The position numbers and the translations under genes are program-made. Below, in pieces: positions 1-64,000 of a stretch of DNA of 64,000 bases. Numbering within the stretch: position 1 is the first letter of the stretch; each line of letters opens with the position of its first letter. Source of the DNA: Bdellovibrionales bacterium (lineage in GTDB: Bacteria > Bdellovibrionota > Bdellovibrionia > Bdellovibrionales > Bdellovibrionaceae). Where the stretch lies: the NCBI GenBank assembly GCA_018266295.1, contig JAFEAQ010000011.1, positions 62,001 to 126,000 on the forward strand, written 5' to 3'. The notes under the pieces are model-generated. The model saw nothing but the letters and a program-made list of their open reading frames with translations. It searched no databases and was not told the origin of the DNA.

Positions 1-500
1 TTTGCTTTAACTTCACAGCTACGGCTGGCGAATTCGACGGCGGAAGCCCTGAGTTCGACGAGAAACCAAATCCTAAATACTCTGAGGCAGAAATTCAGAG
101 AAAAATCGAAAACGAAATGGCAATTGCCTGCTCTGGCAACCTCTGCAAAATCGTCGGCACTGATTCTCAAGGCGAATCTTGGACTGTGTCTTTCAACGTG
201 GGCTACGGCGACCAAGTCAACAACGGTGGCGGCAACTCAATCTACATCGGTAGCGACAAAGGTTACAACAACGGCGGCAATATGTACGCTGGCGTGAACG
301 TGACTTACAGAACCTACAAATGTCACTCAAACCTCTTGGTCACGCCGGCAGTTTACCGCTTCGTGAACACGTACATGTACAACATGGTGAACAGCGATGG
401 CTCTACAAAGAGAAACTTCTCTCCTGCAGACCAAACTGTGATCTTGTTCTACACGACGATGTTGAACAAAGTTGAAGCTTGCAAAGATTCATCTAAGTAA
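1..500 (+). CDS. Unknown secreted-type protein, 3' part only
   Basis: The reading frame is open from base 3 to the TAA at 498-500, and there is no start with a ribosome binding site inside the window, so the 5' end lies outside. An ATG at 117 is in frame but has no good ribosome binding site and cuts into continuous coding sequence. About 165 residues are visible. They are rich in Gly, Asn, Tyr and Ser and contain scattered cysteines (IACSGNLC, YKCHSN, EACKD), a composition typical of exported proteins in this organism. Codon choice (AAC, GGC, TCT, TTG favoured) resembles the gene at 3972 and suggests high expression. It lies 40 bases before the next gene, also for a secreted protein. I do not recognise a family. 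Confidence 0.75.
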   Translation, partial: CFNFTATAGEFDGGSPEFDEKPNPKYSEAEIQRKIENEMAIACSGNLCKIVGTDSQGESWTVSFNVGYGDQVNNGGGNSIYIGSDKGYNNGGNMYAGVNVTYRTYKCHSNLLVTPAVYRFVNTYMYNMVNSDGSTKRNFSPADQTVILFYTTMLNKVEACKDSSK

Positions 501-540
501 TCACTAGGAACTAATTTCTAGAATGTAATCTGAGGTTCCT

Positions 541-3288
541 ATGAATAGGGCGAGTGTCTTCACGCGCGGTCTTGTGGTCGCGTGCACGGTGGTGTTGTGT
601 GCGTCTGCCATGGCGGCAGGTACGGCTCAATATTCTTCCATTGACTTAAATAACCTCCGCGTCACCAATCGCGCCCAATGTGCGATTGATTCCGAGACGC
701 CGGCGGATTCGGCATTTCTAATTCTTGACGGCTTTAACTCCGGCAAGATGACTTACATGCTGGCAAGCTCGCTCGGCATGGACCCAGTGGCAATGTCCGC
801 CGACGGAATGAAAGAGTTCCGTCTGGCCGTCAGCCACCTGACTCTGAAAATCATGCAGAAGCTTGAAAACGGCAACCTCCCGCTTCTGCCGATGAATCTT
901 AAAACCAATCCGCTGAAGAATTATCAAAACGTTGTTCGTCTCTGCGATAAGAAACCCTACTGCGCAGATTTAAACGGCTACCTCAGCGGCATTTGGTCTC
1001 TCAGTGAAAATGAAAAAATCATCAGCAAAAGTCCTGAATGGAAGAAGCTTGATACTTTCTCATCAGCGAACTTCCTTCCGGCAAAAACTCTTGGCCGAAT
1101 TGGCTGCTACTATTTAAAACGATTCTCTCCCCTGCAAGGTCACTTACAAAATACCGGCCTTGATCAGGCCGTCCTTCAAGAGATGGCCGTCGCCGTGATG
1201 GAACAAGAAAAGTACATCACAACTTGCTACGATCAAGATCCGGAGCTCGATTCGCGAAATGCAGCGATGCAAATCGATTTGAAAGTGCTGAATCAAGATC
1301 AATGGAAAGCTTTCGGTTATGATTACTGGAATAGCGTAAAGATATATCTCTCGTGGGCGTGGCGTAATAGCGGTATTCCCTCCGAGATGAGTCAGCGCTT
1401 TGGCATTGTCTTTAAATCCATCGCTCTTGAAGAATCGATGATGTTCATTCCTAACGGCTGCAAGAGCATTACGAAGCCTGCTTGTGACAATGAACATATT
1501 TCGCTAAACAGCCTTCGTGAAATCGCAAAGGCCGGCGACAAGCCGACGGAACACAGTAACGATTCTCCGCAAAAACCAGAACAGGGACTCATTGAACACG
1601 GTGCCCGAGCTGTGAATGATGACTTTTTGGGAACTCAAGCCTACGATTCTGCCAGCGAATGGGTCGCGAACTTCCGCAAACACTTCGTCCAAAATCGTGG
1701 ATTGATGAAAACCCGATTGGCGACCGCTGTTCAGTTTATGAATATCTTGATGGAAAGCCTGACGGCTGAAGAAGTCGTTGAGTACGTCAAACCTTTGGCT
1801 CTGAACCCAAACCCAAGCTCGATCCAGCGCGATGAGCTTTACTACCTCTGCACTGAAATTCGTCTGGCAGGCGATAAGCGCATCGATTTCATGAAAACAG
1901 ATATCGATAATTTATCGCGGCTGAATTCGATGGAGAAGGCTTTCGAGTCTTCCCGTCATAGCATGACGGAGTTTGTGACTTACTTTGACAAGCTCGCCGT
2001 CGGTATCTTGCCTTTGTGCGATCAGCTCGAAAAAACCAATATCTGGAATGCCGCAAATTACACCGTAAATAAAGCTGGCTTCTATGATTGGTCTAAAGAG
2101 ATTTTAAATATCAAAGCCGTTGACGACGAGGGCAAACCTTTAACATATACACCTGCGGTCTATGGCAGTCCTCTGCTGACTTGGTCTTCGGGCGACCCTG
2201 TATGCGTGAGTGGCATTGATTGCTCGCGCATTGCTGTGAAATCGCTGGTCGATTTATACTCCGTCGCCGTTTATGCCGACGCCTTTTTGCCGATTTCTTC
2301 GAACGCAGCTTCTCCGGATGTATTTAATCCTTATTCGGAACTCAAAGCCTGCAAGATCTATGACCCTTGGTTTGCGACCAAGCGCGCGAATAAACGCCTT
2401 GCTTCGGACCTCGCGAGTACGTTTGCATTCGGCTGGAACTTTCTACCAATCTACATGGATAATGACTTTACTCCCGACACAGTGACTTCATTTAAGAAAC
2501 TTGTCGATGGCGGTAAACTGCAATTCGATCCGCAAATCGATAAAGGCAAAATGCAAATGGCAGTGGTCGCCGACTTAGGGCCCCTCGTTGGCGCCCCCTG
2601 CGCGATTTCCATTGCACCGAATAGCGCGAAGAAATTCGACTTCTATGCGTTTAAAGGCATTTCCGTCAATTACTGCAATGCTAAAAACGATGGCGAGGTT
2701 CACGCCACCGGCCCGAACGACGTCACTCCGCAAACACCGAAGACCTATTCCTATTGCGGTGGGTGCTCGATGAACTTTGTGGGGATTGCGACAGCCGCAT
2801 CTTCTTCAGCGGCGTTTGGCCTTAATCCGATCAAGTTCGGTATTTACCTCTTTAGATCCATTCACAGATTCATCACTGCAAAAAAAGATCAGGTAAATAT
2901 TCCGCGCTCTTACGATGTGAACCTGAATTACGTTGCGGACGCTTACCAACGCTATGGCGAAATTCCTAAAAGCTGCGTCGACATGCTCGGCCAGGGTCTG
3001 CGCTGCTTTGATGACATGTGCGGAGCAAAGGCAGCTGACTATTTTGAAAAACGCACCGGTGGTAAAGTGACGAAAATCCATGTCATTGGCAGTAACGGCA
3101 GCCCTGCCCATGGTGGGGACCCATTTGACGACAATTCGGTTTCAAAGACCGCGTGGATTACTTCAAACTTGTGCTCTGGACAAATCACAATGCCGTTTCA
3201 ATGCCGTAGTAATGGTTCTGGTTTTTATGCAACCGACAGAACACCCATTCGCGGTGCCACTGAAAAATGTCGCGGAAAGAAATTCTAA
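541..3288 (+). CDS. Large unknown secreted protein (915 aa)
   Basis: The start ATG is preceded by TGAGG. Residues 1-26 form a clear Sec signal peptide: a basic N-terminus, a hydrophobic core and an AMAA cleavage region. The mature part is about 890 residues and contains many cysteines, often in close pairs (CDKKPYC, YCGGC, CVDMLGQGLRC, FDDMC), which suggests disulfide bonding in the periplasm or outside the cell. Short Ala/Ser-rich segments occur near residue 755, but I see no transmembrane helix after the signal peptide. No catalytic motif or known domain is recognisable. It lies 9 bases before the next gene and 40 after the previous one, so it probably belongs to one operon of secreted proteins running to 8694. 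Confidence 0.85.
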   Translation: MNRASVFTRGLVVACTVVLCASAMAAGTAQYSSIDLNNLRVTNRAQCAIDSETPADSAFLILDGFNSGKMTYMLASSLGMDPVAMSADGMKEFRLAVSHLTLKIMQKLENGNLPLLPMNLKTNPLKNYQNVVRLCDKKPYCADLNGYLSGIWSLSENEKIISKSPEWKKLDTFSSANFLPAKTLGRIGCYYLKRFSPLQGHLQNTGLDQAVLQEMAVAVMEQEKYITTCYDQDPELDSRNAAMQIDLKVLNQDQWKAFGYDYWNSVKIYLSWAWRNSGIPSEMSQRFGIVFKSIALEESMMFIPNGCKSITKPACDNEHISLNSLREIAKAGDKPTEHSNDSPQKPEQGLIEHGARAVNDDFLGTQAYDSASEWVANFRKHFVQNRGLMKTRLATAVQFMNILMESLTAEEVVEYVKPLALNPNPSSIQRDELYYLCTEIRLAGDKRIDFMKTDIDNLSRLNSMEKAFESSRHSMTEFVTYFDKLAVGILPLCDQLEKTNIWNAANYTVNKAGFYDWSKEILNIKAVDDEGKPLTYTPAVYGSPLLTWSSGDPVCVSGIDCSRIAVKSLVDLYSVAVYADAFLPISSNAASPDVFNPYSELKACKIYDPWFATKRANKRLASDLASTFAFGWNFLPIYMDNDFTPDTVTSFKKLVDGGKLQFDPQIDKGKMQMAVVADLGPLVGAPCAISIAPNSAKKFDFYAFKGISVNYCNAKNDGEVHATGPNDVTPQTPKTYSYCGGCSMNFVGIATAASSSAAFGLNPIKFGIYLFRSIHRFITAKKDQVNIPRSYDVNLNYVADAYQRYGEIPKSCVDMLGQGLRCFDDMCGAKAADYFEKRTGGKVTKIHVIGSNGSPAHGGDPFDDNSVSKTAWITSNLCSGQITMPFQCRSNGSGFYATDRTPIRGATEKCRGKKF

Positions 3289-3297
3289 GGAAGTCTT

Positions 3298-3903
3298 ATG
3301 TTACAAAAAGTTTTTAACATTCTTGTTTGCATGACACTTTCTGCAAACGCATGGGCTTTGTCGGTGTCGAGCCGATACAATACGAACCCCCAAGGCGCTT
3401 ACTACAAAGAAGTCACCATTCAATGTGCCGCTGGTGAAGAACAGCTCTGCCAAACAATGTGCAAGAGCGATACAGTCTGTCAGCGAGTGGAGCCATATTG
3501 CCTAAACTGTGCGGGGACAACTTCGATGTTGCTTCGTCAGCTCTTCACTCAGCTTGGACAAAACTACAAGGCCACAGATATTGAAATCCCGGCCGTGGAT
3601 TTCGCAAACTATCTTGCCAGCGAGCGCTACGTTTTGCTCGGCGCGAATAGTGCCTACAACTACTATACTCCGGCGAATTCGGGAGATCTGATTAAGAGCT
3701 TGCTCGCTCTCTGCCCTGCCGGCGACGAGGAAGCTTTGCTCGCAGTCGCGCTGGATGAAGAATATGAACCTTCGAAATTGAGCTTTGTTATCTGTAAGGC
3801 CACTGATGGTACTTCGAAAGCTTATCAGGTTGAATTGAATCGCCCTGAGGTCGGAGATAAACCGCTTCGCTTAAAGGTGAAGTGGAAACTTCGACTGCCC
3901 TAG
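3298..3903 (+). CDS. Unknown secreted cysteine-rich protein (201 aa)
   Basis: The start follows GGAAG closely. Residues 1-20 form a signal peptide (MLQKVF, then a hydrophobic core ending in NAWA). Immediately after it lies a dense cysteine cluster between residues about 41 and 72, with spacing such as C-x6-C-x3-C-x5-C and a CLNC pair. This could be a small disulfide-knotted or metal-binding module. The rest is acidic and without recognised motifs. It sits 9 bases after the 915-residue protein and 68 bases before the next gene. That gap holds a short TGCC/GGCA hairpin and could contain an extra promoter. Function unknown. Confidence 0.8.
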   Translation: MLQKVFNILVCMTLSANAWALSVSSRYNTNPQGAYYKEVTIQCAAGEEQLCQTMCKSDTVCQRVEPYCLNCAGTTSMLLRQLFTQLGQNYKATDIEIPAVDFANYLASERYVLLGANSAYNYYTPANSGDLIKSLLALCPAGDEEALLAVALDEEYEPSKLSFVICKATDGTSKAYQVELNRPEVGDKPLRLKVKWKLRLP

Positions 3904-3971
3904 ATTTAAAGAACTAAACGGTGCTTGCGCCCGCTTTTATTAACTGCCTCAAAAAGGCAAAAGGAGAATCC

Positions 3972-5048
3972 ATGAAAAATTTGATGACTGCTGTAGCAGC
4001 TCTAGTACTACTAGCTGCAGCTCCATCTGCAAACGCGATTTCATTGCGTTTCAAGTTCAAAACGTTCAGCTCTGGACCAAACATCTACGCATGTAATGCG
4101 GGGATCGCGGCTCCAGCTTTGTCAAAACAAGTGTGCTACAAAGAAGGCACTAAAGAGACTTGTAATGCCTCTCAAGCTTGTACTGACACAGCTCAAAACT
4201 GTAACACTCGTTGCGTTTGTACTTCTACAAACGGCGGTGATTGGTTGATGAACTACGGTAAAGCAACTTATGGTACTTGGAAAGACAACGGAACTCCTGT
4301 TAGCTATAACAGCACTCCGACTTCTTTCTCTGCTCACTCACAAGTTGACGGTTGGGCACAACTTTTCCCAAGTGACGTAGATTCTTGGGGCAAACAAATC
4401 AAAGAATTGTCTTTCAACTTGGGTTCTGAGCTCTACGGCGCAGCCTACTTCGTTGATATCTGCTACCGTGGTCCTCAAATTGAGTACAAAGAAGACGGCG
4501 TAGCTTCTAACTTCTCTTTGACGGCTCAAACGACTGCAACTGACTTCTTCACAAACATCCCAGTTGGTGACGATCGTTCAGGCGCTAACGGCAACGACTT
4601 CCAAATCCCTGGAACAGTTGACGGCATGAAATACACTGACTTGGCTGATTTGAAAGTGATCTCTTACGTTGGTTGTGATTTCCAAGGTAAAGGCAACTTC
4701 CAATGGGCTCGCAACAATGCGGGTCGTTACAACACGACTGACAACGAAGCAGACTTCAACTTGGCAGCGTCTGGTGAATTGAACGGTTTGAAACTTCCAG
4801 TTTCTAACAAAGAAGGATCTTCTTCCTTCTGGTCTTCTGATTTGAAAAAAATCAACGCAGACGGCGGCGCTTTGATCTCTAACCTTTACATCACTAACAA
4901 CTCTTTGCTCGCTCCACGCTTCTGCAAAGTTCGTTACGTATTCGTAGAGAACGACGCTAACAAATCAACTCCGAACTTGCGCAAATGGCAACGTCACGGC
5001 GCTGAAATGTGTACTTGGACTGACATCGTAGAAGGCGTTCAAAACTAG
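3972..5048 (+). CDS. Unknown secreted protein, paralogue A (358 aa)
   Basis: I chose ATG 3972 because AAGGAG lies 6 bases upstream and a textbook signal peptide follows (MKNLMTAV, Leu/Ala core, SANA cleavage). An in-frame GTG at 3921 would put 17 unrelated residues before it. The mature protein contains an ACNAG motif near the N-terminus, a cysteine-rich stretch ending in RCVC, a central block SELYGAAYFVDICYRGP and a C-terminal block APRFCKVRYVF. The same four blocks recur in the gene at 6665, so the two are paralogues. Codon use is strongly biased (TTG, AAC, TCT, GGT), unlike the genes on either side, pointing to much higher expression. Function unknown; an abundant surface or periplasmic structural protein would fit. 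Confidence 0.87.
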   Translation: MKNLMTAVAALVLLAAAPSANAISLRFKFKTFSSGPNIYACNAGIAAPALSKQVCYKEGTKETCNASQACTDTAQNCNTRCVCTSTNGGDWLMNYGKATYGTWKDNGTPVSYNSTPTSFSAHSQVDGWAQLFPSDVDSWGKQIKELSFNLGSELYGAAYFVDICYRGPQIEYKEDGVASNFSLTAQTTATDFFTNIPVGDDRSGANGNDFQIPGTVDGMKYTDLADLKVISYVGCDFQGKGNFQWARNNAGRYNTTDNEADFNLAASGELNGLKLPVSNKEGSSSFWSSDLKKINADGGALISNLYITNNSLLAPRFCKVRYVFVENDANKSTPNLRKWQRHGAEMCTWTDIVEGVQN

Positions 5049-5066
5049 TTTTGAGGAGAATGACAA

Positions 5067-6668
5067 ATGGGTCACGTAGCTATTGAAAAAAATCTTAGAA
5101 TTGTTTCTTTGGAACTTCTGTTTGTCGTTCTCGCCTTGGTTTTAATGATGGGAGACAATGTGTTTGCCGCTTGCAAAATGTCCCGATCTGCTAAAGCCAA
5201 CTACTTTGTTTCTACAGAGACCGGAACTCGTGGCACATTTGGCCAGGGTTCCGAATCTCCAGATTTACCTACGGTCATCGAAAGATGCCAAGAAGACTCA
5301 GGACAGTTTTTAATGTTCTCCCTCGGCGTGCGCCGTCCTGATATGTACTCTGATAGCGCCGACATCTCTTTCACGGGTCAAATTTCTGACTCTCAATGCA
5401 GTATTAGCCATTCGCCGTTTAAAACGGCTCCGACATTCCAAGAAAAACAAGATATGATGGCCGCACAGTATCGCGCGCTTCGTACTTGTATGTATGTTGA
5501 GTTCTATGACCTCGACAACCGTCCCCTTGATTACGACCCTAACCAAGCCCGCTGCAAAATGACCAAGACCGATCACGGCACCGTTTTGGCAGAGGGTGAT
5601 TTCTGTTTCGTCCGTATTCGTCCTAATAATCGCTTCGCCTTGCATCCGATCGTGAAGCAAGAGTGTACGGACCCCGCGTTCTTAAAAGCCAACAATATTC
5701 AGCCTCAGGACGTTGAAGCCGTCTTGAATGCCTATACGGCGGGTGACGACTCTGGGAATAGCACGGACTTGAATCCGCTGGGTTCAAACCAGCTTCGTCT
5801 CTATTTGCAACCGAGCAGCCAGCTTCTGAAGCTGACTGAAGACTTCGGCAACGAAATGCCACGCTTTCCTTCGGATTACACGACCGATCTGCATATGGGC
5901 TCAATGAAAATCCGCGGCGATACCGGGAACTACGTTGTTGAAATGAATTTACTTGCTGATAATCGCAATCCGCAAACTTGCCGTGGTGGCGTTTGCACGA
6001 GCCCCGGAGATTTTGAAACTCCCGTTGTCGGAGAAGTGGAGCTCAATCGCATCAGTGGTGGCCGTCAGGAATTTGTCGATTCTTGGTGGCATGCGGGCTT
6101 TATCCCTGCCCGCTGGCAAGGCGCTGTGAAAAGCATGACTCATAACTTGAACGATGTTGATTTAAAAGTCGGCGATCGCTACAGCATGACAGTCACATTT
6201 GTCGATCCTTACGATGACTTTACTTTGTTCCTCAAAGGTATGGAGCAATTCGTGATCGACCTTCGTCAAATGGAAGGCACTGCCGGGATTGATGCTTTGA
6301 ACTCGCTGCCGGCTCTGCCAGGTTTACTTGGCTTGCCAGAGCTTGATAGCCTTCCGGGTTTAAGTTCGCCGGATATGACGGTCGAGCTTGACCGTGTTTT
6401 ACGTACGATCCAAAAGCTCGGCCAAGATCGCCAGTGGCCGGCTTACTATGACCGCGTCTGCGATAGCCGTTTGGCGACATGCATGAAGGCTGGTTCTAAA
6501 AAGTACTTCTTGAAACTCACGACGGAGTTCACAGTGGGCCCTCGTCAAAGTGCGTTTGAATTGAACCTCAAAGACGTCGTTGTAAAGCGCGAGTCCCCGA
6601 CTTTTGAAACTTACACGAAGAAAATTTCAGAGTTTTCAAAAGTCGTCTGCGGAGAGAGTAATCCATGA
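5067..6668 (+). CDS. Unknown exported protein (533 aa)
   Basis: ATG 5067 is preceded by GAGGAG at good spacing. The N-terminus has about 15 polar residues and then a hydrophobic segment (residues 15-33) ending in VFAAC, which reads as a long signal peptide. The mature part has about a dozen cysteines and ends VVCGESNP. A Leu/Pro-rich stretch around residues 410-435 (LPALPGLLGLPELDSLPGL) looks like a flexible or amphipathic linker. No known domain is visible. Its stop overlaps the next start (ATGA at 6665-6668), so translation of this gene and the paralogue-B gene is probably coupled. It begins 18 bases after the highly expressed gene at 3972. Confidence 0.83.
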   Translation: MGHVAIEKNLRIVSLELLFVVLALVLMMGDNVFAACKMSRSAKANYFVSTETGTRGTFGQGSESPDLPTVIERCQEDSGQFLMFSLGVRRPDMYSDSADISFTGQISDSQCSISHSPFKTAPTFQEKQDMMAAQYRALRTCMYVEFYDLDNRPLDYDPNQARCKMTKTDHGTVLAEGDFCFVRIRPNNRFALHPIVKQECTDPAFLKANNIQPQDVEAVLNAYTAGDDSGNSTDLNPLGSNQLRLYLQPSSQLLKLTEDFGNEMPRFPSDYTTDLHMGSMKIRGDTGNYVVEMNLLADNRNPQTCRGGVCTSPGDFETPVVGEVELNRISGGRQEFVDSWWHAGFIPARWQGAVKSMTHNLNDVDLKVGDRYSMTVTFVDPYDDFTLFLKGMEQFVIDLRQMEGTAGIDALNSLPALPGLLGLPELDSLPGLSSPDMTVELDRVLRTIQKLGQDRQWPAYYDRVCDSRLATCMKAGSKKYFLKLTTEFTVGPRQSAFELNLKDVVVKRESPTFETYTKKISEFSKVVCGESNP

Positions 6669-7534
6669 AGATCTTCTTTCTCGCTTTGATGAGTGGCTTG
6701 CTCACGGTCAGTGCTGCTGCCAGCGTTGTGGTTAAACCCAACGTCGCTGAGGGACTTTTTGCGTGTAACGCCGGAGTTTTGCATCCCCGCCTGAATGGCC
6801 AAGTTTGTTTGAGCAATACGGATGCGCGCACTTGTGATCCTACAAAAGATGCAAACTGCGTTTGCTTTCAAGACTCTGCTGGCAAAGACATCGTCAATGC
6901 TCAGTACGAAGATATGAGTGTTCCTGATACTCACCCGGCTCACTTTCGTGCGACCAATGTTGAAAGCCGTGCGAGTTCTTCAGACTATCAAAGTCTTTTC
7001 GCCGATGCCGATGTTTGGCTTCGCAAGATTACGACGCTGAAATTTGATCTTGCTAGCGAACTGACAGGCTCACGTTACTATGTGGATTTCTGTTACCTCG
7101 GCCCTGTTGAAAACCTCCAGCTTGTGAATAAGAAAATGAAAGATCTTTCCGAAGGCATTTACACTCTGAATGCCACAGTTTCTTCTACAAGCCTCGAGGG
7201 GGACACTCTTTACCGTGACAGCGCGCGCTTGCGAGCCAAGGTCGAGTTTGTGTGTGATCTGCGCGAGAGTGGCAAACAAAATAAGCCGCGCAAATCTGAT
7301 GAGCTTGCGCCCGATAAGAATACTCTAGAAGCGAATTCTTCGTACTACATGGACGAACAAAGCTTGAATTCCAACGGCCTTTCGATTCAACAAAATCTGA
7401 ATGGCAATGTCATTCAAGTGCCACGCTTCTGCCGCTTGCGCGCAAGCTTTGCTGAAGGTGCTATCACTCTTCGCAGCCACGAATCTGCCAACACGGAAAT
7501 GACCGTCTTCATCGATATTCAGCAAGCACTATGA
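6665..7534 (+). CDS. Unknown secreted protein, paralogue B (289 aa)
   Basis: The start ATG overlaps the stop of the previous gene by 4 bases. Residues 1-18 are a signal peptide (MKIFFLALMSG, then a VSAAAS cleavage region). The mature protein shares with the product of 3972 an FACNAG motif, a C-x-C pair (NCVC), the block SELTGSRYYVDFCYLGP and the C-terminal block VPRFCRLRASF. It therefore looks like a shorter, less codon-biased relative. Conserved cysteines at equivalent places suggest the same disulfide-bonded fold. Its own stop overlaps the next start (ATGA at 7531). Family and function are unknown. Confidence 0.83.
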   Translation: MKIFFLALMSGLLTVSAAASVVVKPNVAEGLFACNAGVLHPRLNGQVCLSNTDARTCDPTKDANCVCFQDSAGKDIVNAQYEDMSVPDTHPAHFRATNVESRASSSDYQSLFADADVWLRKITTLKFDLASELTGSRYYVDFCYLGPVENLQLVNKKMKDLSEGIYTLNATVSSTSLEGDTLYRDSARLRAKVEFVCDLRESGKQNKPRKSDELAPDKNTLEANSSYYMDEQSLNSNGLSIQQNLNGNVIQVPRFCRLRASFAEGAITLRSHESANTEMTVFIDIQQAL

Positions 7535-8694
7535 AAATCTTTACTCTCATCTTTCTTTTAAGTCTGCAAACTCAAGCCGCTGTATGGACCGCCGAAAATT
7601 CGTGGGATGCAAGTGCCGAGAAAGCCTACTCGGAATTTGTAAAAAACGGTTACGTTACGGATATTTTCACAAACCCACAGAGTGAGTTTGCCGGAATTCG
7701 CACCGACTGTGCCGATGCAATGTACGCCGCTCGAATTATCTTTGCGGCGAAAAACAAACTGCCTTTTAAAGTCAAAGATCCGACAACCACAGGCAGTTTT
7801 ATCACCAATGCCATGGGCCGCTGGGACTCCCTTTCCGAGTCCGAACGGTTGCGCGAGTTTATCAAGTATGTCGGCGATCTTTCTAACACCGGGACTCTGG
7901 ATGACGACACCTATCCGGTGACTGTCACGAAGGAGTCCTTCACTCCGGGAATTATCTACCTGGATCCAGGTCATCATGCCGAGATGGTGAAAAGCATTGC
8001 CGAGAATGGCTTTATCGAGTTTATCGCATCAACATCGCCGAAGATGGTGCGCGATCTATTTAGTCACTCGAATCCGACCCATGCACCGCTGACCAATTTG
8101 GGCGGATTCAGAAAGTGGCGCAATCCAGATCAGTATGGAGTTCCATCTGCGAGCCTGCCTGCTTATGGCATGGATCAGTTTCGGCTTGCGGATTGGAAGG
8201 CCGGTGTATTTAAAACACGAAAGCTCATTTTTCAGTGGCACGAAGCGATTCGCAAGATCCTACGCGACCGCCCGCCGACATTCGATGAACGCACTGATGT
8301 GATTGTTGAAAGCCTCTGTCATCTTTTTACGGCACGTGTTTCTACCGTGAAATATAGCTGGCAGCTAATTCATGATCGCGGTGGCAAGTGCCTGCGCGGC
8401 GGCGAGCTCGACAATCATTCAACCACGATGCGTGATTGGCGGATTAAAGAAAACTTCGGGCAGCTCTATGATCTTTATGCCTGGAACTTTAAAGAAAACA
8501 GTCTTGGCCAAGGAAATCTTTTTGATGCCGAAGCCAAGCTTGAAGGCTGCCGCATTAATTATTGGCCTGAGCACAGCGCAACGTTGTGGGAACTCTTGCA
8601 GCGCATGCGTTCAGGCCTTGTCGAATCCAATGCGAATTACTCTCCGGCCGTCCGCTGGGGAGAACGCGCCGCCAGCGGTTACGATTGTCGCTAG
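7531..8694 (+). CDS. Unknown secreted protein, possible papain-like fold (387 aa)
   Basis: The start overlaps the previous stop by 4 bases. Residues 1-17 form a signal peptide (MKIFTLIFLLSLQTQAA). Around residue 60 the sequence TDCADAMYAARIIFAAK, and around residues 146-152 PGHHAEMV, recall the Cys-on-helix and His-on-strand arrangement of papain-like enzymes such as NlpC/P60 or transglutaminase-like proteins. Cys60 and His148 or His149 would be the dyad. This is a motif resemblance only. The C-terminal 200 residues are Trp- and Arg-rich without recognised motifs. It is the last gene of the secreted-protein run. Its TAG (8692-8694) lies in a CTAG palindrome that also supplies the stop of the convergent msrA. 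Confidence 0.82.
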   Translation: MKIFTLIFLLSLQTQAAVWTAENSWDASAEKAYSEFVKNGYVTDIFTNPQSEFAGIRTDCADAMYAARIIFAAKNKLPFKVKDPTTTGSFITNAMGRWDSLSESERLREFIKYVGDLSNTGTLDDDTYPVTVTKESFTPGIIYLDPGHHAEMVKSIAENGFIEFIASTSPKMVRDLFSHSNPTHAPLTNLGGFRKWRNPDQYGVPSASLPAYGMDQFRLADWKAGVFKTRKLIFQWHEAIRKILRDRPPTFDERTDVIVESLCHLFTARVSTVKYSWQLIHDRGGKCLRGGELDNHSTTMRDWRIKENFGQLYDLYAWNFKENSLGQGNLFDAEAKLEGCRINYWPEHSATLWELLQRMRSGLVESNANYSPAVRWGERAASGYDCR

Positions 8695-9305
8695 AAACTA
8701 AACTGCCTGAGGAAGTGATTGTCGTACCCGCCTGGATTCTTAACCAGGTATTTCTGATGGTACTCTTCAGCCGGATAAAACGTTTTAGCCGCTTCCAATT
8801 TAGTCGTTAGTGGCGCTTTCCATTTCTTTGAGTCATCGACGAGTTTCATGACTTTTTCGGCCGTCTTCTTTTGATCCTCAGTAGTATAGAAGATTTCAGA
8901 ACGGTACTGAGTACCGACGTCATTTCCCTGACGGTTCAACGTCGTTGGGTCATGCATACGGAAGAAAAGCTTCAACAGATCTTCATAGCTGATTTTAGCA
9001 GGATCGTATTCAATCTTGACCGATTCCGCGTGACCCGTTCGGCCGCTGCCGACTTGAGGATATGTGGGATTGGCTTGATCGCCGCCGGTGTAACCCACTT
9101 GCGTACTGACTACCCCCGGAGTCTTGCGAAAGAACTCTTCCACTCCCCAGAAACAACCTGCCGCCAAGACGGCGGTTTGAGTCTGAGATTTTGCAGGCTC
9201 CGCCGGTTTTGCTGTTTTTCCCCCAGGCGCCGCCGCCATCACCGTCAGTGCTGTCATCACAGCCGAGAATAAACCGATTTTCGCCAAGATCTTTAAGTAA
9301 GACAT
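8691..9305 (-). CDS. msrA: Peptide methionine sulfoxide reductase MsrA, exported
   Basis: MsrA reduces methionine-S-sulfoxide in proteins. The start was set at 9305 because AAGGAGG lies just upstream and a signal peptide follows (hydrophobic core and AAAPGG, residues 1-28). An upstream in-frame start at 9356 would hide this signal. The catalytic motif GCFWG is at residues 50-54 (Cys51), and GSGRTGHAE and the YHQKY region match the family. Cys51 is the only cysteine: the C-terminal resolving cysteines of many MsrAs are missing, and the position before SGRTGHAE is Gly. It lies 22 bases after nrsF and is probably co-transcribed with sigma factor and anti-sigma factor. Export implies repair of periplasmic or surface proteins. 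Confidence 0.96.
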   Translation of the reverse strand: MSYLKILAKIGLFSAVMTALTVMAAAPGGKTAKPAEPAKSQTQTAVLAAGCFWGVEEFFRKTPGVVSTQVGYTGGDQANPTYPQVGSGRTGHAESVKIEYDPAKISYEDLLKLFFRMHDPTTLNRQGNDVGTQYRSEIFYTTEDQKKTAEKVMKLVDDSKKWKAPLTTKLEAAKTFYPAEEYHQKYLVKNPGGYDNHFLRQFSF

Positions 9306-9327
9306 AGGGTCCTCCTTTAAAAAAGAA

Positions 9328-9978
9328 CTACCAATGCAAAATTTTTCGTCCCACAAACGAGCCCACGATCGCCATCACGATCAACGGCAACAAAAAATGC
9401 CAAACCAAAATATGCATCCCATTCAGGCTCGAACAATGAAGAGTGATGGCAACACCACCAGCACCAACGGCAGCAAGCCCCAGCACCAAACCGCTCATCA
9501 GTGGATGAGTGCTAGCGCCTTGACGGGCTTTCCATGTTAAAAAGGCCCCTGTCACAGTACCAACGGACATTGCGACCATCGCACACCCTGAGCCTAAGAC
9601 CGAAAGGCCTTCGGACATCAGCTCTTCACTGAGACCCAAAATCCGCACCACTTGAATCAGTGCTAACAGAGATAAAACTGCAAAAACTGCCTTCAGATAT
9701 TTTTTTAAACCTTCTTTACCAGGCGACGAAGACCAAGACACGAGCCCCAGCGACGCAAAAAACAAGAGGGAGAAAGCTCCTAACTGCGCCCAGGTATCGA
9801 AGTGCTGCAGACTCTGCATCAGATCCACTCGCGGACGAAGGCTTAAAATAACAAGCACGATCAGAACAAGACTGCCAACTCCCCATTTCAATGCAAACGT
9901 GAGGGGTTTTTCAGGACTCCGCACGGGCTGTAAATTTTTTGTCAGTTGTGAAATCAGATCATCGGTTTTCACGCGCAT
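9328..9978 (-). CDS. nrsF: NrsF-type membrane anti-sigma factor (DUF1109)
   Basis: The product has six or so hydrophobic helices, and the pattern of the NrsF/DUF1109 family, membrane proteins that hold an ECF sigma factor of the SigF group inactive. Two cysteines stand out, Cys132 in LGSGCAMVAM and Cys182 in TLHCSSLNGMH. Conserved cysteines at similar places in Caulobacter NrsF are implicated in signal sensing, so they probably sense the stress here too. The ATG at 9978 directly abuts its GGAGG. A GTG six bases later (9972) has better spacing and may be the true start. The start overlaps the sigma-factor gene by 20 bases, supporting translational coupling. Confidence 0.88.
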   Translation of the reverse strand: MRVKTDDLISQLTKNLQPVRSPEKPLTFALKWGVGSLVLIVLVILSLRPRVDLMQSLQHFDTWAQLGAFSLLFFASLGLVSWSSSPGKEGLKKYLKAVFAVLSLLALIQVVRILGLSEELMSEGLSVLGSGCAMVAMSVGTVTGAFLTWKARQGASTHPLMSGLVLGLAAVGAGGVAITLHCSSLNGMHILVWHFLLPLIVMAIVGSFVGRKILHW

Positions 9979-10555
9979 CCTCCTTCACTTTTTCCTGCAG
10001 AGTTTTCATGGCTCGATGAATTGTGACCTTCACATCACTCACCGTATATCCGGTTTTATCGGCGGCTTCTTCAACAGAAAGCCCCTCTAGCTTCACGAGC
10101 TTTAGGACATTTCTTTGCTTATCAGATAAAATCTCTAGGAGTTTTTCAAGATCAACCTCGGCAGTAAGATCCAAGCTCGCCATACTTTCAATGTGTTCAA
10201 GCTCTTCCTCTATATCGAGAGCAGAACTAAAGGCTTTGTTCTTGCGGATATAATCAATGATTTTATATCTCGCGATCGCATACATCCATGGAAGGAAGAA
10301 CTGCTCGGGATCGTACGTGTGTCTTTTCACATGAATCGCCAGCAATACTTCTTGCAAAACATCTTCTTGGCTACTGCCCGTGCCAAATCCGAATCTTGCA
10401 AAAGCGTTATCGATATATTTTGCCAGCATGCTACGAATCCTTAACAGCAACTGCCGGTAATCACCGGCGTCGCCTTTTTGCGAACTTCTCATCAACCGAG
10501 AAAGCTCTGCTTCATCTTGAGACTGTTTCAGGCTTTCCGCGCCTTCGACTTTCAT
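9959..10555 (-). CDS. sigF: ECF RNA polymerase sigma factor, SigF-like
   Basis: The protein (198 aa from this start) has ECF region 2 (SSQEDVLQEVLLAIHVKRHTY, then PWMYAIARYKIIDYIRKNK) and region 4 (LSDKQRNVLKLVKLEGLSVEEAAD, then a helix-turn-helix ending SDVKVTIHRAMKTL). It directs transcription to stress promoters when released from the adjacent membrane anti-sigma factor. ATG 10555 has GAGG 8 bases upstream, but the -10 element of a sigma-F-like promoter (10553-10580) overlaps this ATG. Transcripts from that promoter would have to use Met22 (10492), giving 177 residues starting just before region 2. The pairing with NrsF and the promoter motif, rather than sequence alone, supports the SigF label. 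Confidence 0.92.
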   Translation of the reverse strand: MKVEGAESLKQSQDEAELSRLMRSSQKGDAGDYRQLLLRIRSMLAKYIDNAFARFGFGTGSSQEDVLQEVLLAIHVKRHTYDPEQFFLPWMYAIARYKIIDYIRKNKAFSSALDIEEELEHIESMASLDLTAEVDLEKLLEILSDKQRNVLKLVKLEGLSVEEAADKTGYTVSDVKVTIHRAMKTLQEKVKEDARENR

Positions 10556-10580
10556 TCGTAGGACCTCACTAAAAGGTTAC
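10553..10580 (-). promoter_or_regulatory. Sigma-F-like promoter towards sigF-nrsF-msrA
   Basis: Reading the minus strand, GTAACC (10580-10575) is followed after exactly 16 bases by CGAATG (10558-10553). The same hexamer-16-CGAA arrangement is found on the plus strand in front of msrB, and it resembles the SigF motif reported in Caulobacter. The -10 overlaps the first ATG of the sigma-factor gene, so the transcript would begin inside that reading frame. It probably provides autoregulation. Confidence 0.65.
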
Positions 10581-10657
10581 AAAAAAATTATTTAACCTCA
10601 TAAACGTCCTTTTTCCCGCTACTTACGCATTGCATGTATTAAAATATTTAGGATGCT

Positions 10658-10685
10658 GTAACCTTTTTCCGGACCCGAACGAATA
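10658..10685 (+). promoter_or_regulatory. Sigma-F-like promoter of msrB-dipZ
   Basis: GTAACC (10658-10663), a 16-base spacer and CGAATA (10680-10685) form an ECF-type promoter. Transcription would begin around 10690, about 30 bases before msrB. The match in sequence and spacing with the minus-strand element at 10553-10580 makes a shared regulator, the adjacent ECF sigma factor, likely. Confidence 0.75.
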
Positions 10686-10720
10686 AGCCGGTGTGATAGG
10701 AACCCACAAAGAGGTGTCAG

Positions 10721-11227
10721 ATGAAACTTAGTGTTTGGCTTTTAAACCTAATCGCCCTTCCCGCATTGGCTATCAATTTGAGCGGCTATAAAAAACCGTC
10801 CGAAGCGGAGCTCAAAAAAAAGCTCACTCCGTTGCAATTTGAAGTCACCCAAAAAGACGGCACAGAGCCCTCATTTAAAAATGAATATTGGGATAATCAT
10901 AAAGAAGGACTTTATGTTGATGTTGTTTCCGGAGAACCGCTTTTTAGTTCTCTCGATAAATATGAATCAGGTACCGGCTGGCCGAGTTTTACAAAACCGC
11001 TCGATCCGAAATTTGTGACCACGAAAACCGATCGTACCTTTGGCATGACCCGCACCGAAGTTCGGAGCGCCGTCGCCAATTCCCATTTAGGACACTTATT
11101 CAATGATGGTCCTCAACCACTGGGCACGCGCTATTGCATGAATTCAGCGTCGCTTAAATTTATTCCCGTCGCGGACTTAGAAAAAGCCGGTTACGGCGAA
11201 TATCTGAAACTTTTTAAAAAGAAATAA
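10721..11227 (+). CDS. msrB: Peptide methionine sulfoxide reductase MsrB, exported
   Basis: MsrB reduces methionine-R-sulfoxide. GAGGTG lies upstream of ATG 10721 and residues 1-17 form a short signal peptide. Family motifs are present: GTGWPSF (residues 84-90), SHLGHLF (121-127) and the active-site segment [11 protein letters not shown] with Cys139. Unusually, Cys139 is the only cysteine. The two CxxC zinc sites are gone (DVVSGEP and a region without Cys before SHLGH) and there is no resolving cysteine. The enzyme must therefore be re-reduced directly by another thiol protein. The adjacent DipZ, 12 bases downstream, is the obvious candidate. It is controlled by the ECF-type promoter at 10658. 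Confidence 0.96.
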
Positions 11228-11239
11228 CGGGAGACCACC

Positions 11240-12943
11240 ATGACGTTACTTATACTGTCTTATATCGGTGGTTTTTTAACCATCCTGAGTCCTTGCATCC
11301 TGCCGGTTCTGCCCTTCGTCTTTGCGAAGGCGGATCAGCCTTTTTATCGATCTTCGTTGCCACTTCTTGCCGGCATGGCGGTGACATTCACGACAGCATC
11401 ACTGCTCGCAGTGCTTGGCGGCGCCTGGGTGGCTGAAGCCAACAACTGGGGCCGCTGGATTGCGATGGTTCTGCTGGCGGTTTTTGGCCTGTCTTTGATC
11501 TTTCCGATCTATCTTGAAACTTTAATGGCGCCACTGACTAAACTCGGTGTGAAGTTGACTGGCCATCAGCGCGGCCCGACGAGCCCCGGCCAGTCTTTCG
11601 TGATCGGCATCGCCACAGGTTTTTTGTGGGCACCGTGCGCGGGGCCGATTTTGGGTCTGATTTTAACCGGCGCCGCGGTTCAAGGAAAACCGTCTGAAGC
11701 GGCGAGCTTTCTTTTTGCCTATGCCTTGGGGGCGGGATCGTCGCTGGCGCTGGCACTTCTTGCCGGCGGAAAAGTTTTTACGAAGATGAAGGGGTATCTG
11801 AAGGCCGAAGGCTATGTTAAGAAAATCCTGGGTGTTTTAGTACTCTTAGGTGTTGTCGCCATAGCCTTTAATCTCGATCGCACGGTTCTTACGCAAGTTG
11901 CCCGTGTACAAACAGAGACTCTTGAACAGCATCTCTTGAACATGACCGATGCAGGCCCCGCCAATATCGGCTTTAAAGATGAGGGCGAAATGCCCAGCAT
12001 CGATGGTGCCGTTGCGTGGTTAAACTCCCCGCCGCTAACGAATGCCGAACTCAAAGGCAAAGTGGTGCTCATCGATTTTTGGACTTACTCCTGTATTAAC
12101 TGTCTGCGCACGCTGCCTTATATGAAGGCGTGGAATGAGAAATACAAAGACAAAGGATTGGTCATTATTGGCGTTCACACTCCGGAATTTGCCTTCGAGA
12201 AAGACTTGAAGAATGTCACGCAAGCGGCGAAAGATCTGGGAGTAACTTATCCTATTGCCGTTGATAACAACTACACCATCTGGAAGGCCTTCAAAAACCA
12301 GTACTGGCCGGCGCACTACTTTGTCGACCGCTCAGGCCGTATCCGCCACCATAAATTTGGCGAAGGAAAATACGAAGAGTCTGAAAAGATCATTCAAGAA
12401 CTTTTGGGTGAAGAAGTGATTGGCAAAGACACGAGCTTGGTCAGCGTGAATGCCACCGGTGCGCAAGTTTCTGGGCAACTGAAACAAGCTTACTCCGGCG
12501 AAACATACCTTGGTTACAGCCGTGCCGAAAACATGAAAGTAACACCTCAAGTTGTTCCCAAAACCGCGCAGGATTACAAAGTCACTGATAAATTGAAGCT
12601 CAACGAATGGGGCGTTACCGGCAACTGGCAAATCAATCCCCAAGATGCGACTTTGATGAAAGCTCCGGGTAAAATTTCTTTCCGTTTCCGCGCGCGTGAT
12701 CTGCATTTGGTTTTAGGTTCCGCCACCGACGGAAAGGAAGTCCGATTTAAAGTGACGATCGATGGTCAACCACCGGGCCCAGCTCATGGCATGGACATCG
12801 GCGATGATGGCCGCGGAGTCGTCAAAGACCACCGCTTGTACCAACTCATCCGCCAGCCAAGCGCACCGAATTATCAGGAAAAGTTGTTTGAAATCGAGTT
12901 CGAAGACCCAGGAGTCCAAGCCTTCGCATTTACATTTGGATAA
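11240..12943 (+). CDS. dipZ: DipZ-type thiol transporter: CcdA domain, thioredoxin domain and C-terminal sandwich domain
   Basis: The first 220 or so residues are a CcdA/DsbD-like membrane domain of about six helices with the redox cysteines in SPCILPVLP and APCAGPILG. The middle (about 255-400) is a TlpA/thioredoxin-like periplasmic domain with active site WTYSCINC (Cys285, Cys288) and the WPAHYFVD cis-proline region. The C-terminal 150 residues resemble the beta-rich module found in DipZ proteins. Electrons from cytoplasmic thioredoxin would pass through the membrane domain to the periplasmic domain and on to partners. Being 12 bases behind msrB and divergent from msrA, it most likely recharges these exported Msr enzymes. 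Confidence 0.93.
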   Translation: MTLLILSYIGGFLTILSPCILPVLPFVFAKADQPFYRSSLPLLAGMAVTFTTASLLAVLGGAWVAEANNWGRWIAMVLLAVFGLSLIFPIYLETLMAPLTKLGVKLTGHQRGPTSPGQSFVIGIATGFLWAPCAGPILGLILTGAAVQGKPSEAASFLFAYALGAGSSLALALLAGGKVFTKMKGYLKAEGYVKKILGVLVLLGVVAIAFNLDRTVLTQVARVQTETLEQHLLNMTDAGPANIGFKDEGEMPSIDGAVAWLNSPPLTNAELKGKVVLIDFWTYSCINCLRTLPYMKAWNEKYKDKGLVIIGVHTPEFAFEKDLKNVTQAAKDLGVTYPIAVDNNYTIWKAFKNQYWPAHYFVDRSGRIRHHKFGEGKYEESEKIIQELLGEEVIGKDTSLVSVNATGAQVSGQLKQAYSGETYLGYSRAENMKVTPQVVPKTAQDYKVTDKLKLNEWGVTGNWQINPQDATLMKAPGKISFRFRARDLHLVLGSATDGKEVRFKVTIDGQPPGPAHGMDIGDDGRGVVKDHRLYQLIRQPSAPNYQEKLFEIEFEDPGVQAFAFTFG

Positions 12944-12946
12944 AAC

Positions 12947-13240
12947 TTAAGATCTTGTAACCACGCGATTCACGAGCACCAAAACTGTGGCGCCCGCAAT
13001 GCCGATGCCGATTCCTTGCCAGCTAAACGCGTAGTACGCAGGCCAGCTGAACAAAATCGGCGTCAGGTAATTGCCTAAAAAAGAACCGGCAAGGCCGAGG
13101 AGGATCGTGCGGATCCAACCCATGGCTTCACTGCCAGGAATAATGAGCTTTGCGGCAACTCCGACACCAAGTCCGAGCGCAGCCCAAAGAAGCACTTTAT
13201 GTGTAAGAGGGTGATTCAAAACTGCGTAAACGTAATCCAT
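12947..13240 (-). CDS. Small GlsB/YeaQ/YmgE-like membrane protein
   Basis: A 97-residue protein with three hydrophobic helices. The central block VGVAAKLIIPGSEAMGWIRTI followed by a glycine-rich helix (LGLAGSFLGNYL) is typical of the GlsB/YeaQ/YmgE family, often annotated as transglycosylase-associated and linked to stress, with no established activity. It ends 3 bases after the convergent dipZ stop. The N-terminus is longer than in most members. Its link to the Msr locus is positional only. Confidence 0.75.
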   Translation of the reverse strand: MDYVYAVLNHPLTHKVLLWAALGLGVGVAAKLIIPGSEAMGWIRTILLGLAGSFLGNYLTPILFSWPAYYAFSWQGIGIGIAGATVLVLVNRVVTRS

Positions 13241-13272
13241 AAAATCATTTTAGACAGAAAATCCGCACTTCG

Positions 13273-13307
13273 GAAGTCAATTCTGAAAAGCGACCTGGTA
13301 CCTTTTA
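13273..13307 (-). repeat. Solo copy of the RAYT-associated 35-base repeat
   Basis: Read on the minus strand from 13307, this matches the 35-base repeat that bounds the RAYT unit at 29219-29980, with 2 differences (position 24 G to A, position 35 T to C). As at the other copies, the first three bases TAA are the stop codon of the adjacent gene, here the one at 13305-13886. It contains GGTACC and a short AAAAG/CTTTT stem. Confidence 0.85.
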
Positions 13308-13886
13308 GGCGGAGAGCTTCGCGCCTTGCATGATGGTTGGCCAGAACCAATCTAGCATTGGATCTTCGGAGATCACTTCGTGCAAGAAAATTTGCGGCGG
13401 AGCTTTGAATTTGAGTTTGCTGATTTCGTACTCGAGATCATCAAAACCCGGGCCAAAAACGTACATATGAAACTCTGGAGCCTGATGAAGCAGCTCTTTA
13501 AGAGAACGACGCCAAACCGCGGAATCACTGAACTTTCGTCTTTCCACAATCGTATCGTACTTCACTTGCGAAAGTTTCCAACGCTTAAACAAAGCTTCTT
13601 GCAAAAGTTGCGCAAGTTTCAGTTGGAAATCCCGTGGCATCTTCATGAAAAGTTCCTGCGAACCCATGATAGAAATTAAATCCATTTCAGGCGCGATATC
13701 TTGAGCCTGACGCAAATCCGACAACACTTCCGGCACGCGCAAAAGCTGCGTGCGAATTTCGATGTCGACTATGGAGTCACCAAGGGTGAAATAGACCACG
13801 TTCATACCCATAAAGGTACCACGTAAGACCCACTGGAACCGAGTCCTGACAGGCCAAGGTCTAGGTCCAATTTTCTTCCTGCCCAC
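13305..13886 (-). CDS. Unknown protein (up to 193 aa)
   Basis: The frame is open from a GTG at 13886. ATGs at 13811 (Met26) and 13805 (Met28) are alternatives, and none has a strong ribosome binding site. From Met28 the protein begins MNVVYFTLGDSIVDIEI, a plausible natural start of about 166 residues. It has no signal peptide or membrane segment and no recognised motif. The middle is helical and charged (FQLKLAQLLQEALFKRWKLS) and Trp occurs near the C-terminus. Its stop codon is provided by the repeat at 13273-13307. It is divergent from gspC across 71 bases. Function unknown. Confidence 0.7.
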   Translation of the reverse strand: MGRKKIGPRPWPVRTRFQWVLRGTFMGMNVVYFTLGDSIVDIEIRTQLLRVPEVLSDLRQAQDIAPEMDLISIMGSQELFMKMPRDFQLKLAQLLQEALFKRWKLSQVKYDTIVERRKFSDSAVWRRSLKELLHQAPEFHMYVFGPGFDDLEYEISKLKFKAPPQIFLHEVISEDPMLDWFWPTIMQGAKLSA

Positions 13887-13957
13887 GGGCCAGCCTTTTT
13901 GTTAGTCTATGGATGGACTTGAAGGATTCAAATCCCTGATTTGGCAAAGGAAAATCT

Positions 13958-14890
13958 GTGGCGGTAGATAACAAGAAGTTGAAGAAAAAGCGCCCCGCTT
14001 TTGAAAAGTGGCTTTCGTACCTGCTTTTTGTGTTCATTGGTTTTGTCGTCGCCGATTTGTTGATCTTAAGTTACCGCGATTTGATGCTGCCAAACCAGAC
14101 TCCCCCACCACGCCCGAAAAAAGTCTTGAACGACAACATGCTCGGCCGTGGCGCCTACAACACAATGATCTCGCGAAATATTTTTTCTTCGGACGGCGTC
14201 ATTCCTGATGCTTTGATCGCCAAAGGCCAAGACCCAAACAAGATCGAAGAAGCCGCTCCGGTGCCTTCGCAATTGCCACTAACTCTTGTTGGGACCCTGG
14301 TTCACTCCAATCCAGACAAATCAATTGCAGCCATTGAAATCAAAGGCAAAAACCAGACTCTGTCTTACACGCCAAAGAGAAATATCGAAAACATGGCGAC
14401 CTTGCTGAAGGTGGAACGTCAAAAAATCATCTTCCGCAATTTGAACAGCAATGTTCTTGAGTACATCGAGATGAAGCCGTTCGGTAACCAGAAAGTCGCT
14501 TTCGGAGCGACCGCCCCTACAGCTCCAGCTACGGGTGGCGGCGGCGATGTTAAAAACATGGGTGACAACAAGTTCACGATCAAGCGTGCCGACTTGCAAA
14601 AATATTTGAACGATCTTTCCAGCATTTTGATGCAGGCTCGCGCTGTTCCTTCCCGCGATAAAGTAACTGGCGAAGTGAACGGCTACCGCATCGTGGATTT
14701 CCAACCAAACAGCATTTTCTCACAATTGGGAATTCAGCGCATGGACCTCATTAAGGGTGTTAACGGCGAAACTGTCGACACTCCTCAAAAGGCCATGGAG
14801 CTCTTTAATATGTTTAAAAACTCGAATGAAATTAAAATGACTGTTGAGCGCGGTGGTCGCACTGAAACTCTTCAGTACAATATTCAGTAG
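13958..14890 (+). CDS. gspC: Type II secretion inner-membrane protein GspC
   Basis: GspC links the outer-membrane secretin to the inner-membrane platform. A GTG start is preceded by AAAGGA. A basic N-terminus is followed by a single membrane anchor (about residues 20-40), a Pro-rich linker, an HR domain (about 108-165, LPLTLVGTLVHS onward) that binds the secretin N0 domain, a Gly/Ala/Pro linker and a C-terminal PDZ-like domain (about 245-310, SIFSQLGIQRMDLIKGVNGE). The layout and length of 310 residues are those of typical GspC. It opens the twelve-gene gsp operon, with 46 bases before gspD. Confidence 0.93.
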   Translation: MAVDNKKLKKKRPAFEKWLSYLLFVFIGFVVADLLILSYRDLMLPNQTPPPRPKKVLNDNMLGRGAYNTMISRNIFSSDGVIPDALIAKGQDPNKIEEAAPVPSQLPLTLVGTLVHSNPDKSIAAIEIKGKNQTLSYTPKRNIENMATLLKVERQKIIFRNLNSNVLEYIEMKPFGNQKVAFGATAPTAPATGGGGDVKNMGDNKFTIKRADLQKYLNDLSSILMQARAVPSRDKVTGEVNGYRIVDFQPNSIFSQLGIQRMDLIKGVNGETVDTPQKAMELFNMFKNSNEIKMTVERGGRTETLQYNIQ

Positions 14891-14936
14891 TTTTTTTTCG
14901 TTTTGTGATTAGGATCCGCAAAGGAAGGTGGATGAC

Positions 14937-17174
14937 ATGAAGGTAAAAAGAAGACAGAAGACAGCGCTTGGAATTGCTTCTCTGCTCACGACTCAAATTG
15001 CACTTGCGCAGAGCTTTCCTCCGCCGCCTCCAATGCCATCCATGAATAACTTTCCACCACCTCCACCGGCAGCAGCAGCGGCTGCAGGCGGCGGCGAAAC
15101 GACGATTGGCCCATCTGGTTCTGATAAGCCAGGCGCTCTGAGCAAAAATCAACAGAGCAAGTTTGCAAAAGCCGGTCTTGAAGACATCACAAACGAAAAT
15201 TTCCCGGAAACGATCGAATCCTTCGACTTCCCGAACGTTGAAATCACGGATGTCATCAAAGCGATCTCGGAGCTTACTGGTAAGAACTTTATCATCGATC
15301 CGGGCGTGCGTGGTAAAATCACCATCGTTGCACCTTCTAAAATCACAGTGGCGGAAGCTTACAAAGCTTTCTTGTCAGCATTGGCTATTAATGGTTTCAC
15401 GGTTGTTCCCAGCGGTAGCTTCTTAAAGATTAAATCTGCGAGAAACGCGCAACGTGACAGCATCGAGACCTACTCTGGCGCTTATTATCCGAATTCAGAT
15501 CAAATGATCACCCGTATTATCCACTTGAAACACATTCAAGCGGAACAAGTGAATCGCGACCTTCGTATTTTATCGTCTAAAGACGGTGAAATGTCGGTTT
15601 ATACCGCAACGAACTCTTTGATTCTTTCAGATTACGGTTCCAACATCGATCGCGTGATGAAAATCATCAGCCAGCTCGACGTTCCGGGTTTTGAAGACCA
15701 AATCGAAGTGATTCCGGTAAAGTACGCAAAAGCGAAAGACCTTGCGGATCTCGTTGATAAAATCGTGAATAAAGGCCAAAAAAGCACAGGTTCCGCACCT
15801 GGCTCTTTCTCTGCCGGCGTACCGCGCTTTACCCGTTCAACGGGTGGCACGAGCGCACAACAAGGCACTAGTTTCTTCATGGCAATTCCTGAAGACCGCA
15901 CGAACTCCCTCATTGCGATGGGAAATAAAGCCGGTATTATTCGCTTGAAAAAACTCATTGCGCAATTGGACTTCCGCCCGCCTTCTGGTGGCTCTGGCGG
16001 TGTTTACGTTTACTACGTGAAAAACGGCGTTGCTAAAAATATCGCGCAAACACTTCAAGGTGTTGCAAAAGATGCTGCACCAAAACCGACAGGCGGAGGC
16101 TTACTGAGCCCTCTGGGTGGCAATCCTGTTTCTCAGCAAACTGAAATCTTCGGCAGCGATGTTAAAATCCAAGCCGATGAAGCCACAAATTCACTGGTTA
16201 TTACTGCCAGCAAACAAGACTACGAAACTGTTTTGCACATCTTAAAACAGCTCGATATTGCTCGCGATCAAGTGTTTGTTGAGACCGTGATCATGGAGAT
16301 GGCGAATAGTGACGCAACCAACTGGGGTATCGGTTATTACAAATACCAAAACGGTGCCGGTAAAGTCGGCTTCTCGAGCAATATCAGTTTGACGGATATG
16401 TTATCGCCAACAGGCGGCACTGGAGCGACTCTGGGCTTCGGTAGCGGCGATACAGTGACAGTGACAAACCCAATCGATAAGAGCTCGATCACAATTCCAA
16501 GCTTGATCGGGTTTATCAACTTCATCAAGTCGAATACAAAGGCAAACATCCTTTCAACTCCACAAGTTTTAGCTTTGGATAACCAAACAGCTGAGATTGA
16601 AGTGGGCGATAAAGTTCCTGTCAGCATCACTTCAACGACAAATGCCGCTGGTCAGATCACAAACTCTGCAAACTTCGAAGAAGCGACGATTAAACTCACT
16701 ATCAAACCGTTTATCAGCCCCGCTTCTGATACGATCCGCATGGAAGTGGATCAGAAGATCAAGCAGTTGACACAGGTTGCAGCTTTGCCTAAGAATCTTT
16801 CTGACAATTCACAGCCTTTGGCGACTCGTAATATCAAAACAACTCTGGTCATCAAAAACGAAGATACTGCCGTATTGGGTGGTTTGATTCGTGACCGCGA
16901 CTCTGAAACGGTTTCTAAGGTGCCTCTCTTGGGCGACTTGCCAATCATTGGCTGGCTGTTCAAGAGCCGCCAATCGACGAAAGAGAAAGTGAATCTTTTG
17001 GTGTTCTTAACTCCAAAAATCATTCGCAACCCTGCTGACCAAAAATCAGTTGTCGATCGTAAACTGGCTGAGCGCTTGAAGTATATTAAATCTCAAGGCG
17101 GCAAAGATCCTTATGGCGAAGCTGTAGACCGTCTTGGTAAAAAGACGTCTCAAGTGATTGACGATAACGAGTAA
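14937..17174 (+). CDS. gspD: Type II secretion outer-membrane secretin GspD
   Basis: GspD forms the multimeric outer-membrane channel. I chose ATG 14937, with AAGGAAGG 8 bases upstream, over the GTG at 14928 that overlaps that site. A signal peptide (to about residue 24, IALAQ) is followed by a striking Pro/Ala-rich stretch (two PPPPP runs, then poly-Ala and Gly), which is not usual in GspD. N0 begins near residue 85 (FPNVEITDVIKAISELTGK), then N1-N3 repeats, and the secretin core with the signature VPLLGDLPIIGWLF near residue 662. A short S-domain-like tail of about 60 residues follows. No pilotin gene is adjacent. Confidence 0.97.
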   Translation: MKVKRRQKTALGIASLLTTQIALAQSFPPPPPMPSMNNFPPPPPAAAAAAGGGETTIGPSGSDKPGALSKNQQSKFAKAGLEDITNENFPETIESFDFPNVEITDVIKAISELTGKNFIIDPGVRGKITIVAPSKITVAEAYKAFLSALAINGFTVVPSGSFLKIKSARNAQRDSIETYSGAYYPNSDQMITRIIHLKHIQAEQVNRDLRILSSKDGEMSVYTATNSLILSDYGSNIDRVMKIISQLDVPGFEDQIEVIPVKYAKAKDLADLVDKIVNKGQKSTGSAPGSFSAGVPRFTRSTGGTSAQQGTSFFMAIPEDRTNSLIAMGNKAGIIRLKKLIAQLDFRPPSGGSGGVYVYYVKNGVAKNIAQTLQGVAKDAAPKPTGGGLLSPLGGNPVSQQTEIFGSDVKIQADEATNSLVITASKQDYETVLHILKQLDIARDQVFVETVIMEMANSDATNWGIGYYKYQNGAGKVGFSSNISLTDMLSPTGGTGATLGFGSGDTVTVTNPIDKSSITIPSLIGFINFIKSNTKANILSTPQVLALDNQTAEIEVGDKVPVSITSTTNAAGQITNSANFEEATIKLTIKPFISPASDTIRMEVDQKIKQLTQVAALPKNLSDNSQPLATRNIKTTLVIKNEDTAVLGGLIRDRDSETVSKVPLLGDLPIIGWLFKSRQSTKEKVNLLVFLTPKIIRNPADQKSVVDRKLAERLKYIKSQGGKDPYGEAVDRLGKKTSQVIDDNE

Positions 17175-17188
17175 TGGAGTAGACCTCG

Positions 17189-18883
17189 ATGCCTTCAATG
17201 GATATTTCAAGTATTCTGCAAAAGAGTACTTCTCTCACGAGCGATCAGATCAAGTCGATTCTTAAGAATCCTTCGGTCTTGCGCCCCGTGAGCGTCGGAG
17301 AAGCTCTGTCGCACAAAGAATATTCTACAGCCGATGAACTTCTCGGAGATCTCTGCAAAGAGATGGGTCTTGATTTCATTAAAGACATTCCAGTAAATGA
17401 TATCTCTGCGGACCTCGTTCGCGACATCCCCATCAACTACGCAAAAACCAACTCGGTCCTCCCCTACAAGGATGAGGCCGAAGCGGTCACGGCTCTGACC
17501 AGCAATCCGTTGAACCTGAAAGCCATGGACGACCTTCGTGTCCTTTTTGGCAAAAAGATTAAGCCGCTGGTCACAACAAACTCGAAAATCCAAGACGCTA
17601 TTAACCGCGTCTATGAAAAGTCCACTGCGAATCTTTCAGGCCTTGATGAGATTGAGGCTGAAGATTACGACCTCGAAGAATCCACGATCGATCTTCTCGA
17701 GGCCGGCGAAGACGACGCGCCGGTGATTAAACTGGTAAATAGCCTCCTCTTCCGTGCGGTGAAAGAAAAAGCATCCGATATCCACGTAGAGCCTTATGAA
17801 AAAGACATCGTCGTGCGCTTCCGCATTGACGGTATTCTCTTTGATATTTTTAAGCCGCCTAAAAAATTACAAAACGCGATCACGTCCCGTATCAAAGTTA
17901 TGGCGAATCTCAATATCGCCGAGAAACGTTTGCCTCAGGACGGTCGTATCCCACTGAAGGTCGGCGGAAAAGATATCGATATTCGTCTTTCAACCGTGCC
18001 GACTGCTTTTGGCGAACGAGCGGTGATGCGTCTGCAAGATAGATCGACGGTCGTTCTTGAGCTCGAGCAGCTGGGTTTCTCACCGGACACGCTCAAGAAA
18101 CTTGATGGCGACTTGCTGTTAAGAACTTACGGCATTTTGCTTGTCACAGGCCCTACAGGTTCTGGTAAGTCGACGACTCTTTACGGCTGCCTCAGCAAAC
18201 TCAATCAGCCGGATGTAAATATTCTGACGGTTGAAGATCCGGTGGAGCAACGTATTCACGGCATCGGTCAGGTGCAAGTGAATGCCAAGATCGGTTTGAC
18301 CTTTGCCTCGGGTCTGCGCTCTTTCCTTCGTCAAGACCCTGACATCATCATGGTGGGTGAGATTCGTGACTTGGAAACTGCCGAACTGGCGATCACGTCT
18401 TCAATGACGGGTCACTTGGTTTTATCCACACTGCATACCAATGATGCCGCCGGTGCTTTCCCCCGTTTATTTGACATCGGCGTGGAGCCGTTCTTGATCG
18501 CCACTTCGATCTTGGGTGTTGTCGCCCAACGTCTCGTGCGCGTTCTCTGCCCGCATTGCAAAGTGCCTTACGAGCCCTCAGATTTTGAGCTCAATGCTCT
18601 CGGAATTACACGCAAACAAGCTCAAGAAGGAAATGTTTGTAAACCGGTTGGCTGTAACCACTGCAATCAGAAAGGTTACGTTGGCCGAAGCGTCATTCAG
18701 GAGCTGCTGGTCGTCAATGACGATATCCGCTCTTTAATTTTGCAGCGTAAAGATGGTAATACTATAAAACGCCAAGCTGTGAATGGCGGAATGAAAACAT
18801 TCCGTGACCATGGCATTAGCAAAGTTCTTTCCGGCATTACGTCGATTGAAGAACTGAACGCGAACACTCAATTGGATATTTAA
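17189..18883 (+). CDS. gspE: Type II secretion ATPase GspE
   Basis: This cytoplasmic ATPase powers pseudopilus assembly. GGAG lies 9 bases before the ATG. It has an N-terminal GspE/MshEN-like domain that docks to GspL, then the secretion ATPase core. The Walker A motif GPTGSGKST is at about residues 321-329, with Asp-box (VEDPVE), Walker B (DIIMVGEIRDLETAE) and His-box (STLHTNDA) motifs. A four-cysteine zinc module (CPHC near 454, then CKPVGCNHC) is characteristic of GspE and PilB-type ATPases. Length 564 is normal. It is followed 2 bases later by gspF. Confidence 0.97.
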   Translation: MPSMDISSILQKSTSLTSDQIKSILKNPSVLRPVSVGEALSHKEYSTADELLGDLCKEMGLDFIKDIPVNDISADLVRDIPINYAKTNSVLPYKDEAEAVTALTSNPLNLKAMDDLRVLFGKKIKPLVTTNSKIQDAINRVYEKSTANLSGLDEIEAEDYDLEESTIDLLEAGEDDAPVIKLVNSLLFRAVKEKASDIHVEPYEKDIVVRFRIDGILFDIFKPPKKLQNAITSRIKVMANLNIAEKRLPQDGRIPLKVGGKDIDIRLSTVPTAFGERAVMRLQDRSTVVLELEQLGFSPDTLKKLDGDLLLRTYGILLVTGPTGSGKSTTLYGCLSKLNQPDVNILTVEDPVEQRIHGIGQVQVNAKIGLTFASGLRSFLRQDPDIIMVGEIRDLETAELAITSSMTGHLVLSTLHTNDAAGAFPRLFDIGVEPFLIATSILGVVAQRLVRVLCPHCKVPYEPSDFELNALGITRKQAQEGNVCKPVGCNHCNQKGYVGRSVIQELLVVNDDIRSLILQRKDGNTIKRQAVNGGMKTFRDHGISKVLSGITSIEELNANTQLDI

Positions 18884-18885
18884 TT

Positions 18886-20103
18886 ATGCCTATTTTCGAG
18901 TACAAGGGCCTTGCCAGAGATGGAAGAAACGTTAAGGGAACTCTCGACGCCGAGAATCTTCGCGCGGCCCGCACTCGACTAAAAAAAGACGGCATCTTCG
19001 TTACTGAAATCCGCGATAAGAAAAAAGGCACTGCTACTAAAAAACGAGGCGGCGGTGGCCGCGGCAAAGCGACAGTTCAAGAGCTTTCTCTGATGACCCG
19101 GCAGTTGGCCGTTCTTGTGAAAGCGAATATTCCGCTGGTAGATTGCCTCACGGCGGTCTCTGAGCAAGTGGAAAACCCCGTTCTTGCGGAAGCCATTGCA
19201 GACTGTAAAAACATGGTGAACGAAGGTAGCCCGTTCTACAAAGCACTCGCCAAATATCCAAACTTGTTTGATAAGATTTATATCTCAATGGTGGAAGCCG
19301 GTGAAATGTCAGGCAGCTTGGACGTGATCCTTGTGCGTCTGGCGGAGTTTACAGAAGCGGCTGCGGAATTGCGCTCAAAAGTGAGCAGCGCGATGACCTA
19401 CCCGATCATCATGCTTGTGGTGACATTTGGTTTGCTGTCATTGATGTTTATTTTCGTAATTCCAAAAATGGTGACGGTATTTGAATCCGCGCCGAATTTG
19501 ACATTGCCTTGGTACACAGTTGCTTTGGTAAACATCAGTACTTTCATGGTGAACTATTGGTACCTTGTTTTCGGCTCCCTCTTCATGGTTTACATGATTT
19601 TCAACAGCTGGAAAAAATCTCCTAGCGGCGCTGAGCAATGGGATGGTATCTCTTTGAATCTTCCGATCGCTGGACCGGTTGTAAGAATGGTCGCGGTTTC
19701 ACGCTTTACTCGAACTCTGTCGACGTTGCTCACAGGGGGCGTGCCTATGTTGCAAGCTCTCGACATCGTCCGCAACGTTGTGGATAATCACGTCCTTGCC
19801 TTAGCCATTGATGATGCCCGTAGCAATATTAGCGAGGGGGAATCTATTGCGGGACCCCTCAAAAAATCGGGACAATTCCCGCCGATCGTGATTCACATGG
19901 TCAATATTGGTGAGAAAACTGGTGAGCTTGAAACCATGCTAAGTCAGGTCTCTGACGCCTATGATTTCCAGGTTAAAAACAAGGTCGACGCTTTAACGGG
20001 TCTTATGGGTCCTGTCGTCATTGTGATTATGGGTCTGGTTATTGCCACGATTGTATTCTCCGTGATGTTACCTATGTTTGACATGACTAGTGCCTTTGGC
20101 TAA
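18886..20103 (+). CDS. gspF: Type II secretion inner-membrane platform protein GspF
   Basis: GspF is the polytopic core of the assembly platform. Two homologous cytoplasmic helical domains (beginning near residues 65 and 270; FTRTLSTLLTGGVPMLQALD is in the second) are separated by membrane helices at about 170-190, 215-240 and 375-400. The N-terminal FEYKGLARDGRNVKGT is the family start. A basic, glycine-rich patch (KKRGGGGRGK, around residue 53) sits between this segment and the first domain and is a little unusual. It starts 2 bases after gspE. Confidence 0.97.
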   Translation: MPIFEYKGLARDGRNVKGTLDAENLRAARTRLKKDGIFVTEIRDKKKGTATKKRGGGGRGKATVQELSLMTRQLAVLVKANIPLVDCLTAVSEQVENPVLAEAIADCKNMVNEGSPFYKALAKYPNLFDKIYISMVEAGEMSGSLDVILVRLAEFTEAAAELRSKVSSAMTYPIIMLVVTFGLLSLMFIFVIPKMVTVFESAPNLTLPWYTVALVNISTFMVNYWYLVFGSLFMVYMIFNSWKKSPSGAEQWDGISLNLPIAGPVVRMVAVSRFTRTLSTLLTGGVPMLQALDIVRNVVDNHVLALAIDDARSNISEGESIAGPLKKSGQFPPIVIHMVNIGEKTGELETMLSQVSDAYDFQVKNKVDALTGLMGPVVIVIMGLVIATIVFSVMLPMFDMTSAFG

Positions 20104-20138
20104 AGTCATCTTCTGAACTCACGCGGAGGCTAAACACA

Positions 20139-20564
20139 ATGATTTCGAACTCTTCAAACAAGTCTTTCTTGCGCAACCAAAAAGGTATGACTCTGATCGA
20201 GATCATGATCGTGATTGCGATTCTTGGTGGTTTGATGGCTCTCTTGGCGCCAAAATTCTTGGGCCAAAAAGACAAAGCCAACGTCGGCCAAGCAAAAATC
20301 CAAATGGGTCAGATCGCAAATGCACTGAGCATGTACTACAACGACTGCGGTAAGTTCCCAGCGTCCTTGGACAACTTGGTAAAACAAGATGCTAACTGCG
20401 CCAACTGGGGCCCAGAGCCTTACTTGAAAAAAGACCAAATCGATCCATGGGGCAATCCTTACGTTTATGAATTAAATGGCAGCGAATACTCTCTGAAATG
20501 TCTCGGTAAAGACGGCCGCGAAGGCGGCTCTGGCTTTAACGCCGACATCCTTTACGAACAATAG
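20139..20564 (+). CDS. gspG: Type II secretion major pseudopilin GspG
   Basis: The N-terminus has a 16-residue leader ending QKG, followed by MTLIEIMIVIAIL. Cleavage by prepilin peptidase would fall after Gly16 with Glu5 of the mature protein present. Position 1 is Met rather than the usual Phe. The C-terminal half has the GspG pattern, including WGNPYVYELNG and KCLGKDGREGG of the calcium-binding region. It forms the shaft of the pseudopilus. Length 141 residues is typical. GGAGG precedes the ATG. The prepilin peptidase GspO is not encoded in this window. Confidence 0.97.
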   Translation: MISNSSNKSFLRNQKGMTLIEIMIVIAILGGLMALLAPKFLGQKDKANVGQAKIQMGQIANALSMYYNDCGKFPASLDNLVKQDANCANWGPEPYLKKDQIDPWGNPYVYELNGSEYSLKCLGKDGREGGSGFNADILYEQ

Positions 20565-20578
20565 TTCTTTGGAGTTTC

Positions 20579-21172
20579 ATGAATAAAAGGGGCTTCACCC
20601 TCATTGAAGTCATGATCGTGATCGCTATCATTGCCGGTCTGATCGCTGTTGGAGCCCCCCGCCTTCTCAAAAAAGATACCAATATCAAAACCGTGGCACG
20701 TCAGCTCACGGTTCTCGTCAAAGAAGTCCGAAATCAAGCCAAGCTTTTTAATTCCACCTACCGCATTGTCATCCGTATGGAGCAAGGACAAGAATCTTGG
20801 TGGGTTGAAAAAGCCAACGGCCCGGCTCTGATCGATCCAGAAAAATTAAAAGAAGACTACGAAGGCAAAGGTAAAAAAGACGACAAGGACAAAGACGCTC
20901 CTCCGCCGCTTTTCCAAATAGACAAAAGATTGTCGAAGAAGGAAAAAACCCTTCCATCAAATCTGCATTTCAAGCAGGTTGAAACCATCAATATGTCTCA
21001 ACCCGTCACAAGCGGGCTTGCGTATATTCATTTCTTTCCAGAAGGCCTTCTCGAGGCTTCTGCCATTCAAATCACCGACAACAAAAACACCTGGACGCTT
21101 GTCTTTAACCCGCTAACAGGTCAAGCTGATATTGTTGAAAAAGAAACCAGCTTAAAGGATATAAGTCGGTGA
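20579..21172 (+). CDS. gspH: Type II secretion minor pseudopilin GspH
   Basis: A very short leader MNKRG precedes FTLIEVMIVIAIIAGL, the type III signal of prepilins with Glu5. The protein (197 aa) fits GspH by position after gspG and by its beta-rich C-terminal part. A highly charged insertion at about residues 97-115 (GKGKKDDKDKDAPPP) is unusual and must be a solvent-exposed loop. It starts 14 bases after gspG and its stop overlaps the GTG of gspI by 4 bases. Confidence 0.92.
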   Translation: MNKRGFTLIEVMIVIAIIAGLIAVGAPRLLKKDTNIKTVARQLTVLVKEVRNQAKLFNSTYRIVIRMEQGQESWWVEKANGPALIDPEKLKEDYEGKGKKDDKDKDAPPPLFQIDKRLSKKEKTLPSNLHFKQVETINMSQPVTSGLAYIHFFPEGLLEASAIQITDNKNTWTLVFNPLTGQADIVEKETSLKDISR

Positions 21173-21696
21173 TCAAAAACAGAAAAGGCTTCACGTTGCT
21201 AGAGACACTACTCGCCGTAGTGATTCTCTCTATGGGTATTTTGCTCCTGACCCAGTCATGGAGTGGAAGCTTTTTGCGTATTCGAAAAACTCAGCTGAAT
21301 CAAGACGTCGCAGCCCTGCTTGAGCGCAAGATGAATGAAATTGATCTTGAGTTCCGTGGAAAACCACTTGATACCATTCCTGAAGAGAAAGAAGACGACT
21401 TTGGTGCCGAGTACCCTCAGTACAAATGGAAGATGATCTCTCGCGAATTCCAGATGCCGAACATGTCTTCAATTCTGATGCAGCAAGAAGGCGGCGCCAA
21501 CGACATGCTCATGATGATGATTCAACAACTGACAGAGCATCTCTCAAAAACCATCAAGGAAGTGAAGGTCAGCGTAATCTATACCGGCGGCAAGAAACCG
21601 CTGGAGTATTCCATCGTCACCTATTTTGTCGATTACAATAAGCCGCTGGCTATTGGCGGATCTACCGGCGCCGCACCTGGCGGGGCAGGTCCGTAA
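21169..21696 (+). CDS. gspI: Type II secretion minor pseudopilin GspI
   Basis: The GTG start overlaps the gspH stop (GTGA), which implies coupled translation. The leader MIKNRKG is followed by FTLLETLLAVVILSMGI with Glu5. The 175-residue length and position support GspI, which with GspJ and GspK forms the pseudopilus tip. A Met-rich segment lies near residues 97-115 (MSSILMQQEGGANDMLMMM), and the C-terminus is Gly/Ala-rich. It overlaps gspJ by one base (TAATG). Confidence 0.9.
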   Translation: MIKNRKGFTLLETLLAVVILSMGILLLTQSWSGSFLRIRKTQLNQDVAALLERKMNEIDLEFRGKPLDTIPEEKEDDFGAEYPQYKWKMISREFQMPNMSSILMQQEGGANDMLMMMIQQLTEHLSKTIKEVKVSVIYTGGKKPLEYSIVTYFVDYNKPLAIGGSTGAAPGGAGP

Positions 21697-22529
21697 TGAC
21701 GGCTTCTCGCCTTTCTTCGCAAAAAGGTTTTACCCTCATCGAGATGATGATCACAGTGGCGATTCTAGGAACGCTCACTGTGCTTGCGACTCAAAGTATT
21801 CAGCAAGCCATCCGTCAGAAAGTAAAAATCCAGGAACAAATCGACGATGTGTCACGCATGCGTGATGCCCTTCGCTTGATGGAAGCTGATATTAATCAAG
21901 CTTATCACTATCGTGACGTTGAAAAAGAAATCACAGATCTGGTGAATAAACCTGCGCAGGCCGCAAACCTGCCGCCGGGCATGCCGACACCGATTCCGAT
22001 TCAAACGCCGACACCTCCGCCGAATCCGGATGAGGCCACTCGCATCGATCCGGTCACTCAGTTCATGGGAACTGAGAGTTCCGTGGATTTCGTAACGATG
22101 AACAATGCGCGCATGATGCGCAATATGAAACAAGCCGATTTCATGGAAGTGGGCTACTCGCTAAAGTCCTGCAAAAGCCTGACGGGCGATAAAGGCTCTT
22201 CCCAATGCTTGTGGCGCAGAACCACAAGCTGGGTCGATGACGATGTCACCAAAGGTGGCGATGAAGTCGTGCTTCTTGAAAACATCACCGAGTTCAAATT
22301 GCGTTACATCGGTAAAGGCAAAGACGACTGGGTCAATAGCTGGCGCACGGACAATGGCGGCGACTCTGTCACGAAAGGGAACTTCCCCGCAGCTGTCGAG
22401 ATCTCGATGACAATTGAGCACGGTACCGGCGACAAAAAGAAAAAATATTCAATGCAGATTATCGCAAGAATCCATTTCCCTAATAACGATGAGAGCAAAA
22501 ATGCAAACAGCGCGACCAGTGGGCCTTAG
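21696..22529 (+). CDS. gspJ: Type II secretion minor pseudopilin GspJ
   Basis: The leader MTASRLSSQKG is followed by FTLIEMMITVAILGTL with Glu5. The protein has 277 residues, longer than many GspJ proteins because of a Pro/Thr-rich insertion at about residues 90-110 (PTPIPIQTPTPPPNP). The C-terminal half resembles the GspJ family: a double-stranded sheet region and FKLRYIG. The start overlaps gspI by one base. Its 3' end overlaps the start of gspK. Confidence 0.92.
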   Translation: MTASRLSSQKGFTLIEMMITVAILGTLTVLATQSIQQAIRQKVKIQEQIDDVSRMRDALRLMEADINQAYHYRDVEKEITDLVNKPAQAANLPPGMPTPIPIQTPTPPPNPDEATRIDPVTQFMGTESSVDFVTMNNARMMRNMKQADFMEVGYSLKSCKSLTGDKGSSQCLWRRTTSWVDDDVTKGGDEVVLLENITEFKLRYIGKGKDDWVNSWRTDNGGDSVTKGNFPAAVEISMTIEHGTGDKKKKYSMQIIARIHFPNNDESKNANSATSGP

Positions 22530-23727
22530 GCTCTTAAAAAATAATCGCGGAATGGCATTGATCATGGCCATTACTTGCGTGCTTTTGATTTCTTATATCG
22601 CCATGGAAGTCTCTTACGATTCATTGGTGGAGTATAACGTGAACGTCAACTCCCTCAACCGTCTAAAAGCTTACTATGCGGCTCGGGCCGGTGTGGATTT
22701 GAGTCTTCTTCGTATTAAAACTTTCCAACAAGCCTCTGCTCAATTTGGTAAGCAGCTTGGCGGTCAGTCTGAAATGCTTGATCAAATCTGGAAGTTCCCG
22801 TTCGCTTGGCCGGTGCCAATGCCCGATGGTCTGAATGGTACCGATAAGGATCAGATTAAGTCGGCCCTTAAAGAATCCATCATGGATGCGGCTTACGTTG
22901 TAACCATCGAAGACGAAGGCTCCAAACTGGATTTGAGTGACCTTGCCTCGCCTTCGAAAGTTTTAGCAGAGTCCACGCGCCGCCGTTTGCTGGATATTTT
23001 CCAAAATAAACTTAAAAACGATCAAGAGTTCCAGCGTAAATATGGCAACTACCGTTTCGAAGAACTCGTGAATGCGATCACCGACTGGCAGTCGAGAAGC
23101 CGTACAGGCGTGAGCGGCAGCGATAAGCGGGCCGGCTACAGCGGCTACCCTGAAAACTATCCCCCGAACCGCGGTTTTCGCACTCTGCAAGAGCTCCGCC
23201 TTGTAAGCGGTATGAACGAAGACATTTACGAGTTGCTGGAGCCGGCTATCACCATTTACGGAATGAAAGCCATCAATCCAAATCAAGCCAGCAAAGAGGT
23301 TTTGAAGTCGCTGGACCCCGAAATCAACGATGAGATCGCTGATGCGATCATCAAGCGCCGCGACAACCCTAACGAGGGCGGCCCGTTTAAAAACAAAGAG
23401 GACTTCTGGGGTTTCGTTACCGGCCGTGGTGCCCGCCTTGGCGAAAAAACCGAAGAGACACCGCTCATTTTTGACAAGGTCGTGAACTTTAGAATCAAGA
23501 GCACGGGCGAGTATGCTGGAGTGTCCCGTGAAATCACCGTCGTCGTGATGGATTTACAGACGATCGCAAGCACATTGAAGGGCTACGTCGATAAAGAAAA
23601 ACAGCAACAGAATCCCCAACAGCAGCAACAGCAAAATCCTGCGGCAAAACCGCAAAACCCAGCCCAAAGTCAGACCCCTGCACTTCCCAAAGGAGCTCCA
23701 AGGATTGTATACTGGGGCGAGCGCTAA
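22501..23727 (+). CDS. gspK: Type II secretion tip pseudopilin GspK
   Basis: I chose ATG 22501, which has GAGAG just upstream and gives a leader of 17 residues (ending NNRG) before MALIMAITCVLL. ATG 22489 is an alternative. As in all GspK proteins Glu5 is absent, consistent with a tip position. The helical domain (LDIFQNKLKNDQEFQRKYGNY) and the SAM-like, helix-hairpin-helix-type repeats (NPNQASKEVLKSLDPEIND) typical of GspK are visible. The tail from about residue 365 is Gln/Pro-rich (QQQQQQNPAAKPQNPA), unusual for the family. It overlaps gspJ by 29 bases. Confidence 0.94.
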   Translation: MQTARPVGLRLLKNNRGMALIMAITCVLLISYIAMEVSYDSLVEYNVNVNSLNRLKAYYAARAGVDLSLLRIKTFQQASAQFGKQLGGQSEMLDQIWKFPFAWPVPMPDGLNGTDKDQIKSALKESIMDAAYVVTIEDEGSKLDLSDLASPSKVLAESTRRRLLDIFQNKLKNDQEFQRKYGNYRFEELVNAITDWQSRSRTGVSGSDKRAGYSGYPENYPPNRGFRTLQELRLVSGMNEDIYELLEPAITIYGMKAINPNQASKEVLKSLDPEINDEIADAIIKRRDNPNEGGPFKNKEDFWGFVTGRGARLGEKTEETPLIFDKVVNFRIKSTGEYAGVSREITVVVMDLQTIASTLKGYVDKEKQQQNPQQQQQQNPAAKPQNPAQSQTPALPKGAPRIVYWGER

Positions 23728-23759
23728 GCACTCGTAAGATTTAAAAAAAAAGGCGAAAA

Positions 23760-25430
23760 ATGAGATCTGTTGGTATCGACATTGGCAGTAGTAGCATAAA
23801 AATTGTTGAGGTGCTGACAACCAGTAAAGGTTTTCAGGTCACTCAATGCTTCGAACGCCCGCTCGGCCTCAACCCCGCCCACGACCAAGAAATTGAAATC
23901 ATCGAGTTTCTTCGCGAGATTTCGGCGAAGTACGATCCGGCGCAAACCCGCTACTGCTTAGCTCTTCGTCAGGATCAAGTGAGTATCCGTAATAAAATTT
24001 TCCCATTTAGCGATAGAATGAAAATTTCTAAGAGCTTGGCTTTCGAGCTCGAAGAAGAAATTCCTTTCTCGGGCGACAACTCTGTTTTCGACGCAAAAAT
24101 CGTTCGCACCCTCGGCGTTACTGCCGAAGTTCTGGCGTGTGCAGCTCCGAAGCACCATATTCGCACTCTGCTTCAGCGCTGTGCCGATGCGAACATCGAG
24201 CCGGCTTTGATCTCGACTGAAGGGACGGCGTTTGCGAATATCTACGAAAAATGGAATGAAGCTCCGCCGGCTCATCCTGCCACAGACACGACTCTTCTGG
24301 GTGAACAGGAAAAGGTCGAGCGTCCGATGCATTTGACTCTGAATATGGGTCACACGCGCACTCTGGTGTGTGCGTTTGAAGGCAATTCTCTGATCGGCGT
24401 ACGCACGATTCTTTGGGGCGCAAAAAATATTTCTGATGCTGTTGCAAAGAAATATGAAATCCCTTACTTGGACGCTCTGAAAGAAGTGCAGAATAAAGCC
24501 TTCATCCTGACGAATAAACAAGGCGCGACGTTTGACCAAATTACATTCTCTGAAACGATTGCAAAATCGGTTCGTGAACTTGTGCGCGACTTGCAACTTT
24601 CTATTTTGGAATTTAAGAGCGAGTTCAACGCCGTGATCACTCAGATCGGCCTTACAGGCGGCTCGTCGGCAATTAAAAACTTGGGCCCGTTCCTGACTCA
24701 GCAGCTTGAATTGCCGGTGAACAAGGTTTATCCCCTCGATATGATTCCAAACGTGCTCTTTGAAAAGGGCCCGAAGACGGACACCACTTTCGGTTTGGCT
24801 CTCGGTATTGCGATTGAAGGCCTTAAAAAGCCACGCAACCCTGCCATCAATTTCCTCCGTGGTGAGTTCGCAAAGCAAAACAACTTTGCCCGCAACATGT
24901 GGGAAAAGTGGGGCCCGACTCTTAAAACAGCGGCGGCGGCAATGGTTGTGTTCTTCATTTACTCGATGATGCGCGAAAGTTTTTCTATGAGCCTTGCCGA
25001 CCGCGCCGAAGAAGCATTAAAAACCCAAGCCAAGAATGTAGCCAAACTCAGTGGTAAAAAAGCCACCGAAGCCAATATCAAGAAATACATTCGCGATAAT
25101 AAAAAGCGCGCGGCTGATTTAAAGACTCTTGCCAATGTGGCGACGATGAACTCAGCCCTTGAGATCGTTAAAAAGATCAACGACGCCACTCCGGCAAAGA
25201 ACTCCGTCACTTTGGACGTTAAAGGCGTTCACGTCCGTGACAGCGAAGTATCGCTTGAAGGTTACGTGAAGAGCCCGAATGAACTCACAGTTCTGCAGCA
25301 GGCTCTGACCAACTTGTCTGTGGACGGCAAAGTGAATAAAGGCAGCGTCCAGTTGCCCGCAGCCGCCGGAAAAACAGCGTTCTCGTTTAATTTTAAAGTC
25401 GATCGCGGCATTACTAAAACCATTCAATAG
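23760..25430 (+). CDS. gspL: Type II secretion protein GspL, PilM-like
   Basis: The first 350 residues are an actin-like fold very close to PilM of type IV pili: MRSVGIDIGSSSIKIVEV at the N-terminus and a phosphate-binding LTGGSSAIKNLG near residue 300. A single membrane helix follows (about 388-405), then a helical and ferredoxin-like periplasmic region resembling PilN or the end of GspL. In this gene order the protein takes the GspL role, binding GspE on the inside and GspM outside. At 556 residues it is longer than classical GspL. It starts 32 bases after gspK behind an A-rich stretch. Confidence 0.9.
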   Translation: MRSVGIDIGSSSIKIVEVLTTSKGFQVTQCFERPLGLNPAHDQEIEIIEFLREISAKYDPAQTRYCLALRQDQVSIRNKIFPFSDRMKISKSLAFELEEEIPFSGDNSVFDAKIVRTLGVTAEVLACAAPKHHIRTLLQRCADANIEPALISTEGTAFANIYEKWNEAPPAHPATDTTLLGEQEKVERPMHLTLNMGHTRTLVCAFEGNSLIGVRTILWGAKNISDAVAKKYEIPYLDALKEVQNKAFILTNKQGATFDQITFSETIAKSVRELVRDLQLSILEFKSEFNAVITQIGLTGGSSAIKNLGPFLTQQLELPVNKVYPLDMIPNVLFEKGPKTDTTFGLALGIAIEGLKKPRNPAINFLRGEFAKQNNFARNMWEKWGPTLKTAAAAMVVFFIYSMMRESFSMSLADRAEEALKTQAKNVAKLSGKKATEANIKKYIRDNKKRAADLKTLANVATMNSALEIVKKINDATPAKNSVTLDVKGVHVRDSEVSLEGYVKSPNELTVLQQALTNLSVDGKVNKGSVQLPAAAGKTAFSFNFKVDRGITKTIQ

Positions 25431-25438
25431 GTGAGCTG

Positions 25439-26131
25439 ATGAACTTTGATGACATTAAGGACAATCTAAAATCTCAGCTTGGTCAGACGTGGTCGCGCAT
25501 CGAAGACAGCTCGGCATACAACCAGCTGCGCGATCGCTTCGAGAATCTGACGCCGACAAATCAGAAGCTCGTGCTCTTGGGGGCTGGTGCTCTCACTGCT
25601 TTATTGATTTTTTCTATTCCGTTTTCTTACTACTCTACCTCCAGTGAATACGTAACGACTTACGAAGACAAGCGCAGTTTGATTCGTGAGCTTTTGAAAG
25701 TGACCCGTGAATCGAATGAAGTTCCGGACCTGCCGATCGCGCCGAACGCCGACATGCTAAAGAACACGATCGAAGGACAGCTGAATATGGCAAAACTTCT
25801 TCCTGAGCAAATGAAAGGGATTGAAGTGATGGCCGCGGATACGGGCCTGATTCCAAAAGGCTTGCTTGAAAGTGGGCTGCGCGTGAGTCTTGCAAAGCTC
25901 AATCTTCGCCAGATCATTGATATCGGCTACAACATTCAGGCGATCAGCCCGAGCGTTAAAATGAATGCGATTAACATCACGGCGAATCCCGAGGACCCAC
26001 GTTATTTTGATGTGGAAATGAAGCTTGTTTCTTTGGCGGTGCCTCAAGCTCACGTTGACATGCCGGATGCTGGTGATGAAGAAGCTGGCGGCAAAGCAAA
26101 GAAGCCGGCGTTTAAGAGAGGAAATCGCTAA
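25439..26131 (+). CDS. gspM: Type II secretion protein GspM
   Basis: A 230-residue protein with a cytoplasmic N-terminus of about 40 residues, one membrane helix (about 42-62, LVLLGAGALTALLIFSIPF) and a periplasmic region with a coiled helix and a ferredoxin-like domain. This layout matches GspM/PilO, the partner of GspL. The C-terminal tail is Lys/Gly-rich. It begins 8 bases after gspL and overlaps gspN by one base. The identification rests on position and topology more than on sequence motifs. Confidence 0.85.
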   Translation: MNFDDIKDNLKSQLGQTWSRIEDSSAYNQLRDRFENLTPTNQKLVLLGAGALTALLIFSIPFSYYSTSSEYVTTYEDKRSLIRELLKVTRESNEVPDLPIAPNADMLKNTIEGQLNMAKLLPEQMKGIEVMAADTGLIPKGLLESGLRVSLAKLNLRQIIDIGYNIQAISPSVKMNAINITANPEDPRYFDVEMKLVSLAVPQAHVDMPDAGDEEAGGKAKKPAFKRGNR

Positions 26132-27099
26132 TGGTCGGCGCGATTCGTAAGCTCTTCGGCATCATCTTTGGCTCAAAACTCAAGATCCTCGTCATGATCC
26201 TCTCGACGCTGGTATTCTTGCTGGTTCTTTTCCCGATTAATGACCTCGGCGATTTTGTTTCTTCTCAAGTAGCGCGTCTGACCGGCAACAAAGTGTTCTT
26301 GCAGTTTGAAGAACTGAAGATGTCACTCTTCCCTGCTCCCGGCATGAAGGTCGAACAAGTGTTTGTTGAAGCTCAAGGAGTTCCAGGAATTTCCGCTCAG
26401 GAAATCCGTTTTGCTCCGGCTGTGATGGGCCTGATCTCGCAAAAACCTTACGGCACTGTCGATGCAAAGGGTTTGTTTAAAGGCGACGTACAGATCTCTG
26501 TGAAATCGGGTTCTCGCTCTGAAAATGGCGTTGAAAGACAGCGTGTTGAAATCAGCGCCAAGAAACTGAGCCTGCAGGACTTGCGCGAAGTGGCTCGCTT
26601 ACCTGTGATGATAAAGGGCAAGCTGGATCTTGAATCCACCGCGCTTGTGGACCTTTCTTTCACGGAGCAGCCGGACGTTGATGTAAATCTCAATATCTCG
26701 CAATTTGAGCTCCCGCCGTCGAATGTGAACACTCCGATGGGCCCACTCACAATGCCCGATTTAAAGCTTACCAGCGTTGAAATTAAGGGCCGTCTGGCCG
26801 GCGGCAAACTCATCATTGAGCATGGCCAAATCGGAAAAGAGAGCGATGAAATGCGCGGCACCATCACCGGCAACCTCGATCTGTCTTTGGCAAACCAAGG
26901 CGGCGTGATTAATCCGGTGATCGGCGGTTACACATTCAATGTCGACCTTCGCATGAAGAATAACTTCCTGAACCGCGCTTCGACATTCCTCATTTTAGTT
27001 GATCAGTACAAGACTGCGACTGCTGAAGGTGCGCAGTACAAATTCAAAGTTTCCGCGGCAAATACCATGATGCCGCCATCGATCGGCGCCGCGCGTTAA
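26131..27099 (+). CDS. gspN: Type II secretion protein GspN
   Basis: The start overlaps the gspM stop (TAATG). A single N-terminal membrane helix (about residues 12-32) is followed by about 290 periplasmic residues with beta-strand character and the AsmA-like pattern of GspN (KGDVQISVKSG, then MRGTITGNLDLS). GspN is an accessory component present in only some type II systems. At 322 residues it is in the usual range for delta-proteobacterial-type members. It is the last gene of the cluster, and a stable hairpin lies 52 bases beyond its stop. Confidence 0.85.
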   Translation: MVGAIRKLFGIIFGSKLKILVMILSTLVFLLVLFPINDLGDFVSSQVARLTGNKVFLQFEELKMSLFPAPGMKVEQVFVEAQGVPGISAQEIRFAPAVMGLISQKPYGTVDAKGLFKGDVQISVKSGSRSENGVERQRVEISAKKLSLQDLREVARLPVMIKGKLDLESTALVDLSFTEQPDVDVNLNISQFELPPSNVNTPMGPLTMPDLKLTSVEIKGRLAGGKLIIEHGQIGKESDEMRGTITGNLDLSLANQGGVINPVIGGYTFNVDLRMKNNFLNRASTFLILVDQYKTATAEGAQYKFKVSAANTMMPPSIGAAR

Positions 27100-27150
27100 T
27101 CCGCTGGACGGCGCTCCCTGTCCGATTTATATTACCTCATCTTTTCAGCC

Positions 27151-27177
27151 ACCAAACCCGTTGACCGCGGGGTTGGT
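27151..27177 (+). terminator. Hairpin after the gsp operon, possible terminator
   Basis: ACCAAACCC (27151-27159) pairs with GGGGTTGGT (27169-27177) with one mismatch and a 9-base loop. It lies between gspN and ssb. No run of T follows, so it is either a factor-dependent end, an RNA-stabilising 3' structure or a regulatory element ahead of ssb. Confidence 0.4.
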
Positions 27178-27280
27178 CCTTGATTTGCTCATTGTGCAGG
27201 CAAACCCGGGAGCTTTTTTAAGTCTTTATTGACAAGACTCTCACTAACTACAAAAACCTTATAGTCTCATGGGAGGGATT

Positions 27281-27724
27281 ATGTCTGGTGTAAATAAAGT
27301 TATTATCGTAGGCCGTTTGGGCGCTGACCCTGAAGTAAAAGCCGTTGGCCAAGGTACGACTGTGACCCGTTTGAATATCGCTACAAGTGAAAACTGGATG
27401 GGCAAAGATGGCCAAAAACAAGAGCGCACTGAGTGGCACCGTGTTGTCGTTTGGGGCAAGCTCGCAGAAATCTGCGGTAAGCACTTGAGCAAAGGTCGTC
27501 AAGTCTACGTCGAAGGCCGTTTGCAAACTCGCCAATGGGAAGACCAACAAGGTCAAAAGAAATACACGACTGAGATCGTAGCAAACACTGTGCAATTCCT
27601 CGGTTCTGCTGGTGGCGAACGTTCTACTGAGAACAGACAATCTTCTGGTGGCGGCGATGATTTCGGCTACCAAGATTTCGGACCGGAACCAAGCTTCAAC
27701 AGCTCTGACGACATTCCATTCTAA
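27281..27724 (+). CDS. ssb: Single-stranded DNA-binding protein
   Basis: SSB coats single-stranded DNA during replication and repair. The start is ATG 27281 ([18 protein letters not shown]); the in-frame ATG at 27269 lies on the GGGAGG ribosome binding site and is rejected. The OB fold covers about residues 1-110 with family features [18 protein letters not shown] and [11 protein letters not shown] short Gly/Ser linker leads to the acidic tip DDIPF that recruits partner proteins. Length 147 is normal. Codon use suggests high expression. A strong terminator follows, so it is probably a single-gene transcript. Confidence 0.98.
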
Positions 27725-27746
27725 GACTTTCGAACATTTTTCGTTT

Positions 27747-27787
27747 AAAAAAGACCCGTTTGAATAAAACGGGTCTTTTCTTTTTTT
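27747..27787 (+). terminator. Rho-independent terminator of ssb
   Basis: AAGACCCGTTT (27751-27761) and AAACGGGTCTT (27767-27777) form a perfect 11-base stem with a 5-base loop. It is flanked by A-rich sequence on the 5' side and a T-rich run (27776-27787) on the 3' side. Confidence 0.93.
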
Positions 27788-27813
27788 AGCACCTCTGCAT
27801 AGAATTTATATCT

Positions 27814-28236
27814 ATGCTTCGCAGTTTTTATTTTCTTCTTTGTATGATGCTTCTGAGTTCCTGCTCGCTTTATAGCTCCGCAGGCCGTAAGCAATTTGAA
27901 GAAAAGGCTCCGAACTCCATCCAAACGACACTGTCACAAAAACCTTTAGAATCTATTCAAGCCTACTCTCTACAGAGTTGCCGTGAAATGAGTGCTGCCG
28001 AAGCATGGTTGCGCGAAGAGTTCCCAAACACCAGTCATGAACTGATCGAAATGCATCCTGACTACGAAGTTTGGGGAAAGAATATGGAAGACGGCCAAGT
28101 CGAAATCACCGTCATTACCCAGGACAACACGGCAACGGAATCATGTGTATACAAGTTCGAATCGAAAAAGATCTGGCAAATCTACAAAAAGAGCTTTTTA
28201 GAAGAGCTCACGCGTAGTCTCGTAAGCATCGATTAA
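27814..28236 (+). CDS. Unknown lipoprotein (140 aa)
   Basis: The N-terminus is a lipoprotein signal: a hydrophobic core, then the lipobox LSSC with Cys17, followed by SLYSS, so outer-membrane attachment is likely. The remaining 120 residues have two more cysteines (QSCREM, ESCVYKF) and a mixed alpha/beta pattern without known motifs. No clear ribosome binding site precedes the ATG, and it follows the ssb terminator by 27 bases, so its promoter must overlap that region. Function unknown. Confidence 0.8.
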   Translation: MLRSFYFLLCMMLLSSCSLYSSAGRKQFEEKAPNSIQTTLSQKPLESIQAYSLQSCREMSAAEAWLREEFPNTSHELIEMHPDYEVWGKNMEDGQVEITVITQDNTATESCVYKFESKKIWQIYKKSFLEELTRSLVSID

Positions 28237-28336
28237 TCATTTCTATCCTAGCCCATAGTCCGCCTCCCGATGGACACTGTGCATTTTCTGCATGAAAATA
28301 TTAAGGAATATGGTCCACCAACCAGGAGTCCTTAGC

Positions 28337-29221
28337 GTGAAGAAATTCTCGGTTTTTTTCGCCGTTTCATTTTTATTCGCCAGCTATTCCGCACTAGCTG
28401 CAAAAATTTCTCAGGTGAAAAATAATAAAGTCATGATCGAGCTTGATGGCGAAAGCGCTTCAGCGGGAACAGAATTTTTCGCCTTAAATCCGCAGAACAA
28501 ACGTGTCGCGCTCATCAAGGTCACGCAAGTTAAAGGCGGACGCGCCATCGGTGAGATCACGAAAGGGACTGTCAAACCTGGTTATCTTTTGCAGAATAAA
28601 GGTGGCTCTCCGGCTGCCGCCGCGGCGAACTCAGGCGGCGATACGGGCACTGACGATTATTACGATCGCAAACTCAATAACAAAGTTCACAATGGAAACT
28701 CTTGGGGTATTATCGGTGGCTACTTGATGAACACGATGGCCGTGAAAACTTCAAGTATGCAAATCAATATGTCGGGTTCTGGTTTCGGCGCCCTTGGCTA
28801 CTATGATTATGCTTTGTCCCCTTCTCTTGTTTTCCGCGGCATGACAGGGCTTGAAACATACAATGTGGCGGGATCGAACTCTGCAGCTTCTCCGAGCAAC
28901 TGTACAACGAACTGTGATGTGAAAATTCAGTATTTGTCTTTCTACGGTTATGGCCGCTGGAACTTCATGCAAGGCCAATACAAATCATGGCTTGGCGCCG
29001 GCGCAGGTTACTTGTATCCGATGTCTAAGCCGGGCGGCTCTGTATTCCAGAACAATCAGATGGGCGCGAATCAAATCTTCGTTTTCTCAGCGGGCATGGA
29101 TTATCGCTTGAGCGCTAAGAACTACATGCCAATCTCTCTGGAGTACGGCCTATACCCTGCAACAGCCACCGTCACAGCAAGCATCATCTACCTCCGCCTC
29201 GGCTACGCCTGGAACCTCTAA
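28337..29221 (+). CDS. Predicted outer-membrane beta-barrel protein (294 aa)
   Basis: I prefer GTG 28337: AGGAG lies 9 bases upstream and a signal peptide starts at once (KKFSVFFAVSFLF, ending ALAAK). ATG 28292 would bury it. After a beta-rich N-terminal domain (about residues 22-85, KVMIELDGESASAGTEFFALN) and a Gly/Ala linker comes a barrel-like region with alternating aromatic strands, ending in YLRLGYAWNL. This is typical of OmpA/OmpX-size barrels. The TAA stop (29219-29221) is also the first triplet of the left RAYT repeat, so the mobile unit sits exactly at the gene end. Confidence 0.82.
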   Translation: MKKFSVFFAVSFLFASYSALAAKISQVKNNKVMIELDGESASAGTEFFALNPQNKRVALIKVTQVKGGRAIGEITKGTVKPGYLLQNKGGSPAAAAANSGGDTGTDDYYDRKLNNKVHNGNSWGIIGGYLMNTMAVKTSSMQINMSGSGFGALGYYDYALSPSLVFRGMTGLETYNVAGSNSAASPSNCTTNCDVKIQYLSFYGYGRWNFMQGQYKSWLGAGAGYLYPMSKPGGSVFQNNQMGANQIFVFSAGMDYRLSAKNYMPISLEYGLYPATATVTASIIYLRLGYAWNL

Positions 29222-29253
29222 AAGGTACCAGGTCGCTTTTCGGAATTGACTTT
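29219..29253 (+). repeat. Left 35-base inverted repeat of the RAYT unit
   Basis: It begins TAAAAGGTACC, contains AGGTCGCTTTTC and ends GAATTGACTTT. It is a perfect inverted copy of 29946-29980. Its first three bases are the stop codon of the outer-membrane barrel gene. An AAAAG/CTTTT stem is possible inside it. Confidence 0.95.
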
Positions 29254-29265
29254 GCCCCTTCTCAT

Positions 29266-29307
29266 TTCTTGGCATGGAACTTGTTAGTAATGTGCTCATG
29301 CCAAGAA
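29266..29307 (+). promoter_or_regulatory. Hairpin covering the RAYT start codon
   Basis: TTCTTGGCATG (29266-29276) and CATGCCAAGAA (29297-29307) are perfect 11-base complements with a 20-base loop. The likely start codon (29298-29300) lies in the right arm, so the folded RNA would hide it. It could also act as a palindromic REP-like DNA hairpin for the transposase. Confidence 0.7.
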
Positions 29308-29945
29308 AGACCCACTTAATTTCGACAGAATATCCGTATCACGTAAATTGCCGGACTCACGGCGGACAATTCATCCCTATCGATATGCCTATCGCCTGGG
29401 AAATCATGAGTAACTACCTCTTTTTTGTAAAGCACGCCTATAAATTAAAAATTCACTCCTTCGTACTCATGAATAATCACTTCCATCTTATCGTGACCAC
29501 TCCTCACGGCAATTTGAGTGAGGCAATGAATTACTTTATGCGCGAAACGAGCAAAGAGTTTAATCGTGTACTAAAAAGAGAAGATCAGTTTTATGGGAGC
29601 CGTTACTATCGGACTCTCGTCAAACGGGTGCACTATTGGAGCAACGTCTACAAATATGTATATAGAAACCCAGTTCAAGCTGGATTAAGTCAGTCATGCG
29701 AAGAATATAGATTCAGTACTCTACATGGACTTCTTGGCAAAAGTAGAATGACTATTCCCATAGAAGAAGACCACTTTCTATTTTCGGAATTTGAGATTAA
29801 CTCAGCGACGCTAAAATGGCTCAATGAGACTCCGCTAGCTAGTGACATTGAAGCACTTGCCAAAGCCCTTAAAAGAAAAGAGTTTTTCTTGCCGAAAAAT
29901 CCACTCAACAAACAGCCTCACCGGCTAGAAGAAAGCCTTCTTTAG
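29298..29945 (+). CDS. REP-associated tyrosine transposase (Y1, IS200-like)
   Basis: The protein (215 aa from ATG 29298) opens MPRKTHLIST. It carries the HUH metal-binding motif HFH at residues 61-63 (MNNHFHLIV) and the RAYT motif YVYRNPVQAGL with the likely catalytic Tyr120, so it should nick single-stranded DNA. An ATG at 29274 is in frame, but the family start and context favour 29298. There is no frameshift and the catalytic residues are intact, so it may be active. The stop TAG abuts the right repeat directly. RAYTs process REP hairpins; the repeats here are the likely targets. Confidence 0.92.
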   Translation: MPRKTHLISTEYPYHVNCRTHGGQFIPIDMPIAWEIMSNYLFFVKHAYKLKIHSFVLMNNHFHLIVTTPHGNLSEAMNYFMRETSKEFNRVLKREDQFYGSRYYRTLVKRVHYWSNVYKYVYRNPVQAGLSQSCEEYRFSTLHGLLGKSRMTIPIEEDHFLFSEFEINSATLKWLNETPLASDIEALAKALKRKEFFLPKNPLNKQPHRLEESLL

Positions 29946-29980
29946 AAAGTCAATTCCGAAAAGCGACCTGGTACCTTTTA
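29946..29980 (-). repeat. Right 35-base inverted repeat of the RAYT unit
   Basis: On the minus strand it is identical to 29219-29253. It starts immediately after the transposase stop codon, and its outer TAA (29980-29978) is the stop of the (p)ppGpp synthetase gene on the minus strand. Confidence 0.95.
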
Positions 29981-32194
29981 GTGGAAGACGCGGGTGACGC
30001 CGAGGATGCCTTTGATTTTTTGGAGTTCGTAGATGGCGTTGTTGAGCTGGCTGGCGTCTTTGACGCTGACTTCGAAGTTGCAGACTGCTTTTTTATCTTT
30101 GGTGGTGCGGATCTGCGCGCTTTCGATGTTGATGCCTTGAACTGCAAAAACCTCGGACATGGATTTTAGCAAGCCCGGCACGTCATGACTGATCACGCGA
30201 ACACGCACCATGCGCTCCTGGCCATCACTTGCCTGAGTGCTTGTCCATGCGACATCGACTTTACGGAATTGATCGAGCTCAAATGCCTTCGGGCAATCGG
30301 CGCGATGGACTGTGACGCCACGACCGCGGGAAATAAAGCCACTAATTGGATCGCCGGGAATCGGATGGCAGCATTTTGCAAAATGCACAAGCACGTCATC
30401 CATCCCGTCGACGCTAACAAGAGAGTTACTCTTACGCGTCTTCTGAGCGGCGGCCTTCACCACCTTCTCCATGAAGGTCGTCTCTTCGGTCTTAGCAGCC
30501 TCTTTCGCAATCGTCGTCGGTGACACACGGTTCACCAGATGGCGGGGCTCCAAACGGCCGTAGCCGACTTTCACGTAGAGCTCTTCCAAATCCTTCAGAC
30601 CATTTTCTTTTAAGAACGTCTCGTACTCAGGACCCTTCAAATGCTTCACAGCCGCCATACCGAACTTGCGGAATTCTTTTTCGACAAGATCCTTACCCAA
30701 AGCCAAAGAACGACGACGTTGCTCTTCCTTAACGTACTGGCGGATTTTTTGCTTTGCTTTATTCGTAACCGCAAACTTAAGCCAGTCTTTCGAAGGCTCT
30801 TGCGTTTTTGAAGTCACGATCTCAACCGTATCCCCGTTTTGAAGCTGATATCTGAGCGGCACCATTTTGCCGTTGATACGAGCGCCGGTGCACTTATTAC
30901 CAAGCTCTGTATGAACCGCATAGGCAAAATCTAAAGGAGTTGCGCCCTCGGGGAATTCACGCACATCCCCCTTCGGAGTGAAAACATAAATTTCAGAATC
31001 AAAAAGATCAGTCTTTACACTATCAAGGAATTCGTCGGCGTTTTTAACTTGTTGATGAGAATTAACAAGATCCTTCAGCCAATTCACTTGCTGGAATTCG
31101 CTATCCTCTGCGGCCTTGCCGCGTTCTTTATACTTCCAGTGAGCCGCGATACCGCGCTCGGCAACGAGATGCATTTCACGCGTGCGGATTTGAATTTCGA
31201 TGCGTTCCCCGCCGGGACCGATCACCGTCGTATGCAACGACTGGTAGTTATTGGTCTTCGGCATGGCGATGAAGTCTTTAAAGCGTCCAGGGATCGGCTT
31301 CCACAGCGAGTGGACAAGCCCCAGAACGCCATAGCACTCTGCCACAGATTCAACAATCACACGGAATGCCAGCACATCATAGAGCTGCTCGTAATCGATA
31401 TTACGACTTTGCATTTTCTTGTAGATGGACCATAAGTGCTTCGAGCGGCCGAACACTTCAAACTTGAAACCGGCTTTATCAAGCTCTTTACTGATCACAC
31501 TTTTCACATCATCGATGTAACGATTTTGCTCAGCCTCGGTCTTACGAACCTTTTGTACCAGCTCGTAGTACATGTCGGGGCGATAGTAACGGAAGCACAA
31601 GTCTTCAAGCTCAATTTTCAAAGAGCTGATACCCATACGGCCCGCCAGGGGACAGTAAATCTCGAGGGTCTCCATGGCAATGCGCTCTTGCTTTTCAAAC
31701 GGCATGAAGTTCATCGTGCGCATATTGTGCAAACGATCGCAAAGCTTCACCAGAAGCACGCGCACATCACGTCCCATGGCCACGATCATCTTGCGAATAT
31801 TCTCGCCTTGCTTCTCGTAGCTGTTTTTAAACTTCATCTGCGAGATCTTCGTGACACCATCCACGAGCTGCGCCACAGACTCGCCAAACTCGCGGCGAAT
31901 GTCTTCGAGAGTCGCATGCGTGTCTTCAACCGTGTCGTGCAAAAGCCCCGTCACAATCGAATCTAAATCTAAATGCAGGTCTGCGAGAATTCCGCCAACA
32001 GCCAGCGGATGAGAAATGTAGGGTTCTCCCGAACGACGAATTTGCCCTTCGTGAGCTTTTTCAGAAAAGTAATAGGCTTTCTCAATGATTTTCAAATCAG
32101 CCTGTGGAAAATAGGATCTGATTTTATTTAAAAGTTCTTCTAGGGTTTTTGTGGGTCTTTGGGAAAGACCGCCTTCCACGTGGCTCTCTGACAT
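29978..32194 (-). CDS. spoT: Bifunctional (p)ppGpp synthetase/hydrolase (RelA/SpoT family)
   Basis: The enzyme makes and degrades the stringent-response alarmone. I chose ATG 32194 (MSESHVEGG); a TTG at 32203 is the only upstream option. Domains in order: HD hydrolase with intact HD pair (about residues 86-87, LLHDTVEDT), synthetase with the RFKD motif (about 304-307) that marks bifunctional enzymes and YQSLHTTV, TGS domain (about 395-455), a conserved CCHPIPGD segment and a C-terminal ACT domain. Both active sites look complete. It follows yicC, gmk and rpoZ in the same direction, a classic arrangement. Its stop codon lies in the right RAYT repeat. Confidence 0.97.
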   Translation of the reverse strand: MSESHVEGGLSQRPTKTLEELLNKIRSYFPQADLKIIEKAYYFSEKAHEGQIRRSGEPYISHPLAVGGILADLHLDLDSIVTGLLHDTVEDTHATLEDIRREFGESVAQLVDGVTKISQMKFKNSYEKQGENIRKMIVAMGRDVRVLLVKLCDRLHNMRTMNFMPFEKQERIAMETLEIYCPLAGRMGISSLKIELEDLCFRYYRPDMYYELVQKVRKTEAEQNRYIDDVKSVISKELDKAGFKFEVFGRSKHLWSIYKKMQSRNIDYEQLYDVLAFRVIVESVAECYGVLGLVHSLWKPIPGRFKDFIAMPKTNNYQSLHTTVIGPGGERIEIQIRTREMHLVAERGIAAHWKYKERGKAAEDSEFQQVNWLKDLVNSHQQVKNADEFLDSVKTDLFDSEIYVFTPKGDVREFPEGATPLDFAYAVHTELGNKCTGARINGKMVPLRYQLQNGDTVEIVTSKTQEPSKDWLKFAVTNKAKQKIRQYVKEEQRRRSLALGKDLVEKEFRKFGMAAVKHLKGPEYETFLKENGLKDLEELYVKVGYGRLEPRHLVNRVSPTTIAKEAAKTEETTFMEKVVKAAAQKTRKSNSLVSVDGMDDVLVHFAKCCHPIPGDPISGFISRGRGVTVHRADCPKAFELDQFRKVDVAWTSTQASDGQERMVRVRVISHDVPGLLKSMSEVFAVQGINIESAQIRTTKDKKAVCNFEVSVKDASQLNNAIYELQKIKGILGVTRVFH

Positions 32195-32281
32195 ACCTAA
32201 CAATCATATCTCAGAGGGCCTTAGGACACCAGGAAGATTCCTCCTGGCGATTACGAAATTGACTCGTATTTTCGGATATTT

Positions 32282-32301
32282 AAGACTTTAGACCAAGTCT
32301 T
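32282..32301 (-). other. Perfect hairpin at the end of rpoZ
   Basis: AAGACTT (32282-32288) and AAGTCTT (32295-32301) are complementary with a 6-base loop. On the minus strand the structure begins within the rpoZ stop codon, 87 bases before spoT. There is no T run after it, so it may mark processing or partial attenuation between rpoZ and spoT. A second small stem (CCAGGA, TCCTGG) lies at 32229-32247. Confidence 0.4.
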
Positions 32302-32542
32302 ATTTGTTGAGATCTCTTTCAATCTCCGCCAACAAGCCTGCTGGATCAGAGTGATTGTCGTCGTAACCAACGTTGCCCGCAGCGACCTCACGAAGAGCAC
32401 TCACGATGTATTTGTTATTACGAGCCGCGACTGTGCACTCAGAACCTTTGAGCAATTGCTTAGCTCTTTTTGAAACCATCAAAACCAAAGCAAAACGATT
32501 AGGAACCTTGTTCAAGCAGTCTTCTACCGTAACGCGTGCCAT
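32300..32542 (-). CDS. rpoZ: RNA polymerase omega subunit
   Basis: The 80-residue protein opens [30 protein letters not shown], the standard omega N-terminus that embraces the beta-prime C-terminus in RNA polymerase. It then continues with the [17 protein letters not shown] region. Length is typical. It is placed between gmk (30 bases upstream) and spoT, as in many proteobacteria. A GGGAGG-like site precedes the ATG. Omega is also linked to ppGpp response, fitting its neighbour. Confidence 0.97.
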
Positions 32543-32572
32543 TCATGCCTCCCGAAAGGGGCTAAGTTATCT

Positions 32573-33130
32573 CTAAGACAGTAATTCTTCAATGATTTTT
32601 TTAAATTGAGCGTAAGAGTGCTCAAATTGGTCGTTCACAATCTGATAATCGAAGCGAGACGCCTGTTTGATTTCCTTTTCAGCGTTCGCCATACGGATTT
32701 CAATGTCCGCGGGGATCTTTCCGTCGCGCTTTTCAATTCTACGACGCAGCTCGTCGATACTCGGTGGGAGAATGAAAACCGAAACCGCATCCGGGTATTT
32801 CGCTTTAAAGGTATCAGCCCCCTGAACGTCGACGTCCATGATGATGCATTTGCCCTTAATCCAGGCATTTTCCAGCTGATAGTATGGAGTTCCGTAAAGA
32901 TTCGTGTGCACATTGGCCCACTCAACGAAGAAGTTTTCTTTGATTTTGGCTTCGAACTCTTCACGAGTCACAAAGTTATAAGGGTGGCCTTGGCTCTCGC
33001 CTTTACGCATCCCGCGGGTGGTGTACGTGACAGTATCTTCGAGACGAGAATCTTCCCGACATGCTTTCTCTACAAAGCTGCTTTTGCCGGCCCCGCTCGG
33101 AGCTGCGACAATGATCATTCTCGTTTTCAT
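32573..33130 (-). CDS. gmk: Guanylate kinase
   Basis: Gmk phosphorylates GMP to GDP with ATP. The P-loop PSGAGKSS is at residues 11-18, followed by the GMP-binding segments TRGMRKGESQGHPYNFVTREEF and the family motif IIMDVDVQGADTFK. Length 185 is normal, though the C-terminus is short. It is in the yicC-gmk-rpoZ-spoT run, 22 bases after yicC, and supplies guanine nucleotides for the same pool that the downstream (p)ppGpp enzyme uses. Confidence 0.97.
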   Translation of the reverse strand: MKTRMIIVAAPSGAGKSSFVEKACREDSRLEDTVTYTTRGMRKGESQGHPYNFVTREEFEAKIKENFFVEWANVHTNLYGTPYYQLENAWIKGKCIIMDVDVQGADTFKAKYPDAVSVFILPPSIDELRRRIEKRDGKIPADIEIRMANAEKEIKQASRFDYQIVNDQFEHSYAQFKKIIEELLS

Positions 33131-33152
33131 AACCTGTCCACGTCCCGTCTCG

Positions 33153-34031
33153 CTACTCTACGTTCTGAACCTGTTCTCTAAGTCTTTCAATGAGTGTTTT
33201 CGCTTCTACCACAGCCTGAGTGATCTTGGCTACCTGAGACTTTGAGCCGATGGTGTTCACCTCACGAAGCAATTCCTGGGTGTAGAAATCGAGCTTTTTG
33301 CCCTCTGCCTGAGCACTTTTCAACAGATCTTTATAGTTTTTAAGATGCTCTGTCAGGCGGACCAGCTCCTCGTTGATATCGGCCTTTTCAAGCTGGATCA
33401 CGATTTCCTGAGTCAGGCGCTGAGGATCCATCTCTTGACCCTTCAAACGGCTGCCGATTTTTTGTTCAAAGCGTTCTTGCAACTGACGGTTGGCGTCTTC
33501 GCGGAGCCCCGCCACAATAGCCACCTGCTTTTCAAGGTCGTGAACGAGTTTTTCGAGCTCCTTCTGCAAAAACTTACCTTCGCGCTCCCGCTCTTTCACA
33601 CAATCGCCGCAAGCTTTAGTGAAAACCGATTTTAGCAACTTTTCTTCATGAGTTGTGACTTCGGATTTGTCTTCAAGCTGGATAACATCCGGCATGCGCG
33701 CCAGAATTTCCAGATGCAGGTTCGCCGGGAGCTTGGTGGCTTTTGAAATTTTCTGAAAAGCGCTGAGATATTTTTTCGCGAGCTCTTCGTTCACACGCAC
33801 TTCTGCAGCTTCCTGTGCGCCTTTATTGCGGCGGTTGACAAAGATGTCCACCGTTCCGCGCAGAATTTTTTCGCTCAGAATTTTTTTAAGATCCGCTTCA
33901 AAAGGCACGAATTCACGCGGCAAATGGAATCTCGTATCGAGGAAGCGACCATTCACGGTGCGAATGCTCACTTCAATGTTGAGGTCCTTTTGCTGCGCCT
34001 TCGAGGTGCCGTAACCAGTCATGCTTTTCAT
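33153..34031 (-). CDS. yicC: YicC-family endoribonuclease
   Basis: I chose ATG 34031 (MKSMTGYGTSKAQ), which has GGAG 5 bases upstream; an upstream GTG at 34037 is less likely. The N-terminal YicC_N-like domain (SMTGYG, VNGRFLDTRFHLPREF) and the C-terminal DUF1732 segment (VRLTEHLKNYKDLL, then KLDFYTQELLREVNTIGSKS) identify the family. E. coli YicC has been reported as an endoribonuclease. Length 292 is typical. It heads a minus-strand operon with gmk, rpoZ and spoT. Confidence 0.94.
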   Translation of the reverse strand: MKSMTGYGTSKAQQKDLNIEVSIRTVNGRFLDTRFHLPREFVPFEADLKKILSEKILRGTVDIFVNRRNKGAQEAAEVRVNEELAKKYLSAFQKISKATKLPANLHLEILARMPDVIQLEDKSEVTTHEEKLLKSVFTKACGDCVKEREREGKFLQKELEKLVHDLEKQVAIVAGLREDANRQLQERFEQKIGSRLKGQEMDPQRLTQEIVIQLEKADINEELVRLTEHLKNYKDLLKSAQAEGKKLDFYTQELLREVNTIGSKSQVAKITQAVVEAKTLIERLREQVQNVE

Positions 34032-34192
34032 ATTCACTCCAGTATGAAAACCGCCGCCACTGCCGTCAAGAAAACTCGAGCCTCAAAATGAGTCTGTGGC
34101 TGCTGTTCACCTAGAAACCATGGCCGTAAAAAACGACTCATGATGATGCAAAAAGGGGCTTATGGACAATGAGTCCAGCTCATAATTGCACA

Positions 34193-34224
34193 CTTTTTTC
34201 CCTGGGAGCAATTCTTTTTTCCCT
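34193..34224 (+). repeat. Two tandem CTTTTTTCCCT elements
   Basis: CTTTTTTCCCT occurs at 34193-34203 and again at 34214-34224, a 21-base period, each followed by a GGGA or AGGA stretch. They lie about 25 bases upstream of the putative sigma-28 promoter, on one face of the helix. A binding site for a regulator is possible. Confidence 0.5.
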
Positions 34225-34248
34225 AGGAAATTAAACAACTTAAATTGA

Positions 34249-34276
34249 TAGATGAAATAACAACGTTAGCCGATAC
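34249..34276 (+). promoter_or_regulatory. Possible sigma-28 (FliA) promoter of the pseudopilin operon
   Basis: GCCGATAC (34269-34276) matches seven of eight bases of the FliA -10 consensus GCCGATAA. A weak -35, TAGATGAA, lies at 34249-34256. The spacing is one base longer than the usual 11. The start of transcription would fall near 34283, 27 bases before the first gene. Confidence 0.45.
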
Positions 34277-34309
34277 TAAAAGGAGAACGTTAAATTACAA
34301 GGCAGTATC

Positions 34310-36823
34310 ATGAGCGAACACCGCCTCAAATTGAGGTCTTCCATAGTCTTGCGCACGCAAACAGGTTCAACCCTGCTCACAGCATTGGGTATGAGTGTTT
34401 TCGTGTGCCTGATGATCATGATGTCTGCGATCTGGATTCAGAGCCGCGTGAACCAAGTCATGTCGTCTTCCGACAAAATGGATCACCGGATCGTGCTGGA
34501 TGGCCTTTTCGCCTACACAGTCAATGGCATCAAACAGTCCTGGTGTTTTTCAGACACCTGGGTTCAGGATAACGCCTGCAATCTCTTCCATGCGCGCAAC
34601 ACGGTTCGCTTACTCCTCAGCGATGAAACTCTGAACTACCTGGGCTCATCAAAAACTCCGCACCCCGATCCAGTGATCAACACGCGCTTAATGGTGATGA
34701 CTCAGACCGTGCCACTGGCGGCGATCACTCCAAGCCACCCGCTCTTTAGCATCACGCAGCCTCTGAACGGCAACTACGAGAATGTCACCTTCAACATCAA
34801 GCGCGAAAGCTCGGCGATTTCAACAACCAAGGGGAATGAAATTCCGCTTCGGATCAGTATCAAGCTTGTCGCGAAAGCCAGCAGCAGCTTCAAAGATCTT
34901 GAGTTGCAATCAAAAGTCATCGTCTATCCGCGCGAACTCAGCTATTTCGGCCTGATTGTGCCCAAGGCACTCTACCTTGGTATGCCGGCCCCGACAGCCG
35001 GTGACGTTAGCTTCGCAAGCGCTTCATCGTCTGTGATTCAAGGCCTTCGTTTTGAAAGCCCGGTCTTCGTCAATGGCGATTTGCACTTACCACCAAAAAC
35101 TGCAAATGCCGATGCAGCGATGGATAACGTGACCTTCCTCGATAAAATCGTGATCGGTGGCGGTTTGATCTATCAAGGTGCCGGACAAACTCTGTTTAAT
35201 CCCGGCGATGCTGGTGGTGAGAAAAATATGTACAACCATGAGCTCACGTCGTTTACAGGGCTGCTGGCTGGCTATGAGCTTGACCCTGAAAAAGACAAGG
35301 GCCTCGAGTATCTCTTTAATGTGAACAGCAATATCACGCTCACGGATTTTGATCTTTGCCGCAAGCGCATTATGGCGTCATTTGACCTTTCCACAACCAA
35401 AGATACGCAGTTATTTAGTCGCTTCAACGGATCTCCGGCGGCAAACAGTTTTGATCTTTCCCTGAACATCGGGATCATTGATAACTTGATTGAGCAATTC
35501 CAGGACACCGGCGGGACTGCGTTTGAAATCGCAACCAACGTTCCGAACGTGACGACGGCGGGAAAAATCGTCAGTTGGCAGGGCGGCGCCGTTTTTAAGG
35601 CAAAACTCATCTATGAGGGTCTCAATGTTCCTTCAGCCGGAACCCGTGATGTCTATTTCAATACCTTCTATCTCCCGCGAAATGGCGAAGTGGCCCTTTA
35701 CCCACTCGGAGCCGGAGGACCAGAAGTTCATGTTCGTACTTCGCCACATATGGTGAGCGGCAAGAAGCAGTACAATCAAGTCGACATGAATGTGACCTTC
35801 ACTGATGCCGGTAACTTGGATATTGGCGCTTATACGTCCGGCAATGTTTTAACTCAAGGAAGTGTGAAACTGGTTTTAGAAGGCATGGACTACGCCTATA
35901 ACTACGCGACCAACCTGCGTGACAACTCTTCTTCACATCCAGTGATGGGCGTTTACAAATCCAACGGTTTTACCTTCTATAAATCTTCAGCTGCTTCTTT
36001 CGACGTTTACCGCCAGACAGCCGGCGGCTGGTATACAAATCCAATGTTACAAGTCGATACCGTGAATTATCCGGTGTACGATGCCTCGCAAGCGCCGAAT
36101 GGCGAAACAGACTTTAGCGCCTTCGATGCTCAGTGTATGGCGGTGCCTGGCAATACGGATGCTTACTACACGTCGTTCCCGTCAGCGGATTGGTCGATCT
36201 CGTTCGCGAGCCAAGCTCGCCATGCCTGGAGCTTTACCGCTGACTTCCCGGATGGCTATCTCGCGGGTATCCTGCATATCGATGCAGGAACGGCAGCCTA
36301 CAATCCAGGTGCTGGCCAATATCCGACTTTCAAAATTCAATCTCTCGTTCAAGAATGTATGATCGAGGCTGACGCCAATTTCGTGACGGGTTTTTATACC
36401 TGCGAAAAGTTGACGATCAAGCCACGCTCGACGCCGTTAAGAATTATCGGCACCATCATCGCCGGCAATATTGATATTCACCCGAGTGCGTATCAGGCCG
36501 GCATCCGCTGGAGCACGATCTATCATCCTCAAGCCGTTTACGAACTTCGTCAGGCGCGGGTTTTGGGCCGTGATAAAAAAGGCGCCGTCCTTGATTGCGC
36601 AAGCCCGAGCTTACCGCCGCTTTGGATGCCGAATATCGGCGCGATTTCAGTGATGACTCACTATGCTTGTAATCCGGTGAGCCTCCGCCAAGCCGATCCG
36701 TTTAAGTGGACCGGGGTAGATCCTGATTGCGGTCTTGAAACTCCGCAATCCACGAAAGTGACTTGTAAGAAACAAACAACCCGCTTCTTGCTCAAAGAAG
36801 TCAGCAGAACGAAGGGGTTGTGA
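34310..36823 (+). CDS. Very large pseudopilin-like protein (837 aa), GspK/PilX-like tip candidate
   Basis: A polar 19-residue leader ending TQTG precedes a hydrophobic helix (STLLTALGMSVFVCLMIMMS) like that of type IV pilins. Position 5 after the predicted cleavage is Thr rather than Glu, as is typical for GspK/PilX tip pilins. The rest, about 780 residues, is beta-rich with no family I recognise and is far longer than normal minor pilins. AAGGCAG precedes the ATG. The next gene begins at its stop (TGATG), and two more prepilin genes and an EF-hand protein follow, so it probably sits at the tip of a pseudopilus and carries an adhesive or sensing domain. Prepilin cleavage is a prediction. Confidence 0.8.
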   Translation: MSEHRLKLRSSIVLRTQTGSTLLTALGMSVFVCLMIMMSAIWIQSRVNQVMSSSDKMDHRIVLDGLFAYTVNGIKQSWCFSDTWVQDNACNLFHARNTVRLLLSDETLNYLGSSKTPHPDPVINTRLMVMTQTVPLAAITPSHPLFSITQPLNGNYENVTFNIKRESSAISTTKGNEIPLRISIKLVAKASSSFKDLELQSKVIVYPRELSYFGLIVPKALYLGMPAPTAGDVSFASASSSVIQGLRFESPVFVNGDLHLPPKTANADAAMDNVTFLDKIVIGGGLIYQGAGQTLFNPGDAGGEKNMYNHELTSFTGLLAGYELDPEKDKGLEYLFNVNSNITLTDFDLCRKRIMASFDLSTTKDTQLFSRFNGSPAANSFDLSLNIGIIDNLIEQFQDTGGTAFEIATNVPNVTTAGKIVSWQGGAVFKAKLIYEGLNVPSAGTRDVYFNTFYLPRNGEVALYPLGAGGPEVHVRTSPHMVSGKKQYNQVDMNVTFTDAGNLDIGAYTSGNVLTQGSVKLVLEGMDYAYNYATNLRDNSSSHPVMGVYKSNGFTFYKSSAASFDVYRQTAGGWYTNPMLQVDTVNYPVYDASQAPNGETDFSAFDAQCMAVPGNTDAYYTSFPSADWSISFASQARHAWSFTADFPDGYLAGILHIDAGTAAYNPGAGQYPTFKIQSLVQECMIEADANFVTGFYTCEKLTIKPRSTPLRIIGTIIAGNIDIHPSAYQAGIRWSTIYHPQAVYELRQARVLGRDKKGAVLDCASPSLPPLWMPNIGAISVMTHYACNPVSLRQADPFKWTGVDPDCGLETPQSTKVTCKKQTTRFLLKEVSRTKGL

Positions 36824-37281
36824 TGAGACGGAATATGAAAAATCAAAAGGGTTTTACCCTGATTGAAATTCTGATTTCTCTTGTGATCGGCTCGATTACA
36901 GCGGCCGTGATTGCAAGCTATATTTCTTATTTGGCACGGCTGAATGCCCAAATGAAACTCCGCCGCGTTTCTGGTGAAGCGATTCACTCGCTTGCGGAAA
37001 GCATTCGTTTCAATCTTTCTTTGTTCCAGGCAAGTTTCGACAATAGCATTACAAAAGAAAAAGAGATGCTCGATCCAGCGAAGCTGCCGCTTGGGATCCA
37101 AAATCATAACTTGGTTCAGCGTTCTGAATGCGCCAAAGTGGCGTGCCAAGCTTATGTTGGCTACATCATTATTCCGAGTGAGATTGTGAGAAACTTATAT
37201 CAAGTCAAATTTTTGGCCGTGAGTACGGATGAGGAGGGCAAGTGGCGTCAAACCTTCACTTACTTCATCACCGTAAAATAG
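36823..37281 (+). CDS. Minor prepilin (152 aa)
   Basis: I chose ATG 36823, which overlaps the previous stop by one base and has GAAGGGG 5 bases upstream; an in-frame GTG at 36820 is also possible. The leader MRRNMKNQKG precedes FTLIEILISLVIGSI with Glu5, a clear class III signal for prepilin peptidase. The C-terminal half (about 110 residues) has one cysteine pair (ECAKVAC) and resembles PilW/PilV or GspI/J proteins in size. The next gene starts 40 bases inside its 3' end. Confidence 0.88.
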   Translation: MRRNMKNQKGFTLIEILISLVIGSITAAVIASYISYLARLNAQMKLRRVSGEAIHSLAESIRFNLSLFQASFDNSITKEKEMLDPAKLPLGIQNHNLVQRSECAKVACQAYVGYIIIPSEIVRNLYQVKFLAVSTDEEGKWRQTFTYFITVK

Positions 37282-38279
37282 CGCGCAATCAGCGCGGCTT
37301 TAGCATGATCGAGGTCCTCCTTGTGGTGGGACTGATGACCTTTGTTGTTTTAGGCAATACGATGTTCATCAATGATTTCATTCACCGTATGAATCAGTAT
37401 GAGAAGGAATCTTCGGACGAATCGCAAATGGCAGTCTTAAACATCATGGCCGTCAATATCATGAAGAAATCGGCTTTAAGCTATAACCGCATTCGCATGG
37501 CCGATGATAACAACGCAAGCTTTTATGACTATTATCCGGATTTGCCGCTCAGTACATTTGGCACAACCGGCAGCCGCAGTTTTACCATGACGGCAAAAGA
37601 CACGACGAAGTATTTCTATCTTCTAACTTCGGATGAAGCTGATTTCGATTCTTTAACCTATGAACCGATGCACGCCTACGAAGAAGTAACGACACCGTCC
37701 GATATTACTCAGGATGGAACGATTCGCTATCGCGGACTTAACACCATTCCGGATATCGATAACGGTAGCGGTAGCGTAGCGACAGATAAGCTTATGTCCA
37801 AGGTGTTTGGTGATCGCTGGGCTAACGGAAAATTATTCGTGTTGACCTGCCCGACGTATCTGCGCCCGGTTTCAGCGGCAAATACGATTAATTTGATGAC
37901 TTTACCGCGGATGCCGTCCTTTATCGGCAAAGTTGTCGGCGATGATTTACAGCCCCTCTTCAACTCGGAAGCCGCCGTGACGATTACAAATTCTCATCCC
38001 GTGACGAATGCGGTTTATAACTCCGTCGATCAGTATCTGCGCACTCTGCCAACAATCGGTGGCGCGGCTCCTTTTGTGAAAATCGAGCCAGCGGTGCTTT
38101 ATCGCTTCGAAATGCGGGCGAATTCAAAATATCCCGCGGGCTACGCGGATCTTGTCATGAAAAAATGGAGCCCGGGCGGTTACGGCTCTGAAATCATGGT
38201 GACCGATAAAATTCAGTCTGTTGAATTCAAAAGATCATCCATTGCTCTTCCTGTTGTCAGCCTGGAGGTTCAAAAATGA
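37242..38279 (+). CDS. Prepilin-like protein (345 aa)
   Basis: A GTG start with GAGGAGGG 4 bases upstream lies inside the previous gene (40-base overlap in another frame). A 19-residue leader ends NQRG, followed by FSMIEVLLVVGLMTFVVLG with Glu5. At 345 residues it is large for a minor pilin and comparable with PilW or GspJ. The mature part is beta-rich with a few conserved-looking aromatic strands and no known catalytic motif. Its stop overlaps the next start (ATGA), so translation is probably coupled. It likely forms part of a tip complex with its two upstream neighbours. Confidence 0.87.
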   Translation: MASNLHLLHHRKIARNQRGFSMIEVLLVVGLMTFVVLGNTMFINDFIHRMNQYEKESSDESQMAVLNIMAVNIMKKSALSYNRIRMADDNNASFYDYYPDLPLSTFGTTGSRSFTMTAKDTTKYFYLLTSDEADFDSLTYEPMHAYEEVTTPSDITQDGTIRYRGLNTIPDIDNGSGSVATDKLMSKVFGDRWANGKLFVLTCPTYLRPVSAANTINLMTLPRMPSFIGKVVGDDLQPLFNSEAAVTITNSHPVTNAVYNSVDQYLRTLPTIGGAAPFVKIEPAVLYRFEMRANSKYPAGYADLVMKKWSPGGYGSEIMVTDKIQSVEFKRSSIALPVVSLEVQK

Positions 38280-39547
38280 GAACGTCAGCTCGCATCCTCA
38301 TGACAGCTTTAGGCAGCCTCTCGTTCGGGGTGACTTCGGCCTTTGCTCAAACCGCCTCGACCACAGCGGTGCCTAAAACGGCCGCCGATATTAATATTTT
38401 GCCGGCCTCAGGGCCGAACTTGAGCGACGTTGTTGTCGACTCACAGATGAGCTACACTCGCAGCAGCAGCAATACCACCAATTTGGATATTCATATCTAT
38501 TGCTACGGTACAAATTTGCGTGCGATTCCAAATCCCCTAAGCCCGGCTTCAACAGTGACCGGCTACATTAACTATCAAGCTTTTGACGGCACCTACAAAA
38601 CTTACGCCATCACCTTTCCTGGCATTGCGACAATGACAACAGACTCGCGCGATGAGGATCTTTCAACGGCTGCTGTTTCTCGTGTTTATGACTCCGCCGG
38701 AAATTTCCAATACGCCGTCAACGCGCATCTTAAAGACCGCATGATCCGCGCGGCTTTAAAAAGCACACAGAAAACGAAGATCGACCTCACGCCATCAAAC
38801 GCCGAGTATGGCCGCGTTGTTGACGTCAGTGCAAAAAGCTTCTTAGTTCAAAGCATTCGCTTCGAACAAAAAATGCCACCGGGTACGACCCAACAAAAAT
38901 TCATGGGCTGGGACGGTCCGCTCACCGCTGCGGTGACATGGTATGCGGCGGATAACGGCCGGCAAATCAAAGTCTATGCGGGATTTCCTGGTGAAAATCG
39001 CTTCTGCGGAGGCTTCTTCTCGCCGCTGGTTTTGAAATTTAAATCTCCGGAAAAACCGCCGGCAATTACGAAGAGCTCCCACTTCCCGGTGATGGAGCGG
39101 GATTTAAAACTGCCAGGCGGTGCTCCGAAAATTTCTTGGCCGGATTTCTCAGAAGAAACTTACTTCTTAGCAATGGATACACTCAATGACGGCAAGATTG
39201 AGTCTGGTCGAGATCTGTTTGGCGATATCAATGGTTACGAAAATGGTTTTGCAAATTTGGCTTTCTATGATGACAATAAAGACGGCGTGATTGATGCAAA
39301 AGATAAGATCTTCAGTAAGCTCCTGTTGTGGAGTGACCGCAATCACGATGGTATCAGTCAGAAATCTGAAATTAAAAAGCTGTCTGATTTAGGTGTTATT
39401 TCTATTTCTCTCACCTACCAAAAAGAAACCCGCTATGTGGGGAACTCCGGAAAAATCCTTGGTCCGGGGGAATTTACTTACAAGGATAAAAAAGGGAAAA
39501 TCCAAAAAGGTTCGCTCTGGGATGTGTTTGTTACGGCGATACCATAA
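38276..39547 (+). CDS. Secreted protein with three EF-hand-like loops (423 aa)
   Basis: The start overlaps the previous stop by 4 bases. A signal peptide covers residues 1-25 (ending AFAQ). The N-terminal 270 residues are beta-rich and unrecognised. Near the C-terminus are three loops of the D-x-N/D-x-D-G-x-I type: DTLNDGKIESGRD (from residue 301), DDNKDGVIDAKD (from 332) and DRNHDGISQKSE (from 354). These are expected to bind calcium, though the first departs from consensus at position 3. Calcium binding is common in tip adhesins and pseudopilus proteins. The operon position suggests a partner of the three pilin-like proteins. Confidence 0.84.
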   Translation: MRTSARILMTALGSLSFGVTSAFAQTASTTAVPKTAADINILPASGPNLSDVVVDSQMSYTRSSSNTTNLDIHIYCYGTNLRAIPNPLSPASTVTGYINYQAFDGTYKTYAITFPGIATMTTDSRDEDLSTAAVSRVYDSAGNFQYAVNAHLKDRMIRAALKSTQKTKIDLTPSNAEYGRVVDVSAKSFLVQSIRFEQKMPPGTTQQKFMGWDGPLTAAVTWYAADNGRQIKVYAGFPGENRFCGGFFSPLVLKFKSPEKPPAITKSSHFPVMERDLKLPGGAPKISWPDFSEETYFLAMDTLNDGKIESGRDLFGDINGYENGFANLAFYDDNKDGVIDAKDKIFSKLLLWSDRNHDGISQKSEIKKLSDLGVISISLTYQKETRYVGNSGKILGPGEFTYKDKKGKIQKGSLWDVFVTAIP

Positions 39548-39565
39548 GAGTTTTGAGGGGGCGAT

Positions 39566-40285
39566 ATGAAAAAACTAAACGCAAAGACACTTCTGCTGGG
39601 CGCAGGAATGCTTGCAATTATCGGCGTGAGCGCGTCTTCCGTTGGCCAAAGCAATCGCTGGGAAAAGCGAATGACCAAAGACACCGTTCAAGGTGAAAAG
39701 AGCAGCGTGAACCTGCGCTCTGGGAAAAAGACACTTGAAAACGGCACTCAATCCGCGGCAACTCCGGCTCCTGCGGGTGTCGCTGATTACGGCGACGGCA
39801 CTCTGCACTGCCGCGACACGCTTTTAAAGCTCAACACCCACTTTGAAAATCCTGCAGCCGCTGGCGTGTCAGAACTTGCGATCCCTGAAATGGGTCATGG
39901 TGCAAGTCGCGCTTATAACTGCGTGGATATTAAACCTGCATTGATCAGCAACGCGGGTCAGTTCGTAAATGCCGGAACGATGACGGTGAGATGTACAAAT
40001 GGTCAGCTCGCAGTCGTTGCTTCAAACTGCACGGCACCGACTCCGCCGCCTTCGACCCCAACACCGACTCCCGCGGCAACGGCTACTCCAGGTACAGGAC
40101 CAACTCCAACTGCGGGTAACAATACGCCGGCGTGCAATAGCTACTGTAGCGATAAGATTGCTTCGTGTACTCGCATGGGTGGTAAGAACATGGAAGTGAC
40201 CTACCAGTACCGTACTTGTCAAAATGGCCAAGTCTACTTTACAAAGACCGACAAATGCGGCAGCAAACCGACCGCCTGCTACTAG
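39566..40285 (+). CDS. Exported Pro/Thr-rich protein (239 aa)
   Basis: GAGGGG precedes the ATG. The N-terminus (KKLNAKTLLLGAGMLAIIGVSAS) reads as a signal peptide or membrane anchor. The middle (residues about 70-150) has a small domain with two cysteines; then a Pro/Thr/Ala-rich linker (STPTPTPAATATPGTGPTP) leads to a compact C-terminal segment with four or more cysteines (CNSYCSDKIASC, TCQNG, KCGSKPTACY). Such linkers join surface domains. It is 18 bases after the EF-hand gene and is followed by a strong terminator, so it ends the operon. Function unknown. Confidence 0.82.
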   Translation: MKKLNAKTLLLGAGMLAIIGVSASSVGQSNRWEKRMTKDTVQGEKSSVNLRSGKKTLENGTQSAATPAPAGVADYGDGTLHCRDTLLKLNTHFENPAAAGVSELAIPEMGHGASRAYNCVDIKPALISNAGQFVNAGTMTVRCTNGQLAVVASNCTAPTPPPSTPTPTPAATATPGTGPTPTAGNNTPACNSYCSDKIASCTRMGGKNMEVTYQYRTCQNGQVYFTKTDKCGSKPTACY

Positions 40286-40296
40286 CAAGTCTCAAC

Positions 40297-40325
40297 AGGC
40301 CTCCCCACACGGAGGCCTTTTTTTT
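40297..40325 (+). terminator. Rho-independent terminator of the pseudopilin operon
   Basis: AGGCCTCC (40297-40304) and GGAGGCCT (40311-40318) form a perfect 8-base GC-rich stem with a 6-base loop, followed by eight T residues. It lies 12 bases after the last gene of the operon. Confidence 0.95.
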
Positions 40326-40377
40326 ACCCTCTTCCCGGTTTGACTTCACACACATCAATGAGTCAATCTGAGAGGGC

Positions 40378-42615
40378 ATGTTTTATTTAGCCCTGCTCTC
40401 GGGACTCATTAATCTTTCCTCCCAAACGGTCTACCAGAAGATCGTATCAATGACCGTTGGTGACCTTTATACGACGTTTATGGCCGTGCTGCTGACCTTC
40501 ATTGTCGGTGCCGCGATCGGTGGATATTTTGGTTTCTATTTGAGACGATTTTTGCCTTGGATCGAGTTGTTCTCGGGCCTTTACGCGTTGATGTTGTTTA
40601 TCCCCCTCTCGGGGCCGTTTTATAAATATGACATCTCGTTGCCCCTTGTGATTGCCGCCCTTATTCCGCCGGCATTTTCTTTGGGAACCCATGTGCCACT
40701 CTATAGCATCTATCTTCGTCAACAACGCTTTGGCTTTATCTATAGTCTTTATCACTGGGGCGCAATTCTGGGACTCGTCGCTTTTGAGTGGTACTTCGTG
40801 CACGCTGGCTCTGTGAAATACGCGCTGGGCTTCTTAGGTCTTTGCCAGACGATTCTTGGAATTACACTCATTATTCTTGCACGACAAAATCGCTTTGACC
40901 TGCCAAAGGCTCGCGCCGTCACAAATCCTCTACCAGTTTGGTTCAGCAAGCTGCGCGGGTCTGTGATCAGTGTGCTTGCAGCTTCGACTCTTAGTTTTTT
41001 TCATCTTTTTTGGGCGCTCAAAACACAAGTGGCTCTGACGGAAGGCTTCCGCATGCAGGCAACGATGACAAGTGCCGCGGTTCTTTTCTGGATGAGTACA
41101 GCGGGCGCGGCCTCGAAGATTTTGCCGCGCATGGAGCGCGCTTGGTTTTTCTTTCTTATTGCCGCCGGCGTTGCGCTGACCCAACTGACGTTTCCATGGA
41201 TTCCGATGGCGATCACGGATCTAAATACCGGTTCGCCGGCATTTTATTTTCTGATTTCTCTATTGCTTGCGATTTATCTGACACTGCCGGTGTTTTTCTC
41301 AAGCCTCGTATTTATTCAAGAAACTGAAGCCGCCCACCAGATATTGGATATCGATCAGGCCAGTGGCGGGCTCAATCTGTTTGCAAGCTTAGGAAATATT
41401 CTCGGATTTGTTTTTGGCGCCCTCCTTGCCGGTATACTCTGGAAGACCGGGTATTTCGCCGTCTCGTTGTTAGCGGCTTTGACGTTCTATTTAGCTTTCA
41501 TTTTTCAATGCAAAACGCGTAAGCCTGGAAAAATTTTGACGGCATTGCTGGCTATCAGCGCCGTGAGCGTTTTTGCTTTTTCTCACCATCAGCAGAATTA
41601 TCTTTTTTTAAACCGGCTGCACAAACCCACACGCGAGATTCAAACCATGACGGATGTATGGATCCGCTCAAGCGCTCTTTCAAGCATGGCGCTTGTAACT
41701 CGCCAGTTAACAATTCCTGTGAGCGATTTACCAAAGGCGCTGCAAATTTCTACAAAGCCTGCCCGGTTCTACATTGTCGACGGCCACCTTTCCCATGATA
41801 TTTTTGGCGGCTCTGAGTACATGAGTGGGATTTCCGGTGCAAAATTCTTTTCTCGTCCGCTGAAAAATTCTCTCGTGATTGGCATTGGCAGTGGCCAGGC
41901 CGCTTGGGGCCTGATGGCAATTAGTGAGCACACGGACATGGTCGAAATTTCGCCGGCCGTATTAGAAAATCTTTCAGCACTCAAAGAGTTCAATGAAGAT
42001 CTTTTAGCAAATCCCCACAAGAGCATTTACTTAAAAGATGGATTTTCTTTTGTGCGCGATTGTCAGCCCGAAAGTTACGACCTGATTTTGAACACGGCGA
42101 CCTACCCGTCGAACTTCAACGCCGCAAAACTTTATAGTACTGAGTTTGTCGGACTTGCGAAGAAATGCCTGAGCCCCGAAGGCGTTTTCCAGACATATTT
42201 TGATTTTAATTCCGTCATCAATATGCAGCAGCTCAACGAGTTCCTGGCTCCTCTCCGAGCGCACTTTAAATACGTCGATATTATGATAGAGCCCTATCCA
42301 CAGGTTTATGCCTATAATCAGGCTCGCCAGATTGAAAAAATTCACGATGCGGATTTCCCGCGCATGGAGGACCTCGCCGTCATTCAAAGACTTCGAAGCG
42401 AGAAAAGGCTTTTTCACGGCGACTGCCAAGATTTTTTAAGAAATCCCCCACCACCACCAATTCCTGCCGAAGTCAGCAGCTTGGATCGTGCGACTCTTGA
42501 AGCCAATAGCTTTCTAAACTCTGTCGGTGCGGCCTCAGGGAACTTTGAGTTTCTGAATGTGGATGAGTTCTTTCAGCCGCCCCCAGGCCAAGTGGGCGCG
42601 TTTACCTGCGAATAG
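40378..42615 (+). CDS. Membrane protein with spermidine-synthase-like domain
   Basis: The first 390 residues hold about ten to twelve hydrophobic helices of the MFS-like type found in fused spermidine-synthase-like transporters (GLINLSSQTVYQKIVSMTVGD at the start). The C-terminal 300 residues have a Rossmann-fold methyltransferase pattern: LVIGIGSGQAAWGLM (nucleotide binding), VEISPAVLE and YDLILNTATYPSNF. This resembles spermidine synthases, but I do not see the full polyamine-site residues, so true aminopropyl transfer is uncertain. The last 81 bases overlap the end of the convergent gene at 42535. It is monocistronic after the terminator at 40297. Confidence 0.85.
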   Translation: MFYLALLSGLINLSSQTVYQKIVSMTVGDLYTTFMAVLLTFIVGAAIGGYFGFYLRRFLPWIELFSGLYALMLFIPLSGPFYKYDISLPLVIAALIPPAFSLGTHVPLYSIYLRQQRFGFIYSLYHWGAILGLVAFEWYFVHAGSVKYALGFLGLCQTILGITLIILARQNRFDLPKARAVTNPLPVWFSKLRGSVISVLAASTLSFFHLFWALKTQVALTEGFRMQATMTSAAVLFWMSTAGAASKILPRMERAWFFFLIAAGVALTQLTFPWIPMAITDLNTGSPAFYFLISLLLAIYLTLPVFFSSLVFIQETEAAHQILDIDQASGGLNLFASLGNILGFVFGALLAGILWKTGYFAVSLLAALTFYLAFIFQCKTRKPGKILTALLAISAVSVFAFSHHQQNYLFLNRLHKPTREIQTMTDVWIRSSALSSMALVTRQLTIPVSDLPKALQISTKPARFYIVDGHLSHDIFGGSEYMSGISGAKFFSRPLKNSLVIGIGSGQAAWGLMAISEHTDMVEISPAVLENLSALKEFNEDLLANPHKSIYLKDGFSFVRDCQPESYDLILNTATYPSNFNAAKLYSTEFVGLAKKCLSPEGVFQTYFDFNSVINMQQLNEFLAPLRAHFKYVDIMIEPYPQVYAYNQARQIEKIHDADFPRMEDLAVIQRLRSEKRLFHGDCQDFLRNPPPPPIPAEVSSLDRATLEANSFLNSVGAASGNFEFLNVDEFFQPPPGQVGAFTCE

Positions 42616-43395
42616 TAAGAAGTCTTCTTGAAAGACCAGAGCACAAGGAATTTGCGATAAAAAGCTCTTGTGATTACCAAGAGCCAGCTGAATTCCCAAA
42701 TGCATTGCGGCCCAAAGCCAAAAGAAAACCTTTCCTGTGCGCTTATTGACGAGGGCAAGCGGCGACAAAAGCTCGACCGTCAAAACGCCAACGGCGACGA
42801 AACGCAAAACCACGACTGGCAGATTTAAAAGAAACTCGCCGACCGGAGTCGTTTTATTCTGGAATATAATCATCGCAAGATTCTCAGACCACGCCCAATC
42901 AAAACCCGAGAAGCGCAGCTTCTGCATTCCCGCAATAAAATAACTGCCGGCGATAAAGCACTTTAAGAACTGCACTGCCCAGCGGGTTTTGTCCTGCGCC
43001 GGCACCAATAAAAGCAAACACAGACAGAAATAAATCAGGGTTGTCCCATGACCGACCAAACCGAAATTATAATTGTAAGCTAAAACATAGGCACCGGTCA
43101 GCAGTGCCGCTAAAAGACTGCCGCTGCCAAAAATGCCTAATGCTGCCAAAAGTAAACTCGCGCGAAAGACCCATGTCATCCACTCTAGGCTATCAATATT
43201 CTCGAGTGGACCAAGATACTTAAAAATTCCTACCGGCTGATACAGTCCACCGAATTCGGCATAGCCCGAAGTGCTCGGCGAATTATGAAACAGTAAAAGA
43301 TAAAAACATAAAACTCCGCGATAGACCTTTAAGACCATTCCTGAATCCGGTGCAAAAAAGGCGCTATTAAGTTTATCAAAGAGCTTTTGTTTCAT
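42535..43395 (-). CDS. HTTM/vitamin-K-carboxylase-like membrane protein
   Basis: I chose ATG 43395 (MKQKLFDKLNS), preceded by an AAAGAG site; ATG 43446 lies further inside the upstream gene. The 286-residue protein has about eight membrane helices and motifs of the HTTM/VKGC-like family (LKVYRGVLCFYLLLFHNSP, then GMQKLRFSGFDWAW). The usual catalytic lumenal domain of true gamma-carboxylases is absent, so the function is unknown. It overlaps the upstream gene by 20 bases and the convergent synthase-like gene by 81 bases at the 3' ends. Confidence 0.75.
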   Translation of the reverse strand: MKQKLFDKLNSAFFAPDSGMVLKVYRGVLCFYLLLFHNSPSTSGYAEFGGLYQPVGIFKYLGPLENIDSLEWMTWVFRASLLLAALGIFGSGSLLAALLTGAYVLAYNYNFGLVGHGTTLIYFCLCLLLLVPAQDKTRWAVQFLKCFIAGSYFIAGMQKLRFSGFDWAWSENLAMIIFQNKTTPVGEFLLNLPVVVLRFVAVGVLTVELLSPLALVNKRTGKVFFWLWAAMHLGIQLALGNHKSFLSQIPCALVFQEDFLLFAGKRAHLAWGRLKELIHIQKLKVP

Positions 43396-43789
43396 AGAGA
43401 AGCTCTTTCTTGTCAGGATTGTTTCGTGTCGGTCCCGTAAACTCATGCCAGCTCAGCTGATACAAACGGAGAAATTTGCAGTCCCCCTCAAGGTCTTTCG
43501 CCAGCGGATCAAGGATGAGTGGCGCTTGCTCGGGGATATTTCCATCAATGCGGGCCACATAGTCTGCTTCTTGCTGAAAACGATCGAGTTCCGCCAAGTA
43601 AAACTCTTTCGCAGGCTCTGCCGGCACACAGGTGATTCTCAACATTTGAATATCTTTGCTCGAGTACGAACCCGCGTACATTGCAAACGGCGTGACAGGA
43701 AACATCTCTTTTAGCGTGATCGCTGAAGAAATCTGCAAAACCACGAAGAGCCACATTATCGCAATGGCATAAAGCTTTAAGTACTTCAC
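43376..43789 (-). CDS. Small membrane-anchored protein of unknown function (137 aa)
   Basis: The N-terminus has one hydrophobic helix (about residues 5-26, YAIAIMWLFVVLQISSAITL) acting as anchor or uncleaved signal. The remaining 110 residues, probably periplasmic, contain two cysteines (ITCVPAEP, GDCKFL). It overlaps miaA by 4 bases and the HTTM-like gene by 20, so the two membrane proteins are likely made together. The pair HTTM-like protein plus small anchored partner recurs in other bacteria, from general knowledge of the family; I cannot verify it here. Confidence 0.78.
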   Translation of the reverse strand: MKYLKLYAIAIMWLFVVLQISSAITLKEMFPVTPFAMYAGSYSSKDIQMLRITCVPAEPAKEFYLAELDRFQQEADYVARIDGNIPEQAPLILDPLAKDLEGDCKFLRLYQLSWHEFTGPTRNNPDKKELLYETKAL

Positions 43790-44718
43790 CGCGACTCCGT
43801 AAAACTTTTCACCAGCGCTAAAGCCTCGCTGTAGCCACTCTTACCATCAAACCAGTGAATCTCAGTATCACGCTGAAACCACGTGCGCTGACGTTTTGCC
43901 AGGCCCATGGTATTTTGCGTGATATTTTCAAAAAGCCATTCTTTGGATTTATTTTCACGCAGGTATTCAAGTACTTCTTTGTAGCCAACACTCTGTAATG
44001 CATCCCAATCGCCTAGTCCACGCGCTAGGAGGCCTTGAACTTCTTCAATCAGCCCGGCTTCGAGCATTTTTTGCGTGCGCAGCTTCACCCGCTCACGCAA
44101 AATTTCGCGGTCCCAGCGAAGGCCGATTTTTAAAAGCGGATACGGAAATGGCGCTTGAGACTCAGCAAATTCTTTTTGAATTTGCGTCACACTCTTCCCT
44201 TCGGCGCGAATAAGCTCCATCGCTCGCCCGAGACGATAGTGATCGCGGGTATGGATTTTCTGAGCCGCTTCAGGATCGATGCGCTGAAACTCTTCATAAA
44301 GCTTCGCAGCGCCTTCCTCGGTTTTGAGAATCTCAGCAATCTCTTGCTGAATCGCCGGCGGCGTCTGACGAACAGGGTACATGCCTTTTTCAATGGCTTG
44401 AAAATAAAAACCAGTTCCGCCGACAACAAAGACCGGCTGGTCCGCCGGAAGTTTCTCCACACACGGAAAAAAGTCCCTACTGTAATTTCCCGCGGTCATC
44501 GTGGCGCCTTCAGGAATATAGTCATAAAGATAATGCGGCACTCTCGCCATCTCTTCGCGAGAAGGCTTCGCCGCACCAATATCAAGGGATTTATAGAGCT
44601 GAATGCTATCACAATTAACGATCGAGCCAGAAAGATCTTGGGCCATATCCAAAGCCCACTGGCTTTTGCCAGAGGCTGTGGTGCCAACGACAAATATAAC
44701 TGGCTTCTGAGATTTCAT
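43786..44718 (-). CDS. miaA: tRNA dimethylallyltransferase
   Basis: MiaA adds a dimethylallyl group to A37 of tRNAs that read UNN codons. The P-loop GTTASGKS lies at residues 12-19, followed by DSIQLYKSLDIGAAKPS and VGGTGFYFQAI, all typical. The C-terminal part includes FQRDTEIHWF. Length 310 is normal. Its start overlaps the mutL stop by one base, and the mutL-miaA pair is common in proteobacteria. The next gene overlaps its stop by 4 bases. Confidence 0.97.
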   Translation of the reverse strand: MKSQKPVIFVVGTTASGKSQWALDMAQDLSGSIVNCDSIQLYKSLDIGAAKPSREEMARVPHYLYDYIPEGATMTAGNYSRDFFPCVEKLPADQPVFVVGGTGFYFQAIEKGMYPVRQTPPAIQQEIAEILKTEEGAAKLYEEFQRIDPEAAQKIHTRDHYRLGRAMELIRAEGKSVTQIQKEFAESQAPFPYPLLKIGLRWDREILRERVKLRTQKMLEAGLIEEVQGLLARGLGDWDALQSVGYKEVLEYLRENKSKEWLFENITQNTMGLAKRQRTWFQRDTEIHWFDGKSGYSEALALVKSFTESR

Positions 44719-46634
44719 TAAACAATACGTCCGAAATCTTTTTCAAGTTTCGCGTAAGGGTACTCCACCGACACAGGACGGCCGTGGGGGCAGAAACTTG
44801 AAAGCGGGAAATCATCCATTTCCGCAAGTAAGTTCTTCATTTGCTCAGTGCTGAGTGCTTGCCCGGCACGGACGACGGAATGGCACGCCATGGTTGCGCA
44901 AATATCGCCAACCACTTTTTCCATGCGGAAGCTGCCGCCAAGATCGAGGGCTTCAGTCGCCATCTTATCAAGGACAGAGCTCAAAACCGATTCCTTGATC
45001 AATGTCGGCGCAGCTTTTACGCCCACAGTGGTGGGCCCCAGAACCTCAACATACACGCCGAGCTTTTCAAGATCCGTGAAAAGATTTTGCAAAGCTTCCA
45101 CTTTATCCGGTGTGAGATCCACGGCGAGTGGAAAAAGAAATTCTTGTACTTCCATTTTACCGCCACGCCATGCACTCATCAGACGCTCAAATACGACGCG
45201 CTCATGGGCCGCATGCTGATCAACAAACACGAGCTTATCGCGGTGTTGGCAAATGATGTAAGTCAGATTTGCCTGGCCGAGAACTTCCAACGAGGACCAA
45301 TAGCCGCCCGAAGATGATGTCGAAGCCTGGCGTGCAGGCGCCGGAGCGGACTCTGCTGCCGAGTAGGACGTCGCACTTGTTGGAGCTGCCGATGATGATG
45401 CTGGCCTTACAAAAGGATTCACGGCATCCGTGCTTGGCTTGGTTAAATTTTCAACAGCTTCGCGACGAAGATCAGCTTGTTGTGCCGCCATTTGCAGAGG
45501 GAAATCTTTTTTCTGAAATTGAGTCACTTCGAAATCTTGCCCCGTGAATGCAGACTGCACTTGCGGCTGAACCAAAGCAGCGGGCTCAAATCTCAAACTG
45601 ACTTCGCTAGCTCCCAATCCGACGGGCTTTGCACCTGCCTTCGGAACCGGCACCCACGGCGCTTGCTCCAAAGTATCTCGCAATGAAGCTTGCACGGCAC
45701 GGAATGCCAGCGATGGGTTATGAAACTTCACTTGTGATTTTGTCGGATGAATATTCACATCAATGTATTCAGGATCCACGTCAACCCACACCACAGCGAT
45801 AGGATACTCTCCGTGCATGAGAAGATTGCGATAAGCTTCCATGACAGCGGCTTGCATGCTACGGTCTTGCACCCAGCGATTTTGAGCAAAGAGCCAGATA
45901 TTTTTTCCGGTCTTAGCCACTTGATGAGGGTCTGCGAATACTGCATAGGCCGAGACGTTCTCGCGATCCGCACGGCCTTCGTACATTGTTTTGATTTCGA
46001 GAATTTGCTCAACGCGGTCTTTACGTGACTTGCATGCCGGCCAGAAAAAGACCAACTCGTTTTTTTCGTAAACGCGGAACTCAACATCGTGATGCGCAAG
46101 GGCCAAAGCTTTCAAAGTGGTCTTGATTTGCGTGCCTTCAGCCGCATCGGATTTTAAAAACTTCAAACGCGCAGGTACATTGCCAAAGAGTTCTTGAATC
46201 GTGATCGTGGTGCCCTCAGAGCCACCGACAGGATCCACAGTCGTTTTTTTGCCGAACTCACTGAGAAGCTGAAACGCTTTTTCAGCACCCGGAGGACGCG
46301 ATGTCAGATTCAATCTGCTGACGGCGGAAATACTCGCAAGAGCCTCACCGCGGAAACCGAACGTGCGCAACTTCCAGAGATCATCACTCTTAGAGATTTT
46401 ACTGGTTGCGAAGCGCTCGAGAGCTTTTGGCAGTTGCTCTGGCGGGATCCCCTTGCCGTTGTCTTTGACCTTCACATAGCGGCCGCCTTCTGAAAACTCG
46501 ACGGTGACGGAGGTTGCCCCCGCATCGATACTGTTTTCGACGAGTTCTTTGACAAGATGAGACGGTCTTTCAACCACTTCACCAGCGGCAATTTGGTCAA
46601 CGACTTCTGGAGGTAAAACTTGAATTGAGGACAT
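44718..46634 (-). CDS. mutL: DNA mismatch repair protein MutL with endonuclease motif
   Basis: I set the start at 46634 (MSSIQVLPPEVVDQIAAGEVVERP), the standard MutL beginning; an upstream in-frame extension to 46694 is unrelated. The N-terminal GHKL ATPase contains ENSIDAGAT, DNGKGIP and GFRGEALASI. A Ser/Ala-rich linker (about 370-450) leads to the dimerisation domain. There DQHAAHERVVFE (from residue 472) matches the DQHA-x2-E-x4-E endonuclease motif, and CPHGRP (from 615) is the matching metal-binding motif. So this MutL should itself nick DNA, as in species without MutH. Length 638 is normal. Confidence 0.97.
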   Translation of the reverse strand: MSSIQVLPPEVVDQIAAGEVVERPSHLVKELVENSIDAGATSVTVEFSEGGRYVKVKDNGKGIPPEQLPKALERFATSKISKSDDLWKLRTFGFRGEALASISAVSRLNLTSRPPGAEKAFQLLSEFGKKTTVDPVGGSEGTTITIQELFGNVPARLKFLKSDAAEGTQIKTTLKALALAHHDVEFRVYEKNELVFFWPACKSRKDRVEQILEIKTMYEGRADRENVSAYAVFADPHQVAKTGKNIWLFAQNRWVQDRSMQAAVMEAYRNLLMHGEYPIAVVWVDVDPEYIDVNIHPTKSQVKFHNPSLAFRAVQASLRDTLEQAPWVPVPKAGAKPVGLGASEVSLRFEPAALVQPQVQSAFTGQDFEVTQFQKKDFPLQMAAQQADLRREAVENLTKPSTDAVNPFVRPASSSAAPTSATSYSAAESAPAPARQASTSSSGGYWSSLEVLGQANLTYIICQHRDKLVFVDQHAAHERVVFERLMSAWRGGKMEVQEFLFPLAVDLTPDKVEALQNLFTDLEKLGVYVEVLGPTTVGVKAAPTLIKESVLSSVLDKMATEALDLGGSFRMEKVVGDICATMACHSVVRAGQALSTEQMKNLLAEMDDFPLSSFCPHGRPVSVEYPYAKLEKDFGRIV

Positions 46635-46657
46635 TGAAATTAGGTACCCCGAGGGTC

Positions 46658-47527
46658 CTAAAAAGGAAAACCAAAAGTGAGGCTGCCGCCCCAATACTTG
46701 GTCTTTTCCCAGTAGTACTTCACATTAAAACGCAGCGCATAAGTTTCAGCGATACGGAAGGCCAAGCCGCCGTCAAAAACAGCCCCCAAAGTCATATCAT
46801 CAAGGCTGTAAGAAACCTGTTTGCCGTTTTGCAGCAGAGAGGCCTGATAATGGGAGTATTTAAACATCGGCCCGAAACCGAATGTCAGCATGTGCCACTT
46901 GCTTTGCGGATAAGCCGTTTCAAATACGAAGTCGGTAATAAAAATCCAACCCGAAGCCGGATAGCCCGTGGCTTTCTCGTAGTACCCCGGAGCAGAGAAA
47001 TGAAACAGGAATTCGGCATCTGTTCGCAAATCTCCGGTGAACATGGTGTTCGGTCCCTCAACCTTGAAACCATAGAAAGGCATGTTCTCAGTGTGCAGTG
47101 AGCCCATCGTGTTTTCGTTGTAAGTCAGGTAAGACAAAACAGGTCCACGGTAACGACTGCCATAGAATGAACGCGGACGTTTCTTCTCGAGGAAATTATC
47201 TTTGCTGTCTTTTTTCTCAGGAGATTTCTTGCCGGCGTCTTGCGGTTTTCCAGCCGTGGCCGCCGCTTTCCCGGTGCGCACATCCGTGTCGGCAATCCAG
47301 CCCGTCACACCCGGCTTTAAGCGGATTTTAAAAAACGGGCCCTTTGTTTTCAAAGAAATATCGTAGACCGAACCGGCCTTCAACTGAGTCAAAACCGGAG
47401 CATCAAAGTCCGCGTCTTTGTAAACCAAAGCCCCTTCATTAATTACTTTTGCTTTTTGCGACTGAGCAAAAGCTACGAAGCTCACAAAGAACAAAACTAA
47501 AAAAAGAAAGGAGTTCAGAAATTTCAT
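46658..47527 (-). CDS. Secreted SH3-domain and beta-barrel-like protein (289 aa)
   Basis: A signal peptide (MKFLNSFLFLVLFFVSF, ending FAQS) is followed by a bacterial SH3-like domain (about residues 25-82; ALVYKDADFDAPVLTQLKAG and FFKIRLKPGVTGWIADTDV), often a peptidoglycan binder. A Lys/Ala-rich linker leads to a region with alternating aromatic strands that ends in FGFPF, as in outer-membrane beta-barrels. It may span from outer membrane to the wall. It starts one base after the glycosyltransferase gene ends and lies 23 bases before mutL. Confidence 0.85.
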   Translation of the reverse strand: MKFLNSFLFLVLFFVSFVAFAQSQKAKVINEGALVYKDADFDAPVLTQLKAGSVYDISLKTKGPFFKIRLKPGVTGWIADTDVRTGKAAATAGKPQDAGKKSPEKKDSKDNFLEKKRPRSFYGSRYRGPVLSYLTYNENTMGSLHTENMPFYGFKVEGPNTMFTGDLRTDAEFLFHFSAPGYYEKATGYPASGWIFITDFVFETAYPQSKWHMLTFGFGPMFKYSHYQASLLQNGKQVSYSLDDMTLGAVFDGGLAFRIAETYALRFNVKYYWEKTKYWGGSLTFGFPF

Positions 47528-47528
47528 A

Positions 47529-48224
47529 CTACTTAAAACGCATCAGCCAAACGCGGTAAAAAGCTTCAACAACGATTTTAAGCGACATCTTGCTATGACC
47601 CACACGACGGTCTTCAAACACGATCGGAGATTCCGCGCCTTTAAAGCCCTTCTTCATCGCTTTGTATTTAAGTTCGATTTGGAAACTATAACCGTTCGAA
47701 GTTACAGTGCTGAGATCAATCCCTTTGAGAACTTCTTTTTTCCAAGCGTTGAATCCACCGGTCCAATCGTTCAAAGGAAAGCCCAAAATAATACGAGAGT
47801 AAATACCGCCACCACGGGAAATGATCTTACGCAAAATCCCCCAGTTTACAGTGCGGCCACCATCGATGTAGCGAGAGCCCACGGCAAAATCATTGTCTTT
47901 CAGCTTTGCCAAAAGAGGGCCGAGATCCTCCGGGCGATGCGAAAAATCCGCATCCATCTCGGTCAATACATCAAAGCCATTATCCATCCCCCAATTGAAG
48001 CCGGCAATATAGGCGCGGCCCAAACCCTGCTTGCCAGGACGAGTGAGCAAATGAAGTTTTGGATTTGATTTCTGCATTTCCTGAACGATGGCACCCGTTC
48101 CATCCGGAGAACTGTCATCCACCACGAGAATATCAACGCCCAAGTTTTGAGCAAACACCGCATTGATGATGTTTTGGATGTTTTCTTTTTCATTGTACGT
48201 AGGAATGATGATGAGTGCTTTCAT
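47529..48224 (-). CDS. Polyprenol-phosphate glycosyltransferase (DPM1-like, GT2)
   Basis: The 231-residue protein opens MKALIIIPTYNEKENI, and has the GT2 features VVDDSSPDGTG, the DAD motif (residues 91-93, EMDADFSH), GSRYIDGG and GGFNAWKKEVL. Together these match soluble dolichol/polyprenol-phosphate mannosyltransferases that load a sugar from a nucleotide donor onto a lipid carrier. There is no C-terminal membrane domain. The lipid-linked sugar would serve glycosylation or envelope polysaccharide. It is one base from the SH3-barrel gene. Confidence 0.92.
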   Translation of the reverse strand: MKALIIIPTYNEKENIQNIINAVFAQNLGVDILVVDDSSPDGTGAIVQEMQKSNPKLHLLTRPGKQGLGRAYIAGFNWGMDNGFDVLTEMDADFSHRPEDLGPLLAKLKDNDFAVGSRYIDGGRTVNWGILRKIISRGGGIYSRIILGFPLNDWTGGFNAWKKEVLKGIDLSTVTSNGYSFQIELKYKAMKKGFKGAESPIVFEDRRVGHSKMSLKIVVEAFYRVWLMRFK

Positions 48225-48269
48225 AGTGAAGCCAGAGTAATCCGCTGGACCCCATTACTCAATCATTTT

Positions 48270-48710
48270 TTACGCTTGGCGAGAGACTAAACGCCCCTTC
48301 TTATCCTTATGCTGAAGGGCTTCAGCCTTCTCTGGCGTAATCGTCGGCAAGTTGAGTGGTTTCGCGAGCAGATATTTTGGATCTTCACGGCGCTTTTGCA
48401 GATGCAGTGAAACTTTCTGTGCCGCCTTCTCGGGCTCTTTGACATACAAAACAGGGTCAAAGCCGCATTGTTTGCAAGCGACCGAAAGTCTCCAGCGGAT
48501 TTGAATAAAGGTTTCTGTCATTGCAAGAAACACGGCCATAATAACTAACACGCGTGGATCAAAAGCTCCCCAGAAGGCATACATCACAACCAAAGCGCTC
48601 ACCACTGCATAGAGGATATTCAAGAAACCGATATTACGTTTCTTGTAGATTCTTCGCGGCGTTCGGCAGAAAGCGCAAAAGCAATTATGTTTGGATTTTA
48701 AAATGCCCAA
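48270..48710 (-). CDS. Unknown membrane protein with two cysteine pairs (146 aa)
   Basis: A TTG start at 48710 is supported by GGAG 5 bases upstream and by the absence of a nearby ATG. The N-terminal CFCAFC and a later CKQC form two cysteine pairs like a zinc ribbon on either side of two hydrophobic helices (about residues 28-70). The C-terminal 60 residues are basic and cytoplasmic in character. It is the first gene of a minus-strand run and lies 45 bases before the glycosyltransferase. Function unknown. Confidence 0.72.
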   Translation of the reverse strand: MGILKSKHNCFCAFCRTPRRIYKKRNIGFLNILYAVVSALVVMYAFWGAFDPRVLVIMAVFLAMTETFIQIRWRLSVACKQCGFDPVLYVKEPEKAAQKVSLHLQKRREDPKYLLAKPLNLPTITPEKAEALQHKDKKGRLVSRQA

Positions 48711-48730
48711 GAGTGCTCCTGTCTTTGATT

Positions 48731-48806
48731 GTCTAACAACCGCTCACTCTGTGAAAGTCCAGAGACAGGGGCTTTTTTTGCAAATCACTCTTTTTCTTTG
48801 TTAGAC
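48731..48806. repeat. 9-base inverted repeat in a divergent intergenic region
   Basis: GTCTAACAA (48731-48739) and TTGTTAGAC (48798-48806) flank most of the space between two divergent genes. They could be operator half-sites or overlap the two promoters. There is no supporting motif beyond the symmetry. Confidence 0.35.
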
Positions 48807-48813
48807 TGAGTGT

Positions 48814-49470
48814 ATGACACATAAAAATCTCTTTAAGATTCTCGCGGTGGCTTTCCTTGTACAAACTTCCAGTACTATGGTCTGGGCAATGGGCAATCTC
48901 TCTGAGGGCTACCAAGAGGTCACCTACGACGAGCTCGTGAATGAACTCAACACCAAAAAAACATCGGTTGAGAAAAAACAAAAAGCTCCTCTGAACGAGA
49001 TTCACCTCGGTGTCGGCTATGTTCACAGCTACACACAGTTGAACGTCAATCGCAGCAACACAGGCCGTTCACAGAATGGCTTGCAATTGTCTGCCAGCAT
49101 GAATTTGGATTCTCCGAATCTTTACGCTGAAGGTGTTTTCCGTAACTTTTCCGGCAGCACCATTGCTCAGGAAGATCTTCAGATCCTGCAAATGGACGGA
49201 CGCTTAGGTTACATCAACACATTGACTGCTCCTTGGAAGATGAATCTATTTGGCGGTTTCTCAGGCCGCATGATTCAAGCAAGCAACACAGCCAAAGATT
49301 ACTCCATCAACGAATTCACTCCGTCTTTCACCGCAGGTATTGGTGCTTTGGCGGACATTCACAAAAACATCCGACTTGGCATGGAAGTGGGCGGCCGCAC
49401 GTCGATCTTGGGTAAAAATACCGACAAGAACTCTGTCGATTTTGCTTTGAGCCTGAATACTTCTTTGTAA
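48814..49470 (+). CDS. Predicted outer-membrane beta-barrel protein (218 aa)
   Basis: A signal peptide (MTHKNLFKILAVAFLV, ending VWAM) is followed by a short charged region and then alternating strands typical of small outer-membrane barrels (GVGYVHSYTQLNVN, NLFGGFSGRMIQ, IRLGMEVGGRTSIL). The end is FALSLNTSL. No clear ribosome binding site precedes the ATG, so the start of the transcript may be very close to it. The next gene begins 11 bases downstream. Confidence 0.8.
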   Translation: MTHKNLFKILAVAFLVQTSSTMVWAMGNLSEGYQEVTYDELVNELNTKKTSVEKKQKAPLNEIHLGVGYVHSYTQLNVNRSNTGRSQNGLQLSASMNLDSPNLYAEGVFRNFSGSTIAQEDLQILQMDGRLGYINTLTAPWKMNLFGGFSGRMIQASNTAKDYSINEFTPSFTAGIGALADIHKNIRLGMEVGGRTSILGKNTDKNSVDFALSLNTSL

Positions 49471-49481
49471 AACTAAGGGGG

Positions 49482-50078
49482 ATGGAATTCATCCTCCCAC
49501 TGATCTTGATCCCATTTCTTACTTTAAGCTTTGCGATACTGACAAATTTGTATCGTGAGCACCGCAAGTCATCGTTTGATTTAAAACCCAATTGCCTTCT
49601 GACTCGAAAACCTATCGTCTTCCTCACCGGCCCCCGTAGCATTTTCTATTTCCGCAAATACTGGAATGCATACCCGGAAATTCTTGCAGAACACGGCTAC
49701 GAAGTTTTCACCCTGCCTCTTCCCTGGCGAGGCGAAGAGCGGCTTTCGCGCACAAAAACATATCTCACAAAGCAAGCCTCTCAACACCGCCAATATCATT
49801 TCATCTGTGATCGCTACACGGCTCAAGAGCTTAGAGAACTGTTCGATACATCTCCGGCAGTTGCAAGCCTCACGATTCTTGAAGATCACCATGAAGCTCC
49901 GATTACAAAGGATCCAAGCAAGAGTCTTTTGTTAGATTTTGGTTATAGAATGCATTCTGCGTTTTATCGTTCACAACAACTCCCTGTTGCCGCAGACCTT
50001 GGTCTTCACTATCCAACCTCTTCACTTTGGCTTCTTCAAGAAATGCAAAAAAAGGGAGAACAGGACTTCCTCTCGTAA
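49482..50078 (+). CDS. Unknown membrane-anchored protein (198 aa)
   Basis: Ribosome binding site GGGGG lies immediately before the ATG. Residues 3-22 are a hydrophobic anchor (FILPLILIPFLTLSFAIL). The rest has a pattern reminiscent of an alpha/beta hydrolase-like fold (KPIVFLTGPRS, HGYEVFTLPLPW, YHFICDRYTAQEL, LTILEDHHEAP). However, the usual nucleophile-elbow GxSxG is missing (only CDRYT at the expected place), so it would not be a normal esterase. It probably shares a transcript with the barrel gene upstream. Function unknown. Confidence 0.7.
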   Translation: MEFILPLILIPFLTLSFAILTNLYREHRKSSFDLKPNCLLTRKPIVFLTGPRSIFYFRKYWNAYPEILAEHGYEVFTLPLPWRGEERLSRTKTYLTKQASQHRQYHFICDRYTAQELRELFDTSPAVASLTILEDHHEAPITKDPSKSLLLDFGYRMHSAFYRSQQLPVAADLGLHYPTSSLWLLQEMQKKGEQDFLS

Positions 50079-50124
50079 ACAGTTTCGTCTTGCCACAGGT
50101 CGTTAATAGTGCTGCAATCATTGT

Positions 50125-50712
50125 ATGAGAGACGTGAGCGAGCCGACAGGGCAAAGTATCAAAGCGACTGCGAAGTATATTTTGCAATTTCTAAAACATC
50201 CTATCCAGGAAATTGCTCATCTTCCTAACTGGTCATGGAAAACTCTGATTTGGGTGCAAATCCTCTGCGCCATGGTTTCTGGTTTTGTCGCGGGCCTGAC
50301 GAAGCCGGGTTTCTTTAGCATACTTGCCGGCGTCATCGTCACGCCCTTTGTGGCCACCATGATGGTCTCTGTTTTAACGGCTTTCTTGTATTACTACTTC
50401 CAAGTTTTTGAAAAACGCACCGTTCCTGCTTTGAGAATTTTCACGCTCTCGGTTTTCTCAAGTATTCCGTTTTTTATTTTGCAAATCGGCTCAAGCTTGC
50501 TGCCACCAATCACCCTTATTGGCTTTGCATTTTCAACAATGTTGATCGCAGTCGGCCTCACTGAAAATTTCCAAATGGAAAAACGACGTGCCGTTCGTCT
50601 GGCTATTGGACTGTTTGCTGTTGTCTTCCTTGTTTGGGCGGCCAACAAAGTGTCTATGGCTCGTCTTGATCGTGCGGCCAACCAACAATCTCCGTCTTCT
50701 TCCACAGAGTAA
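50125..50712 (+). CDS. YIP1-like membrane protein (195 aa)
   Basis: The protein has four to five hydrophobic helices after a cytoplasmic N-terminal segment of about 40 residues (FLKHPIQEIAHLPNW). This pattern is typical of bacterial YIP1-domain proteins, whose role is unknown. The C-terminus is polar and ends in a Ser-rich tail. It lies 46 bases after the preceding gene and before the promoter region of the lipoprotein/fibre pair. The label rests on topology and general resemblance only. Confidence 0.65.
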   Translation: MRDVSEPTGQSIKATAKYILQFLKHPIQEIAHLPNWSWKTLIWVQILCAMVSGFVAGLTKPGFFSILAGVIVTPFVATMMVSVLTAFLYYYFQVFEKRTVPALRIFTLSVFSSIPFFILQIGSSLLPPITLIGFAFSTMLIAVGLTENFQMEKRRAVRLAIGLFAVVFLVWAANKVSMARLDRAANQQSPSSSTE

Positions 50713-50782
50713 GAATTTTTAAAGTAAGCAAACATTTCTCTGTAGAAAATTAACAGAGATGTCCTCACAATTGCATCCCAAG

Positions 50783-50810
50783 TTGATATTTGCTCTTAAG
50801 CTTTTATAGG
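50783..50810 (+). promoter_or_regulatory. Possible sigma-70-type promoter of the lipoprotein-fibre pair
   Basis: TTGATA (50783-50788), a 16-base spacer and TATAGG (50805-50810) lie 22 bases before the lipoprotein ATG. A stem TCTCTGT/ACAGAGA (50737-50759) precedes it. Confidence 0.45.
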
Positions 50811-50832
50811 TCCTACCCGATCTTCACTTCAT

Positions 50833-51135
50833 ATGAAGATCAATCGAGGAAACTATACACAATTCTTCCCCCTCCTCGCCCTGCTTGGCGCACCTCTGCT
50901 TTTAAGTGGCTGCTCCATGGAGGCGGCTCTGATTAGTCTTCAAAACAAAAACCTCATTATCAGTCGCGGACAGTTGACAGGCTTTGTCTCTAGCTCGGTT
51001 CAAAATGAGAAAACCGTGTCAGGCTATAAAGTTCAAAGTTCTTCTGGCGACTACAGCGACAAAATCGAAGAAACCACCAGCGGTGGTTATAAAGTCTATA
51101 TCTCAGTTCAGGGGAATATTATCTCTGGACCTTAA
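50833..51135 (+). CDS. Small lipoprotein next to the fibre gene (100 aa)
   Basis: The N-terminus has a hydrophobic stretch and a lipobox LLSGC (Cys27), so the protein should be lipid-anchored. The mature part is only about 73 residues, Ser/Gly/Val-rich, with a possible short beta-structure (SGGYKVYISVQGNII) and no family I recognise. It lies 21 bases before the first giant fibre gene, which suggests co-transcription and a role in anchoring or assembling that fibre. Confidence 0.75.
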   Translation: MKINRGNYTQFFPLLALLGAPLLLSGCSMEAALISLQNKNLIISRGQLTGFVSSSVQNEKTVSGYKVQSSSGDYSDKIEETTSGGYKVYISVQGNIISGP

Positions 51136-51156
51136 TTAACTTGAAGGATTATGAAG

Positions 51157-54100
51157 ATGAAACGCCTGTGGGACGTATGCAGCATTCTCTCTCTTCTTCT
51201 CCTAGCTAGTCATGCTTGGGCAGGCACGGGCTTGACTTATCACGGCCGTATTCTCAAACCGGATGGCAGCGCTCTTGAAGGACCGGCGGTACAGTTCACT
51301 TTGCAGATTCGAAGCCCCGGCAATGAAAGCTGCCTTCTCTATCAAGAGACGCAGACGATTAATATGAGCGATAGCGGCGGAGCCTTCTCTCTGGAGATTG
51401 GCGCAGATCCAACATACCGTGTGGCGGCTTCGGTAGACGGCGGCTATTCTCTTGCAAAAGTTTTTGCCAATAACAGCACTCTCACATTGCCAAACTGTGC
51501 TTACGGTTCAACCTATACACCGAATACTGCCGACTCTCGCCTGCTCTATATTAGTTTCAATGACGGTAGTGGGGCGCAGAATCTCACAGCTCAGAAAATC
51601 AACTACGTGCCCTATGCCATCGAATCGATGCAAGTCAATGGCTACAAAGCCAATCAGCTTTTACGCGTCGACACCGGCAGCGCTCCAGTTTTAACCTCAG
51701 GAAATTTGACGGTCCTAAATGATCTCTTTAACGGTGTTCTGACCAATTCCACAGCAAGCTTGAAGCTACCAACAACCGTCGGTACTTCCGGCCAAGTGAT
51801 GCAAACGGATGGCTCCGGAAATCTTTCGTGGGTGACGCCCGCGTCAGGTTTGGGATACACCCCATTGAATAAGGCAGGAGATACCCTGTCGGGAGCCTTA
51901 GAACTTGCCTCGAATAATTTGATCAATACCGGCAATATCTCGATGGCTTCAAATAAATACTTCACTCTTTCTGCGAACACCACCAACGGCACTGTCGCCG
52001 GTCAAATGTGGTACGATACCGGCGTCATTAAATACTTTGACGGCACAAGCGTTCGCGCGCTTGGTGTTTCTGGCGCAGCACCGACTCTGGCTGCTTCTGA
52101 TATCACTGGTGCTTTGGGTTATACACCGGTTTCATCAGCAAATGGCTATGTCAATGGTGGCAATACCTTTGGCGCCAATGCGACCGTGGGACTGAATGAC
52201 GCTTTCAAATTAGGTTTTAAAACCAATAACACCACACAAATGACTCTTGATTCAAACGGCAATTTGGGTGTCGGTACTGCCTCTCCATGGAGAAAGCTCC
52301 ATGTTCAATACACCGCAAGCGCCTCTGATGACGGTATCATTGTCGACAATCTTGGTAATGCTGGCGCCAATCTTTCTTTAAAAAGTTCGGGAGCCGGCGG
52401 ACACGAATACATGATGATCTCTACAGGCTCTGCGAATTCGACAGGCGCGGGATCTTTCGGAATCTTTGATCAAAATGCAGTTTCCTACAGAATGGTGATT
52501 GGCCCTACCGGAAACGTGGGTATCGGCATGTTGGCGCCGGCATATACTTTAGATTTAGGTTCAAGAACCGATGCCCTTCGTTTGCCTTCCGGTTTAGATG
52601 CAACCCGTCCTACAAACGCGGCGGGCTTGATTCGTTACAACACAACTTCAAATGTTGTTGAATATAATAATGGCTCTGCTTGGATAACCGTTGGTTCTAG
52701 CGGAGGAAGCTTGCCAGCCATTGCCGCTGGTCAAGTGTGGGTTGGTAATGCATCAGGCGCTGCTCAAGCATTTAGCTTGTCTGGTGATGTTGCTTCAGTA
52801 TCTAACACAGGTTCTGTCGTAGTTAATAAAACAACAACCGGTCAAGCCAATTACATCTTAGCTCTTGATGGCTCTGGGGTTGCTAACGTTAAGGGCCTTG
52901 ACATGCAAACAGGCACTGGCAAAGTGACTTTGCAAACTGCGGGGGCTTTCACAAACTACGTGCTCACGCTCCCAAATGCGGCTCCAGCGAATAATCAAAT
53001 CTTAAAATCAGATGCTTCAGGAAATCTTTCTTGGGTGACGTATTTAGCTCAAGTTTCTGATTCAGCTCCCCTCACTAACGGTAAAATGTGGATCGGGAAT
53101 GCATCAGGTATCGCTTCTGAAGTGACCTTGTCGGGCGATGCGACGATTTCTAATGCAGGCTTATTGACTCTTAAAAATACCGGCACCGTCGGCACCTATT
53201 TCAAAGTAGTGACAGACGCTCAAGGTCGCGTGACTTCTGGAGGCGCCCTTGCTTCTGGAGATGTGATAACAGCTCTTGGCTATACGCCAGCAACTCCAGG
53301 ATCTGGATACATCAATGGCGGGAATACTTTTGGGGCCGATGCCACAATGGGACTCAATGACAATCACAATTTAGGCTTTAGAACGAACAATAAAACCCAA
53401 ATGACCCTCACAGGAACGGGCTACTTAGGAGTTGGTACAGCCACTCCGCGCGGTAATTTAGATGTCACTTCTCCCGATGTGGCTGAAATGTTTTTAACAA
53501 GTAGCAGTGGCGCGAACTACACAGGAAGCGGCCTTGTTTTACAAAGTCTTTCCGCAGCTGGTGGCTCTCGTGCCATGGGTATTTTTATGCATGATGAAGC
53601 GGATCAAGATGAGTGGTTTGCGGGAAGACCGTTTAACTGGATCGGAGATAATGACGCTTATATTATTAGCCGTAAAACAAGCACGGCTAATCATGATCGC
53701 TCTACGTCAGAAGGGGTTCTGTCTCTTTTAACAATTAAAGGAAATGGCAATGTCGGTATTGGTAATAACACTCCTTCAGTGTCTTTGGATTTAAGTGCGA
53801 AAACAGATGCCGTTTCGTTACCAAAGGGAACCACAGCTCAGCAGCCGTCTAATGCCGCGGGACTGATTCGCTATAATACATCTAATAACGTTGTTGAATA
53901 TAACAACGGCTCCGGCTGGTTGACACTCGCTTCCAACAGCGCGGGCACTCCTTTTGTGAACGGCGGCAACTCTTTCGGCGGAGCTGCGACTCTTGGTACG
54001 AATGACAACAACAACCTGAACTTTGAAGCCAATAATACAACGATCATGACTATTAAACCGGCCGGCACCATCGGCATTAACACCAACAATCAATCAGCAA

Positions 54101-55296
54101 CACTGGCGATTGCAAAGTCCACTGCGCCGACAACAATCACTGCAGCTAATTCTTACTTGCATTTAGGGGCCGATGAGCAAAACAGCAACTCTTACCGTCT
54201 CATCAGCTTTGGTTACAAAACTCTCGAGGTCTATCCTGCAGCCTATATGGGCTTTCAAGAAACCAGCACTTCAAACTCTTCTCGAGGTGATTTGGTATTT
54301 GGTGCCCGCAGCTCGACCAGCGACGTCGCACCCGTCGAGATCATGCGCCTCACCAGTGCCGGAAATCTTTCATTGCCAAAAGCTGCAACCAGAATCGTCA
54401 GTGACTTTTCAAATGCCACGGTTGCAAACCGTACTTTCTTCCAAACCTCAACGACAGACCAAAACACCGTTGTCGGCGCACTTCCTAATAACTCAGGCTC
54501 TAGCAACGCAAACCCGGGCTCTGGGTTTCAAGTTTTTAATAATGCGAGTCCGACGAATGCTGCCGTTGGCATGCTTGCTGCGGATCAAGGCTTGGTTTAC
54601 ATCGCCAGCAATGTTACTGGTACAGGGACAGCTCTGCCATTGGCGTTTGTACTAAACACGTCAGAAAAAATGCGTATACAAACAGATGGCAGTGTCGGTA
54701 TTGGTACATCCGCGCCGAATGCAAAACTACAGGTAACCCGTGACTTCGGCACTGCGAACGGTGGCGGCGCTACGGTCGCTTCTTTTCAAGGGAACAACGC
54801 CGGCGACCAAAACTACTATCTGCTTGCTGCTTATCATGGGCCGTCTTGGAGATTTCTTGTTGATGGAACTGGAAATGCCAATTTTGCGGGAACTGTTTCT
54901 CAGTCGTCAGATCTTCGCTTAAAACAAGACATAACAACCATCGACGGAGCCCTCGAAAAACTGTCACCAATTCGTGGAGTCAATTACTACTGGGCAGACC
55001 CAACACGCTCTACAAAAAAACAACTGGGCGTGATCGCTCAAGAAGTTGAAAAAAGCTTTCCGGAAGCTATTTCTGAAGATAAAGAGGGTTACAAAACTGT
55101 GAATTACACTGGCTTGATTGGCCCTATTATCCAAGGATTGAAGGAGCTCCACAATAAATGGTTTGTTGATAGTTCCAAAATTCACGAAGAATTGCTCGAA
55201 CAAAAACGTGCGATTTCGTCTCTAGAAGAGCAAAATAAACTTCTCAAGTCCGCTCTCTGCGAAAAAGATCCGTCTTACAGTTTTTGTCAGCGATAA
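51157..55296 (+). CDS. Giant MAT-like fibre protein 1 with S74 chaperone domain (1379 aa)
   Basis: I set the start at ATG 51157 (MKRLWDV), which has AAGGA 8 bases upstream; ATG 51151 is too close to it. A signal peptide (residues 1-22) is followed by a conserved N-terminal domain (GTGLTYHGRILKPDG, CLLYQETQTINMSDS). Then come many repeats of the phage-tail-fibre kind (LGYTPLNKAGDTLSG, NGGNTFG, GNVGIG, AAGLIRYNTTSN) and a C-terminal peptidase-S74-type intramolecular chaperone beginning SDLRLKQDI (residue 1251). The end is a coiled coil and ALCEKDPSYSFCQR. This organisation matches the mosaic adhesive trimeric fibres of Bdellovibrio, used for prey recognition and invasion. Trimer formation is expected for the family. 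Confidence 0.9.
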   Translation: MKRLWDVCSILSLLLLASHAWAGTGLTYHGRILKPDGSALEGPAVQFTLQIRSPGNESCLLYQETQTINMSDSGGAFSLEIGADPTYRVAASVDGGYSLAKVFANNSTLTLPNCAYGSTYTPNTADSRLLYISFNDGSGAQNLTAQKINYVPYAIESMQVNGYKANQLLRVDTGSAPVLTSGNLTVLNDLFNGVLTNSTASLKLPTTVGTSGQVMQTDGSGNLSWVTPASGLGYTPLNKAGDTLSGALELASNNLINTGNISMASNKYFTLSANTTNGTVAGQMWYDTGVIKYFDGTSVRALGVSGAAPTLAASDITGALGYTPVSSANGYVNGGNTFGANATVGLNDAFKLGFKTNNTTQMTLDSNGNLGVGTASPWRKLHVQYTASASDDGIIVDNLGNAGANLSLKSSGAGGHEYMMISTGSANSTGAGSFGIFDQNAVSYRMVIGPTGNVGIGMLAPAYTLDLGSRTDALRLPSGLDATRPTNAAGLIRYNTTSNVVEYNNGSAWITVGSSGGSLPAIAAGQVWVGNASGAAQAFSLSGDVASVSNTGSVVVNKTTTGQANYILALDGSGVANVKGLDMQTGTGKVTLQTAGAFTNYVLTLPNAAPANNQILKSDASGNLSWVTYLAQVSDSAPLTNGKMWIGNASGIASEVTLSGDATISNAGLLTLKNTGTVGTYFKVVTDAQGRVTSGGALASGDVITALGYTPATPGSGYINGGNTFGADATMGLNDNHNLGFRTNNKTQMTLTGTGYLGVGTATPRGNLDVTSPDVAEMFLTSSSGANYTGSGLVLQSLSAAGGSRAMGIFMHDEADQDEWFAGRPFNWIGDNDAYIISRKTSTANHDRSTSEGVLSLLTIKGNGNVGIGNNTPSVSLDLSAKTDAVSLPKGTTAQQPSNAAGLIRYNTSNNVVEYNNGSGWLTLASNSAGTPFVNGGNSFGGAATLGTNDNNNLNFEANNTTIMTIKPAGTIGINTNNQSATLAIAKSTAPTTITAANSYLHLGADEQNSNSYRLISFGYKTLEVYPAAYMGFQETSTSNSSRGDLVFGARSSTSDVAPVEIMRLTSAGNLSLPKAATRIVSDFSNATVANRTFFQTSTTDQNTVVGALPNNSGSSNANPGSGFQVFNNASPTNAAVGMLAADQGLVYIASNVTGTGTALPLAFVLNTSEKMRIQTDGSVGIGTSAPNAKLQVTRDFGTANGGGATVASFQGNNAGDQNYYLLAAYHGPSWRFLVDGTGNANFAGTVSQSSDLRLKQDITTIDGALEKLSPIRGVNYYWADPTRSTKKQLGVIAQEVEKSFPEAISEDKEGYKTVNYTGLIGPIIQGLKELHNKWFVDSSKIHEELLEQKRAISSLEEQNKLLKSALCEKDPSYSFCQR

Positions 55297-55424
55297 TTGA
55301 CAAGAAAAAACAAATACCACACGAGCAAGGAATTCGAAAAAATACTCGCTTTCATATCCTGATGTGATATCCGCCCTTTAGCAATCCGCGAGTGTCCCCG
55401 ATGAGTTCATTGAGGATACAAACT

Positions 55425-58400
55425 ATGAGATACCATCTGTACGTTTTCGGAATTCTATCTCTACTCTTAGTAGCTCAGACAGCCATGGCTTCTGGCACGG
55501 GCCTCACTTACCATGGGCGCATCTTAAAGCCCGATGGAACTCCACTGGAGTCTTCAGCCGTCCAATTCACATTGGAGATCCGAAGCCCTGGCAGCGAAGC
55601 CTGTTTGCTCTATCAAGAGACACAAACTATTAACATGAGCGACAGCGCTGGCACATTCTCACTCGAGCTTGGTGCAAACCCAACATTCCGCGCCTCTGCG
55701 GCTGTTGACGGCGGCTTGTCACTTTCAAAAATTTTCGGCAACAAAGGTACGCTCACTGTTCCTAATTGTAACTTCGGAACTAGCTATACACCGAACGTCG
55801 CCGATGGCCGGATTCTTTATATTACTTTTAACGACGGCAGCGGCGCGCAGAGTTTGAGCCCGCAGAAAATCACCTTCGTCCCGTTTGCAATCGAAGCGAT
55901 GCAGCTCAATGGCTATACAGCAAGCCAGTTCTTGCGTGTGGACTCCGGCACAGCACCCGCACTGACAGCAGCAAACCTCACGACGTTGAATGATCTCTTT
56001 AACGGAACACTGAATATCAACACGACCGGCACTGTGACTTCTTCAGGTGCTGTCTCAGGCTCTGAAATGCGTACGTCCGCTATTAAAGTTTACAACGGCA
56101 GCAACTATGTTCAGCTGACGGCACCAACCTTGACGGGCAATGTTCTTTTTAAACTTCCCGCGGCTGATGGCGGTGCGGGCCAAGTTCTGCAAACAGATGG
56201 CTCCGGCAACCTATCTTGGGTGACGCCTTCTGTTGGCGGTGGAGGCACCATTACGGCTGTCAATGTGACGGCCCCTCTCACAAACACGGGAACAGCGACG
56301 GTTCCAAATATCGGTATTCCAATGGCGGGAGGGACTCAATCCGGTTATCTTAGTACAGCTGATTGGAACACATTCAATAATAAACTCGGTGGCTCTGATA
56401 TCACATCAAGCCTGATCACGACGACTTTGGGTTATGTGCCGTTGAATAAAGCCGGCGACACAATGAGCGGAGATCTCAGCACTCAAAACATCACGATGGC
56501 CGCCAACAAATATTTGACGCTCTCTTCGAACTCAACTCCAGGAACTTCAGCCGGACAGGTTTGGTTCGATAGTGGATCTATCAAATACTTCGACGGGTCC
56601 GGCGTAAAGTCCATCAGTACAGCCACCAATACTCTTTCAACGGCATTGGCATCAGGCCAAATCTGGGTGGGTAACGCTTCCGGCGGCGCTCAAGCGACGT
56701 CTCTTGCCGGTGACATTAATTCTGTTTCTAATACAGGCTCTGTTGTCGTGAATAAAACGACGAGCGGTCAGAGCAATACCATTCTTAGCCTTGATGGTTC
56801 AGGCGTCGGTACAATGAAAGGGCTTGCTCTCAGTAACACGGGCACTGTCACTCTTTCGGCGCAAACGGCTTCAGCCACTTATGGTTTAAGACTACCAGCT
56901 GCTGCGCCAACAGACACTCAGACATTGCAAGCAGATGCCTCAGGCAATTTATCATGGGTTAGCAGCAATGCTCTCAACAACAGCTATTTGAACGGCGGAA
57001 ACTCCTTCGGGGCTGATTCGTTGATAGGGCTTAATGACAACTACAATTTGAACATCGCCACCAACGGCACACCTCGAATAACCGTTTTATCAAATGGTAA
57101 CGTCGGTATCGGCACGACCAGTCCAGGCAAAACGTTGGAAGTGAACGGAACTACGATGTTCCGAGATAAAGTGAGCCTCGGATTTATGAAAGACCTGGAA
57201 TTCAATGGCGGAAATATTACTGGCGCTAATAAAATTGCGATGAACACCGTGCCGGGCTATCAAATCGATGTTAATTCAAACTTCTCATCAAGTTATTCTG
57301 CATCGAGTGTTGCCGCTAAATCACCTGACAGCAGCGGCGGGGTTCGCTCATTTAATACTGCCCCAGGCGATGGCAATGCGGCTTTTTATCAAATAGCAGC
57401 GACAAATACGGCGTCAACATTGCAAAACGCCTATATTGGTGCGGTCTCGCAAACAGCCGGATATGCTCCGGTCCTCGTGATCGGTCAGCAAACGGGAGCT
57501 AACTCCTACAATGAGCGCATGCGTATCGACGCCAACGGCAACGTCGGCATCGGCACCACCAATCCTTCGGTGTCTCTGGATCTCGGTTCAAAGAAAGATG
57601 CCATTCGCTTGCCTGCAGGTACTACTGCGGAACAACCAGTGTCTCCTGCTGATGGCATGCTTCGTTACAATACCACCAATAGTGCTCTGGAGTACTCAAG
57701 CGGTGGCAGCTGGACGAGCGTTGGCTCTGGCAGCGGATCTTTTAGCAATATCACCGGGCCGGGAGCGATTAACATCACTGCCGGCGGCACAAATCAGAAT
57801 GTCACACTCACCGCTTCAGGCACAGGTGTCGTTACTTCTCCAAGCGTTGTAACCGTGACAAATACGACAGCCTCAACGACTTACAATAACGGAGCGCTCG
57901 TCGTCTCTGGTGGCGTCGGCGTCAGCGGCGCGATCAACACGAATTCCAATATCACCGCTGCGGGCACGATCACATCAACAGCCTCGAACATTTACAAAGC
58001 CAATGGCGACGCTGTGATGATGATTCAATCAGAAAATACATCGACCACCACAGCTCGCTATCCCCGTTTGGATCTTTATAATTTTATGGGAAGTCCCGCG
58101 ACGGGTAATGGCGGTAACCCCGGCATTAACTTGATTAACTATCGCGGCACAAGCTCAACAACAGCGGCAATGAAGGGCGGCGAATCTATTGGTTCCGTCG
58201 TCTTTGGTGGATCTTATAACACCGGCGGAGGCTACTATGAAACAGCTTCCATCTGGGCTCAGACAACCGAGAACTTCTCGTCGACCGCCGCAGGAACGAG
58301 CTTGCAGTTCTACGTGACTCCGAACGGCACCAAAGTTCAAAAGCAAAAAATGACTCTCGACCAAAGCGGCTTCTTAGGGCTCAATACGGCAAGTCCCACA

Positions 58401-60152
58401 GATCCGCTCCATATCGTTGAGGCGGATTCTAGCTTGGGTGTTCGCATCGAAAACCAATCTTCAACTGCATCACGCACACCGGGCATCTCGATTAAAAATT
58501 ATTCCGGTACATTCTCCGGCGGCCCGACCCTGCTCTTTGAAACTGCTCGCGGCAGCAGCTCCAGCACTTCAACTATCAAGAGCGGAGACAACCTCGGTCA
58601 GATTTTATTTCAAGGTCTCAAAAACGGATCTAATTATGTGATGGGCGCGCAAATCTATGGCCAAGCTTCCGAAGACTGGGCTTCGGGTACGGCCGGCACG
58701 AGTATGATCTTTAGCACCATTGCAAGTGGCGCAACTTCCGCTTCAGAAAGAATGCGCATCGACGGCGCCACAGGACGCGTTGGCATCGGTGCGAGCAGTC
58801 CGAATAACACTTTGCAAGTTGGCAGCACGGGTTCTTCGACAACGAAGCAAGGTATTTACGTCGGCACTTATCTCAGCACGGCGGGCTCCGCTCAATACAA
58901 TGGTAACTGGACTAGCAGCGGTTATTGGGGCTTAGGCCCTGCCACAAATGCTTCCGATAGCACCATCCTCCTCGGCAACACCGTCGATCAACAAGGCACT
59001 TGGAATGGCACTCAGACTCTGAACCTCTCTGTCGGCGGGAAAATCGGTGTCGGCACGATCGCTCCGATAGCACCACTTGACGTACGTGGTAACCGTTCTT
59101 TTGAAGCTTCCATGGCCACAGCAAACACGGCCAACGATGGCTATTCAGGATTGAATATTTACGATGATACCGGCGCCAACAAGGCTCTGATTGCCTATGG
59201 AAACTCAGGCGCCGGCGTGGCTTCTTCTTCCCTTATTGTCTCTACCCGAGATACAACCTCACCGATTGTCTTTGGTATCAACGCCAATGAAGTGGCGCGC
59301 ATTTCATCAAGTGGCAACTTCGGAATCGGCACCAACAGTCCGGGCTATAAATTAGACGTCAATGGTATTGCCGGTGCCACGACCATCAGGGTTGGTAATG
59401 GAACCTACTCTGTCCCAAGCATTAGTTTTACCAACTACCCAGGAGTTGGCATCTGGTCCAACGGCAATTTAAGTTTTTCAAACAACGGCCTACAAATGAC
59501 TTTGAATACCAACTCGCTCGCTTTCAATGCAGGCGGTGCGGGACCGCAAATCTATCAAACTGGAGGCAACGCTGCGAAACCTTCGTACGCCTTCAACGTC
59601 GACAGTGATACTGGAATGTTCAATCCGAACGCCAGCGGCGGCAGCAAACAACTCGGCTTTTCAACCGCGGGTGTCGAGCGACTTCGCATTGATGCTTCGG
59701 GGAATGTTGGTATCGGTACGACAACGCCAGGATATTTGCTCGACGTGAATGGCTCAACAGCCAATGTTAGCGGCGCCTGGGTTGTACGCTCGGACCAACG
59801 CTTGAAACGTGATATTGCAACTCTTGAAAATCCTCTCGACACCGTTCTTAAACTTCGTGGCGTCTCTTTCCACTGGAAAGACGACAAAATGGATCAGCAG
59901 TACGGTATTCAACGCGGCTTCATCGCTCAGGAGATGGAACAAGTCGTGCCAGAGTGGGTTCACGAAGGTAATGACGGTTACAAACGCATCGAGAAAACCG
60001 GGATCGAGGCTTACTTCGTTGAAGCCATCAAAGAGCTTTACAACAAATGGTTCACCGATCACGAACGCATTGCTGAGCTTGAAAAACAAAACAGAGAGCT
60101 TAAAGAAGCTCTCTGCGAGATGAATCCAAATAGTAAGATTTGTAAAAACTAA
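55425..60152 (+). CDS. Giant MAT-like fibre protein 2 with S74 chaperone domain (1575 aa)
   Basis: GAGGA lies 8 bases before ATG 55425 (MRYHLYVFG), which starts a clean signal peptide; GTG 55392 and ATG 55401 are poorer starts. The N-terminal domain is strongly similar to that of the fibre upstream (GTGLTYHGRILKPDGTP, CLLYQETQTINMSDS). Central repeats share LGYVPLNKAGDTMSG, NGGNSFG and GNVGIGTT with it. Other segments (residues about 700-1400) are different, showing modular exchange. The S74 domain begins SDQRLKRDI (Ser1456), and the coiled-coil C-terminus ends ALCEMNPNSKICKN. The two genes are tandem paralogues separated by 128 bases. Likely a prey- or vesicle-facing trimeric fibre. Confidence 0.9.
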   Translation: MRYHLYVFGILSLLLVAQTAMASGTGLTYHGRILKPDGTPLESSAVQFTLEIRSPGSEACLLYQETQTINMSDSAGTFSLELGANPTFRASAAVDGGLSLSKIFGNKGTLTVPNCNFGTSYTPNVADGRILYITFNDGSGAQSLSPQKITFVPFAIEAMQLNGYTASQFLRVDSGTAPALTAANLTTLNDLFNGTLNINTTGTVTSSGAVSGSEMRTSAIKVYNGSNYVQLTAPTLTGNVLFKLPAADGGAGQVLQTDGSGNLSWVTPSVGGGGTITAVNVTAPLTNTGTATVPNIGIPMAGGTQSGYLSTADWNTFNNKLGGSDITSSLITTTLGYVPLNKAGDTMSGDLSTQNITMAANKYLTLSSNSTPGTSAGQVWFDSGSIKYFDGSGVKSISTATNTLSTALASGQIWVGNASGGAQATSLAGDINSVSNTGSVVVNKTTSGQSNTILSLDGSGVGTMKGLALSNTGTVTLSAQTASATYGLRLPAAAPTDTQTLQADASGNLSWVSSNALNNSYLNGGNSFGADSLIGLNDNYNLNIATNGTPRITVLSNGNVGIGTTSPGKTLEVNGTTMFRDKVSLGFMKDLEFNGGNITGANKIAMNTVPGYQIDVNSNFSSSYSASSVAAKSPDSSGGVRSFNTAPGDGNAAFYQIAATNTASTLQNAYIGAVSQTAGYAPVLVIGQQTGANSYNERMRIDANGNVGIGTTNPSVSLDLGSKKDAIRLPAGTTAEQPVSPADGMLRYNTTNSALEYSSGGSWTSVGSGSGSFSNITGPGAINITAGGTNQNVTLTASGTGVVTSPSVVTVTNTTASTTYNNGALVVSGGVGVSGAINTNSNITAAGTITSTASNIYKANGDAVMMIQSENTSTTTARYPRLDLYNFMGSPATGNGGNPGINLINYRGTSSTTAAMKGGESIGSVVFGGSYNTGGGYYETASIWAQTTENFSSTAAGTSLQFYVTPNGTKVQKQKMTLDQSGFLGLNTASPTDPLHIVEADSSLGVRIENQSSTASRTPGISIKNYSGTFSGGPTLLFETARGSSSSTSTIKSGDNLGQILFQGLKNGSNYVMGAQIYGQASEDWASGTAGTSMIFSTIASGATSASERMRIDGATGRVGIGASSPNNTLQVGSTGSSTTKQGIYVGTYLSTAGSAQYNGNWTSSGYWGLGPATNASDSTILLGNTVDQQGTWNGTQTLNLSVGGKIGVGTIAPIAPLDVRGNRSFEASMATANTANDGYSGLNIYDDTGANKALIAYGNSGAGVASSSLIVSTRDTTSPIVFGINANEVARISSSGNFGIGTNSPGYKLDVNGIAGATTIRVGNGTYSVPSISFTNYPGVGIWSNGNLSFSNNGLQMTLNTNSLAFNAGGAGPQIYQTGGNAAKPSYAFNVDSDTGMFNPNASGGSKQLGFSTAGVERLRIDASGNVGIGTTTPGYLLDVNGSTANVSGAWVVRSDQRLKRDIATLENPLDTVLKLRGVSFHWKDDKMDQQYGIQRGFIAQEMEQVVPEWVHEGNDGYKRIEKTGIEAYFVEAIKELYNKWFTDHERIAELEKQNRELKEALCEMNPNSKICKN

Positions 60153-61073
60153 TTACTGGCGGCCGGTTGCCGCCTTGGAGGCTCCCCCACCTCCGGCGCT
60201 GCTGCCGCCGGAAGACGATGAAGAAGAAGCTGCAGGATCCTGGAAGTCGCCATTAGCCGACGCACAAACTTGCAAAGCCGTGCTCAAAACCTCAAGTCCA
60301 TTCATAGAGCTTGCATAACCTTCAGCCATTTTATCGAGCTCCGAAGATGTCGTCGCTGCACCTACGTTCGTTGGATCCCAAGTTCCGCTTTTCGTAGTCT
60401 TATCGATAAAGCCCTTCAAGCGAGCCGTATCAGACTTGATCACATCGTTATGAATTCTTTCAATCTGCGGAGATTGGTTGCCAAACGCCATCGCCATGTT
60501 TTTAAAGCTATCGATCGTAGCGCTGCAATAGCGAGTGGCTGTCGCCACGTCTTGCATGTTCTTCACAGTCGTCTGAGGCTTTGCCGCCTCTTTACCGTAA
60601 GATTCCATCAGACGCTTGCAAGATTGTTTCGTCGCTGTCACGCACTTCATATTGTTATCTGTGACAGTGGCGGCTCCACTCAGCACCTTACCTTTGAGTG
60701 AAGAGCCAAAACAGAATGTCGACGAACGAAGTCTATCCGCTGAGAAAGTCGATGATCTCGCATAGACCTTTGAAACGTCATTCCCCATCGGAGTAACGGT
60801 TGCTTCCGTCACCGTCAACACTTGCGAGTCATTGATATTCTCAGTCCCCCAAGCCATTGCATAATCGCCGCCATTTTTGGATTTCTGAGTCACCGTTTTT
60901 GCCTTGTTGTCAAAATTAACAGCGCTTTTCGCGCTGTTCGCAACTTTATTGCCATCAAAACTGTATTCGCCCCAATAATACTTCTTAAGAAGTTCGGGAC
61001 TGACTTCAGCGCGCGCAGAAAATGAAACAAGGCTTACGAAAGAAACGAAAACGGGAACAAAGGTCTTTTTCAT
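60153..61073 (-). CDS. Unknown secreted protein with Ser/Gly tail (306 aa)
   Basis: AAGGAG precedes the ATG at good spacing. A signal peptide (residues 1-22, ending ARAE) leads to a helical protein with about seven cysteines (FCFGSS, KCVTATKQSCKR, YCSATID, VCASANG) and a C-terminal Ser/Gly/Ala-rich tail (residues 280-306). No domain is recognised. It is convergent with the second fibre gene; their stop codons touch (60150-60152 and 60153-60155). The helical, disulfide-bonded character differs from the barrel and fibre neighbours. Function unknown. Confidence 0.83.
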   Translation of the reverse strand: MKKTFVPVFVSFVSLVSFSARAEVSPELLKKYYWGEYSFDGNKVANSAKSAVNFDNKAKTVTQKSKNGGDYAMAWGTENINDSQVLTVTEATVTPMGNDVSKVYARSSTFSADRLRSSTFCFGSSLKGKVLSGAATVTDNNMKCVTATKQSCKRLMESYGKEAAKPQTTVKNMQDVATATRYCSATIDSFKNMAMAFGNQSPQIERIHNDVIKSDTARLKGFIDKTTKSGTWDPTNVGAATTSSELDKMAEGYASSMNGLEVLSTALQVCASANGDFQDPAASSSSSSGGSSAGGGGASKAATGRQ

Positions 61074-61183
61074 GGATGGACTCCTTACTCTGTTATTTTA
61101 GCCTCCCATTGCGGGGGATCACAGAGCGGAGTATGGAATCTAGACCTAGGGACGACAGAAAGCCGTCCCGAAGGTAAACAAAA

Positions 61184-61633
61184 TTATGCGCGGCCGGTAG
61201 AACCGAAGCCACCAACACCACGATCTGTGAAGGACAACTCGTCCGCCACTTCGAAGTGCGCTTGGATCACAGGCGCAACAACCAACTGAGCAATGCGCTC
61301 TTGATCTTGGATCAAAACACTGTCTTGGCCCAAGTTGATCACGATGATTTTCACTTCACCACGATAGTCCGCATCGATCGTTCCCGGCGTGTTCAAAACT
61401 GTCACACCTTGCTTCGCCGCAAAGCCGCTGCGAGGACGTGCCTGAATTTCAAAACCAAGTGGACACTCAAAGCTCAAACCCGTAGGGATCATCGCACGCT
61501 CACCTGGCTTCAAAGTCATCGGCGCCGTCAACTGCGCACGCACATCGACACCACTCGCACCAGCGGACTGGTACTGAGGAATTTCGCCTTTAAAATTTTC
61601 TAATTTTTTAATTTTTACTGTTAATGTTTTCAT
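61184..61633 (-). CDS. dut: Deoxyuridine triphosphate nucleotidohydrolase (dUTPase)
   Basis: Dut hydrolyses dUTP to dUMP, keeping uracil out of DNA. The five family motifs are visible: VDVRA (motif 1, about residue 30), RPRSGFAAK (motif 2), VLNTPGTIDADYRGEV (motif 3), ERIAQLVV (motif 4) and RGVGGFGSTG at the C-terminus (motif 5). Length 149 is normal for the trimeric enzyme. AAAGGAA lies before the ATG, and it is 10 bases after the M16 peptidase gene. A short stem GGGACG/CGTCCC lies 15 bases beyond its stop. Confidence 0.98.
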   Translation of the reverse strand: MKTLTVKIKKLENFKGEIPQYQSAGASGVDVRAQLTAPMTLKPGERAMIPTGLSFECPLGFEIQARPRSGFAAKQGVTVLNTPGTIDADYRGEVKIIVINLGQDSVLIQDQERIAQLVVAPVIQAHFEVADELSFTDRGVGGFGSTGRA

Positions 61634-61643
61634 ATATTTCCTT

Positions 61644-62909
61644 TTAAAATTCGAAGTCTTTCCACCACTTGTTGAGCTCGTCGACTCCGGAGCCCATCAG
61701 GACGCCCGAAATCTTGTCGATATCAAACTTCTCGCGAATGAATTCATTCACAGAAGTGCGAGTGACTTTCTGGATCTGCTGAACCACCGAGTCTACAGAA
61801 CGGTATTCACCAAAAACCATCTCATTCACCGCGATAGAGGTCATACGACTTTCAATATCATCAGACCCCAGCAAAATGCTACCAATGACTTGGGTCTTAA
61901 AGAGTTCCACGTCTGCTGCTGAAATCCCCGACTTTTTGAGCTTTCTCAGCTCACGAGAAATGATTTCAGCCACTTTTCGAACGCTCTTTAAATCAGTTCC
62001 CGCATAAATCAGCAAAGAGCCTGAATCCACATAGGTGTTCAGCATGCTGTGAATTGAATAAACCAGGCCTTTTTTCTCACGAACACTTTGGTAAAGTTTC
62101 GAAGTCATACCGCCACCTAAAAGAGTGTTTACGATATAAGATTCAAAACGTTGATTGTCTTTAAAACTCGTCGTTGGCAATCCCATCAACATATGGGTTT
62201 GCTCAGATGATTTTTCAGAAACCACACGACCCGTCTTCCAACGAGGTTTTTCACGATTGGCTTTAAATTTCGCCTTTGGCTTTTTTGCGAGCTTCTTCTC
62301 AACAGCCTCAAAGAAGACCTGATGATCCAAGTTCCCTGCTGCCGTCACAATGATATTGCGGCCGGTGTAACGGGACTTATAATAATCCGTCACCTTCTTT
62401 TGCGACATGTTCGCCACTGACTTTACCGTTCCAAGAATCGGTGTCGACAGCGGATTTCCGGCATAAGCTTTTTCAAAAAGAAGATCGTAGATCAACTCTT
62501 CCGGAGTATCGTCGGTCATAGCGATCTCTTGCAGGATCACCCCTTTTTCAAGCTTATAATCCTTTGCCGAGATTTGCATATTGCTGACCAAATCACAAAG
62601 CACATCAAGAGCTTTCTCCCAATGGTCTTTGAGCACAAGCGCATGATAGCAAGTATACTCACGCGTGGTGTACGCATTGAGATCCCCACCGAGTGCTTCT
62701 AATGATTTCGCGATTTGATAGGCTGAGCGAGTTTTCGTGCCTTTAAAGACAAGATGCTCAAGAAGATGCGAGATGCCGCCTTCGTCAGCAGCCTCATCCC
62801 GAGTGCCCGTCAGAACCCAAATCCCGATGGACACCGCACGAGAATCCAAGTGCTGTTCACTCAGCACTCGGATTCCGTTGTCTAATTCACTTTTATGAAA
62901 AGGGATCAT
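61644..62909 (-). CDS. M16 family zinc metallopeptidase
   Basis: The inverted zinc motif HLLEH (His48, Glu51, His52) and the third ligand Glu128, 76 residues later, mark the catalytic half of an M16 (pitrilysin/processing peptidase-like) enzyme. The second, inactive domain follows, and the R/Y signature (VYSIHSMLNTYVDSG) is present. The protein is 421 residues, the usual single-chain size of bacterial PqqL/MPP-like members. Its start overlaps the pnp stop by one base, and the pnp-M16-dut order is common in several bacteria. No signal peptide is visible, so it is probably cytoplasmic. Confidence 0.95.
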   Translation of the reverse strand: MIPFHKSELDNGIRVLSEQHLDSRAVSIGIWVLTGTRDEAADEGGISHLLEHLVFKGTKTRSAYQIAKSLEALGGDLNAYTTREYTCYHALVLKDHWEKALDVLCDLVSNMQISAKDYKLEKGVILQEIAMTDDTPEELIYDLLFEKAYAGNPLSTPILGTVKSVANMSQKKVTDYYKSRYTGRNIIVTAAGNLDHQVFFEAVEKKLAKKPKAKFKANREKPRWKTGRVVSEKSSEQTHMLMGLPTTSFKDNQRFESYIVNTLLGGGMTSKLYQSVREKKGLVYSIHSMLNTYVDSGSLLIYAGTDLKSVRKVAEIISRELRKLKKSGISAADVELFKTQVIGSILLGSDDIESRMTSIAVNEMVFGEYRSVDSVVQQIQKVTRTSVNEFIREKFDIDKISGVLMGSGVDELNKWWKDFEF

Positions 62910-64000
62910 TAATTCAACAAAGCCTTACGAGAAAGCTTGATACGACCTGCGCGATCGACCTCAAGAACTTTCACGTCCACCATGTCGCCCTCTTTGAGCA
63001 CGTCTGTCACGCTACGAATTCTTTCGTTCGCGATTTCAGAGATGTGCAAAAGACCTTGCGTGTTCGGAAGGATTTCAACGAAAGCTCCGAATTCAGCAAT
63101 CTTAACAACACGGCCTTTATAAGCCTTACCGACTTCTGCCTCTGCAATAATCTCATTGATCATCTTGATAGCAGCTTTTGTTGCTTCTGGATCCGCAGAC
63201 GCGATGTTGATTGTACCGTCGTCTTGGATTTCGATCTTAACACCGGTTGCTTCAGTGATTCCACGAATCACTTTACCACCCGTACCGATCACTTCGCGGA
63301 TCTTGTCTGGCTTAATTTTGATGGTCTCGATACGTGGAGCAAACTCAGAGATCTGACCACGAGCCAATTTCATCACTTTTTCCATTTCGCCCAAGATGTG
63401 AACGCGACCGTCTTTAGCTTGCGCCAAAGCTTGTTCCATCACTGCGAAAGAAACTGAATCGATTTTGATATCCATTTGAAGAGCCGTGATACCTGTTGCA
63501 GTACCCGCCACTTTGAAGTCCATATCGCCCAAGTGATCTTCATCACCCAAGATGTCTGTCAATACAGCAACGCGATCGCCTTCTTTGATCAAGCCCATGG
63601 CGATACCCGCAACGTTGCCTTTGATATGAACGCCGGCATCTAACAACGCCATAGTCCCCGCACAAACAGAACCCATAGAGCTAGAGCCGTTTGACTCCAA
63701 AACTTCAGAAACGACGCGGATTGTGTATGGGAACTTCTCGTGATCCGGAAGAACGGCTTTCAACGCGCGCTCAGCCAAGTTACCGTGACCGATTTCGCGA
63801 CGGCCTTGACCACCAAAGCGGCCTGTTTCTCCCACAGAGTATGGTGGGAAGTTGTAATGAAGCATAAAACGACGCTTTTCAGTGCCGAGCAATGCATCGA
63901 TCATTTGTTCATCATCTGCTGTCCCCAAAGTGACAGTCGCCAAACACTGAGTCTCACCACGAGTGAAAAGACCCGAACCGTGAGCACGTGGCAACAATCC
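62909..64000 (-). CDS. pnp: Polyribonucleotide nucleotidyltransferase, 3' part
   Basis: The frame runs off the window end, so the N-terminal RNase PH domain and start are outside; about 363 residues are visible. They contain the second RNase PH domain ([41 protein letters not shown]-like core, [13 protein letters not shown]), a KH domain ([20 protein letters not shown]) and an S1 RNA-binding domain near the C-terminus ([20 protein letters not shown]). It ends soon after S1 without an extra tail that would bind RNase E. PNPase degrades RNA from the 3' end using phosphate. It is followed by the M16 peptidase gene. Confidence 0.98.

Follow-up and report, generated by a model that had tools for sequence, protein, structure and literature searches.

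The five-gene operon at positions 34310-40285 of the window, the 64,000-nucleotide stretch of a Bdellovibrionales genome analysed here, opens with four genes that form a real, conserved cassette and are more than a lone operon. We lean towards the reading that the operon specifies a minor-pilin tip (priming) complex, one of four interchangeable ones in this genome, for a type IV filament that is probably the type IVa pilus (T4aP), with a calcium-binding protein in the place of PilY1. On the best reading, what is new is a variant of the minor-pilin tip complex that has a partner derived from the FrpC self-processing module (SPM) and, in relatives, attack-phase promoters. The openly searchable literature yielded no published description of the four-gene cassette, which is undescribed as far as could be found there.

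All five open reading frames lie on the forward (+) strand and are tightly packed, the first four overlapping. The first gene (34310..36823) encodes a giant, K/X-like prepilin of 837 residues without Glu5, the leader of which ends at Gly19 and which carries a long N-terminal helix at residues 18-75. Its stop codon shares the sequence TGATG, at 36821, with the start of the gene for a small, I/V-like prepilin with Glu5 (36823..37281; about 152 residues; 36820 (GTG), 36823 and 36835 (ATG) are alternative start codons). The gene for a mid-size, J/W-like prepilin with Glu5 (37242..38279; 345 residues) overlaps the small prepilin gene by 40 nt and the gene for a secreted calcium-binding protein (38276..39547; 423 residues) through ATGA. 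The fifth gene (39566..40285) begins 18 nt 3' of the secreted-protein gene, encodes an exported protein of 239 residues with a Pro/Thr linker, and is followed by an intrinsic terminator (40297..40318, +) with an 8-bp stem and then T7. The reading frames and this hairpin bear out the co-directional, mostly overlapping five-gene operon with a terminator that the sequence-only reading had described.

The prepilin assignments made in that reading also held. In the 837-residue protein, a hydrophobic stretch comes after the junction RTQTG/STLLT, and position 5 is Thr. This Thr is not a chance occurrence; Glu5 is present in none of the genuine N-termini of the giant family, where position 5 is mostly Gln, then Thr or Leu. 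By comparison, Glu5 is found in 45/46 small and 45/45 mid-size prepilins of the relatives' cassettes, a tally that ignores a few rows with partial reading frames or misplaced motifs. A Glu5-less pilin atop Glu5 pilins is the division known from complexes topped by GspK or PilX, and the prepilin-like N-terminus without Glu5 places the giant with that class. The small and mid-size proteins match the N_methyl family PF07963 (4.8e-10 and 9.6e-5, respectively), which together with Glu5 places them among the class III prepilins; the small prepilin has two family-invariant cysteines, and each of the two is additionally supported by its family alignment. Sequence features thus support a K/X-like pilin without Glu5 that is accompanied by I/V-like and J/W-like prepilins and a calcium-binding accessory.

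Beyond its N-terminus, the giant has nine cysteines that are invariant among 14 sequences, and its best conserved region is C-terminal, covering approximately the last 230 residues with 36-47% identity in most matches. An AlphaFold2 model (mean pLDDT 80, pTM 0.67) shows an N-terminal helix of 58 residues followed by beta-rich domains. No family in Pfam, NCBIfam or PADLOC matched the window giant, the T2SSK and PilX_N family models included, and a Pfam search of 23 giant members returned nothing beyond chance coiled-coil matches. Additionally, neither sequence search nor Foldseek fold search found a significant relative of the giant in the PDB. A confident match to an unrelated enzyme or cell-wall family was therefore not found, and the pilin reading survives.

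The three EF-hand-like loops reported earlier for the secreted protein are present, as parts of a larger recognisable domain. The protein carries an N-terminal signal-like helix, and its C-terminal half (residues 250-423; 39023..39544, +) is a homologue of the FrpC SPM, with a profile match to 6sjw/6sjx at E 1.6e-25 and a Foldseek match at E 1.3e-9. Its N-terminal half has no known relative, and Pfam gave only a weak EF-hand match for the protein, with neither a PF05567 beta-propeller nor an RTX family. Published SPM landmarks map onto the window protein with similar spacing: Pro415 corresponds to P250, the Trp pair Trp451 and Trp519 to W288 and W352, and Asp579 to D416, each of these being kept in 20/20 members. 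The calcium loops beginning at D499 and D521 are well conserved, and the D462 loop is found in 16/20. Position 249, which was equated with the scissile Asp414 by spacing and conservation, is Ser in 19/20 members, the window protein among them, and Asp in one (L061). Since the clip-and-link chemistry of the SPM requires the scissile Asp (PMC7078468), nearly all members are predicted to lack this chemistry, while the fold and the calcium-responsive core are retained. The cassette proteins thus have in common with the FrpC SPM the fold, the T-shaped Trp pair, the calcium-binding loops and the equivalents of Pro415 and Asp579, but the scissile Asp-Pro of FrpC is Ser-Pro in all except the one Asp-Pro member, and the N-terminal incomplete calcium site is mostly lost. 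Moreover, FrpC belongs to the RTX proteins, is of very large size and leaves the cell by type I secretion, whereas the cassette protein is a signal-peptide protein of about 420 residues.

The first four genes recur together in a nearly constant order. Searching with the giant located four cassette copies in this genome, one in the window and the others on contigs C14, C13 and C4, and an initial search with the window giant found homologues in 7/39 relatives, the loci of which keep the order of giant (about 840-1390 residues), small prepilin, mid-size prepilin and secreted protein. A single-sequence scan of contigs gave no match; an alignment-based scan gave 22 named loci that repeat the arrangement. 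All are from Bdellovibrionales or Bacteriovoracaceae; B. bacteriovorus kdesi accounts for two of them and Bdellovibrio sp. qaytius for one. The order differs in qaytius, a Pseudobdellovibrio MAG and one Bdellovibrio MAG (L062-L064), where the secreted-protein gene immediately precedes the giant, and the small prepilin was not detected as a separate reading frame in a few loci. Wherever the contig reaches far enough, the secreted-protein gene adjoins that of the giant, and the commonest gene overlap across cassettes is 4 nt. A profile built from 23 giants found matches in 61/293 Bdellovibrionota genomes and 27/154 genera, some rows of the match list being two halves of one protein. In one genus (g7), nearly every member has the cassette, usually in two copies; this genus is probably Bdellovibrio, because its cassettes share orthology and synteny with the kdesi loci.

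Across 25 cassettes, the tree-distance matrices of the four proteins correlate with r of 0.76-0.89, values reached by 0/1000 permutations, which indicates that inheritance and duplication acted on the four-gene set as a whole. Both common descent and physical interaction fit the correlation. The linker protein, which had been counted as a member of the set, is not a conserved part of it: the only homologue (35% identity) lies in the same place in the nearest relative, UBA4095 (L044:14153-14851), and the fifth gene is a lineage-specific operon accessory.

In B. bacteriovorus, the published attack-phase promoter TTAAG-N16-CCGATA occurs in 92/140 attack-phase promoters (PMC3627812). At least 9/11 matches to this consensus were found upstream of 24/44 non-redundant giant genes as against 18/386 other reading frames of the same loci (p 1.9e-16, a value that overstates independence because some of the 44 giant genes are orthologous), and at least 10/11 matches upstream of 11/44 and 2/386, respectively. 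The window has a possible promoter of this FliA type at 34249..34275 (+), TAGAT-N16-CCGATA, with a perfect -10, a poor -35 and 8/11 matches; this match by itself proves nothing, and strong sites stand at orthologous positions in relatives. An attack-phase promoter does not discriminate use in type II secretion from use in a pilus. Taken together, the conserved cassette, its four copies and the attack-phase promoter in relatives strengthen the parallel with GspK-I-J and PilX-W-V that had been drawn from the sequence.

Regarding the machine that the cassette might serve, the earlier statement that no platform genes are nearby was wrong. A complete type II secretion system (T2SS) operon, in which GspM and GspN were assigned by position only, lies in the window at 13958-27099, approximately 7 kb upstream of the cassette operon. 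The cassette could be an alternative T2SS pseudopilus tip for which the SPM-like protein would serve as substrate or cap. Its K-I-J-like composition, the T2SS in the same window and the presence of a GspG in each of the 63 cassette-related genomes tested are in keeping with this. We consider it unlikely. The T2SS operon already encodes G, H, I, J and K of its own, which weakens the suggestion that the cassette replaces the pseudopilus tip; the cassette lies outside the gsp operon and fills no missing place in it, the other cassettes of this genome sit on other contigs, and a secreted partner and multiple copies suit pilus tips better.

One other full-length platform protein of the GspF/PilC type is encoded in the genome (C11:188455), among genes whose order and N-termini resemble a T4aP locus, and a PilA-like major pilin is encoded elsewhere (C11:420494). 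Co-occurrence fails to single out a machine, since T2SS markers are present in all cassette genomes and T4aP markers in nearly all. No cassettes were seen next to pil genes. In most related genomes T4aP is present and the cassette was not found at the search sensitivity used; the cassette is therefore not essential for T4aP generally. PilX_N gave nothing over cut-off in 40 genomes, and neither did the PilY1 domain PF05567, for which a control of the same search matched 0/14 genomes, which leaves the sensitivity of the PilY1 search unproven. Nevertheless, we favour T4aP as the host machine, because the T2SS has no vacancy, because its set of genes resembles that of minor pilin/PilY1 operons, and because T4aP is reported to be present and required in the attack phase (PMC4237445). 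Against the cassette model, other orphan prepilins encoded in this genome could prime T4aP instead. A further giant prepilin of this genome (958 residues, with Glu5) has no match to the giant profile and was found in only 4/40 genomes.

A different pilus was also considered. The cassettes could form tips of a Tad (type IVb) pilus like the KilLMN Tips of Myxococcus xanthus, four paralogous sets of three pilins per genome that include a large, variable and disulfide-rich pilin and are used in predation (PMC12075869); predation by B. bacteriovorus likewise needs Tad (PMC6561027). This seems improbable, as the small and mid-size pilins carry N_methyl of the GFxxxE type and the cassette proteins match neither TadE nor any Tad family, although the TadE test is weak because TadE gave nothing over cut-off anywhere in this genome. 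Least probable, in our judgement, is that these are surface or secreted proteins using pilin-like N-termini solely for export and anchoring outside any filament: assembly genes are absent from the operon and the giant far exceeds the usual size of a pilin, but the three co-inherited prepilin-type proteins show the split between Glu5 and no Glu5 of known tip complexes.

A T4aP tip complex, the reading that we prefer, would be made and used as follows. A PilD-type peptidase would trim the three prepilins, whose signal sequences are observed. The giant would then occupy the distal end in the manner of GspK or PilX, as its sequence features and the gene order suggest, and beneath it the small and mid-size prepilins would take the GspI/PilV and GspJ/PilW places, priming filament assembly. 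The secreted protein would fold on Ca2+ through its SPM-like domain and join the giant as a PilY1-like, non-pilin tip subunit, an association to which the observed linkage and co-inheritance point. Finally, the head would be shown on the filament, most likely the T4aP, and would meet prey in the attack phase, the phase to which the promoters of relatives point. Different cassettes would yield different tips. The host machine, the tip location and prey binding are what we infer in this scheme.

A broader and more tentative proposal is that Bdellovibrionota predators, the genomes of which yielded no recognisable PilY1, possess an undescribed class of swappable tips of type IV filaments, each made of a giant pilin head and a Ca2+-folded, FrpC-SPM-derived protein minus its cleavage residue, made in the attack phase and present in several sets per genome to recognise different prey. 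Bdellovibrio attaches to prey "through an unknown mechanism", in the words of a Tn-seq study (PMC6561027). If the cassettes do encode alternative tips of a pilus, Bdellovibrionota would have a counterpart to the PilY1 clusters and Kil Tips of Myxococcus, and a limited number of genes, usually two cassettes in the Bdellovibrio-like genus, could be tested for a part in prey attachment and prey range. The cassettes would also represent a use of the SPM fold outside RTX proteins, with the self-cleavage residue removed.

Among known systems, the minor pilin/PilY1 complexes of T4aP (FimU-PilV-PilW-PilX-PilY1) likewise have overlapping minor prepilin genes and a secreted calcium-binding protein, in paralogous clusters that occur several times per genome at a distance from the main pil locus; in M. 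xanthus, three such clusters serve one T4aP (PMC13190605). As with PilY1/PilC, the cassette encodes a secreted calcium-binding protein together with minor pilins, and its calcium-loop residues are conserved. However, the cassette has no FimU-like gene, its X-like pilin is giant and comes first, its partner is SPM-like and not a beta-propeller, and its proteins match neither PilX_N nor PF05567. GspK-GspI-GspJ likewise combines a Glu5-less, K-like pilin with two Glu5 pilins, but the cassette has no T2SSK, T2SSI or T2SSJ match, lies outside the gsp operon and coexists with the genome's own T2SS set. The KilLMN (TadEFG) complexes of the M. xanthus Tad pilus are four interchangeable Tips of three pilins each, one of them large, Cys-rich and of unknown fold, in a predatory bacterium (PMC12075869); in contrast, the cassette pilins are of the N_methyl and not the TadE type, and a fourth, calcium-binding gene is added. 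The same study mentions a B. bacteriovorus Tip, predicted from a structure search, that may overlap with the present cassette, although the study presents this Tip as resembling TadEFG-type complexes (PMC12075869). By analogy, we hypothesise that the cassette works like the PilY1 clusters and Kil Tips of M. xanthus, although its domain content places it in neither group.

The number of cassettes, each comprising a giant prepilin without Glu5, two Glu5-containing prepilins and a secreted SPM-like protein, differs among the scanned Bdellovibrionota genomes. G051, G053 and G056 each carry two giant-pilin genes on the same strand, approximately 6 kb apart, and these pairs are apparently tandem cassettes. 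No cassette was detected with the giant profile in G043 and G052, which both belong to the Bdellovibrio-like genus g7, yet each has T2SS and T4aP markers, making the two genomes useful natural comparisons. In the window, a complete type II secretion operon (13958-27099; gsp order, C to N, with M and N assigned from position alone) lies approximately 7 kb upstream of the cassette.

A further minor-pilin-like cluster was observed on contig C4 of the same genome (L129:5565-10223; ~442.5-447.2 kb). It encodes a 342-aa prepilin with Glu5 and a 257-aa prepilin without it, together with a divergent Glu5-containing prepilin of 958 aa that was detected in only 4 of 40 genomes. Contig C11 carries a prepilin pair outside every cassette (L130:6653-8235; ~949.6 kb), of which one member has Glu5 (GITLIEV) and the other lacks it (GQVLIQV). 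In Bdellovibrio sp. NC01, an N176K change in the prepilin-type protein DOE51_RS05845 was present at high frequency after long single-prey coculture (PMC9888234, Table 1).

Other proteins of note are encoded in the window. A 745-aa membrane protein (40378-42615) contains a spermine/spermidine synthase domain and matches MFS weakly; in the nearest relative, UBA4095, its homologue likewise borders the orthologous cassette, but on the opposite side (L044:6674-8854). Two very large proteins of 1381 and 1586 aa (51151-60152), ending in Peptidase_S74 endosialidase chaperone domains, are candidate trimeric surface fibres.

At three of the compared loci (L062, L063 and L064), the SPM-like gene lies upstream of the giant instead of following the pilin genes, and its linkage to the pilins has therefore outlasted a rearrangement. 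A further homologue of the SPM-like domain, a 448-aa lipoprotein-like protein, is encoded a few genes away from the cassette on contig C14 of the window's genome (L030:8521-9867). This protein has Ala-Pro at the position of the scissile Asp-Pro bond in the self-processing module (SPM) of the RTX protein FrpC.
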